34,883 bases of DNA from a virus: IMG/VR virus record IMGVR_UViG_3300042402_001476, positions 1 to 34,883 of that record; one strand, written 5' to 3'. Below the pieces are notes generated by a model. That model was not told the DNA's origin and did no database searches. It worked only from the letters and a program-made list of their open reading frames with translations. A program made the translations under genes and the position numbers. Positions 1 through 34,883 of the stretch are shown here, one piece after another (the first letter of the stretch is position 1; every line of letters begins with the position of its first letter).

Positions 1-419
1 TAGAAGAATCAAACACTTATCCTCTTAACAATCCAGAATGCTACAAGATATTATCGTGGTACAATGATTTTTTTGTAGAAATAATTTGCGAAACATATTT
101 TAGCGGCAAGACTTTTTATCCCACAGAAAAAACTTGGAGGGCTATTGCTTCTAAGACTCCATTTATAATACAGGGCCCAACTAATTTTTTAAAACAATTA
201 AAAAAACTAGGATTCAAAACGTTTGATCGTTGGTGGGACGAAAGCTACGACAAAGATCCCTATGAATATAAGTTGACAGCAATTTTAAGAGTTATTGATC
301 AAATCAATAGTCTGGATATCAACAAGGTATATAATGAAATGCAACCAATATTGGAACATAATTATAATGTTTTTAAAAATTTAAGTAGTGTAGAATTTCA
401 AAAACTAGTAAATGACTAA
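1..419 (+). CDS. Glycosyltransferase-like protein, C-terminal part (cut by window edge)
   Basis: An open frame enters from the left edge (first whole codon at base 3) and stops at 417-419, about 138 residues. It contains PTEKTWRAI, a hydrophobic PFIIQG strand, then LGFKTFDRWWDESYD. The same sequence pattern (TEK, PFVLLG, YGFKTFDSWWDEGYD, then an EHNYNVF/EYNYELF ending) forms the C-terminus of the minus-strand gene at 15523-16671, so the two are paralogs. The arrangement resembles the C-terminal donor-binding half of GT-B-like glycosyltransferases, but I cannot name a family. It overlaps the next gene by 8 bases and is probably the upstream member of the radical SAM operon. Confidence 0.75.
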   Translation, partial: EESNTYPLNNPECYKILSWYNDFFVEIICETYFSGKTFYPTEKTWRAIASKTPFIIQGPTNFLKQLKKLGFKTFDRWWDESYDKDPYEYKLTAILRVIDQINSLDINKVYNEMQPILEHNYNVFKNLSSVEFQKLVND

Positions 420-1794
420 AAGTAAATTTTTAAGCGGCGCCGAAGAGATGAAGGATAAATTAGGTCCTGGACTCTGTTTGGCCAAGTGGCAACAGGTAAG
501 CTTGCATCTTCCTACAGGATTGACTAACAGTTGCTATCATCCGCCGTTGCATGCGATAGATGCCACATTATTAAAGGACAATCCCAGTGCGTTACACAAC
601 ACCCCATATAAAAAAGAACAGCGTAAGATTATGTTACGTAACGAACGTCCGCAGGAATGTAGTTATTGCTGGACACAAGAAGACATGGGGAATTTGAGTG
701 ACAGACATTATAGATCAGGAGAACCTTGGGCCGCGGAACACTTTGAAACTATTGTAAACAGCACAGGAGATGAAGATGCAATTCCAAGTTATGTGGAGGT
801 CAATTTTAATCACGCTTGTAACCTTAAGTGTAGCTATTGCAGTCCTCAGTTTAGCAGCAGTTGGGCTGACGAAATCGCTAGGTATGGAGCATACCCCACT
901 AGTAATCCTCATAATGACCCTAGTCATTTTGCGGGTCGTAGAAGACCTATCCCCGCTCGTGAGGACAATCCTTACGTTGACGCTTTTTGGGAATGGTGGC
1001 CGAGTTTGTATCCAAAACTAAAACATTTTCGAATGACCGGCGGCGAACCCTTAATGGACCGTAATACCTATCGTGTATTTGACTATGTATTGGCGTTTCC
1101 TAAATCTGATTTACATATTGATGTTACCAGCAACTTTAGTGTGGAAGAAAAGTTATGGGAACAATATTTCAGTTATGTAAGTCAGTTATGCAACACCAAT
1201 ATCGAACATTTTATGCAGTATGTGAGTTTAGACTCCGGAATAGCTGAGCACGCCGAATATATTAGACATGGAATGGAATTTAAAAGAGTACTGGCAAGAG
1301 TTGATTATTTCTTAAGACATATACCCAATCGTAATAGTTTAACGTTTATTATTACTATGAACAATCTCAGTGTGCTAGGCTTAAAAAGGCAATTGGAAAC
1401 TGTTCTTGCTTTACGAAGATTACATAGTACGACATATCAAAGAGTTTGGTTTGATACACCCATTCTTAGACAACCCGCTTGGCAAAGTTTACAGATACTT
1501 CCGCCAGTTTATGTTAAACGATTACAAGATGTGGTAGATTGGATGCAGGCAAATTTAGAAACACCTGAACGTCCGTTCCAAGGATTCAAAGATTACGAAG
1601 TGCAAAGAATGCAACGAGTCGTAGATTGGATGCGAGAAGGTAGCAAATTAGCATCGGAATATGTTAAACTACAACGTGCTGATTTTTTTAGATTTTTTAA
1701 CGAGCACGATAAACGTAGAGAAACAGACTTCTTAAAGACATTTCCGGAAATGCGAGAATTCTGGAACGAATGCAAATATCATGCCCAAAATTAA
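412..1794 (+). CDS. Radical SAM protein with N-terminal SPASM/twitch-like cysteines (1 of 6)
   Basis: 460 residues. The radical SAM signature CNLKCSYC gives the 4Fe-4S ligands C136, C140 and C143, and GGEP at 210-213 is the SAM-binding motif. Before the core lie C22, C41 and the pair C83/C86 (CSYCW), with an ERPxxC context typical of SPASM/twitch auxiliary-cluster domains. Here that region precedes the core instead of following it. After the third core cysteine comes FSSSW, shared by five of the six copies. It is most similar to the next gene: both have SCxHP instead of the PCC of other copies, plus ALHNT, DNPYV and a long insert before GGEP. Family members use SAM to make a 5'-deoxyadenosyl radical; the substrate is unknown. 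It overlaps its neighbours by 8 and 14 bases. Confidence 0.93.
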   Translation: MTKSKFLSGAEEMKDKLGPGLCLAKWQQVSLHLPTGLTNSCYHPPLHAIDATLLKDNPSALHNTPYKKEQRKIMLRNERPQECSYCWTQEDMGNLSDRHYRSGEPWAAEHFETIVNSTGDEDAIPSYVEVNFNHACNLKCSYCSPQFSSSWADEIARYGAYPTSNPHNDPSHFAGRRRPIPAREDNPYVDAFWEWWPSLYPKLKHFRMTGGEPLMDRNTYRVFDYVLAFPKSDLHIDVTSNFSVEEKLWEQYFSYVSQLCNTNIEHFMQYVSLDSGIAEHAEYIRHGMEFKRVLARVDYFLRHIPNRNSLTFIITMNNLSVLGLKRQLETVLALRRLHSTTYQRVWFDTPILRQPAWQSLQILPPVYVKRLQDVVDWMQANLETPERPFQGFKDYEVQRMQRVVDWMREGSKLASEYVKLQRADFFRFFNEHDKRRETDFLKTFPEMREFWNECKYHAQN

Positions 1795-3136
1795 TAACGA
1801 AACAGATTTAGAATACAAGCGTAGGGTGATTGACATCAAGTCAGAATCATTCTGTGGAGCAAAATGGTACAATGCTACTATATGGTTGGGTTCGGGTATG
1901 ACTACAAGTTGTCATCATCCACTACCACATAAAGTAAGTGTCGAAGAAGTGCAAGCGAATCCTCGTGCATTGCATAATACTGCAAAGAAAAAAGAGGAAC
2001 GTGCTCAAATGCAGCAAGGAGAACGACCAGCAGGTTGCGAATACTGTTGGAAGATTGAAGACATAGGTCGCGACAACATCAGCGATCGTGTTTACAAAAC
2101 AGTAATACATTCAGATGAGGATTTGAATTATGCATTCAACACAGACCCCGGTGAAGACGTCAATCTTCGAACTCTTGAAATCAGTTTTGATCGCACTTGT
2201 CAGTTTGCTTGCAGTTATTGCAACCCTGCATTCAGTAGTACTTGGGTCAAAGACATCAGTACCAACGGACCTTACGTGGACCTGGTGTCTGACGGTAGGA
2301 ATCATTTTACTCATGGCCATGACAGTTCGCAGCTTTTTAAATTTGGTCAAGATAACCCATACGTCACGGCCTTCTTCCGATGGTGGGAATCAGACCTCCA
2401 CCAAACCTTAGACGAATTAAGAATTACCGGCGGCGAACCATTGATGTCAGGATATACCTGGCAATTGCTTGACTGGTTTAAAAACAATCGAGGCCGAAGC
2501 CAAACAAGATTGGCAATTAACAGTAACTTAGGAACACAAGTTGATATTGATCGTTTATTTTCAAGTGTGGACGCACCCATTGACCTATACACTAGTAATG
2601 AGAGCGTCGGCAGTCATGCAGAGTATATTAGAGACGGATTGGTTTGGGACGATTGGGCTAATAGTGTAGAATTAATACTAGATCAGCAAGTAGGTAATAA
2701 ATTACGCGGCTTACACGTCATGTGTACAGTTAATGCGTTATGTCTTGAAAGTTTAACTGAGTTTTTAGATTATGTAATAGAATGGAAACAATGCTACGGT
2801 CGAGCCGCAGTTAACTTCTCACTAAATATATTACGCTTTCCTAGTTTTCAATCTGCACTAATACTACCTGACAATTTACGTACACGGTATAAAGATCAAT
2901 TAACGGACTTTATAACTAGACATCATGGTTCCGAATTTGTACACGAGTATGAATGGAATCAGTTACAACGCTTAGTTGATTATCTTGACGTAGTTAAAAC
3001 ACCGCATAGTGAAGCATTTGAATTAGATAAGTTACGAAACGATTTCAAGCAGTTCTTTACACAGTACGACCAACGTCGTGATAAAGACTTTGCACAAGCA
3101 TTTCCCAACTTAGTGGAATGGTATAAAAGTTTATGA
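1781..3136 (+). CDS. Radical SAM protein with N-terminal SPASM/twitch-like cysteines (2 of 6)
   Basis: 451 residues, a clear tandem paralog of the preceding gene across its whole length. Core cysteines are C140, C144 and C147 (CQFACSYC), followed by FSSTW; GGEP is at 217-220. N-terminal cysteines are C25, C44 and C86/C89 (CEYCW), giving four candidate ligands for an auxiliary cluster. Its start lies 14 bases inside the upstream gene and its stop overlaps the next start by 4 bases (ATGA), so the genes are probably translationally coupled. The insert between core and GGEP (about residues 155-215, with DNPYVTAFFRWW) is specific to this pair. Substrate unknown; retention of both cysteine sets suggests both copies are active. 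Confidence 0.93.
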   Translation: MPKINNETDLEYKRRVIDIKSESFCGAKWYNATIWLGSGMTTSCHHPLPHKVSVEEVQANPRALHNTAKKKEERAQMQQGERPAGCEYCWKIEDIGRDNISDRVYKTVIHSDEDLNYAFNTDPGEDVNLRTLEISFDRTCQFACSYCNPAFSSTWVKDISTNGPYVDLVSDGRNHFTHGHDSSQLFKFGQDNPYVTAFFRWWESDLHQTLDELRITGGEPLMSGYTWQLLDWFKNNRGRSQTRLAINSNLGTQVDIDRLFSSVDAPIDLYTSNESVGSHAEYIRDGLVWDDWANSVELILDQQVGNKLRGLHVMCTVNALCLESLTEFLDYVIEWKQCYGRAAVNFSLNILRFPSFQSALILPDNLRTRYKDQLTDFITRHHGSEFVHEYEWNQLQRLVDYLDVVKTPHSEAFELDKLRNDFKQFFTQYDQRRDKDFAQAFPNLVEWYKSL

Positions 3137-4470
3137 CAAGTGATGTAAAAGGATTTTATAACAAGGGGTACGTGTATAATGAACGTGCCCCTTATTTCGT
3201 TGATAAAGACACGCTCACAGAAGAACAATTGACACGCTTGACCAAGAGTGACAACTTCTGTATGATGCCTTGGGTACACATGCATGCCTTCCCGGATGGT
3301 CGTACTTACCCTTGCTGCCTAGCAGACTATTGGCATCCGGTAGGAGACCTGCGTAAAAACACCATGGCAGAAGTTTGGAATCAAACTGGCTATCGAACAA
3401 TACGTATAAACATGTTGCAAGACAAGCCCAGTGTGCAATGTACTAAATGTTATGAACAAGAAAAGAACGGATTCTTTAGTATGCGTAATGATGCTAATCG
3501 TAACTACGGGCATCATATAGCAGAAGTAGAACAAACACAAGAGGACGGTACTCATCCAGAATTTAGGATAAGGTATTGGGATGTTAGATTCAGTAATCTT
3601 TGCAATTTTAGTTGCCGTACCTGTGGTCCTATTTTTAGCAGCAATTGGTATAATGATCATGTTCGGTTATATAATAGGAAGCCTGATGTGCTTGGTCGTG
3701 ATATGCTTCGTGTGGAGTATACAACAGGTAATGAAGATGACATGATAGCACAGATGCTGCCACACATACCACACTTGGAACAGGTATACTTTGCCGGTGG
3801 CGAGCCTTTGATAATGAAGGAACACTATACACTATTAGAGAAGTTAATTGAAGCTGGTAAAACAGATGTGCGTATTCAGTATAATACAAACTTTAGCGAA
3901 CTTAGATTTAAAGACAAGCACGTATTTGAATACTGGAAACATTTTAAGAACGTTAGCGTAGGTGCAAGTTTAGATGCTAGTGGAGCTCGTGCAGAACTAA
4001 TGCGTAAAGGCACCAATTGGCAACAGGCAGTGGAAAATAGACAGCGCATGATACAAGAAGCACCAAACGTAGACTTTTACATTGCAGCCACAGTAAGTGC
4101 ATTGAATGTATTACACGTCTTAGACTTTCACAAAGAATGGGTAGAGCTAGGCTTGATCAAAGCTAAAGATTTTAATGTAAACATTTGCCAAGACTCTAAC
4201 TGGTACCGTGTGGACATATATCCCCCGGCGTTTAAAGAGCAAGTTCTCATACCTGCGTATGAAAGACACATAGCATGGCTAGAACCACAAGACAAACTAC
4301 AACGTGCTACCAATGGATTCAAGAGTGTGATTAACTTTATGCGAGCACAAGACCAATCCAACTTGTACCCAAAGTTTATTAGTGAAACTAACAAGCTAGA
4401 CAAGTTGCGTGAAGAAAATACTTGGAAAACATTTCCAGAATTGATATTATCTAATTATGAACTTACCTAA
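3133..4470 (+). CDS. Radical SAM protein with N-terminal SPASM/twitch-like domain (3 of 6)
   Basis: 445 residues. The N-terminal domain is the most recognisable of the six: CMMPWVHMH (C43), PCC (C61/C62), PVGDLR, EVWN, then C103/C106 in CTKCYEQE. This is the order of motifs seen in C-terminal SPASM domains, here placed before the core. The radical SAM core follows with C157, C161 and C164 (CNFSCRTC), FSSNW, and GGEP at 222-225. It overlaps the upstream gene by 4 bases and the downstream one by 14. Related to copies 4 and 6. Expected to bind one SAM-cleaving 4Fe-4S cluster and probably one auxiliary cluster; the reaction is not known. Confidence 0.94.
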   Translation: MTSDVKGFYNKGYVYNERAPYFVDKDTLTEEQLTRLTKSDNFCMMPWVHMHAFPDGRTYPCCLADYWHPVGDLRKNTMAEVWNQTGYRTIRINMLQDKPSVQCTKCYEQEKNGFFSMRNDANRNYGHHIAEVEQTQEDGTHPEFRIRYWDVRFSNLCNFSCRTCGPIFSSNWYNDHVRLYNRKPDVLGRDMLRVEYTTGNEDDMIAQMLPHIPHLEQVYFAGGEPLIMKEHYTLLEKLIEAGKTDVRIQYNTNFSELRFKDKHVFEYWKHFKNVSVGASLDASGARAELMRKGTNWQQAVENRQRMIQEAPNVDFYIAATVSALNVLHVLDFHKEWVELGLIKAKDFNVNICQDSNWYRVDIYPPAFKEQVLIPAYERHIAWLEPQDKLQRATNGFKSVINFMRAQDQSNLYPKFISETNKLDKLREENTWKTFPELILSNYELT

Positions 4471-5659
4471 AACAATGTGTATGTTACCATGGGTCAGTAT
4501 CGAAACTAGTCCAATTGGTACTGCTCGGCCATGCTGTCTTGCTATAGATGAAATAACAAAGTCAGATGGTACCAAGTATGATCTCAATGAAACAAATTTA
4601 ACAGAAATATACAAATCAGAGTATATGCAACAGTTAAGGCAACAGTTTCGTCGAGGTGAAAAGCCTGCCACGTGTAATCGTTGTTGGGACGAAGAAGCTT
4701 CAGGTCGCACAAGCAAAAGACAGCATAGCCAAATACGATTAAAACATCTAGTAGATAAAGTTGACTACGCAAATGACTTACCAGATCAACTTTGGTTTGT
4801 TGATCTAAAACTAGGTAACATATGCAATCTTAAATGCAGAATCTGCGGTTCGTGGTCAAGCAGTAACTGGGCAATAGAAGAAATAGCATACTTGCCGGGA
4901 ATTGATAAAAAACAACATCTAGCATACAAATATCTTAAGCAAGGAATGTGGCCACGCAAGACACAAACGTTTTGGGATAACATGCGTGAACTAATTCCCA
5001 ATATTGAATATATGGAATTCACAGGCGGTGAGCCTTTTATGATCGAAGAGCATTTTGAACTTTTAAGATTCGCTGTCAAAACAGGCCATGCTAAACACAT
5101 TGATATTCATTACAATACTAACGGAACACAATGGCCCGGCGCCGAAGACGTATGGAAAGAATTTAGATTAGTTGAAGTTGCATTTAGTGTAGACAATATA
5201 GGTTCAAGATTTGAGTATGAGCGTTATGGCGCTAAATGGGACGAAGTAAATGCTAACATAGATAGATTTCATGCACTAAGAGATTCTAGTAAAAATTTCT
5301 GGACACAATTATGTTTAACTGTAAACATACAGAATATATATTATTTAGATGAGTTAATTAATTGGGCCACAACCAAAAATTTTAACAATGTTTATTTTAA
5401 TATGTTACACAGCCCGGATCATATGAGTATAGCTAACTTAACACCACACGCAAAAACAATGGTTATTGAAAAGTTAGATAATGCAAATGTTCCGTCTCAG
5501 TATAAATTAGAACTTATGCGTATTAAAAAATATATTCTAAATAGCAAAGGCAGTGATGGGAGAGAATTTTTAGAAAAAATGCAGCGCACTGACGCATATC
5601 GAAAACAAAATTTTAAAGATACACATTTAGAAATAGCAAAGGCAATGGGTTATGAATAA
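4457..5659 (+). CDS. Radical SAM protein with N-terminal SPASM/twitch-like domain (4 of 6)
   Basis: 400 residues, the shortest of the six. It begins almost at once with the auxiliary domain: CMLPWVSIE (C8), PCC (C26/C27), LTEIYKSE, then C73/C76 in CNRCWDEE. The core has C123, C127 and C130 (CNLKCRIC), SSSNW, and GGEP at 190-193. The start overlaps the previous gene by 14 bases and the stop overlaps the following SGNH gene by 8. Because the cysteine motif begins at residue 8, a later start would remove it, which supports this start. Function beyond radical SAM chemistry is not assignable. Confidence 0.94.
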   Translation: MNLPKTMCMLPWVSIETSPIGTARPCCLAIDEITKSDGTKYDLNETNLTEIYKSEYMQQLRQQFRRGEKPATCNRCWDEEASGRTSKRQHSQIRLKHLVDKVDYANDLPDQLWFVDLKLGNICNLKCRICGSWSSSNWAIEEIAYLPGIDKKQHLAYKYLKQGMWPRKTQTFWDNMRELIPNIEYMEFTGGEPFMIEEHFELLRFAVKTGHAKHIDIHYNTNGTQWPGAEDVWKEFRLVEVAFSVDNIGSRFEYERYGAKWDEVNANIDRFHALRDSSKNFWTQLCLTVNIQNIYYLDELINWATTKNFNNVYFNMLHSPDHMSIANLTPHAKTMVIEKLDNANVPSQYKLELMRIKKYILNSKGSDGREFLEKMQRTDAYRKQNFKDTHLEIAKAMGYE

Positions 5660-6527
5660 AATAGTTTCTTTTGGCGACAGTTTTACATTTGGATCTGAAC
5701 TTGAAAATAATGATGACGGGTCAAAGGCCTGGCCGGGGTTAATTGCTGAAAAATTAAAAATTTCATATGCAACATTGGCTGTCCCGGGGTGCGGTAACGA
5801 GTCAATTGCTAGGCAGATCTATACCTATTTTTCTAGTAATCCCGGTAGTGATGTAATAGCAATTGTCAATTGGACATGGCCCATGCGATGGGATTTTTAT
5901 ATCACCACTCCGATTAAGCGAGCAGTCGAGCGAAAGTTAGTCAAAAATTTTGTAAGAGAAAAAGATTACAGTTCAATGGCCGGCAGCGATTGGCCAACAT
6001 ACGACGATTTTTGTAATGGTGTAATATCTGACAATCCTGCTGTTGAAACAGAAATTGATACCTTTTTAAATTCACTTAGTGAAACCGACAATGGAAAATG
6101 GATAACATTGGGACCAACTTGTGTACCTAGTAAGCTCAATTTTTTAAATTCTCAAAAAGCACAGTCGTTGATTAACATTTACAATGATTTTTATAAAGAA
6201 AGTTTACTATGGCATAGATATAGAAGTTTGCAATCAATTTTCGCTGCACAACAATATCTAAAGAATAAAAATATAAAATCAATCCAAACTTATATGGACT
6301 ATGATATGTTAAACAGCGAACATCCTGCACTTTCGCCAACATACATAATAGAATTACAAAATTTAATAAAAGACGAGTTAACACTATTTGATCAAGATAA
6401 AAATTTTTTAGATTGGGCTAGAGTCATGAACTATAAAGTAACTCCCAGTCCCGGAGATCATCCTTTAGAAGAAGCACACGAACATGCATCAAACTTATAT
6501 CTAAAAAAAGTTATGGAAATGATGTAA
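5652..6527 (+). CDS. SGNH/GDSL-like hydrolase family protein (1 of 5)
   Basis: 291 residues. The N-terminal block is FGDSFTFGSE with the nucleophile-type Ser10. A conserved Gly-Asn follows at 48-49 (PGCGNE), and a C-terminal D-H-P (269-271, DHPLEEAH) supplies the Asp/His pair of the SGNH fold. Such enzymes often remove acetyl or other acyl groups from sugars. An internal stretch at about 105-140 (GSDWPTYDDF, then an EI(D)xF pattern) recurs at the N-terminus of the next gene, a radical SAM protein. No signal peptide, so probably cytoplasmic. Overlaps flanking genes by 8 bases and 1 base. Base composition is visibly more AT-rich than the radical SAM genes before it. Confidence 0.82.
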   Translation: MNKIVSFGDSFTFGSELENNDDGSKAWPGLIAEKLKISYATLAVPGCGNESIARQIYTYFSSNPGSDVIAIVNWTWPMRWDFYITTPIKRAVERKLVKNFVREKDYSSMAGSDWPTYDDFCNGVISDNPAVETEIDTFLNSLSETDNGKWITLGPTCVPSKLNFLNSQKAQSLINIYNDFYKESLLWHRYRSLQSIFAAQQYLKNKNIKSIQTYMDYDMLNSEHPALSPTYIIELQNLIKDELTLFDQDKNFLDWARVMNYKVTPSPGDHPLEEAHEHASNLYLKKVMEMM

Positions 6528-7792
6528 TGGATTTGGAAAAAATAATTGATAAAAAAAGTTATCGCGATTTCAAAGGTGCAGACTGGCCCGCTTATGAGAG
6601 TTTTGTTAAAAATGATTATACTGCGTCCGATAAAATAAAAGCCGAAATTGATCAATTTGTGTCTATAATGCACGACCAATATAACAACTTGTCATCAACA
6701 AGGACAATTGAATTATCTAATGCAAATCAAAAAAGACAAGAACAAATTTTCTATAACAAATCTTTTATTGGACCTAATAAATGCAGAATTCCTTGGGAAA
6801 CACTTGGAGTTAATGCGAACGGAAATATTTTTATTTGTTCGAGTCCAAGCTGGATACCAATTTTTATTGGTAGTATACTTGAAGCGGATAATATTTTTGA
6901 AATACTAAATTCTGAAACAGCTAAAAAAATTAGATTAGAAATATTAGAGAATAGATATTTTTATTGTAATTCAAACATTTGCGGATTTTTCCAGCAGCAA
7001 GATCAGTCTACATATAAAAAAAGTTTTGAAGTAGAGGATATCACTGCTTTAAATGTATCAACGGACAATGATGATCTATGCGTTAATCATATACCAAAAG
7101 AATTAATATTTGATTTTGATCCAACTTGTAATTTTAAATGTCCTAGTTGCAGAATTGAACATCAAAACTATAACAATCATCATATTATTAGACCAATTAA
7201 CAATATGATATCGGAAAAAATTAAAAAATTAATAATAGACAAGATTGAAGATCAACCTATTGTTATTAGATGGGCAGGTGGCGAACCTTTCATGAGCGAA
7301 GTGTATTTAGACCTATTTGATTATATCATAAAAACAAATAAGAAAAATATAAAAAATATAATTCAAACCAATGGAAGTTTGTTTAAAAGTAAACCTGACT
7401 TACTCGAAAAGCTATTGCCGTTTATTTCTAATTTAAGAATTAGTTTTGACGCAGGATGCGAAGATACTTATAAATTAACCCGAGTTGGCGGCGACTGGAA
7501 GAAACTATTAGAAAATGTGATGTACATTAAAGAACTAATAAAACAATATAAATTTAAAACAATACTGTCAGCAGATTTTGTAGTTCAAAAAAACAACTAT
7601 AAAGATTTGCCGGCATTTGCTAGCTTGTGTAGAGAGTTAAATTTATCAATGAATATACAGAAAATGTGGAATTGGGGAACATGGGACACAGAAACTTTTC
7701 ATGACATGAATGTGTACGATAGAAAACATTATTTGTACAACGATGTTGTGAAATATTTCGAGCTAGCAAATTTACCAATGGCAAAAAATTGA
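6527..7792 (+). CDS. Divergent radical SAM protein with DWP-motif N-terminus (5 of 6)
   Basis: 421 residues. Core cysteines C201, C205 and C208 (CNFKCPSC) and GGEP at 251-254 identify radical SAM. The SPASM-like region has C86 (CRIPW), a single C104 where others have PCC, and C147/C152 spaced CxxxxC instead of CxxC. The SSxW motif after the core is absent. Residues 10-45 (SYRDFKGADWPAYESF and onward) resemble an internal part of the SGNH protein immediately upstream. This gene and its SGNH neighbour are the most AT-rich stretch of the operon, so the pair may have been acquired together. The stop overlaps the next start, a TTG, by 4 bases. Confidence 0.9.
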   Translation: MDLEKIIDKKSYRDFKGADWPAYESFVKNDYTASDKIKAEIDQFVSIMHDQYNNLSSTRTIELSNANQKRQEQIFYNKSFIGPNKCRIPWETLGVNANGNIFICSSPSWIPIFIGSILEADNIFEILNSETAKKIRLEILENRYFYCNSNICGFFQQQDQSTYKKSFEVEDITALNVSTDNDDLCVNHIPKELIFDFDPTCNFKCPSCRIEHQNYNNHHIIRPINNMISEKIKKLIIDKIEDQPIVIRWAGGEPFMSEVYLDLFDYIIKTNKKNIKNIIQTNGSLFKSKPDLLEKLLPFISNLRISFDAGCEDTYKLTRVGGDWKKLLENVMYIKELIKQYKFKTILSADFVVQKNNYKDLPAFASLCRELNLSMNIQKMWNWGTWDTETFHDMNVYDRKHYLYNDVVKYFELANLPMAKN

Positions 7793-9081
7793 AACCCAAT
7801 ACTTTATGCATGGCACCGTGGACGCACACGTATCTGAGCCCACAGACAGAAAGACGTATGTGTTGTGCTAGTCGCGAACCCGCACAGAACTTCGAACAGT
7901 ATATTGATACCACAGCCGGCACGGGAAAATATATACCTATCACGCTAGAAGAACATTGGAACGGGGATCACATGCGCTCTGTAAGAAAACGCATGCTGGC
8001 CGGCGAAACCCTACCCGAGTGCGAAGTATGCAATGATCGACTGTTGAATACTGATGTTTACCGCAGTTATTTTAATAATCTCTTTGAACATAAGTACAAA
8101 CAAGTAGTAGAAACAACTGACGCTTCGGGCTACACGACCATGAAGCCCGTAAGCTGGGATTACCGATTCAGTAATCTCTGCAACTTCAAATGCCGTATGT
8201 GCGGTGACATGCTGTCTAGCTCGTGGGAAAGTGAGCAAAGACAACACAATATGATCAACTGGTCTAATCCAAAAAACAATTGGATGAAACCTGGGATCAA
8301 AAGCGAAATTGAAAAGTTCCAGACAACTCAAATTGAAGCCGAGTTCGCAGCAGCGGTAGAGGACCACCGTGTAGAAGAAGTATATTGGGTAGGTGGCGAA
8401 CCTTTAATGTATGAACAACATTGGAGGTATATGAAAAGAATAATAGAATTAGGAGATGGTCCAAATGTCTACGCAAGATATAATACTAACCTTAGTAGAA
8501 TTAACTATAGGGGTATTAACTTGTTTAGGGATATTTTATCTGGGTTACGTGATTGGCAAGTCTGCGCGAGCCTCGACGGAACAGGACGAATTGGCGAGTA
8601 CATTAGAACAGGCCTCAAATACGATAGCTGGCTTGAGAACTTCGCTGAAGGAGTATCGCATTCAACTCATCGTAGACAGATGCGAATCGATTTCACCCTT
8701 ACCCTGCCAGGATTGTTTGAGGTTGAACGGATTGCAAGATTGTCCGCAACCTACGGAACACAAGTTCTGGCGAAGGTAGTTTTTAGTTTTAGCTCGGACA
8801 TAGTTATGTCGCCTTTAGCACTACCCAGACCCTTATTAGATAAATGGGTAGACGAAATATTAAATGCCGGAGTAGCCGGCCCATTAAAGGATATCTTAGT
8901 CCAGCTAAAAACTAGACCCACATTCCAAGAGCAGTATGGCGAAGCAGAATATGCCAAAGGTATTGCTCGAGGAAAGGCTCGTGTGTTACAATTAGAGTCT
9001 ATCCGTAGTCAAGACATTACCATGGATGAAATTTTATCAGAAAGAGCCGATGTGTATGAGTGGTGGACTTCCATCAGTTAA
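7789..9081 (+). CDS. Radical SAM protein with N-terminal SPASM/twitch-like domain (6 of 6), TTG start
   Basis: 430 residues from a TTG start at 7789, chosen because it overlaps the previous stop as TTGA and keeps the first cysteine motif (CMAPWTHTY, C7). C25/C26 (MCC) and C78/C81 (CEVC) complete the auxiliary set. The core is C131, C135 and C138 (CNFKCRMC), then SSSW, with GGEP at 202-205. It groups with copies 3 and 4. This gene is clearly richer in G+C than the preceding AT-rich pair, with individual 60-base stretches near 45 percent against about 15 percent, suggesting a separate origin. A nested frame at 8465-8779 is listed separately. Confidence 0.92.
   Translation: MKPNTLCMAPWTHTYLSPQTERRMCCASREPAQNFEQYIDTTAGTGKYIPITLEEHWNGDHMRSVRKRMLAGETLPECEVCNDRLLNTDVYRSYFNNLFEHKYKQVVETTDASGYTTMKPVSWDYRFSNLCNFKCRMCGDMLSSSWESEQRQHNMINWSNPKNNWMKPGIKSEIEKFQTTQIEAEFAAAVEDHRVEEVYWVGGEPLMYEQHWRYMKRIIELGDGPNVYARYNTNLSRINYRGINLFRDILSGLRDWQVCASLDGTGRIGEYIRTGLKYDSWLENFAEGVSHSTHRRQMRIDFTLTLPGLFEVERIARLSATYGTQVLAKVVFSFSSDIVMSPLALPRPLLDKWVDEILNAGVAGPLKDILVQLKTRPTFQEQYGEAEYAKGIARGKARVLQLESIRSQDITMDEILSERADVYEWWTSIS
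8465..8779 (+). CDS. Possible overprinted small membrane protein inside radical SAM gene 6 (weak)
   Basis: A 104-codon frame lies entirely within the radical SAM gene in the +1 frame. Its ATG at 8465 follows AGGAG with 9 bases between, a good ribosome-binding site that also fits the host frame by chance coding of LGDG. The product would have an N-terminal hydrophobic helix (about residues 6-28), a charged helical stretch and a C-terminus with CQDC. This layout recalls inner-membrane spanins, but there is no sequence match I recognise. Other +1-frame shadows in this window are also hydrophobic, so chance is a serious explanation. Confidence 0.15.
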   Translation: MSTQDIILTLVELTIGVLTCLGIFYLGYVIGKSARASTEQDELASTLEQASNTIAGLRTSLKEYRIQLIVDRCESISPLPCQDCLRLNGLQDCPQPTEHKFWRR

Positions 9082-10198
9082 AGTAGTATTACGAAACCCA
9101 TTAAACTACAGTGATCAAATTGATTACACTATAGTTCCTAACGACACCCAAATATCTAAGGATTGGATAGTTGCTCTTAAACAAATCTTGTCTACAAAGA
9201 AACATTTAGAAAAAAATTTTTGTTTTTTAGGATTTCCAAAAACAGCTAGAAATTTAAGTTATCTGTGCAATGAACTAAATCAAGCAGTTTATCGTATTAA
9301 TTTGTTTAACATGACAAAGATATGGCAGAGCAACGGGTTATCTGAATATGCCATAGAAGACTATTACACTCCTGACACAGTTAGGTATGGCGATGAGTAT
9401 CCAGTAGAAGAAGATACTAGTCCTGGTTTATATATCAAGCACGGAGTGATGAATAGATTACATAATCATTTTGAAGTTCTACAAGGGACTGTAGATAATT
9501 TAAGTCATTATTATATCTTAGCTGACTATAACACAAAATATGCAATTAGACAATTAAATAATCTCTGTCATGAGATAGAAAATCTTATACTTAGTCAACG
9601 TAAACAAATTACCTTACCTGAATGGGTACGGGCTAGTCAAGTTACTACTTTTTTACATGCCGATCGATACGTACTAACAGATGAACACAGAAAAAGTTTT
9701 GCAAATGGTTACGATAGAAAATTTGGGCATGTATATATGCACTGGGCACAAATTGGAAAAACACTATTTGAAGTTTTCCGCGACGAAAATGCTCCTGCAC
9801 TAGATTCAACTATATGCGAAGCTGTTACACATTTACAATATTACAGTGGCGAATTTGACGTTGAATGGGGCAATGATGTTGTATACGGCAAAAATAAAAA
9901 ATGGCACAACGAATTAATAGACGACTTTAACGCATGGTTAAAAAAATATAACTACGATCCATGCGATACTAATTTAAGTTTAGGTTACTTGCCATTGGGA
10001 CAAATACCGCTACAGCAAACTTTTGGTACTACCAACGAAATACAAATAAGATCAATCTTGTCAAAATATTTAGATATCTACAAAATAGAAGTAGATGATG
10101 TCTATAACATTTACGATTACTGCTGGACTGATTTTAATTACAAACAAATGCAAATTGATATGATGAGACCAGGATATGATTATAATAGCAGGCGGTGA
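9056..10198 (+). CDS. Conserved phage protein of unknown function
   Basis: 380 residues from ATG 9056; the frame is also open from 9050 and 9026. The 9056 start is preferred because AGAAAGAG lies at suitable spacing, although it gives a 26-base overlap with the radical SAM gene. I recognise no catalytic motif. The protein is soluble and rich in Tyr, Asn and His, with a histidine- and tryptophan-containing centre (HNHFEVLQG, YMHWAQIGKTLFEVF, YYSGEFDVEWG) and an ending DMMRPGYDYNSRR. Similar proteins occur, to my recollection, in marine phages without assigned function. It overlaps the next SGNH gene by 23 bases, so it belongs to the same operon. Confidence 0.85.
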   Translation: MSGGLPSVKVVLRNPLNYSDQIDYTIVPNDTQISKDWIVALKQILSTKKHLEKNFCFLGFPKTARNLSYLCNELNQAVYRINLFNMTKIWQSNGLSEYAIEDYYTPDTVRYGDEYPVEEDTSPGLYIKHGVMNRLHNHFEVLQGTVDNLSHYYILADYNTKYAIRQLNNLCHEIENLILSQRKQITLPEWVRASQVTTFLHADRYVLTDEHRKSFANGYDRKFGHVYMHWAQIGKTLFEVFRDENAPALDSTICEAVTHLQYYSGEFDVEWGNDVVYGKNKKWHNELIDDFNAWLKKYNYDPCDTNLSLGYLPLGQIPLQQTFGTTNEIQIRSILSKYLDIYKIEVDDVYNIYDYCWTDFNYKQMQIDMMRPGYDYNSRR

Positions 10199-10994
10199 TA
10201 GTTTTATTTTTGGTAATGAGTTGTGTGATCAGCAAGGATCGATGTTTAGCTCAAAGACTTTTTCTGCTATATTAGCACAAGGTGCCGAGTATCATTGTGC
10301 GGCATGGCCAGGAAATGCAAACAATGCAATTTCTAGAATGACAATGGCCGCATGCGAACGATTTAAAAAACAAAAACCAATTGTTATTGTCACATGGACA
10401 TTTTGTCAAAGATACGAATTTCGTTTTAACTATAACACTAAACAACGTATAAGTCCATGGTATAGTGTAAATCCATGGACCGCAGACAACCTGTCGGCAA
10501 AAACTTTAAAAGATATTTTTGTAACAGACAACGGTAACATTATAAAAGAGCAGCTACATAATCTAGAAACAGCTCAACAAACTGGAACCGCAGATTTTGC
10601 AGCTGGATTTTATAAACATGTTGGTAATAGCGAGTATTATGAATTATACGCTAGTTTTAAAGAATTTGTATTCTTGCAGAATTACTTTAAAATAAATGAA
10701 ATCCCTTATTTAATGATTCCAGCTGAAAATAATTTTTACAAACACGAGAATTATACAAGATCAAAAGACACTTTTTTGGAAGACTTATATAATCAAATAG
10801 ATTGGACTAATTGGTTCTTCTTTCCAGAAGGTACCGCAGCCAATGAAACCACGGAACCTAGAGGATTTTACCAATGGGCCATTGAGAATAAATATCCTGT
10901 GGGCACATCTCACCCTCTCGAAGAAGCACATGCAGCAGCAGCAGAACTCATAAAGGAAAAATTCAATGGACTGGTTACGAAATCTTTGGAATAG
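10176..10994 (+). CDS. SGNH/GDSL-like hydrolase family protein (2 of 5)
   Basis: 272 residues. It starts with the nucleophile block AGGDSFIFGNE (Ser9), then WPGNANNAI with the conserved Gly-Asn near 46-47, and ends with SHPLEEAH (His246), where the other plus-strand copies have DHPLE. The usual Asp two residues before the His is therefore replaced, and whether the catalytic dyad is intact is uncertain. About the same length as copy 1 and related to it at both ends. Its start lies 23 bases inside the upstream gene and its last 29 bases overlap the small peptide gene at 10966. Probable role: acyl-ester removal or transfer on a sugar, by family only. Confidence 0.8.
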   Translation: MIIIAGGDSFIFGNELCDQQGSMFSSKTFSAILAQGAEYHCAAWPGNANNAISRMTMAACERFKKQKPIVIVTWTFCQRYEFRFNYNTKQRISPWYSVNPWTADNLSAKTLKDIFVTDNGNIIKEQLHNLETAQQTGTADFAAGFYKHVGNSEYYELYASFKEFVFLQNYFKINEIPYLMIPAENNFYKHENYTRSKDTFLEDLYNQIDWTNWFFFPEGTAANETTEPRGFYQWAIENKYPVGTSHPLEEAHAAAAELIKEKFNGLVTKSLE

Positions 10995-11067
10995 AGTACG
11001 ACTAGAAATACGTTATAGACGTAAGTTAAAAGAATTGAGAAAAAGAGATCCATTTATATACAAATGA
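10966..11067 (+). CDS. 33-residue basic, Trp-containing peptide
   Basis: A short frame of 33 codons. It begins MDWLRNLWNRVRLEI and ends KRDPFIYK, with a run of Arg/Lys in between (RRKLKELRKR). The start overlaps the SGNH gene by 29 bases and the TGA stop overlaps the next ATG as ATGA at 11064-11067, the same joint used throughout this operon. That is strong evidence for a real gene. The peptide would form an amphipathic, strongly cationic helix. Similar tiny proteins ending in RDPFIYK are, from memory, common in marine phages. It could act at a membrane or bind nucleic acid; function unknown. Confidence 0.75.
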   Translation: MDWLRNLWNRVRLEIRYRRKLKELRKRDPFIYK

Positions 11068-11702
11068 TATACGCAATTGGTGACAGTTTTACATTTGGTG
11101 ATGAATTGCCGTCGCAAGAGTTAGCTTGGCCGACATTACTGAGTAAAAAGCTCGGCACACCTGTTCTTAATAAGGGACGCCCGGCCAGCGGAAACAACCG
11201 CATGGTTAAACGAGCAATTGACGCAGTCATTGATAAAAGTCAACTAATAGTCATTGGCTGGAGTGATTGTAATAGACAAGAATTTGCCGACAATATTGGA
11301 ACATACGATCTTTGGGCAGGAAGAAATTATCGTGCGTTCCAACTTGAAGATCCTACACATAGAATTAATTTAATAAAATACATGACTGCGTATGATACAC
11401 CAGAGTATTATTATGCAGAATGGCTCAGACAAATTATTCTCGTACAAAATTTATGCAAAGCAAATGACATAAATTGCGTTATGTTTATTGCTTGTGGAGC
11501 AAACGCTAGTCATAATCAATACCATACAAAATATAAAAAATTAGTTGATGCCATTGATCATTCTGAATTTGTAGACGACATGTTCACAAGTGTAGGGGAA
11601 TGGACATATGGTACTCCGCATGGGCCCAATGATCATCCTTTAGAACAAGGCCATGAAATAATAGCCAATAAAATTTATGAACATATCAAAAATCTTGGTT
11701 GA
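11064..11702 (+). CDS. SGNH/GDSL-like hydrolase family protein (3 of 5)
   Basis: 212 residues, the compact form of the family. IGDSFTFGDE (Ser8) is the first block, GRPASGNNRM gives the conserved Gly-Asn at 43-44, and DHPLEQGHE (Asp190, His191) is the C-terminal dyad, so all visible catalytic positions are present. There is no signal peptide or membrane segment. It is joined to the preceding 33-residue gene by ATGA and separated from the next gene by 21 bases containing GAGGA. Likely an esterase acting on an acylated sugar or cofactor, inferred only from the family and neighbouring carbohydrate genes. Confidence 0.84.
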   Translation: MIYAIGDSFTFGDELPSQELAWPTLLSKKLGTPVLNKGRPASGNNRMVKRAIDAVIDKSQLIVIGWSDCNRQEFADNIGTYDLWAGRNYRAFQLEDPTHRINLIKYMTAYDTPEYYYAEWLRQIILVQNLCKANDINCVMFIACGANASHNQYHTKYKKLVDAIDHSEFVDDMFTSVGEWTYGTPHGPNDHPLEQGHEIIANKIYEHIKNLG

Positions 11703-11723
11703 AATTTTACCTGAGGATTCAAA

Positions 11724-12509
11724 ATGGCAGTAGAAGTTTTTGAAAATATATTAACTAAATTACAAATTGAAGATCTTTTGAATTATTTTCAAATTGATGA
11801 TCATCATGTTGACGATAGATTTGATGTTAGATCAAAGTCACCAAACTGGAACGATCAGTGGCCAAAACAATCTATAGAAAAAGAATTAAAAAAAATTCTT
11901 CAACCCTACGATGTAGAGACAGTGGTATTTAATTCTAGCAGGATTAGTTTCAGACTGCATGTAGATACCGGTACTGGACATGAAAAACTGTACAAAAATG
12001 TTTTGATTCCGATGTCGTATACGGGTAAAGCTTCTACGGTCTTTTTTAATAACTATTGGCACAAAAAAAGTACAAGATTTTCAAGATCCAATATAAGTCC
12101 TTTTAGATACAACATGTTCAACAAACACGGAAACATGGTCTGGGTAGATGATATACGCATACTACTAGAACAATGTAAAACCAATCCTCACAGTGTGACA
12201 GATTTTGTAGTCGATGATCAATTTATACAGTCGCTTGAAGATTTGGTTAAAAAACGATACTGTGCTGACGAACGCACAAGCAATTATAGTGATGTAGTAA
12301 ATTACGACCCGAGCAAAAAATTTGATATAACTTTTCATGAAGAATATTTAAATCATATTCCAATTGACGATTTACACGGCCTATCTATTGATAGAGTATA
12401 CAATTGGTCTATTGGAGATATTGTAATTTTTGATAGAATTCAATTACATTGTGCCGGCGCAGGGCACACAAACAAAGTGGGACTTAGTTTGTTCCTCAAT
12501 TTAAAATGA
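11724..12509 (+). CDS. 2-oxoglutarate/Fe(II)-dependent oxygenase-like protein
   Basis: 261 residues. The double-stranded beta-helix iron site can be traced: FRLHVDTG gives the H-x-D pair (H79, D81). Near the end IQLHCAGAGHTNKVGLS gives the distal His (H242) and a Lys (K251) that could bind the 2-oxoglutarate carboxylate. The order and spacing fit non-heme iron dioxygenases of the phytanoyl/prolyl hydroxylase type, though overall similarity is too low to name a subfamily. It would hydroxylate an unknown substrate. A good ribosome-binding site (GAGGA) precedes the ATG, and the stop overlaps the carbamoyltransferase start by 4 bases, suggesting coordinated expression. Confidence 0.7.
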   Translation: MAVEVFENILTKLQIEDLLNYFQIDDHHVDDRFDVRSKSPNWNDQWPKQSIEKELKKILQPYDVETVVFNSSRISFRLHVDTGTGHEKLYKNVLIPMSYTGKASTVFFNNYWHKKSTRFSRSNISPFRYNMFNKHGNMVWVDDIRILLEQCKTNPHSVTDFVVDDQFIQSLEDLVKKRYCADERTSNYSDVVNYDPSKKFDITFHEEYLNHIPIDDLHGLSIDRVYNWSIGDIVIFDRIQLHCAGAGHTNKVGLSLFLNLK

Positions 12510-13987
12510 ATATATTAGGAATCTCAGCTGGATTTCATGATGCCGCTGCCGCAGTAATCAATTCACACGGCGACATACTTTTTGCTGGTCATAGCGAACG
12601 ATATAGCAAAGTCAAGAACGATGCCAATATCAGTTATGACTTAATGAAGGATGTCATGGAGCAAGGCGACATTCATCATGTGGCCTATTATGAAACTCCT
12701 TGGAAGAAACAATTACGCAGGCTGTATAGTGGCGAAGGTATTGAGTGGAACAAGTTATCCGCTCGAAAAATATTAACGGAACAGTTTGGTGGGTATGCAC
12801 AAATACCTAGTTATAGCACACACAGTCATCATCTCAGTCATGCAGCAGCAGGATTTCAAACCAGTCTATATGATAGAGCCACTGTAGTTGTTATTGATGC
12901 CATTGGTGAATGGGATACTATCACGATATGGGGTGCCAAATACGACAGCAAAGGACAAGCGCACTATAAACGTCTGTGGGGGCAACGATATCCACATAGC
13001 ATAGGATTGTTTTATAGTGCAATGACCAAACGTGCAGGTCTTAAACCCAATGAAGATGAATATATTCTAATGGGTATGAGCGCATATGGTAAACGGGATA
13101 TTAGCGATTTAATGAGCCATAGACTTGTACATAACGAAGTTAATATTTTGTTTAAAGAAAGCTTTCATGTTGGTATTCCGTCTAACTATCTTGAGTACGT
13201 ACACGACGTAGACATTGCCGCTGGCGCACAAGACCTAGCAGAAAATTTAATTTATAGTGTAATGCGCCGGGCCAGAGATTTTAAGTGGAGCACTAATCTT
13301 GTATACATGGGCGGAGTGGCATTAAATTGTTTAGCAAATAGAAACCTTGGAGAATACTTTGATAATATATGGATTATGCCTAACCCTGGCGATGCTGGTT
13401 CTAGTTTGGGAGCCGCAGCATTGGCGTTCGGCCGTCGCCTCAATTGGAGTAGTGCTTACTTGGGACATAATATCCCCGGTCCTTACCCTGTTAATAATGT
13501 TATTGATACTTTGCTTACAGACAAAATCTGCGGAGCCGCCAGCGGAAGAGCAGAATTTGGACCAAGAGCGTTAGGCAATAGAAGTCTTCTTGCAGACCCT
13601 AGAGGACCTGATATAAAGGATAGAGTAAATGAAATCAAACGCAGACAACAATTCAGACCTTTTGCCCCTGTTATATTGGAAGAGATGGCTAATCAGTACT
13701 TTGATTTCAGCCCTGGCTGGACTAATAGCCGTTATATGCAGTCTGTCGCTCGTTGTCGGCGTCCTGACCTGTTTCCTGCTATCTGTCATGTTGATGGGAC
13801 CAGTCGAGTACAAACGGTACCGCAAGATGGTTCGGGAATCAGAGAACTGTTAGAAAAATGGTTTGCGATAACTGATTGTCCTATGTTGCTTAATACAAGT
13901 TTAAACATCAAAGGAGAACCAATGGTTAACAATCGTGCAGATGCAGACAGATTTGAACAACGATACGGTGTAAAGGTACACTCATGA
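12506..13987 (+). CDS. Carbamoyltransferase (NodU/CmcH/TobZ family)
   Basis: 493 residues. N-terminal ILGISAGFHDAAAA and SERYSKVKND are the start of the YrdC-related/actin-like half. HHLSHAAAGF (H108, H109, H112) is the metal-site motif, DAIGEWDT the phosphate strand, and GGVALNC and GRAEFGPRALGNRS the C-terminal conserved blocks, followed by FRPFAPVILEE. The family transfers a carbamoyl group from carbamoyl phosphate, through carbamoyl-adenylate, onto hydroxyls of sugars or antibiotics. Length is slightly below the bacterial average (about 550). It is coupled by 4-base overlaps to oxygenase-like genes on both sides, which suggests sequential tailoring of one molecule. Confidence 0.95.
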   Translation: MNILGISAGFHDAAAAVINSHGDILFAGHSERYSKVKNDANISYDLMKDVMEQGDIHHVAYYETPWKKQLRRLYSGEGIEWNKLSARKILTEQFGGYAQIPSYSTHSHHLSHAAAGFQTSLYDRATVVVIDAIGEWDTITIWGAKYDSKGQAHYKRLWGQRYPHSIGLFYSAMTKRAGLKPNEDEYILMGMSAYGKRDISDLMSHRLVHNEVNILFKESFHVGIPSNYLEYVHDVDIAAGAQDLAENLIYSVMRRARDFKWSTNLVYMGGVALNCLANRNLGEYFDNIWIMPNPGDAGSSLGAAALAFGRRLNWSSAYLGHNIPGPYPVNNVIDTLLTDKICGAASGRAEFGPRALGNRSLLADPRGPDIKDRVNEIKRRQQFRPFAPVILEEMANQYFDFSPGWTNSRYMQSVARCRRPDLFPAICHVDGTSRVQTVPQDGSGIRELLEKWFAITDCPMLLNTSLNIKGEPMVNNRADADRFEQRYGVKVHS

Positions 13988-14541
13988 TTGTTAATACAGT
14001 AAACATAGCAACTGGGTCAAAAGTTTTTTTGATTGAAGAATTTTTACCCAATGGTGTACACGAAAAAATTAAAAAATTATTTAATGAGTTCGCAACAGAT
14101 AGTGTAGATTGGAAAATACCTGAGTGGGCACAAGGACGCCCAAGATATGTTTATTGCGGGCAAGACAATGACTTTTTAAGTTTAAAAAATTATGTTGAAT
14201 CAAAAGACCTAACAAACCAATTAAACGAAATCCTAGGAGTATCAGTACAAAACACCGGAATTGATTTATGGATTGATTTTGCTGGGTTTGGTACACTAGC
14301 ACCACATTATGAAAACGAAGGTAGTATTTACTTGTCTCAAATTTATATTTCTGACAAGGAGTATCCTTTCGTAGGTACAACTATCTATAATGATAACAAA
14401 GAAATTTTATTTCAACTGCCCTTCAGAGATAATTATGGGTGGCTTTTTGACAAAGGCTACACTGTCATGCACGGCAGAGAACACGATATTCCAGACAGTT
14501 TGGCAAGGTGCAGCATAATGTTGTGGTTTGATAAAACATGA
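13984..14541 (+). CDS. 2-oxoglutarate/Fe(II)-dependent oxygenase-like protein (prolyl 4-hydroxylase type)
   Basis: 185 residues. APHYENEG supplies an H-x-E pair (H108, E110) in place of the usual H-x-D, VMHGREHD supplies the distal His (H163), and SLARCSIMLWF supplies Arg175 for 2-oxoglutarate. This is the small single-domain layout of prolyl 4-hydroxylase-like phage oxygenases. Glu instead of Asp in the facial triad is unusual and may lower or change activity. It overlaps the carbamoyltransferase and the kinase gene by 4 bases each. Substrate unknown; sugar or amino-acid hydroxylation is the family expectation. Confidence 0.66.
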   Translation: MIVNTVNIATGSKVFLIEEFLPNGVHEKIKKLFNEFATDSVDWKIPEWAQGRPRYVYCGQDNDFLSLKNYVESKDLTNQLNEILGVSVQNTGIDLWIDFAGFGTLAPHYENEGSIYLSQIYISDKEYPFVGTTIYNDNKEILFQLPFRDNYGWLFDKGYTVMHGREHDIPDSLARCSIMLWFDKT

Positions 14542-14963
14542 TTAAAATTCTAATTATGGGTTTACCAGGTGCAGGCAAAACTACCTTGGCTGAAGCATTA
14601 CGTAATTTAATACAGGACAACAACAAAACTGCAGAATGGTTTAACGCAGACCTAGTCAGACAAGCATACGATGATTGGGATTTTAGTGTTGAAGGGCGTG
14701 TCAGACAAAGTGTTAGAATGCGGGAATTAGCAGACAAAATGAATAGTGATTGTGTGATATGCGATTTTGTGTGCCCGCTACCGGTCATGAGAGACCATTT
14801 TGCTGCTGATTTTGTAGTATGGATAGATACTATAGACGAAAGTAGATACGCAGATACCAATCAAATGTTTGTGGCACCAGAAAAATATAACCTAAAAGTC
14901 ATTGAACAAGACGCAGAAAAATGGGCAAAGATAATATATGAACAAATATCACATAAGATTTAA
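14538..14963 (+). CDS. Adenylylsulfate-kinase-like P-loop protein
   Basis: 141 residues. The Walker A motif is GLPGAGKTTLA (8-18). Next come FNADLVRQ and DWDFSVEGRVRQSVRM, matching the adenylyl-binding DxxR and the GR...R segments of CysC, then a CDFVCPLPVMRD strand comparable to the CysC Walker B/lid region. It is shorter than bacterial CysC (about 200), lacking part of the lid. It may phosphorylate APS or another small molecule. No sulfate adenylyltransferase is visible in the window, so PAPS synthesis by itself is not supported. Joined to flanking genes by overlaps of 4 and 26 bases. Confidence 0.78.
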   Translation: MIKILIMGLPGAGKTTLAEALRNLIQDNNKTAEWFNADLVRQAYDDWDFSVEGRVRQSVRMRELADKMNSDCVICDFVCPLPVMRDHFAADFVVWIDTIDESRYADTNQMFVAPEKYNLKVIEQDAEKWAKIIYEQISHKI

Positions 14964-15150
14964 TCATCAGCATAATAACAGCGGTCAAGTGTGGCGAGTA
15001 TTTGAAAATGGGCACGAATATTTGGTTGAACATTTAGATATTCGTGTTCCTCTTCATGATGAGATTACTATTGAAAACAACATAGAAAAATGGAATGTGT
15101 GTTGCAATGGTGTAATGACAATTAAAAATGGAGTAGCATACATATCATGA
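14938..15150 (+). CDS. Small conserved phage protein of unknown function
   Basis: 70 residues, beginning inside the kinase gene (26-base overlap) and ending in an ATGA overlap with the deaminase gene. Visible features are a conserved-looking centre (VWRVFENGHEYLVEHLDI) and a C-terminal block KWNVCCNGVMTIKNG with two adjacent cysteines. It looks like a small all-beta protein. I recall similar proteins next to phage nucleotide genes but know no function. No membrane segment and no catalytic motif. Confidence 0.75.
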   Translation: MNKYHIRFNHQHNNSGQVWRVFENGHEYLVEHLDIRVPLHDEITIENNIEKWNVCCNGVMTIKNGVAYIS

Positions 15151-15587
15151 AAGAAAAATTTAAACGTGCATACATGCAGACAGCGCAGACATTTGCCAAA
15201 TTGAGTTCTGCACGTAGATTACATGTTGGTGCTATTGTAGTCAAGGATGATAGAATTATCAGTATAGGCTACAACGGTATGCCAGCAGGTTGGGATAACA
15301 ACTGTGAAGATGAAACTCTCTACGAAGACGGCAGTGTAATACTTAAAACCAAACCTGAAGTATTACATGCAGAAACAAATGCAATTGCTAAACTTGCTAG
15401 ATCAAACGAAAGTGGTCTTGGTGCAGATATATTTGTGACTCATGCTCCTTGTTTGGATTGTGCCAAGCTCATTTATCAAAGCGGTATTCGTGCAGTTTAT
15501 TATGATAAAGATTATAGAGACATTACCGGATTGGAGTTCTTAAAGAAATCCGGGGTGGCAGTCGAGAAACTGCAGACTGAAGACTAA
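15147..15587 (+). CDS. dCMP deaminase (zinc cytidine/deoxycytidylate deaminase family)
   Basis: 146 residues. The zinc site is complete: HAETNAI (H74, proton-shuttle E76) and PCLDC (C102, C105). GYNGMPAGWDN before it is the substrate-loop motif typical of dCMP deaminases of the ComEB/T4 type. It converts dCMP to dUMP, the substrate of the thymidylate synthase encoded on the other strand at 22535-23452. Its last 65 bases run antisense over the end of the convergent gene at 15523-16671. Last gene of the long plus-strand operon. Confidence 0.95.
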   Translation: MKEKFKRAYMQTAQTFAKLSSARRLHVGAIVVKDDRIISIGYNGMPAGWDNNCEDETLYEDGSVILKTKPEVLHAETNAIAKLARSNESGLGADIFVTHAPCLDCAKLIYQSGIRAVYYDKDYRDITGLEFLKKSGVAVEKLQTED

Positions 15588-16671
15588 CGCTCATTTCGTT
15601 CCAAATACTGTTAACAAACTCTTTACTGTAAAAAAGTTCATAATTGTATTCAAGTATATGATTCATTCCTCGCAACATGTTTTCAAGATCCTGGTCTGAC
15701 GTGTTGCAGATTTCTTCGATTATTTTTACTACAGCTTGTATTCGTTCAATGGGATCAGCAATGTCATCATAACCTTCGTCCCACCAAGAATCAAATGTTT
15801 TAAATCCGTAGCTTTTTAAGTATTTTAAATTACCAACACATCCTAATAACACAAAAGGTTGTTTTGCTACAATAGGCTTAAATATTTTTTCAGTAAGATG
15901 AGTACGCTGATCCCAGAAGCATGTTTCTGTAACAACATGTAAAAAGCTTTCCATAATAGCAGGAATAGGTCCAATGGTTTGACTTCCGTTTGGTATATTG
16001 CCCTCACAATCAATTCTTAAAGGACCTTCAATCTCATCTAAATAGGACTTAATTTTTAAAACATAATCGGACGGTATATTATATTTGCTTATAGTTTCTA
16101 AAATATTTTTTTCATAACGACCGTGAACTGGACAAACTTCACTATAACTTACATGCCCTTGCCCTAATAAATTTCGTTGTGCTAATTCACCTATTAGAAA
16201 ACTTCTGTACACTCTAGAATTTCCAGTTATACGATTGAAGGTTATATATTTTTTGTTTATGGTTCTTTTAGATGGCGGAATTAAATTTGTACAAAATCGA
16301 TATCCTCTGTACCAATCAGCAGCAGCCAGCCCGTGGAAGAAATAATTGGCATCTTTAAAATTAAATTGATTAAGTATTTTAGTTTTTTCGATGCTTTCTT
16401 TTTCTGTGTTAAGTAATATAATAGGACGAGTAAACCCTTCGTCGTTCTTAAAGTTTTTAACAATATATTGAAAGATCGGCGTATTATAAAAAGAATACAG
16501 AGGTTCTTGATCGTATGCAATAACTAATGGACCAAATCCTCCATTTTGCAAAGATTCTATATTTTCTGGTTGAGTTGATCCAAAAGGATGAAAATATATT
16601 ACTGTGGGTTGTGCTATAATAGTGTTTAGATAGGACAACAAATTTTCATAATGACTGTGAATATTATACAT
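15523..16671 (-). CDS. Glycosyltransferase-like protein, paralog of the gene at the left edge
   Basis: 382 residues. The N-terminal half has alternating strands (TVIYFHPFGS, GPLVIAYDQEPL), then YITFNRITGNSRVYRS. The C-terminal half has VTETCF, LTEKIFKPI, PFVLLG and YGFKTFDSWWDEGYD, which align with the partial gene at 1-419. The ETxF...TEKxFKPI pattern resembles the donor-binding C-terminal region of GT-B/GT10-like enzymes; the exact family is uncertain. Its ATG (16671-16669) overlaps the ATG of the divergent gene in the palindrome CATG, and its 3' end overlaps the deaminase gene by 65 bases. No clear ribosome-binding site is seen upstream. Confidence 0.75.
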   Translation of the reverse strand: MYNIHSHYENLLSYLNTIIAQPTVIYFHPFGSTQPENIESLQNGGFGPLVIAYDQEPLYSFYNTPIFQYIVKNFKNDEGFTRPIILLNTEKESIEKTKILNQFNFKDANYFFHGLAAADWYRGYRFCTNLIPPSKRTINKKYITFNRITGNSRVYRSFLIGELAQRNLLGQGHVSYSEVCPVHGRYEKNILETISKYNIPSDYVLKIKSYLDEIEGPLRIDCEGNIPNGSQTIGPIPAIMESFLHVVTETCFWDQRTHLTEKIFKPIVAKQPFVLLGCVGNLKYLKSYGFKTFDSWWDEGYDDIADPIERIQAVVKIIEEICNTSDQDLENMLRGMNHILEYNYELFYSKEFVNSIWNEMSVSLQSAVSRLPPRISLRTPIR

Positions 16672-18526
16672 GTTTGATGTTTTTTATTATGGTGTTAAGC
16701 CGAATAGATTTGCACACGAGCAACCTGCTGACGGCCTAGAGGATGCTGCTGAAAAGAGTAGAACTGGGTTCTACTGGTATATTTATGGCGGCAATGATTA
16801 CGCAAATTTTGATTTTGATTGGCGCCCAGCGCCTTGGGAATCTCATCAAACGCATTGTTTTGGAACACAATGGCAACGTACAGGTGGCGCATATCTAGCA
16901 AACAAAGATACTGTTCAAAACAAGGAATGGCATTTTAGGACAGAACAAAAAGTCACACGCTGTGTTGAGAAATCTAAATGGATTGTGCCCGCCAATATAG
17001 ATGATTCAAATTTTGACTACAGTTGGCACCCGGACGAGTTAGAACCAGATTACGAATATCATTTTCCTACACAATGGCAGCGTGATGGCGGTCCTGTATA
17101 CCCGGGTACTGCTGGCGTAAAATTTGTTAGTAGTCAGCATATTCAATCAGGTGCCACACAAATCTTCTATATGGATTTCCTCAACAAAGGAAGTCATGAA
17201 CAGTTTGCTAAAATACAAAAGCGATATCCAGATGCAAAACTCACTCGTTATGTCGATAGCCATCTAAATGTGTTCAAGCGAATTGCAAACTTGGCAACCA
17301 CAGAGTATGTTTGGATCATTAGTAGTTTTTGTATGTACGCAGATTTTGATTTTACTTGGCACCCTGCACCTGAACAACGAGAAATGATTCATGTATTTCC
17401 TACGTATTCGCATAGTGGGCAATATGCACAACGACGAGGAGATACCTTTTATATACACGTTCCTTCCTTGAGAACACAACTATATGAGTTGGAATTGCTT
17501 GATTGGTTTAATGTTATACATTATTGTAACACTCAAATAGTGCCAGTGGATGTTCCGATTGTTCAATACAATAGTGATAGTATTGTTGAACCAATTGCCA
17601 ATCATGACTTTCAATTTCCTTATACCATTTTCAAGACAACAGAATTTCCACTTTATCCAGTTTTTACACCACCGTGTATATGGCATCCAAAAGATAGAAT
17701 TGCAGAGCCATTGAATCAGTCGGGTAGCATGAGTCTAGTACCTAGAGAAGCTCGAGCACATGTCAAGACACAATTGTATGATTATCCGTATGTTTCCGAC
17801 AAAAAAGAGACATTTTATACTGATCGACCACTGAATATTGTGTATATCAGCAACGGCGAGCCTGATGCAGAACGCTGGTACAATCATTTAGTAACAGTAG
17901 TAGACGCACAGATACCACATGGACATCAAAAGGTGCACAGAGTAAAAAATGTCAATGGACGAGTTGCTGCATACCATGCTGCTGCACAAGCCAGTGAGTC
18001 GGCGTGGTTCTTTGCTGTGTTTGCTAAATTAGAAGTTGTGGGCAGCTTTGATTTTACTTGGCAACCGGACTATTGGCAAGAAGCCAAGCATTACATATTC
18101 CATAGTCGCAATTGTCTTAACGGTTTAGAGTACGGACATATGGGTGTGATTGCTTACAACAAACGATTGGTATTAGAAACCATTGAGTCTGGACTAGACT
18201 TTACACTAAGTCAAAAACACACTGTGGTTCCTGAACTAAGTGCCATTGCATATTTTAACCAAGATCCATGGACCACTTGGCGTACAGCATTTAGAGAAGT
18301 ATTAAAATTAAAATTGTTTATGGATCATTCACCTACACTCGAAACTGAACATAGATTGGATACTTGGTTATTAACTGCTAACGGAGATCATAGTGAATGG
18401 TGTTTACGTGGAGCCCGTGATGCAGTTGACTATTACACGGAAGTTGCAGGCGAATACGATCGACTAATGCTTAGTTTTGATTGGCCTTGGTTGGCCGATA
18501 GATTTAGGACTCTATATAACGTTTGA
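16670..18526 (+). CDS. Large glycosyltransferase-like protein with four repeated modules
   Basis: 618 residues from MFDVFYYG. A repeated unit can be read by eye: an aromatic strand (WYIYGGN, WIVPAN, WIISSF, WFFAVF), then F-D-F/Y-x-W-x-P (residues 47, 115, 226, 460), then a conserved block. In copies 1 and 2 this block is QWQRxGG (68, 136). The C-terminal part (about 388-618: NIVYISNGEP, VKNVNGRVAAYHAAAQ, CLNGLEYGHMGVI) resembles GT-A-type glycosyltransferases of marine phages and bacteria. However, the place where a D-x-D metal motif would sit reads FAVFAKLEV, so catalysis is doubtful. It may be a glycan-binding or processive transferase. The last 23 bases overlap the convergent aminotransferase gene. 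Confidence 0.72.
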   Translation: MFDVFYYGVKPNRFAHEQPADGLEDAAEKSRTGFYWYIYGGNDYANFDFDWRPAPWESHQTHCFGTQWQRTGGAYLANKDTVQNKEWHFRTEQKVTRCVEKSKWIVPANIDDSNFDYSWHPDELEPDYEYHFPTQWQRDGGPVYPGTAGVKFVSSQHIQSGATQIFYMDFLNKGSHEQFAKIQKRYPDAKLTRYVDSHLNVFKRIANLATTEYVWIISSFCMYADFDFTWHPAPEQREMIHVFPTYSHSGQYAQRRGDTFYIHVPSLRTQLYELELLDWFNVIHYCNTQIVPVDVPIVQYNSDSIVEPIANHDFQFPYTIFKTTEFPLYPVFTPPCIWHPKDRIAEPLNQSGSMSLVPREARAHVKTQLYDYPYVSDKKETFYTDRPLNIVYISNGEPDAERWYNHLVTVVDAQIPHGHQKVHRVKNVNGRVAAYHAAAQASESAWFFAVFAKLEVVGSFDFTWQPDYWQEAKHYIFHSRNCLNGLEYGHMGVIAYNKRLVLETIESGLDFTLSQKHTVVPELSAIAYFNQDPWTTWRTAFREVLKLKLFMDHSPTLETEHRLDTWLLTANGDHSEWCLRGARDAVDYYTEVAGEYDRLMLSFDWPWLADRFRTLYNV

Positions 18527-19604
18527 CACTGTCAGCAACTGTTTCGACTTCAGCATCTGACAACTCAGGATATATAGGCAAACTCAAACATTCTCTAGTG
18601 AAACTACTGGTTTCTGTATATAGATCTCTACTGTAGTCAACATAGTTAAATCCAACACCTAGATCATATAGAGCATTTTCGTAATGTATTTTGGTTTCTA
18701 TACCATCTAAGCTTAGTCTTTGCATTAGACTATTCCTATGATGTGTTCTGATTACAAACTTATGCCAGGCATGTTCAACACCTTCGTTTGGCGTAAGAAT
18801 ATCTACGTATTGATACAGTTGATCCGTATAATACTCAGCGATTTGTCGTCTACGATCCTGCCATGAGTCGAAGTGATTAAGTTTAACTAACATTTGAGCA
18901 CAGTCGGCTTCACTCATTTTACTGTTAGTTCCTGGTGAGTCGTGTATGGGCTTACCATTGTCTCTTAGCGACAGGCAAGTATTATAGTAATCAAGATCGT
19001 CGGTTAAGATCATTCCGCCTGAACCATAATTGTTCAAGTTCTTAGTTGGATCAAAACTTAGTACACTGATATCTCCCATCTTGCCGCTAGGTGTACCTTG
19101 ATAGCTCGCACCAAAACTCTGTGCAGCATCTTCGATTATAACTAAATCGTCGTTGAAGAATTCTGTTTGCATTCTAAATCTATTCCAATCAATACAATTA
19201 CCGAATAAATTAGCGTACATTACAGCGCCAACGCTTTCATCTAATTTGTAATGGTAGGACTCTAAATCTAAAATACCTTTAAAATCTATATCGCAAAATA
19301 CCGGAATGAAGCCATTCATTAGCACACTGTTGATTGTGGCTACAAAACTGACAGCGGGAATTAAAACAGCATAAGGAGGTTTCGTTAACACAGCCTGCTG
19401 TGCAAATATTAGACCTTGAGTACCTGAGTTTACTGCCAATGCATAAGATCTATTACAGCGTCTTGCAATTCGCAATTCAAATTCTTTGGTGTAGTGTCCG
19501 TCTAATACCTGACCAGTAGCATACACTCTATCTGTAATATCAAGAATTTCTTCTCGCAGATTTTTATATTGCCTAGCTACACCAAAGAAAGGTATAATGT
19601 TCAT
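18504..19604 (-). CDS. DegT/DnrJ/EryC1/StrS family PLP-dependent sugar aminotransferase
   Basis: 366 residues from ATG 19604, chosen over an in-frame ATG 36 bases upstream because it gives an ATGA overlap with the epimerase stop and begins MNIIPFFGVARQY as family members do. NSGTQGL (59-65) binds the cofactor phosphate, EDAAQSFGA (D159, Q162) contacts the pyridine ring, and FDPTKNLNNYGSGG carries the Schiff-base lysine K188. These enzymes aminate keto-sugars bound to nucleotides. The neighbouring epimerase/dehydratase is a natural partner in making an amino sugar. The 3' end converges on the 618-residue glycosyltransferase-like gene without a visible terminator. Confidence 0.93.
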   Translation of the reverse strand: MNIIPFFGVARQYKNLREEILDITDRVYATGQVLDGHYTKEFELRIARRCNRSYALAVNSGTQGLIFAQQAVLTKPPYAVLIPAVSFVATINSVLMNGFIPVFCDIDFKGILDLESYHYKLDESVGAVMYANLFGNCIDWNRFRMQTEFFNDDLVIIEDAAQSFGASYQGTPSGKMGDISVLSFDPTKNLNNYGSGGMILTDDLDYYNTCLSLRDNGKPIHDSPGTNSKMSEADCAQMLVKLNHFDSWQDRRRQIAEYYTDQLYQYVDILTPNEGVEHAWHKFVIRTHHRNSLMQRLSLDGIETKIHYENALYDLGVGFNYVDYSRDLYTETSSFTRECLSLPIYPELSDAEVETVADSVKRYIES

Positions 19605-20569
19605 AGTCGATTCTGCCAATAGGTTGACAACTTTAGCCAATTGATATAACGTTCAAATCCTTCTTCTACATCAATCGTGGGATTGTAGCCAAAATCATTT
19701 TGTGCTCGTGCGATACTTAATCTTCCACGACTGGGGAAATTTAAATCCCTTTCAGCTAGTTTAACAGAACCGCCACCTACTATTTGAGTTATTAGATCGG
19801 CCGCTTCGGCTAAAGTAATAGTGTTTTTGTTGCTGCGTGTGATATTATAAATTTTATTAGCAGTATCTTTACTTACAACAGCATCGGCAATACCTTGTGC
19901 AGTATCGTCAACATGTGTAAAATCTAGTCTTTCGTTTGCGCCACGTACAACTAGGTCTTGGTTGCGTAGTGCTGCCAATACAAATTTACTCACAACACGA
20001 TCGTCAACATCCCACTCGCCGTATACCGCACTAGGACGAATGATAACATATTCTATACCGTGTCTGGTACAGTAGTCTTCGACTAATTTTTCTCCCATGT
20101 ACTTCATGATACCATATTGTCCTTGCGGATTACACACAGCATCTTCAGTTACACCAGATTCAAAATCGCCATATACCATACTTGAACTAATGTATACGAA
20201 TCTTCGAACCTTGTAAGTTGCCGCAGCTTCTAGTAGATTGATAAGACCCGTGATCATTACTTGACTGGCAGTGACAGGATCTTGCTGTACAACTTTTTGC
20301 CTAGGAAAACTAGCAAGATGCACAATACATTTGATATCAAATATTCCAACGTGACTCTTAATAGCGTTGGTATCTCTGATATCTACTACCAATGGAGCGT
20401 ATCCTGATCGATTGACCCTACCAGAAATTAAATACGCAAGTTCATCTTGAGGAATAAATCCATAGTTAGTTCTGGAGTCAACGCTATAACAATCAACACC
20501 TTTGTCACGTAAAAGTTTAATTACATTATGCCCAATGAAACCGGCACCGCCAGTAATAAGTGTTTTCAT
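19601..20569 (-). CDS. NAD-dependent sugar-nucleotide epimerase/dehydratase (extended SDR)
   Basis: 322 residues. The NAD site is TGGAGFIG (6-13), with D31 at the end of the second strand for the ribose. YISSSMVYGD carries the catalytic Ser, and Y152xxxK156 (YGIMK) is the active-site pair. RPSAVYGEWD and the DFTHVDDTAQG block at the C-terminal side are typical of GalE/WbpP-like enzymes acting on UDP- or dTDP-sugars. Complete length for the family. Overlaps the small gene upstream and the aminotransferase downstream by 4 bases each, forming a coupled sugar-nucleotide unit. Confidence 0.94.
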   Translation of the reverse strand: MKTLITGGAGFIGHNVIKLLRDKGVDCYSVDSRTNYGFIPQDELAYLISGRVNRSGYAPLVVDIRDTNAIKSHVGIFDIKCIVHLASFPRQKVVQQDPVTASQVMITGLINLLEAAATYKVRRFVYISSSMVYGDFESGVTEDAVCNPQGQYGIMKYMGEKLVEDYCTRHGIEYVIIRPSAVYGEWDVDDRVVSKFVLAALRNQDLVVRGANERLDFTHVDDTAQGIADAVVSKDTANKIYNITRSNKNTITLAEAADLITQIVGGGSVKLAERDLNFPSRGRLSIARAQNDFGYNPTIDVEEGFERYINWLKLSTYWQNRL

Positions 20570-20793
20570 CTATATTTCAAGGTAAAATAAGTTGCATCTT
20601 CGTCAGACAAGTTGCCGTAAATAACAACTTGATATCCGTAAGTGTCAAAATCTGGCGCTATTCTAAATGAAGCGTCAGTACAATGTGCCATAACCCATGT
20701 GCCCATTTCTGATTTTTGCCAATCAAGAATAGGACCAGCTGCATAGATTTCTGGATCCTCTACATCACCTAATGTAAATGTATGAAAAATCAT
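20566..20793 (-). CDS. Small conserved phage protein of unknown function
   Basis: 75 residues, beginning MIFHTFTLGDVEDPEIYAAG and containing DWQKSEMGTWVMAHC, a pattern I recall from small marine-phage proteins that lack an assigned role. Predicted soluble, mixed alpha/beta, ending in a strand-rich part (YGYQVVIYGNL). It sits between an SGNH-like gene and the epimerase with 4-base overlaps on both sides, so it is translated with them. Confidence 0.8.
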   Translation of the reverse strand: MIFHTFTLGDVEDPEIYAAGPILDWQKSEMGTWVMAHCTDASFRIAPDFDTYGYQVVIYGNLSDEDATYFTLKYR

Positions 20794-21437
20794 TTGTAAA
20801 GATCGGTGTATTTTAAATATATCTGATCAGCATACCATTTATGATGCAATGGTCCTGGGTGCATATGATCAAATCCATAATCAATAAATGAATAATCGTT
20901 TTGATCAAATAATACTATTGAATTTTTTATATCTTTTGTGAAGTCAATTGTTTGTAAATCGTGTTCTTGACCGTTTAATGGCATAACCGCTAGAATAAAT
21001 TCAGCTTCAATTTTGTCGAGGTAGTTTTTAACTTGACAGATATGCGTAAATGATTCGTATAGCATGTGATTGCTTACCAGCAGATTTTCGTTTATGTAAT
21101 TCTTAACAATTGGAAAATCTTTATAATTGGCCACACCTATATGATACTGAATATTTTTATCATCTAAGAAAGTAAATCTACTGGCTCCGGTAAGAGCCCA
21201 CACAACAACGTCATTTTTCTTTATATCTGATCTTAGTATTTGATCAGCAGCCCAAGAAACAGAAGTTCCGGATCGTGTCAGAAAACTAACTGGAAGATTT
21301 AATTTTTCTGCCAACAATTGACCAAATCGCTGATCCCTTTGGATTCCATGTCCGTGAGCAAAACTACATCCGGCTACCCATAATTGATAGCTGTCGGTCT
21401 TTCTTGAATCTACAAGATTTAAAAAATTTAAATCCAT
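20790..21437 (-). CDS. SGNH-like protein, GCSFAHG type (4 of 5)
   Basis: 215 residues. The first block is VAGCSFAHGHG, where the usual GDS is GCS (S25). RFGQLLAEKLNLPV and RSGTSVSWAADQI follow, and DHMHPGPLHH (D190, H193) closes the protein. It is clearly related to the upstream neighbour at 21438-22538 (SFAHGHG, RFGQ, LPVSFL, AADQILxSDI, HPGP) but lacks that protein's N-terminal domain. Its start follows the upstream stop with no spacing. Members of the fold are esterases or acyltransferases; the Cys for Asp change in the first block is shared by this subgroup. Confidence 0.78.
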   Translation of the reverse strand: MDLNFLNLVDSRKTDSYQLWVAGCSFAHGHGIQRDQRFGQLLAEKLNLPVSFLTRSGTSVSWAADQILRSDIKKNDVVVWALTGASRFTFLDDKNIQYHIGVANYKDFPIVKNYINENLLVSNHMLYESFTHICQVKNYLDKIEAEFILAVMPLNGQEHDLQTIDFTKDIKNSIVLFDQNDYSFIDYGFDHMHPGPLHHKWYADQIYLKYTDLYK

Positions 21438-22538
21438 TCAACGATATACTTGATTATATACTGCTAACAATTCATCGGCGTAAATTGCATGCTGTCGCGG
21501 ACCAGGATGATGAGCACCTTGAGACAACGAAGGATCAATTGATGGATCTTCATTGTTAATATCAGTATAACTACGAATTACTATATCAGCCCATGGATAT
21601 TCTGGACGTATTACAAACAGTCTTGGATCGTTTTTGCCAATAATGTACTGAATCATTTTCCCCATATAATTCAAATACGGAGAATCTATATCAGCGAAAT
21701 ACCCCATTAAATATTCAACTTCAATTTTGTTTAAATAATTAACAACTTGTTCGATGTGATTTATTGAATCATATAAACTGTGATCTGAAAGCAAGAATGA
21801 TTCTGATATCATACGCTTTACATGAGATATTTTTTGATTGTTTGGAAACAGACTTTTAATTGATGTTCTTTGAGATTGATCAAGCAAGTGAATAGTAATA
21901 GGCCACACTCTCTCGTCGGTGTATATAGTAGTACGAGCAGTTCCAGTAATACCCCAAAGTACAATATCGCCTGACCGTATATCTGATTTAAGTATTTGAT
22001 CAGCAGCCCATTGATTTGATGCACCGGTCATTGATAAAAAAGAAACTGGCAGTCCAAGACGGTCGGCGAATCGCTGACCAAATCTCAAGTCGATATCATC
22101 AAGACCGTGGCCGTGTGCAAAACTACAGCCTACAACCCAGACTTGTTTGCCATCGGTTTGTCTTTGTGCAACTGGGTCTAATAAGGAAGGCTTAACAAAT
22201 TTTGTAGGTTCATAATCTACAGCTCCTCTACCGTATTCGCCGGCTTTAAGCATCTTAACTGGCCGACAAGTGTGTATATATTCCAGCCATCCAATGGTAT
22301 ATTGTTTGACATCTTCGGAAGTCCACGAAACAGGTTGTACAAAGATTAGTTCTTTGCAACTATAAAGAATGTCATATAATTTCTTAGGCACAAAATTTTT
22401 TGTATGCAAATACACAGTGTTTCTTAATTTTATACCGTATTCTTCATACGGTATAGCTGATCGATCGATACTTTGTACTAACACACGAAAAGAAGTAGTA
22501 TCGTCCCCAACATACACTGTCAAGTCTTCGACCATCAT
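21438..22538 (-). CDS. SGNH-like protein with extra N-terminal domain (5 of 5)
   Basis: 366 residues. Residues 1-120 form a separate domain (LTVYVGDD, TVYLHTKNF, LYDILYSCKELIFVQPVSW) of the kind that precedes SGNH domains in marine phages. Residues 131-366 are the SGNH part: VVGCSFAHGHG (S139), RFGQRFADRLGLPV, GASNQWAADQI and GAHHPGP (H344). It is a tandem paralog of the following shorter gene. The ATG overlaps the thymidylate synthase stop by 4 bases. Probable sugar esterase or acyltransferase; the N-terminal domain could bind its carrier or partner. Confidence 0.78.
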   Translation of the reverse strand: MMVEDLTVYVGDDTTSFRVLVQSIDRSAIPYEEYGIKLRNTVYLHTKNFVPKKLYDILYSCKELIFVQPVSWTSEDVKQYTIGWLEYIHTCRPVKMLKAGEYGRGAVDYEPTKFVKPSLLDPVAQRQTDGKQVWVVGCSFAHGHGLDDIDLRFGQRFADRLGLPVSFLSMTGASNQWAADQILKSDIRSGDIVLWGITGTARTTIYTDERVWPITIHLLDQSQRTSIKSLFPNNQKISHVKRMISESFLLSDHSLYDSINHIEQVVNYLNKIEVEYLMGYFADIDSPYLNYMGKMIQYIIGKNDPRLFVIRPEYPWADIVIRSYTDINNEDPSIDPSLSQGAHHPGPRQHAIYADELLAVYNQVYR

Positions 22539-23452
22539 ACAGCCATCTTGGCCTTAATAGCGTCGTGCGATTGATAGTTTTCTAATCTAATGTCTGCCAT
22601 GGTAAACTTGGTAATATCAGTAATCTCAGGATTGAGGTACAATTGCGGGGCAGGAAATGGTTCACGTGTCAACTGTTCATTAACCTGCTCTACATGGTCT
22701 AGGTATATGTGTGCATCGCCTAGAACGTGAACGAACTCGCCGACTTTTAAACCGCACACTTGTGCTATCATAGCCGTTAATAGGCTATAGCTGGCGACAT
22801 TGAACGGTACACCTAGAAACATGTCGCAACTTCTTTGATACATCTGGCAACTGAGTTTGCCATCCGCTACATAAAACTGTGCAAAGCAATGACACGGGGG
22901 CAGAGCCATGAGTTCTAATTCCCCAGGGTTCCACGCTGTCAATATATGTCGTCGTCCGTATGGGTCTGCTTTGATACCCTCGATCAACGCCTTTAGTTGA
23001 TCAACTTCTTTTACTTCTACATCATTTCCTACTCTACGATAAGTACTGCCAAATCCATCTTTAAACGTAGCATTAGCTTCGCGAGGTTTAATAGCACGCC
23101 AGTGCCTCCACTGCACGCCGTATACTCGACCTAGGTCGCCCTCGTACTTAGCCTTTGGCTTCCAGTAAGGAGCCATTGCATTAGGAGTCCAGATAGTCAC
23201 AGTGCCGTCTTGGGTTCCGTGTGTGATTTCTGCTAACCTACGCTCATCACCTGAACCTTCAATCATCCAAAGCAACTCACCGACAACACTCTTCCACGCT
23301 AACTTTTTAGTAGTAATAGCAGGAAAGCCTTGGGATAAATCATAGCGTTGTTGCATACCAAATCGTGATATGGTACCTACGCCAGTACGATCATCTCTGC
23401 GTGTCCCTGTTTCTAAAACATCACGCAATGCTGTTAAGTATTGTTGTTCCAT
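22535..23452 (-). CDS. thyA: Thymidylate synthase
   Basis: 305 residues. TGTRRDDRTGVGT binds the phosphate, LPPCHCFAQFYV contains the nucleophile C187, QRSCDMFLGVPFN provides the dUMP-binding Arg, Ser, Asp and Asn, and HVLGDAHIYLDH is the C-terminal folate/dUMP block. It methylates dUMP to dTMP using methylene-tetrahydrofolate. There is an extra segment of about 25 residues (roughly 122-148) between the QWRHW strand and DQL, compared with E. coli ThyA. The C-terminus ends KMAV, close to the usual ...xAV ending. It starts directly after the DHFR stop, which supplies reduced folate. Confidence 0.97.
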   Translation of the reverse strand: MEQQYLTALRDVLETGTRRDDRTGVGTISRFGMQQRYDLSQGFPAITTKKLAWKSVVGELLWMIEGSGDERRLAEITHGTQDGTVTIWTPNAMAPYWKPKAKYEGDLGRVYGVQWRHWRAIKPREANATFKDGFGSTYRRVGNDVEVKEVDQLKALIEGIKADPYGRRHILTAWNPGELELMALPPCHCFAQFYVADGKLSCQMYQRSCDMFLGVPFNVASYSLLTAMIAQVCGLKVGEFVHVLGDAHIYLDHVEQVNEQLTREPFPAPQLYLNPEITDITKFTMADIRLENYQSHDAIKAKMAV

Positions 23453-23962
23453 TTATAAAGGTCTAAAAATATCTACATTTTTGTAGATACTAAAGTTTAA
23501 CATTTTATCTGTACTAGGTCTACTGCTTGTGATTCTCATTCCAATCATAAATGCTCGCATATCAATTCTCACATCCGAAAAGGCAGCACCTTTTCTGTGA
23601 GTGACGTAAGCATAGTCTATTAGATCTTTACAGTCCATGATAAGATCTGGACCACCTAATATAAAGATATTCTTAGTTGGAAACAGTGTTTGTAGTTCTC
23701 GAATTTGTTTTTTGTAATCCCCGTGTAGTCGCCTAACACTAGGATACCCAACAATTGGATTACTGCTAACTACACAGTTAATTCTATTTGGTAATGGTTT
23801 CTTCATCTTGGGGTCATCCCAAGTTCTGCGTCCCATTACAACAATTTGGTCGTGTGTATGTTCTTTAAACCAAGACATATCTTCGGGATCAATTGGCCAA
23901 GGTAAGGTGCCACGATTACCAAATGTTCCCATTTGGTCTGTGGCAAATATCGTACAAATCAT
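23453..23962 (-). CDS. folA: Dihydrofolate reductase
   Basis: 169 residues. LPWPI (20-24), the catalytic acid D28 in PEDMSWFKEHT, VVMGRRTWDD (NADPH and folate contacts) and IFILGGPDLI (the Gly-Gly NADPH loop) are all present. It regenerates tetrahydrofolate used by the adjacent thymidylate synthase. The ATG overlaps the upstream gene's stop (ATGA), and ThyA begins on the next base after its TAA. Size and motif order are normal for phage and bacterial DHFR. Confidence 0.96.
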   Translation of the reverse strand: MICTIFATDQMGTFGNRGTLPWPIDPEDMSWFKEHTHDQIVVMGRRTWDDPKMKKPLPNRINCVVSSNPIVGYPSVRRLHGDYKKQIRELQTLFPTKNIFILGGPDLIMDCKDLIDYAYVTHRKGAAFSDVRIDMRAFMIGMRITSSRPSTDKMLNFSIYKNVDIFRPL

Positions 23963-24300
23963 AAATTTTTTAGAATATTATCTGTGGCAGGCTGGACAAC
24001 TTTAGCAACTGCCTTGACACTTATATAAAAATCAATGTCATTGATAATGTGATCCAATGCACTCAACTTTGTCTTGATCATTTTTTCAAGTTCGTTGGGA
24101 TCATTGCCCTCATCTAATAGTTCTTTGATATTGATACTTACTTCTGTGCCGTCGGTTAGATTAACGCTCATACTTTCAAGCATGGCAATGGGAATTTCTT
24201 TTTTCTCTACTGATTTTAAAATTGATTCCCACTTTGCCTTGCTATCTAGATTAAGCCGTTTGCTTTTTGTTCGAGGTTTTTTTGGTTTTTGTTCCGGCAT
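23959..24300 (-). CDS. Small conserved phage protein of unknown function
   Basis: 113 residues. A basic N-terminus (KPKKPRTKSKR) is followed by WESILKSVEKKEIPIAML and an acidic helical C-terminal half (DEGNDPNELEKMIKTKLSALDHIINDIDFYI). The start lies 50 bases inside the end of the upstream gene, an unusually long overlap here; I keep it because there is no better downstream ATG before the conserved-looking WESIL region. The stop overlaps DHFR by 4 bases. No enzyme motif. I recall homologs in marine T4-like phages only as hypothetical. Confidence 0.75.
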   Translation of the reverse strand: MPEQKPKKPRTKSKRLNLDSKAKWESILKSVEKKEIPIAMLESMSVNLTDGTEVSINIKELLDEGNDPNELEKMIKTKLSALDHIINDIDFYISVKAVAKVVQPATDNILKNL

Positions 24301-24940
24301 CTTCGGCTCTTGGAGTTAGGCTTTCTGCTTCTGCTTTTAAACGTGCAGCTTCGGCTAATAGTTGTTGTGCGGTAGCTTCCATTTTAGCTGCTTGCTCAGC
24401 TCGTTGAGCAGCAAGATCGCTGTCACTAAGCATGCCCGATAGCATTTCTGCTGCACTGGTGTTTCCTTGTGCTTCTCGAGTACGCTTCTCTCCTAATTCC
24501 TGAATCTCTGCACGACGTGGCGGAGTATTGTTTTTCTTTCCAGTTAAACCTCTATTAGAGTCAAGATCCTGAAGTCGTTTCATTGCTTCTTCGCCCTTTT
24601 GCATTTCGTCTAGTATGTCATTTAATTCATCAAGACGAACACTACTAGTTGTAGTTGGGGTCACTAATACTTGATTGGTAGGAACTTTTTTCATTAGTCC
24701 ATTACGATGTAAACTTTCGAGGCAGTTGGTACCATCAGCCATGATAGTTCTAAACAGAACTTCGCTAATGTCCATTGCAGCTTGGCCTTGCGGACTTTCA
24801 ACAGCTCGCATCACTTCATCGTGTACTAGACGCGGAAGTAGATCGCTATAAACTACTAGAGCCATATGCTCTAGATCTGGTATTTTTCTAAAAACGATAA
24901 CACATCGTTTATCGTTGTGTTTGCCAACGTGCTTTAACAT
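24251..24940 (-). CDS. Conserved phage protein with coiled-coil C-terminus (possibly virion-associated)
   Basis: 229 residues. The N-terminal half (MLKHVGKHNDKRCVIVFRKIP, LPRLVHDEVMRAVESPQGQ, IMADGTNCLESLH) and the central VRLDELNDILDEMQKGEE block match, from memory, a protein conserved in marine T4-like phages and sometimes annotated as structural. The last 80 residues are Ala/Glu/Lys-rich and likely coiled coil, ending in a basic tail. AGGAG precedes the ATG at good spacing (24941-24954). A structural role is recollection and not shown by this sequence. Confidence 0.72.
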   Translation of the reverse strand: MLKHVGKHNDKRCVIVFRKIPDLEHMALVVYSDLLPRLVHDEVMRAVESPQGQAAMDISEVLFRTIMADGTNCLESLHRNGLMKKVPTNQVLVTPTTTSSVRLDELNDILDEMQKGEEAMKRLQDLDSNRGLTGKKNNTPPRRAEIQELGEKRTREAQGNTSAAEMLSGMLSDSDLAAQRAEQAAKMEATAQQLLAEAARLKAEAESLTPRAEDAGTKTKKTSNKKQTA

Positions 24941-24954
24941 ACTATTCTCCTAGA

Positions 24955-25182
24955 TTAATTTGAGGCAGACTGATCTGGTTCTTCGTTGATTACCGGTGGA
25001 TTCGCTGGTTTAAGCGCACCACTTGCCTCTAAGAATTTAACCAATTTTTGATATACATTGCCAACTTCGGCCATTTCTTCTGCACGAATAGATCCGCGTT
25101 CGGCTGACGCACGTATAAGATTCAGTAGCAATACTAAATCAGTTAGTGCAAGACTTGGAATTTCTGGTTGTGTTTGATCCAT
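24955..25182 (-). CDS. Small helical phage protein of unknown function
   Basis: 75 residues: SLALTDLVLLLNLIRASAERGSI, then EVGNVYQKLVKFLEASGAL, then a Pro/Asn/Glu-rich tail. The pattern of a DLVxxxxxIxxASxRG helix followed by VGxVYxKL is one I recall from small marine-phage proteins. The start is preceded by CGGAGATACA, giving a good ribosome-binding site. The 58-base gap upstream holds the 20-base palindrome at 25193-25212, so this may be the first gene of a transcript that continues through DHFR and ThyA. Confidence 0.78.
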   Translation of the reverse strand: MDQTQPEIPSLALTDLVLLLNLIRASAERGSIRAEEMAEVGNVYQKLVKFLEASGALKPANPPVINEEPDQSASN

Positions 25183-25192
25183 TGTATCTCCG

Positions 25193-25212
25193 TAAATAAC
25201 TATAGTTATTTA
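25193..25212. promoter_or_regulatory. 20-base perfect palindrome before the 24955-25182 gene
   Basis: The arm TAAATAACTA is followed directly by its reverse complement TAGTTATTTA with no loop. It begins 11 bases upstream of the ATG at 25182. Read on the minus strand it also contains TTAAATAA, similar to a T4-type late promoter, and TATAGT, similar to a sigma70 -10 box with TTGTAT 18 bases upstream. It could be an operator, a promoter core, or both. It has no G+C-rich stem and is not a terminator. Confidence 0.4.
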
Positions 25213-25239
25213 ACCAAGTAATATACAATAGAATTTTTT

Positions 25240-25533
25240 TTAGATAAGATAGTTGTGGGAATTAATTTGATCTAGGCAAAGAGCAAACATACTTGCTTCC
25301 CCGGGTATTTCAAATCCCACACAATTGATGAATTCGCATTTACCAAAATCATTTACATAATATTCTTCACCAATCCAAAATCGTCCCTCAAGATTTTCCC
25401 AAATCCAGTCGGTGATTTTTTTTGGATAGCTTGTTCTGAGTTCGAATTGAACTTTAATAAAATGAGGTGGGCAACGGTCTAATTCTCTTAGACCGTGTAC
25501 TGATAAAGGATTGGCTTCTCCATTACGTAACAT
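25240..25533 (-). CDS. Small phage protein of unknown function
   Basis: 97 residues from ATG 25533 (MLRNGEANPLSVHG), which overlaps the upstream gene's stop by 11 bases. The frame is open for 26 more codons, but those lie on top of the upstream gene and read unlike a normal N-terminus. Visible segments are PPHFIKVQFEL, ITDWIWENLEGRFWIGEEY and GFEIPGEASMFAL, suggesting a small alpha/beta protein. I do not recognise a family. The stop is 27 bases before the palindrome that precedes the next gene. Confidence 0.72.
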   Translation of the reverse strand: MLRNGEANPLSVHGLRELDRCPPHFIKVQFELRTSYPKKITDWIWENLEGRFWIGEEYYVNDFGKCEFINCVGFEIPGEASMFALCLDQINSHNYLI

Positions 25534-25810
25534 TTTTGTTGTCTTTTGTTTCGTCGGTAATAACAAGAATTTTTTGCTCATCGGCACCAATACTGGAATC
25601 TGGACGCACAATACGATTCTTTAGAAACTCATTTGATTGTTCAATCCAAGTACTGAGGATTTCCCTTTGGCCAGTCACTTCTACAATTTCGGCCGCACGA
25701 GTTATATCCTCGAGTGCATCTTCAGTTAGTAGCAGACGCTCTTGCAGCTCAGCAATCAGATTCTTGACTTTTTTGCTTGCTTTGATTTCTTTAAAATTAA
25801 TCGGTTCCAT
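25523..25810 (-). CDS. Small coiled-coil phage protein of unknown function
   Basis: 95 residues, acidic. Residues 10-70 are almost entirely helix-forming with heptad-like spacing (KVKNLIAELQERLLLTEDALEDITRAAEIV), then IEQSNEFLKNRIV. An AAAGGA ribosome-binding site precedes ATG 25810 after a short gap from the methyltransferase stop. No catalytic motif. Possibly an oligomeric scaffold or regulator; not assignable. Confidence 0.72.
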   Translation of the reverse strand: MEPINFKEIKASKKVKNLIAELQERLLLTEDALEDITRAAEIVEVTGQREILSTWIEQSNEFLKNRIVRPDSSIGADEQKILVITDETKDNKNVT

Positions 25811-25818
25811 GATATCCT

Positions 25819-26412
25819 TTAAAAGTTGGCCAATGCTACTGTGTTCATATTGTTATTATACACTATGTTCCAATTATGTTCAAGCAAGAAAGGAACTGCG
25901 GTTCCACCTTTGCCATTCCATGTATACCCATTATAAAACGTATCGTCAAGATGTATAATACACTTGTCTGCACAAAATGGCAATAGTAATTTGGTTTGAG
26001 TCAAGTGAGCAAGTTTACTATTTTCATTGTTCATGTCTATACCATATTTGGCATATTGTTTTCTTTGCTCACCTATCCACCATTGCTCGTTATCAGGATC
26101 GTAATTAAAATCAAAGTTGTCAAGGTATGCATAACAAACTTTTTCATTTAATGTAGGAAATACGGATTGTAAAAATTCTTCGCCGGTCATCATATAAGCA
26201 AAAGAATTTGCAACCTGATCTGCATAGGCTTGTGCAACAGTGTACGGTTCTATGTCAAAATCAACAGCATGATGCCGAAACTTTTTTACACCAACAACAA
26301 GCCCTGCATAAAAGTCTGTAGATCCTTCGCCTCGTCCGCAACCTATTTCTACAATTGATCCTTCAAGTTGATCAAGATGTTGTAGTATGTAATGATGACT
26401 GCGAGCACCCAT
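25819..26412 (-). CDS. Class I SAM-dependent methyltransferase-like protein
   Basis: 197 residues. Motif I is VEIGCGRGEGS (G24, G26, G28). HHAVDFDIEPYT fits the acidic end of strand 2, AYLDNFDFNYDP the strand 4/motif IV position, and IIHLDDTF the following strand. This is the layout of the Methyltransf_24-type family, often found in phage and polysaccharide loci. The Asp-rich AYLDNFDFN replaces the more usual iDgdH. The substrate cannot be told. ATG overlaps the upstream stop by 1 base; the downstream gene starts after 8 bases. Confidence 0.75.
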   Translation of the reverse strand: MGARSHHYILQHLDQLEGSIVEIGCGRGEGSTDFYAGLVVGVKKFRHHAVDFDIEPYTVAQAYADQVANSFAYMMTGEEFLQSVFPTLNEKVCYAYLDNFDFNYDPDNEQWWIGEQRKQYAKYGIDMNNENSKLAHLTQTKLLLPFCADKCIIHLDDTFYNGYTWNGKGGTAVPFLLEHNWNIVYNNNMNTVALANF

Positions 26413-26804
26413 TACGCATGTTCCTGTTTAAGGATTTTAAAAGTTTCTGCTTTGGCTTTATTGAGTTTTATACGTTCTAGTCTAGCAACTTCTTTTGCTT
26501 CGTATTGTTCACGGCGTTTGTCACTTGTAGCACCAATCATATTGTCATAGTTCCTCGCCCAACGAATGCCATCTAGGAAGTTTTCGACATCAGACAACGA
26601 ACCTGCGAACAAACAAGCGTCGCGACTGTAGGTTGGCAGACAGCTGTCTTTTGGATACAAAGCAATAGGATCAATGGCACTATCACCAAACCCACTATGC
26701 GGTCGACGACCTAAACGGAATCCAAAAAAATCAGCCAGTTCTCTAACATAATCAATGCGTTCGACGATGTTCATACCAACAGCAACGCCAACATGTTTAG
26801 TCAT
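26412..26804 (-). CDS. Conserved phage protein of unknown function
   Basis: 130 residues. The middle of the protein is strikingly motif-like: GFRLGRRPHSGFGDSAIDP, then YPKDSCLPTYSRDACLFAGS, then VENFLDGIRWARNYD, followed by a charged helix. I recall this as a conserved protein of marine phages without a function. Two cysteines (SCLP, DACL) and the invariant-looking SGFGDSA suggest a specific binding role. Overlaps the upstream gene by 8 bases and the methyltransferase by 1. Confidence 0.8.
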   Translation of the reverse strand: MTKHVGVAVGMNIVERIDYVRELADFFGFRLGRRPHSGFGDSAIDPIALYPKDSCLPTYSRDACLFAGSLSDVENFLDGIRWARNYDNMIGATSDKRREQYEAKEVARLERIKLNKAKAETFKILKQEHA

Positions 26805-27027
26805 AATCTTTTACTCGTTCTTTCCAATCAAATCCAACATAGTATTCCATGAGCACTTCCATGGCATCAATATAACGCAGATTATGTTCAATGTCTTGAA
26901 GTTGATAGGTTTGCTTGTCTTTGACTTTCTTCAATCGATTGGTATCTTCAACAATACCTCGATAGTCTTGCATTAGTATGCTCCGCATTAATCCGTCTAC
27001 TGCTTCGCTAGTTAGTTCCACTTTCAT
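26797..27027 (-). CDS. Small phage protein of unknown function
   Basis: 76 residues from ATG 27027 (MKVELTSEAVDGLM). This start is chosen because GAGG lies 8-9 bases upstream and the ATG overlaps the TGA of the 57-residue gene as ATGA; the frame is open 8 codons further up. Sequence: VELTSEAVDGL, then a long charged helix (IVEDTNRLKKVKDKQTYQLQDIEHNLRYIDAMEVLMEYY). The MKVELT start and helical body match a common type of small marine-phage protein. Function unknown. Confidence 0.78.
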   Translation of the reverse strand: MKVELTSEAVDGLMRSILMQDYRGIVEDTNRLKKVKDKQTYQLQDIEHNLRYIDAMEVLMEYYVGFDWKERVKDYD

Positions 27028-27197
27028 TGTGCCATCCTCGCTTTCCTGCAAGCTTCTTTCATCTCATTGGTATAGTCCGGACTTATCTCTGCAATACTGC
27101 AATCAATTGTGCGTCGATCGTCAGGGAAATAAGCCAAGGCCAGAAATACACCTATTGCTACTGCTATGATAACTAAAATAAATTCTTTGTTGATCAT
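27024..27197 (-). CDS. 57-residue single-span membrane protein
   Basis: A gene of 57 codons that fits exactly between its neighbours, with ATGA overlaps at both ends (27194-27197 and 27024-27027). Residues 6-23 are a hydrophobic helix (FILVIIAVAIGVFLALAY). The rest is hydrophilic with DRRTIDCSIAEISPDYT and KEACRKARMAQ, carrying two cysteines (C33, C50). I recall closely similar small proteins with IDC..AEISPD in marine phages. It probably sits in the inner membrane with the cysteine part outside; a role is not known. Confidence 0.85.
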   Translation of the reverse strand: MINKEFILVIIAVAIGVFLALAYFPDDRRTIDCSIAEISPDYTNEMKEACRKARMAQ

Positions 27198-27460
27198 TTT
27201 ATATCTTTCTGTTTAAGTATATCAAACACTTGATCATCGTGTTTGACAAAATCACGCCACATGTTGCGAACACCCCATGCAACAAAAATTAATGCTGCTA
27301 GAACGTTTAGACATACAGCTATACCCCAAAAGATATTACGAGTCGTTCCTACGCCTGCTGTAAGCCCTGCTGACAAACAAAAAGCAGAGCTAAACAGCAA
27401 TGCCTCAAACCAACCACATTTACTCACAAACCATTTGATAAAACGCCAAGCTCTTGCCAT
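27194..27460 (-). CDS. Small membrane protein with two predicted spans
   Basis: 88 residues. A basic amphipathic N-terminus (MARAWRFIKWFVSK) precedes two hydrophobic segments, about 18-37 and 43-65, followed by a charged tail (MWRDFVKHDDQVFDILKQKD). No family recognised. It follows the VWA-protein gene with a 1-base overlap and precedes the 57-residue membrane protein with a 4-base overlap, so it belongs to the transcript starting at the promoter before 28725. Confidence 0.78.
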   Translation of the reverse strand: MARAWRFIKWFVSKCGWFEALLFSSAFCLSAGLTAGVGTTRNIFWGIAVCLNVLAALIFVAWGVRNMWRDFVKHDDQVFDILKQKDIK

Positions 27461-28725
27461 TATCTACCTCCTTGTGCAGCTTCTTCGTAATGTGCCCAAA
27501 TGCCCCAAGGTGGTTCGCAACCTGGGTTGCCTTTAATGATCCAAACTGTTTCGCAGTATTCTTCTTCGCCCCACTCACCGAATGGCATGCCGTCAGTAAA
27601 CATAATGAACTTCTTGGGTTCAATGTTGTTCTCTTTCATGAACTCCCAATTGGCCATAAAGTCAGTACCGCCACCACCGGCTGGTTCATACGTCATGATG
27701 TCGTCAATGTTGTCGCTTGTAAAAGTTTGAACATTGTAGATTTCAGTGTCAAAGCACCACAGTGTAATCTTGTACTCGTCGAACGCCTCCATAATACCTT
27801 TGATCTCACCCAGGAAAGCACGACTGTCTTCTTCACTGATGGATCCTGACTGGTCCATTGCAATACAGATGTCAATCATTTCTCCAGGCTTGAGCCCTGG
27901 CATAACAGCATCCATGTGCCAACCTCTACGACTTGGTCTAGCCCAGGTATAATCGTTCTTGATCACACTTGTGATCTGTTGTTGCAGCAATTCCTTCCAA
28001 CCAATAACTGGTGCAGTAATGTCTTTGAGCAAACGCTTGACACCAGCAGGCAAATTGCCTGCGCCTGCTGCCTGAGCCGCTGCAATTACAGCACCCTTGA
28101 TCTCATCACGGATGGCTTGTGCTTCTTCTTTACTAAGCTTGGGACGACCTTTGCCGTCTTTGCCCTCGCCATCACCGTCGCCACCATCACCGTCATCTTC
28201 CAGGTGATCATCGAGCACCATTTGCTCAAGTTGATCCATGTTAATCTTGTCTGCATTTTGGTACAGATAGTCATACACTTCTTCGTAGCTCTGTCCTTTA
28301 AATTTTGCATCATACAGAATAGGCACTACACTGATCTTCTCGCCAATGCGCTGATCCACAAGATCTTGATTGACACAGTAGTCTGCGGCAATATTGCTCA
28401 GTCGCGGCATACGGTCGCCGCGCCGGCCCATGTGATCATACACCGCATGTAGAATCTCGTGTCCGACCAAGAACTCGAGTTGTTTTAGCGGCATCTTGTT
28501 TACAAACTCACTATTGTAATAGAACTTGCGTCCGTCTGTAGCAGCCGTTGAGCACCACTCGTCTGCATTAGTAAGCGTCATACGAGTAGCCAGTTGACCA
28601 AAGAACGGAGCCTTTAGTAGCAAGCCAATACGAGCTGTAGTAAGTTTTTCTCGAGCCGCTGCATCTGTGCGCGGATCGGTTATAGTGATTGCTTTTGCTT
28701 TATCAATTACAGTAGAATCTGCCAT
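27460..28725 (-). CDS. Metallopeptidase-like protein with C-terminal VWA domain
   Basis: 421 residues. The N-terminal half has GHEILHAVYDH (HExxH at 89-93, with a further His at 98), the DUF2201-type metallopeptidase-like signature. An acidic Gly/Asp linker (about 176-193) follows. The C-terminal VWA-like domain has a MIDAS motif: DQSGS (291-295), GGGTD (351-355) and FTDGMP. This two-part layout is the usual partner of MoxR-type AAA ATPases, one of which lies upstream at 29183-30289. By analogy with MoxR/VWA pairs it may help metal insertion, complex assembly or remodelling. It has its own strong promoter and an AAGGAG ribosome-binding site. Confidence 0.9.
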   Translation of the reverse strand: MADSTVIDKAKAITITDPRTDAAAREKLTTARIGLLLKAPFFGQLATRMTLTNADEWCSTAATDGRKFYYNSEFVNKMPLKQLEFLVGHEILHAVYDHMGRRGDRMPRLSNIAADYCVNQDLVDQRIGEKISVVPILYDAKFKGQSYEEVYDYLYQNADKINMDQLEQMVLDDHLEDDGDGGDGDGEGKDGKGRPKLSKEEAQAIRDEIKGAVIAAAQAAGAGNLPAGVKRLLKDITAPVIGWKELLQQQITSVIKNDYTWARPSRRGWHMDAVMPGLKPGEMIDICIAMDQSGSISEEDSRAFLGEIKGIMEAFDEYKITLWCFDTEIYNVQTFTSDNIDDIMTYEPAGGGGTDFMANWEFMKENNIEPKKFIMFTDGMPFGEWGEEEYCETVWIIKGNPGCEPPWGIWAHYEEAAQGGR

Positions 28726-28751
28726 GTGTCGTGCTCCTTAACTATATGTAT

Positions 28752-28780
28752 ATTATAGTGCAAACGGGATTTATAGTCAA
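28752..28780 (-). promoter_or_regulatory. Sigma70-type promoter for the VWA-protein gene
   Basis: On the minus strand TTGACT (28780-28775) and a perfect TATAAT (28757-28752) are separated by exactly 17 bases. Transcription would begin near 28745, leaving a leader of about 20 bases that holds AAGGAG before ATG 28725. The -35 box contains the TGA stop of the preceding gene, so the promoter overlaps the upstream coding sequence. Confidence 0.72.
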
Positions 28781-29124
28781 CTGGTCCATTTTAGTTGTAG
28801 GTGAGATAATGTCTCATCATCAACAATATATATGTATGGGATATTATTTTTTTGATCAACAAACCACGCCCATCGCGGACCGTTTTTTCTTGCTTCAAGA
28901 CTTGTAGTTGTCTCATCTACAAACGCCATAAATTTCCAGTGATCTCTTTCACATCCTGGTCCATAGTGTTCCCAGAGCCATTCTAGCATTTGTTGGTGTT
29001 GTTTTGCGCGACTTTTTCGACCGTCGTATCCATATGTATACGCTTCTGCAATAAATTCTAGTCGATACTTGAACCAGCTACTACCGGTGTATCGACCATC
29101 AAGTTTAGTAGTCAAAAATTTCAT
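28777..29124 (-). CDS. Small phage protein of unknown function, start directly after a terminator
   Basis: 115 residues, rich in Trp, Tyr and Arg (GSSWFKYRLEFIAEAYTYGYD, LEWLWEHYGPG, WAWFVDQKN, IYIVDDETL). It resembles a type of small marine-phage protein with SWFKYR and a final LxLKW; function unknown. Oddly, its ATG lies 3 bases after the T-tract of an intrinsic terminator and has no Shine-Dalgarno sequence, only TTTTTTTATT. It may be translated from read-through transcripts or from a leaderless message. Confidence 0.75.
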   Translation of the reverse strand: MKFLTTKLDGRYTGSSWFKYRLEFIAEAYTYGYDGRKSRAKQHQQMLEWLWEHYGPGCERDHWKFMAFVDETTTSLEARKNGPRWAWFVDQKNNIPYIYIVDDETLSHLQLKWTS

Positions 29125-29127
29125 AAT

Positions 29128-29162
29128 AAAAAAAGGGGTCTTACGGACCTGAGTCCTGCCCC
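29128..29162 (-). terminator. Intrinsic terminator after the MoxR-type ATPase gene
   Basis: On the minus strand GGGG (29162-29159) pairs with CCCC (29138-29135), enclosing an inner GGAC-TCAG-GTCC hairpin, and is followed at once by seven T residues (29134-29128). It lies 20 bases after the ATPase stop and 3 bases before the start of the next gene. It is the clearest intrinsic terminator in the window. Confidence 0.65.
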
Positions 29163-29182
29163 TGCCTCACACGCGATGAAAC

Positions 29183-30289
29183 TTATTTACTCGAACCGGC
29201 AGCCGCCAACACATACTTACCAAAACGCTGATGGAACTCATCAAAGCTTGGCATCTTGCCTGGAACCATTGGCAGGTTGTATGTGGTCAACGCAACTCGC
29301 GCACCCATGACAGTGACTTCGGTTGTAAAGTTATCCATCATGAACCGCAGGAAGTTGTCAGCCATTTTGTGGAACTCGGCAATCTTGTCCTTGCCGTTTT
29401 TCGTGTAGTAGTCTTGCAACTCGTAGCACATTGAGGTAGTCAACGAATACATAGCCGACACTTCTTTTGTTTTAAGTTCTTTTACTTTACCTGCCAGAAT
29501 GTCTTCAGGCTTGGGCAAGTTAGCCGCATGTTTACGATGGGCCATGAACTTGACAGCAGTGCCTTCGCCAACACAGCCTGCAATAAGATCTGTCAGTTCA
29601 GCAGCACTAGTATCTTCGTCGTGGCAAAACTCACTTGCAAAGGTCCAGGTACGTGGCGTTGGGAACGAACGGCTATTGCTACGCGGATCAAAATCAAACA
29701 TATCCGCCTTAGCAAAACTAAGGTAGCCAACAACATCTGGATGAATCTTGTTCTTGACAGCCCAATTCTGCCATGACTCAAAGTCAGGACGGACCTCTAA
29801 GTGCAAGAAACGATTGGCCAATGGACTAGGCATACGATAAGTGACACCCTTGTCGCTGTCGCGATTGCCTGCGGCTACCATAACAACATTGTCTGGCAAA
29901 TGATACTTGCCGATACGACGATTCAGAATCAACTGATATGCAGCCGCCTGAACAGCAGGTGCAGCACTATTCATTTCGTCAAGCAATAGTACAACGATTG
30001 GATATTGTGCAGAAAGTTCTGCATCAGGCAAATCAATTGGTGGTGCCCAATCCATTAGCCCTTTGTCTTTATTAAAGAACGGGATACCGCGTAAGTCAGT
30101 GGGCTCCATTTGACTTAGACGCAAGTCAATCATGTAGCCGCCGAGTTCGCTTGTGATGTCAGCAACAACTTCGGATTTGCCTACACCTGGCGGTCCCCAG
30201 AGGAACACAGGACGCTTGTGTTTAAAACAGCGCAATACACGGCTACGTACCTCATCGGGCGTCACCGTACGGGTTTCACTTACAGCCAT
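29183..30289 (-). CDS. MoxR-type AAA+ ATPase
   Basis: 368 residues. Walker A is GPPGVGKS (32-39), Walker B LLLDEMN (101-107), and a sensor-1-like VAAGNRDSD and an arginine-containing SPLANRFLHLEV follow. The family acts as a hexameric chaperone-like ATPase with a VWA-domain partner, here presumably the protein at 27460-28725. The two genes are separated by a terminator, a 115-residue gene and a promoter, so their levels can be set independently. An AGGAG site lies 7 bases before the ATG. A C-terminal helical domain (about 250-368) completes the normal length. Confidence 0.93.
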   Translation of the reverse strand: MAVSETRTVTPDEVRSRVLRCFKHKRPVFLWGPPGVGKSEVVADITSELGGYMIDLRLSQMEPTDLRGIPFFNKDKGLMDWAPPIDLPDAELSAQYPIVVLLLDEMNSAAPAVQAAAYQLILNRRIGKYHLPDNVVMVAAGNRDSDKGVTYRMPSPLANRFLHLEVRPDFESWQNWAVKNKIHPDVVGYLSFAKADMFDFDPRSNSRSFPTPRTWTFASEFCHDEDTSAAELTDLIAGCVGEGTAVKFMAHRKHAANLPKPEDILAGKVKELKTKEVSAMYSLTTSMCYELQDYYTKNGKDKIAEFHKMADNFLRFMMDNFTTEVTVMGARVALTTYNLPMVPGKMPSFDEFHQRFGKYVLAAAGSSK

Positions 30290-30320
30290 TTACATTCTCC
30301 TTCATAACGTGTGAAACATT

Positions 30321-30349
30321 ATTATAGTGTATTATAGAATTAATGTCTG
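30321..30349 (-). promoter_or_regulatory. Sigma70-type promoter for the MoxR-type ATPase gene
   Basis: On the minus strand CAGACA (30349-30344) lies 17 bases from TATAAT (30326-30321). A second TATAAT sits 10 bases upstream of the first, without a good -35 box. Expected start near 30314, leader about 25 bases with AGGAG. The -35 hexamer is part of the downstream arm of the hairpin at 30345-30368. Confidence 0.55.
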
Positions 30350-30368
30350 TGGCATTTCTGCCACAGAC
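30345..30368 (-). terminator. Perfect 10-bp hairpin with GAAA loop, probable 3' end of the 30379-30774 message
   Basis: GTCTGTGGCA and TGCCACAGAC are perfectly complementary around a four-base loop, read GAAA on the minus strand (a GNRA tetraloop). It lies 10 bases after the stop of the 30379-30774 gene. The following bases (ATTAATTCT) are only weakly T-rich, so it may act as a weak terminator or as an mRNA 3'-end stabiliser. Confidence 0.55.
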
Positions 30369-30378
30369 GTCCAACAAA

Positions 30379-30774
30379 TTACATGCCGTTCTTCTCGCGC
30401 CATGCATCGGCTTTGACAGTCTTGTCTGCCATCCAAGTATCAAAGAACTTGGCAGCATCCATGCCTGGCTTGAGCTCAGCGGGCACTCGTTTGGCTTTGG
30501 TTGCAACCACCTTAGTAGTCTTAGCAGCCTTAATCTTGACAGCAGCAGGCTTTGCAGCCTTGGCAGCACGAGCCGCCTTAGTAGCAGTCATACCCACAGT
30601 AGCCAAATAAGCAACAGCAGCCTCTTTATCCATAGCGTTTGGCAGCTCAATCATGTTAATGTCAGTGCAACCAAAACGCTCAAGTGCCTTAGCACGATTA
30701 GCGTCGTTAGCAAATTTGTAAACAACAGCACCGTTCTCAACGCAAGTACCCGCAAAAGTAAAAGTCTTAGACAT
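30379..30774 (-). CDS. Small phage protein with Ala/Lys-rich histone-like segment
   Basis: 131 residues in three parts. Residues 1-60 are a compact domain (FTFAGTCVENGAVVYKFAND, GCTDINMIELPNAMDKEAAVAYL) of a type I recall in marine phages. Residues 63-96 are almost only Ala, Lys, Val and Thr (KAARAAKAAKPAA), like histone H1 tails. Residues 97-131 are a helix-turn ending (AKFFDTWMADKTVKADAWREKNGM). The basic tract suggests nucleic-acid or polyanion binding. It has its own promoter and an AGGAGA ribosome-binding site, and is followed by a stable hairpin, so it looks monocistronic. Confidence 0.75.
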   Translation of the reverse strand: MSKTFTFAGTCVENGAVVYKFANDANRAKALERFGCTDINMIELPNAMDKEAAVAYLATVGMTATKAARAAKAAKPAAVKIKAAKTTKVVATKAKRVPAELKPGMDAAKFFDTWMADKTVKADAWREKNGM

Positions 30775-30820
30775 ATACTCTCCTATAAATTACAGTTAAA
30801 ATTAACTACCCAACACACAT

Positions 30821-30849
30821 AGTATAGCAAAATGGGTCTTTTTAGTCTA
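30821..30849 (-). promoter_or_regulatory. Sigma70-type promoter for the 30379-30774 gene
   Basis: On the minus strand TAGACT (30849-30844) and TATACT (30826-30821) are 17 bases apart. The -35 box begins with the TAG stop codon of the upstream gene. Start expected near 30814, giving a leader of about 40 bases with AGGAGA before ATG 30774. Weaker match than the promoters at 28752 and 31209. Confidence 0.5.
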
Positions 30850-31182
30850 CCGTTTTTTATGTTGCTTTTTTGCAACTTTTTTGGGTGTTGCTAAAGGTGC
30901 AACTTTAGTTGCATTTTTTAAAACATGAAACAAATCTGTTGCTTTTTTAAACTCAAAATTTGGATGCTTATACATATAGTCAATTTTGCGCTCTAAAACT
31001 TGCAAAACTTCTAACAAGTCCATTTTTGTTGCAAAATCGCTATCCATTAGTATTTTGTTAATATCATGCTTATCCAACATGTACTCTACCCATTTTGTTG
31101 TAGCGGGTATTTTGTAATATTGAACTATTGCTTTTTTGTTATTGCGTGTTGCATATTTTGTAATATATGTACGAGCTTGCAT
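30847..31182 (-). CDS. Small basic phage protein of unknown function
   Basis: 111 residues. The N-terminal part (ARTYITKYATRNNKKAIVQYYKIP) is strand-like, the middle helical (DLLEVLQVLERKIDYMYKHPNFEF), and the last 15 residues are very basic (PKKVAKKQHKKR), suggesting RNA or DNA contact. No family recognised. It has a strong promoter and the near-ideal ribosome-binding site AAAGGAGG. The next promoter begins at its stop codon. Confidence 0.72.
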   Translation of the reverse strand: MQARTYITKYATRNNKKAIVQYYKIPATTKWVEYMLDKHDINKILMDSDFATKMDLLEVLQVLERKIDYMYKHPNFEFKKATDLFHVLKNATKVAPLATPKKVAKKQHKKR

Positions 31183-31208
31183 ATAGCCTCCTTTTACAAA
31201 GACTATAC

Positions 31209-31237
31209 ATTATATGCAAAACACGAATTATGTGCAA
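31209..31237 (-). promoter_or_regulatory. Strong sigma70-type promoter for the 30847-31182 gene
   Basis: On the minus strand TTGCAC (31237-31232) and a perfect TATAAT (31214-31209) are separated by 17 bases. Transcription would start near 31202 and the roughly 20-base leader contains AAAGGAGG. The -35 box lies 6 bases beyond the stop of the upstream gene. Confidence 0.72.
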
Positions 31238-31243
31238 CGGTTG

Positions 31244-31609
31244 TTAAAGTTGCAAGTTGTTGAGGTATTGTTGAAGGTTGTCCGCATGTAATTTTAACAT
31301 AACGTACTCTTCTTCACCTAGTACAGATATTTGATCAATTTTGTGTATGTAATACGGACAAGTCATCAATCTGCTTAATTGAATCAGTGTCCTATTACGT
31401 AATGGTTCTGGCAGTGTACATTCGTACACAGGAATTTGAGTAAACTTCTTTATAAATTGAAACCCGGTCTTGCTTAGTCTTAGATTATTCGGATTGGTAT
31501 AGTTCCACCACCAAATTTTGATACATTTGGTATATTCTGCATCACTACGTCCTGCCGCATGCAAAATACTTTCTGTATAGCTTTGTTGATTATGGGTAGA
31601 CTTGGTCAC
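31244..31609 (-). CDS. Conserved small phage protein of unknown function
   Basis: 121 residues. It contains KCIKIWWWNYTNPNNLRLSKTGFQFIKKF, then PLRNRTLIQLSRLMTCPYYIHK. The WW-N and LRLSxxGFxF patterns occur, as I recall, in a protein conserved in marine phages and without assigned function. It overlaps the upstream gene by 20 bases and ends just before the strong promoter at 31209. Predicted soluble; no catalytic motif seen. Confidence 0.78.
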   Translation of the reverse strand: MTKSTHNQQSYTESILHAAGRSDAEYTKCIKIWWWNYTNPNNLRLSKTGFQFIKKFTQIPVYECTLPEPLRNRTLIQLSRLMTCPYYIHKIDQISVLGEEEYVMLKLHADNLQQYLNNLQL

Positions 31610-31877
31610 CTTGTTTCATTAGGACCACGGTGAATTTGTCGGTTTTGAACAGAGTGTTGAGTTTTTTTGCTAGATTGATAGCATGTCCGCTATTGCTGAA
31701 GCTGACCTTTTTATATTTAGGACCAGGGTAGTGTAGCAGAGTGTGATGAGTTTTTAAATTGATGGGCGCATTATCGTAGAACACTGCCCAAATTCCTTCG
31801 GAACTTAGTACTTGATCACTTTTATAGTTAGTTTTGTTCACGTGTTCTAACAACACAGTAGGTTTAGGTCTTGCCAT
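31590..31877 (-). CDS. Conserved small phage protein of unknown function
   Basis: 95 residues, starting MARPKPTVLLEHV and with a highly patterned C-terminal half (HYPGPKYKKVSFSNSGHAINLAKKLNTLFKTDKFTVV). The GPKYKK and GHAINLAKKLNxLF motifs match, from memory, a small protein widespread in marine T4-like phages. Possibly a nucleic-acid or protein-binding accessory factor, but nothing proves it. AAGGA lies before the ATG and a late-promoter-like box is 21 bases upstream. Confidence 0.82.
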   Translation of the reverse strand: MARPKPTVLLEHVNKTNYKSDQVLSSEGIWAVFYDNAPINLKTHHTLLHYPGPKYKKVSFSNSGHAINLAKKLNTLFKTDKFTVVLMKQGDQVYP

Positions 31878-31897
31878 TACTGGATTCCTTGATTATA

Positions 31898-31905
31898 TAT
31901 TTATG
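31898..31905 (-). promoter_or_regulatory. Possible T4-like late promoter
   Basis: CATAAATA on the minus strand differs at one position from the T4 late consensus TATAAATA. It lies in the short gap between two genes, 21 bases before ATG 31877, leaving room for a start site and the AAGGA ribosome-binding site. One short motif in AT-rich DNA is weak evidence. Confidence 0.3.
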
Positions 31906-31922
31906 ACAAATAACGGCGTAGT

Positions 31923-32135
31923 TTACTTAAAACCGCCTCCGTCCATTGATATTTCGGAAGCTGTGGCTGTATCGGACGCAGGTTGCATTTCCGCCAAGTT
32001 GGCCAAAAGAATATAAATGTCCGCATGTAAATTTCTGGCTTCATCTGCACTCAACATCAACTGTCGGCTACCAGTTTGATTCATCTGTTGAATTTTGTTA
32101 TTAAAATTTTTAAATGCTAGACTAAGTTTCTGCAT
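31923..32135 (-). CDS. Conserved small phage protein ending MDGGGFK
   Basis: 70 residues: a basic helical start (LSLAFKNFNNKIQQM), a conserved-looking LSADEARNLHADIYILLANLAEM helix, and the C-terminal tag ISMDGGGFK. I recall the AEARNLHxEI...MDGGGFK layout from marine T4-like phage genomes, with no known function. It overlaps the upstream gene by 14 bases. The gap downstream (31878-31922) holds the late-promoter-like box. Confidence 0.82.
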   Translation of the reverse strand: MQKLSLAFKNFNNKIQQMNQTGSRQLMLSADEARNLHADIYILLANLAEMQPASDTATASEISMDGGGFK

Positions 32136-32601
32136 GATTTACTTCCTTTAATTTGTTTAACATTTCTGCTTCTGTACGAAATGGACCAAGATACTGGTAT
32201 CTATTAACACTGATGCTTTTAGGACAAAACGCCTTGGACCAAACATTGTTTAATAATAGCAGGTAGTATCCTGCACAGTATTGACTTTTACTTTTTTCTG
32301 TCTTGGTATATATTGGCAATCGTTTTTTTACATCATACACAACATTAAAAAATTTTCCAGAAATAGGAAAGCCATACACTTGATTTGTTTTTTCTTTAAT
32401 AACCTTTGCGGCTGCTGTAGTAAATTTAATGTTGTGTTGTTTGCTTAAAATTTTTATACTAGGATACTTTTCTCTATAGTCGTTATGCACATAAACAATG
32501 CTGCCGTCTTCAGCTGCTTGAATAGTGGCAATTTTTTTGCCTTGATCTTCAACTACCCAAAATTTATTCTTGACTACTGGTTTTGCAATTAATTCGCTCA
32601 T
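32122..32601 (-). CDS. Conserved phage protein of unknown function
   Basis: 159 residues, basic. It begins with a strand-rich part (KFWVVEDQGKKIATIQAAEDGSIVYVH) and has KKRLPIYTKTEKSKSQYCAGYYLLLLNNVW in the centre and YQYLGPFRTEAEMLNKL at the end, the last resembling a SPOR/AP2-like strand-helix ending. The two Cys (YCAGYY, FCPKS) are spaced as in similar marine-phage proteins that I remember as hypothetical. Overlaps neighbours by 4 and 14 bases. Confidence 0.78.
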   Translation of the reverse strand: MSELIAKPVVKNKFWVVEDQGKKIATIQAAEDGSIVYVHNDYREKYPSIKILSKQHNIKFTTAAAKVIKEKTNQVYGFPISGKFFNVVYDVKKRLPIYTKTEKSKSQYCAGYYLLLLNNVWSKAFCPKSISVNRYQYLGPFRTEAEMLNKLKEVNHAET

Positions 32602-32879
32602 GATGATTTAGCTAATGTGTGATGTGTCACAATTTTACCTAATTCCTGTCCTAGATCTTTATTGTCATCGATTACATACATATCGCCTTCGTTGCCGTAG
32701 CCTGTAGACACCTTTACAACGTAGCCACCGTGTGCAGTGTGAACATCAAATGATATTTTTTTGTTGGGCAATTTGTTTTCGTTGCCCCAACCGCCTAAAT
32801 TAATTCCCGAAATATCACTCACAGTCAACGGAGCGATTCCTGCAGCTGATCCAGCCATGGTAGAAGAATAATTGCTCAT
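32598..32879 (-). CDS. Small phage protein, paralog of the next upstream gene
   Basis: 93 residues. A Ser/Gly/Ala-rich N-terminus (about 1-35) precedes a strand-rich domain: SFDVHTAHGGYVVKVS, MYVIDDNKDLGQELGKIV. This domain matches the upstream gene's FCLYNAVGGHILES, LYMIHEDQDFAKQVAQAI position for position, so the two are a tandem duplication. Function unknown. The duplication and ATGA overlaps at both ends support a real gene. Confidence 0.78.
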   Translation of the reverse strand: MSNYSSTMAGSAAGIAPLTVSDISGINLGGWGNENKLPNKKISFDVHTAHGGYVVKVSTGYGNEGDMYVIDDNKDLGQELGKIVTHHTLAKSS

Positions 32880-33148
32880 AGTTTCATTTGCTCCAACATA
32901 ATAGCCTGTGCCACTTGTTTGGCAAAGTCTTGATCTTCGTGAATCATATATAATGTGCCGTCGCTGCGATCAGTTTTTTGATTATATACACGAGATTCAA
33001 GAATATGACCGCCCACTGCGTTGTATAGACAAAAGTTCATGCCATTTTGCGACGGTCTGTCGCGATCTCGTTCTACTACTTCCAATCGCGCCATTTGAAT
33101 ATCTTCCTCATTTAGCCAACAGCGTAATTTTCTTTTTAACCATCTCAT
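32876..33148 (-). CDS. Small phage protein with MRWLKRKLRCWL start, paralog of the downstream gene
   Basis: 90 residues from ATG 33148, chosen because it overlaps the upstream TGA as ATGA; an in-frame ATG 18 bases earlier exists. The N-terminus is a basic amphipathic helix with Trp (MRWLKRKLRCWL), followed by a strand-rich domain (GMNFCLYNAVGGHILES, LYMIHEDQDFAKQVAQAI) shared with the next gene. The helix could anchor it to a membrane. No known function. Confidence 0.78.
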   Translation of the reverse strand: MRWLKRKLRCWLNEEDIQMARLEVVERDRDRPSQNGMNFCLYNAVGGHILESRVYNQKTDRSDGTLYMIHEDQDFAKQVAQAIMLEQMKL

Positions 33149-33489
33149 TGTTCTGCCTCCATGCATAGTGCTCGCATCATTTCAAATTTGTCGTTTAAGT
33201 CTTTTAGGCCGGGATGCCTAGCCAATAGTTCTTTTAATTTTTGATCTTCGTGCATTTTTTTCTCAGCCCATTCGAGTATTCGCTTTGTATCTTCACTGAG
33301 GTCAATGTTTGCTGATCCATTGGCAAACGGTTGCCACGAACTACCGTCGTAAACTTCCATACAACCACCGTTATGAATGTTATAACGTACCATGCCTGCA
33401 ATTGGCTGTGTAGTATTGATATATGGTTTATTACCGTTATAAGTTTCTACGTTTAACCACTGACTGTTTCCGTGGATATTATTAATCAT
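33145..33489 (-). CDS. Small phage protein with fibre-like MVRYN/EVYDG motif
   Basis: 114 residues. Residues 28-55 (PIAGMVRYNIHNGGCMEVYDGSSW) match the short beta-motif common in phage tail-fibre and tail-tip proteins (GxxRYNxxxxxxEVYDGxxW). The rest is helical and charged (DTKRILEWAEKKMHEDQKLKELLARHP). This motif next to a helix suggests a small structural or fibre-associated protein, though it lies among early-type genes. Overlaps the upstream gene by 1 base and the downstream one by 4. Confidence 0.78.
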   Translation of the reverse strand: MINNIHGNSQWLNVETYNGNKPYINTTQPIAGMVRYNIHNGGCMEVYDGSSWQPFANGSANIDLSEDTKRILEWAEKKMHEDQKLKELLARHPGLKDLNDKFEMMRALCMEAEQ

Positions 33490-33863
33490 TAAATGTACTC
33501 CGCTAATAAAATTGAAACTACAAAACCAATCATCAAATAAACCATGGCATGTGCAAGTTGATCAATGCCGATCCACAACCAGAATTGATCTGACTCTGTG
33601 CTTAATCTAACAGTTGCTCGGCGATGTACAAGATCCATGGTGTAATGTAATACTGCATCAAATACCGCGAGCATAATGCATGCCTGCAAATTTAAAAAAT
33701 GCATTAAGATTACATAGGTCAAGACACCATGGAGACCGGCATGTTGCAAACCGCCTAGTCTACCAAAGTGTCCTTTGTCTTTGATCATTCTATCACTTTG
33801 CCAACAGAAGTCTGCCAGAAAGTGTTTAACAAACAGCAAGGCTAACACGAGCCAAGTTGTCAT
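33489..33863 (-). CDS. DUF3307-like integral membrane protein
   Basis: 124 residues with about four hydrophobic segments. HFLADFCWQSDRMIKDKG near the start, LQHAGLHGVLTYV, the DAVLHYTMDLVHRR centre and IGIDQLAHAMVYL near the end follow the conserved HFxADFxxQ / HxxxH / DQxxH pattern of DUF3307 proteins, which are found in bacteria and many phages and have no established function. The His and Asp residues in the spans could form a metal or proton site. Overlaps neighbours by 4 bases and 1 base. Confidence 0.83.
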   Translation of the reverse strand: MTTWLVLALLFVKHFLADFCWQSDRMIKDKGHFGRLGGLQHAGLHGVLTYVILMHFLNLQACIMLAVFDAVLHYTMDLVHRRATVRLSTESDQFWLWIGIDQLAHAMVYLMIGFVVSILLAEYI

Positions 33864-34849
33864 CCAGGATACTCCGCACTCAGCAGTTCTGCGTAGTTTG
33901 CTGAATGTTCACTTAGTCTATTAAGTTCGTACTTGCCGCAGAACTTTAAGAATTGTGCGCCTACCATTGGTCTACTTTGCTTTACAGCACCTGCTTGAAC
34001 AGTTCCGTCAATCTTTGCTTTGATATCTGCAGGTTGTGCAGCGAGATCCACTAGAGTCACATTGCGATTATAATCATCTAGCACTCTATGCTCAACTCCA
34101 TTATGATCAGTCCACCGCTGGAGCATGAGATTGTTCCAGTCAAATCCCTTTTTATCTCGATCAGCAAACGCTTCAGTGAGACCAACTTTATTTTTGCTAC
34201 CTTTGGTCCTAACACCAGGATAGGCGGAAAAGACGTTATCTGTCGGATCACCGCGCATACACTTCTCAAACAGGATCCATTTTGGATCAGGTATGACCTT
34301 GGGAGCTTTAGTTTTCTTGTCAAGGACTAGTTTACCTTTCTTGTCAAAGATACCTTCTAGTGTGTGAAGTTCATCGGCAACACCATTATATTGCTGTACA
34401 TTCGGTGCCAGCAGTTGGTAAAAGTCAGTATCGGATGAAACAATAACGTGATGGTCATCGGGATGGTTCCAGATCCAACCAGAGATAAGATCATCTGCTT
34501 CGAGCTCGCTGTGTTGGAGCACGGTGCAATTAGTTTTTTCAGCAAGAAAAGTCTTAAGATTATCGAAAGCTTCCCAAAAAAGTCGGTCCTCTTCAGCTTC
34601 CGCCTCCGTGAGAGCCGCCCTCGCGACTGCTCTATTCTTTTTATATGGCTCATAGAAATCTTTGCGCCAGCTCCGCCCTTCGAGGCAGAATACCACATGA
34701 TCAGCTTTTTGATCTCGCCACGCTTTATTAACTGATGCCAGGGTGACATGAATTGCAAATCCTAATCGATCCCATGTGTCCGATTGACGATGGGCCGAAT
34801 GGCGAGCACGGAAGAATGTGTTTGCTGTGTCTACAATTAGATATCTCAT
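33860..34849 (-). CDS. 5'-3' exonuclease / flap endonuclease (T4 RNase H-like)
   Basis: 329 residues. The FEN-type acidic residues can be placed: IVDTANTFFRAR (D7), LEADD (D119, D120), SSDTDFYQL (D140, D142) and GDPTDN (D201, D204), followed by the helix-hairpin-helix region YPGVRTKGSKNKVG. The family removes RNA primers and 5' flaps during phage replication. Size agrees with T4 Rnh (305). A good extended -10 element lies upstream near the window edge. First gene of the minus-strand transcript that runs leftward. Confidence 0.92.
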   Translation of the reverse strand: MRYLIVDTANTFFRARHSAHRQSDTWDRLGFAIHVTLASVNKAWRDQKADHVVFCLEGRSWRKDFYEPYKKNRAVARAALTEAEAEEDRLFWEAFDNLKTFLAEKTNCTVLQHSELEADDLISGWIWNHPDDHHVIVSSDTDFYQLLAPNVQQYNGVADELHTLEGIFDKKGKLVLDKKTKAPKVIPDPKWILFEKCMRGDPTDNVFSAYPGVRTKGSKNKVGLTEAFADRDKKGFDWNNLMLQRWTDHNGVEHRVLDDYNRNVTLVDLAAQPADIKAKIDGTVQAGAVKQSRPMVGAQFLKFCGKYELNRLSEHSANYAELLSAEYPG

Positions 34850-34865
34850 ACAGTAATAGTAGCAT

Positions 34866-34874
34866 ATTATAACA
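34866..34874 (-). promoter_or_regulatory. Possible extended -10 promoter for the exonuclease gene
   Basis: On the minus strand TGTTATAAT (34874-34866) matches the extended -10 consensus TGnTATAAT. It lies 16 bases upstream of ATG 34849, which leaves a very short leader. Any -35 box would fall beyond the window edge, so the call is incomplete. Confidence 0.4.
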
Positions 34875-34883
34875 GCTTGGTCA

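Follow-up and report, generated by a model that had tools for sequence, protein, structure and literature searches.

Dozens of uncultured T4-like aquatic phages encode five radical SAM enzymes, here called A to E, in an order that is almost always kept, and orthologues of the set are found in bacterial loci that resemble those for surface glycans. We think the chances about even that A to E form a radical SAM set modifying a glycan of the host surface, a fixed five-enzyme core with decorations that can be swapped. The window, by which we mean the whole stretch that was analysed, is IMG/VR virus record IMGVR_UViG_3300042402_001476, positions 1 to 34,883 (34,883 nt), and this 34.9-kb record is perhaps a fragment.

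The radical SAM genes of the window

A preliminary description of the window reported six complete radical SAM (rSAM) genes within 412-9081, and all six ORFs are found there, uninterrupted by stops and with a single CxxxCxxC and a single GGEP motif apiece (Table 1). Neighbouring ORFs overlap by 1-14 bases and the only interruption is an SGNH gene, again as described. When the record was searched with rSAM D as query, exactly six places were found, and these are the six ORFs. Membership in N_Twi_rSAM was defined as a whole-protein score over the curated cut-off of 170 bits for NCBIfam NF033640; A to E all score over it, and F falls below it and thus outside the family. The E-values range from 1e-27 (F) to 1e-118 (C), and the homology of the six ORFs to rSAM proteins is far beyond chance.

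The three cysteines of the SAM cluster and four or five N-terminal cysteines are invariant in each of A to E (73-82 orthologues each). As in other N_Twi_rSAM proteins, a twitch-like cluster domain with its cysteines lies N-terminal to the rSAM core, but A to E differ from the family as described in being five distinct, separately conserved subfamilies in one operon. The SPASM matches of the Pfam scan are likewise located before the core, whereas in a canonical SPASM maturase the domain is C-terminal to it. By sequence profile, residues 4-78 of D match the twitch domain of BtrN (residues 184-256), a 2-deoxy-scyllo-inosamine dehydrogenase, although the domain is C-terminal in BtrN and N-terminal in D, a permuted arrangement. 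The AF2 model of D gives a Z of about 13 to BlsE, viperin and DesII, so that two sugar enzymes, BlsE and DesII, are among its best matches, and the peptide maturases anSME and SkfB are nearly as good. We found no reaction in the literature for any N_Twi_rSAM member.

A tree made with a quick method groups A with B, and C with E with D on the same side, and leaves F apart on a long branch, which bears out the earlier division into three groups (A/B; C/D/E; F). The dN/dS ratios against the closest relative, given only where computable since dS was saturated for several genes, are 0.07-0.19 for B, E, c11, Sa and the carbamoyltransferase (CT), and 0.05 for thymidylate synthase and DHFR.

Table 1. 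Features of the window with position, strand and basis of assignment
Feature	Position	Strand	Basis
rSAM A, N_Twi_rSAM, core gene, sister of B	412..1794	+	NF033640 307 bits; orthologues in 73 loci
rSAM B, N_Twi_rSAM, core gene	1781..3136	+	NF033640 282 bits; order conserved
rSAM C, N_Twi_rSAM, core gene, fused to D in some relatives	3133..4470	+	NF033640 396 bits; SPASM and Radical_SAM (Pfam)
rSAM D, N_Twi_rSAM, core gene	4457..5659	+	NF033640 342 bits; AF2 pLDDT 93
SGNH/GDSL-like protein, internal DWPxY module, accessory insert	5652..6527	+	Weak Lipase_GDSL_2
rSAM F, N-Twi-like, N-terminal DWPxY module, accessory	6527..7792	+	NF033640 97 bits (< cut-off 170); own clade
rSAM E, N_Twi_rSAM, core gene, TTG start	7789..9081	+	NF033640 287 bits; mean pairwise identity 0.75 in 81 loci
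c11, conserved, predicted cyclophilin-like barrel with helical insert	9026..10198	+	78 loci; AF2 pLDDT 85.5
Sa, SGNH-like, GGDSF start, conserved	10176..10994	+	GDS motif; 48 orthologues; no Pfam match
33-aa DPFIYK peptide gene (MDWLRNLWNRVRLEIRYRRKLKELRKRDPFIYK), partner of CT	10966..11067	+	Pattern scan of viral loci
Sb, SGNH/DUF6071-like	11064..11702	+	DUF6071 E 1e-7; in many relatives
Oxygenase-like gene, 5' flank of CT	11724-12509	+	HxD..H / HxE..H-type motif, by eye
O-carbamoyltransferase (CT), NodU/TobZ-like, core	12506..13987	+	Carbam_trans_N, Carbam_trans_C; 70 full-length orthologues
Oxygenase-like gene, 3' flank of CT	13984-14541	+	HxD..H / HxE..H-type motif, by eye
GT9, putative GT-B-like glycosyltransferase, conserved	15523..16671	-	Motif reading only; in most loci
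Repeat-domain protein related to GT-like c6, conserved	16670..18526	+	Relatives; no Pfam match
DegT/DnrJ/EryC1 sugar aminotransferase	18504..19640	-	Pfam E 8e-76
NAD-dependent sugar epimerase/dehydratase	19601..20569	-	Pfam E 3e-42

A conserved core with a variable slot

Among viral loci showing both flanks, the order A..B..C..D..E is kept in 58 of 62, and in four distinct loci (L012, L013, L014/L017, L124) C and D are a single ORF. The kept order and the fusion together argue for a joint function of A to E, and we infer that the five catalyse different steps on one substrate. The joint pathway proposed in the preliminary description, which would have been unlikely if the genes never travelled together and were scattered independently, is supported for A to E, also by their recurrence in Bdellovibrionota, but not for F, which does not travel with them. 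The carbamoyltransferase was expected to co-occur and does so in relatives, in contrast to the two oxygenase-like genes, for which no orthologue was found in the first 14 relatives and one or two in a larger set. Mirror-tree correlations are 0.52-0.74 among A, B, E, CT and c6; for C, D and c11 most values are smaller, suggesting that genes are exchanged within the operon.

At least 550 viral stretches contain a relative of D. Among long contigs that carry the operon, the largest measures 374 kb, and a T4-type portal is encoded on 17 of 23. That phages usually have no rSAM gene or a single one does not apply to this group, in which a long T4-like contig has 6-16 N_Twi matches. An A-type Fe-S carrier, present on 7 of 19 long operon-bearing contigs, is in line with the Fe-S genes noted in an earlier study (PMC5332604). 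The nearest cultured phages are Vibrio phages K566 and K567, with weak rSAM matches only; c11 had no match among 50,697 records of cultured phages, nor was any match to c6 found in cultured phages.

The slot between D and E is variable: relatives have GT-like genes, SGNH genes or additional rSAMs there, or no gene at all. Most relatives lack F and the SGNH gene beside it, another gene usually filling the place of F, the F family is confined to few loci (55-64% identical), and no close orthologue of the SGNH gene was found in relatives. The GC content of F is 0.29, against 0.35-0.44, and that of the SGNH gene 0.34. F and this SGNH gene are an accessory insert. A module of about 40 aa, DWPxY, was seen N-terminally in F (aa 1-50) and in some C proteins, and also within one SGNH protein (5652-6527, aa ~100-150; other positions L008:1084, L019:8566, L059:8554, L077:11986); it may be a docking module passed from one enzyme of the island to another.

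Position and expression of the operon

In relatives, collagen-like tail fibres and the structural protein c4 lie upstream, followed by c8, c13, c5, c10 and c6; the tail-fibre genes are on the same strand as the operon and cannot be seen in the window. In 55% of 44 loci c8 is preceded by a sigma-70 match scoring 10/12 or better, compared to 4% in shuffles, while other gene starts are mostly at background, with smaller excesses before GT14, c6 and A. A promoter-like excess before c11 lies in the coding DNA of E and was left uncounted. The operon of the window would accordingly be read, as in its relatives, from a sigma-70-type promoter upstream of the window. Terminator-like hairpins were seen by eye in the gap between c4 and c8 in some loci, and in two genomes (G013 and G014) a tail-fibre gene has the late motif CATAAATA about 30 bases upstream, the position at which T4-type late genes carry such a motif. 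Together, the promoter, the hairpins and the late motif suggest an operon capable of early expression, independent of the late structural genes; this is a prediction from sequence, and read-through from the tail fibres is possible.

It has already been published that the host recognition cluster of marine T4-like phages holds rSAM cassettes and glycosyltransferase genes, and a modification of the O-chain was proposed for the pelagimyophages (PMC7029224). The relatives of our window likewise have an island beside tail fibres in T4-like genomes of aquatic phages, with GT genes and rSAMs, a likeness that rests on tail fibres and portal. The rSAMs of the pelagimyophages are however variable cassettes, whereas here a core of A-B-C-D-E is fixed together with c11 and the carbamoyltransferase. 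A T4-like marine genome, TARA_ERS488813_N000010, is similar in having many rSAM genes, 12 in number, which were discussed as Fe-S clients, but their arrangement and orthology are not described in the passage that discusses them (PMC5332604). No description of the ordered A-E core, the C-D fusion, the promoter or the Bdellovibrionota counterparts was found in the literature covered, which mostly excluded subscription journals.

Neighbouring genes

The order downstream in relatives is c11, Sa, Sb, carbamoyltransferase, and then GT9, GT14, DegT and epimerase. No family match for c11 was found in the family-profile scans; its model aligns best to cyclophilins (Z 7-8.4), a similarity at the fold level only, and Foldseek gave no significant match. 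The cyclophilin-like barrel is only a lead from the model, and we do not read a weak or missing fold match as a new fold. There are two types of c11, about 35% identical, and c11 distances correlate more with those of Sa (r 0.49) than with those of the rSAMs (r 0.07-0.22), so that c11 and Sa may be exchanged together. The profile of Sa found nothing in PDB.

The carbamoyltransferase scores 117 bits for Carbam_trans_N (cut-off 24) and 162 bits for Carbam_trans_C (cut-off 27), and its PDB matches are to GdmN/TobZ. It shares both Pfam domains with the TobZ/GdmN/NodU O-carbamoyltransferases and differs from them in being about 490 aa long and preceded by the DPFIYK peptide gene. The C-terminal end of this peptide is near-invariant, and no match to it was found in Pfam, PHROGs or cultured phages. 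A pattern scan gave 80 viral DPFIYK loci, 70 of which have a carbamoyltransferase, in every case downstream of the peptide gene and on its strand, the two overlapping by a median of 18 nt. The peptide had been considered as an rSAM substrate and was dropped when the scan tied it to the carbamoyltransferase.

Upstream in relatives, c5 is weakly glycogenin/GT8-like (E 0.01) and c6 weakly GT2-like (E 0.016); PDB profile matches of c6 were only to dipeptide-binding proteins and were judged irrelevant. From motif reading alone, c13, GT9 and GT14 are putative glycosyltransferase-like proteins, and no PDB or Pfam support was found for the GT9 profile. The island of G013 also has a UDP-glucose dehydrogenase and an epimerase.

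Bacterial relatives

Orthologues of A, B, C, D and E are clustered in a member of Bacteriovoracaceae (L045), on a contig that by eye has obg- and lgt-like genes. A 2.66-Mb contig of another Bdellovibrionota genome (G046) carries A, B, B, C, D, E and an F-like gene, and also NTP_transferase, a GT2 enzyme and three SGNH genes. In two Bacteroidota loci (L049 and L053) a carbamoyltransferase lies immediately beside an N_Twi gene; L049 is an O-antigen-like locus, and polysaccharide-export-like and PhyH-like genes were seen around such a pair (all by eye). These bacterial settings favour a glycan as the substrate. N_Twi members score over the cut-off in 30 of 114 Bdellovibrionota genomes, some of them with 14-16 matches. 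Expansions of N_Twi are seen in many Bdellovibrionota genomes, with 10-16 matches in some (G036, G037, G046, G073).

What the enzymes may act on

We hypothesize that A to E act jointly on one substrate, most likely a sugar unit or an already assembled glycan at the surface of the host cell (LPS/O-antigen type). The glycosyltransferase-like and sugar-nucleotide genes of the island would build or lengthen this substrate, and the SGNH proteins and the O-carbamoyltransferase would decorate it. The core [4Fe-4S] cluster of each enzyme would cleave SAM and abstract a hydrogen atom, and the N-terminal twitch-like cluster would assist, as in the dehydrogenation of an aminocyclitol by BtrN. The variable slots (F, SGNH, GT-like) could swap decorations from phage to phage, which would fit an alteration of the surface against competing phages. 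A glycan is supported by the weak glycosyltransferases c5 and c6, the UDP-glucose dehydrogenase and epimerase of G013 and the DegT and epimerase genes of the window, by the likeness of the carbamoyltransferase to GdmN/TobZ and of D to the BtrN twitch, BlsE and DesII, and by the gene set of G046, the Bacteroidota pairs, the promoter before c8 and the proposal made for pelagimyophages (PMC7029224). It is weakened in that the model of D fits peptide maturases about equally well, that the glycosyltransferase assignments are weak or based on motifs, and that the position beside the tail fibres, with a possible late read-through from them, also fits a modification of the virion.

The main rival explanation, which we find unlikely, is that a protein of the virion is modified or glycosylated, for instance the collagen-like tail fibres or c4, the small structural protein encoded just upstream. 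Hydroxylation and glycosylation of collagen-like proteins are known, and the island, which comes after the tail-fibre genes and shares their strand, could be transcribed by read-through from them; but in relatives a host-type promoter belonging to the operon follows the structural genes, in some loci together with the hairpins, and the A-E set is also present on bacterial chromosomes. A RiPP-like pathway, in which the rSAMs cross-link or epimerise a small peptide, would suit SPASM/twitch enzymes, which often are peptide maturases, and the island has a conserved 33-aa peptide gene. We nevertheless consider it improbable: the peptide goes with the carbamoyltransferase (present in 37 of 38 loci with enough downstream DNA) and not with the rSAMs (of 47 loci at least 8 kb long, only 15 show an A-F gene), and the Pfam and NCBIfam scans of the rSAM proteins of the window gave no PqqD/RRE match.

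Nucleotide chemistry, viperin-like or of another kind, that serves to take over the host or to counter its defences could be suggested by the match of the D model to viperin (Z 13) and by the profile of F, which matches PDB viperins (E 5e-4). The Z of D is similar for many other rSAM enzymes, however, all proteins are far below the NCBIfam cut-off for prokaryotic viperins (180 bits; best 49.5 bits, for F), and five conserved copies would have no obvious reason, which makes this explanation very improbable. Hypermodification of DNA, with the carbamoyltransferase acting on 5-hydroxymethylcytosine and the rSAMs elaborating the modified bases, seems more far-fetched still. A phage 5hmC carbamoyltransferase exists (PMC8670742), and the window has a dCMP deaminase and a thymidylate synthase homologue, but the synthase reads FN[VI]ASY in the window and its relatives, which we take as Asn177 and not the Asp177 of the 5hmC system, and this residue led us to drop DNA modification. 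Asn177 has been tied to dUMP and to unmodified contigs, and carbamoyltransferases near glycosyltransferases occur in unmodified contigs as well (PMC8670742).

Returning to the host-surface glycan, a more far-reaching version is that the A-E core, common to T4-like aquatic phages and Bdellovibrionota, yields a modified surface glycan not known before, that the phages express it early to rewrite the host surface, and that interchangeable accessory enzymes set the final structure; this we offer tentatively, as possible but rather doubtful. If it is true, an oxygen-sensitive radical pathway of several steps is present in hundreds of aquatic phages; it has not been seen in cultured phages, and no reaction is known for any of its five enzymes. 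Bdellovibrionota would then offer relatives of the A-E set on a bacterial chromosome, and the fixed core with its variable slots would be a clear test of how phages diversify the chemistry of the host surface.
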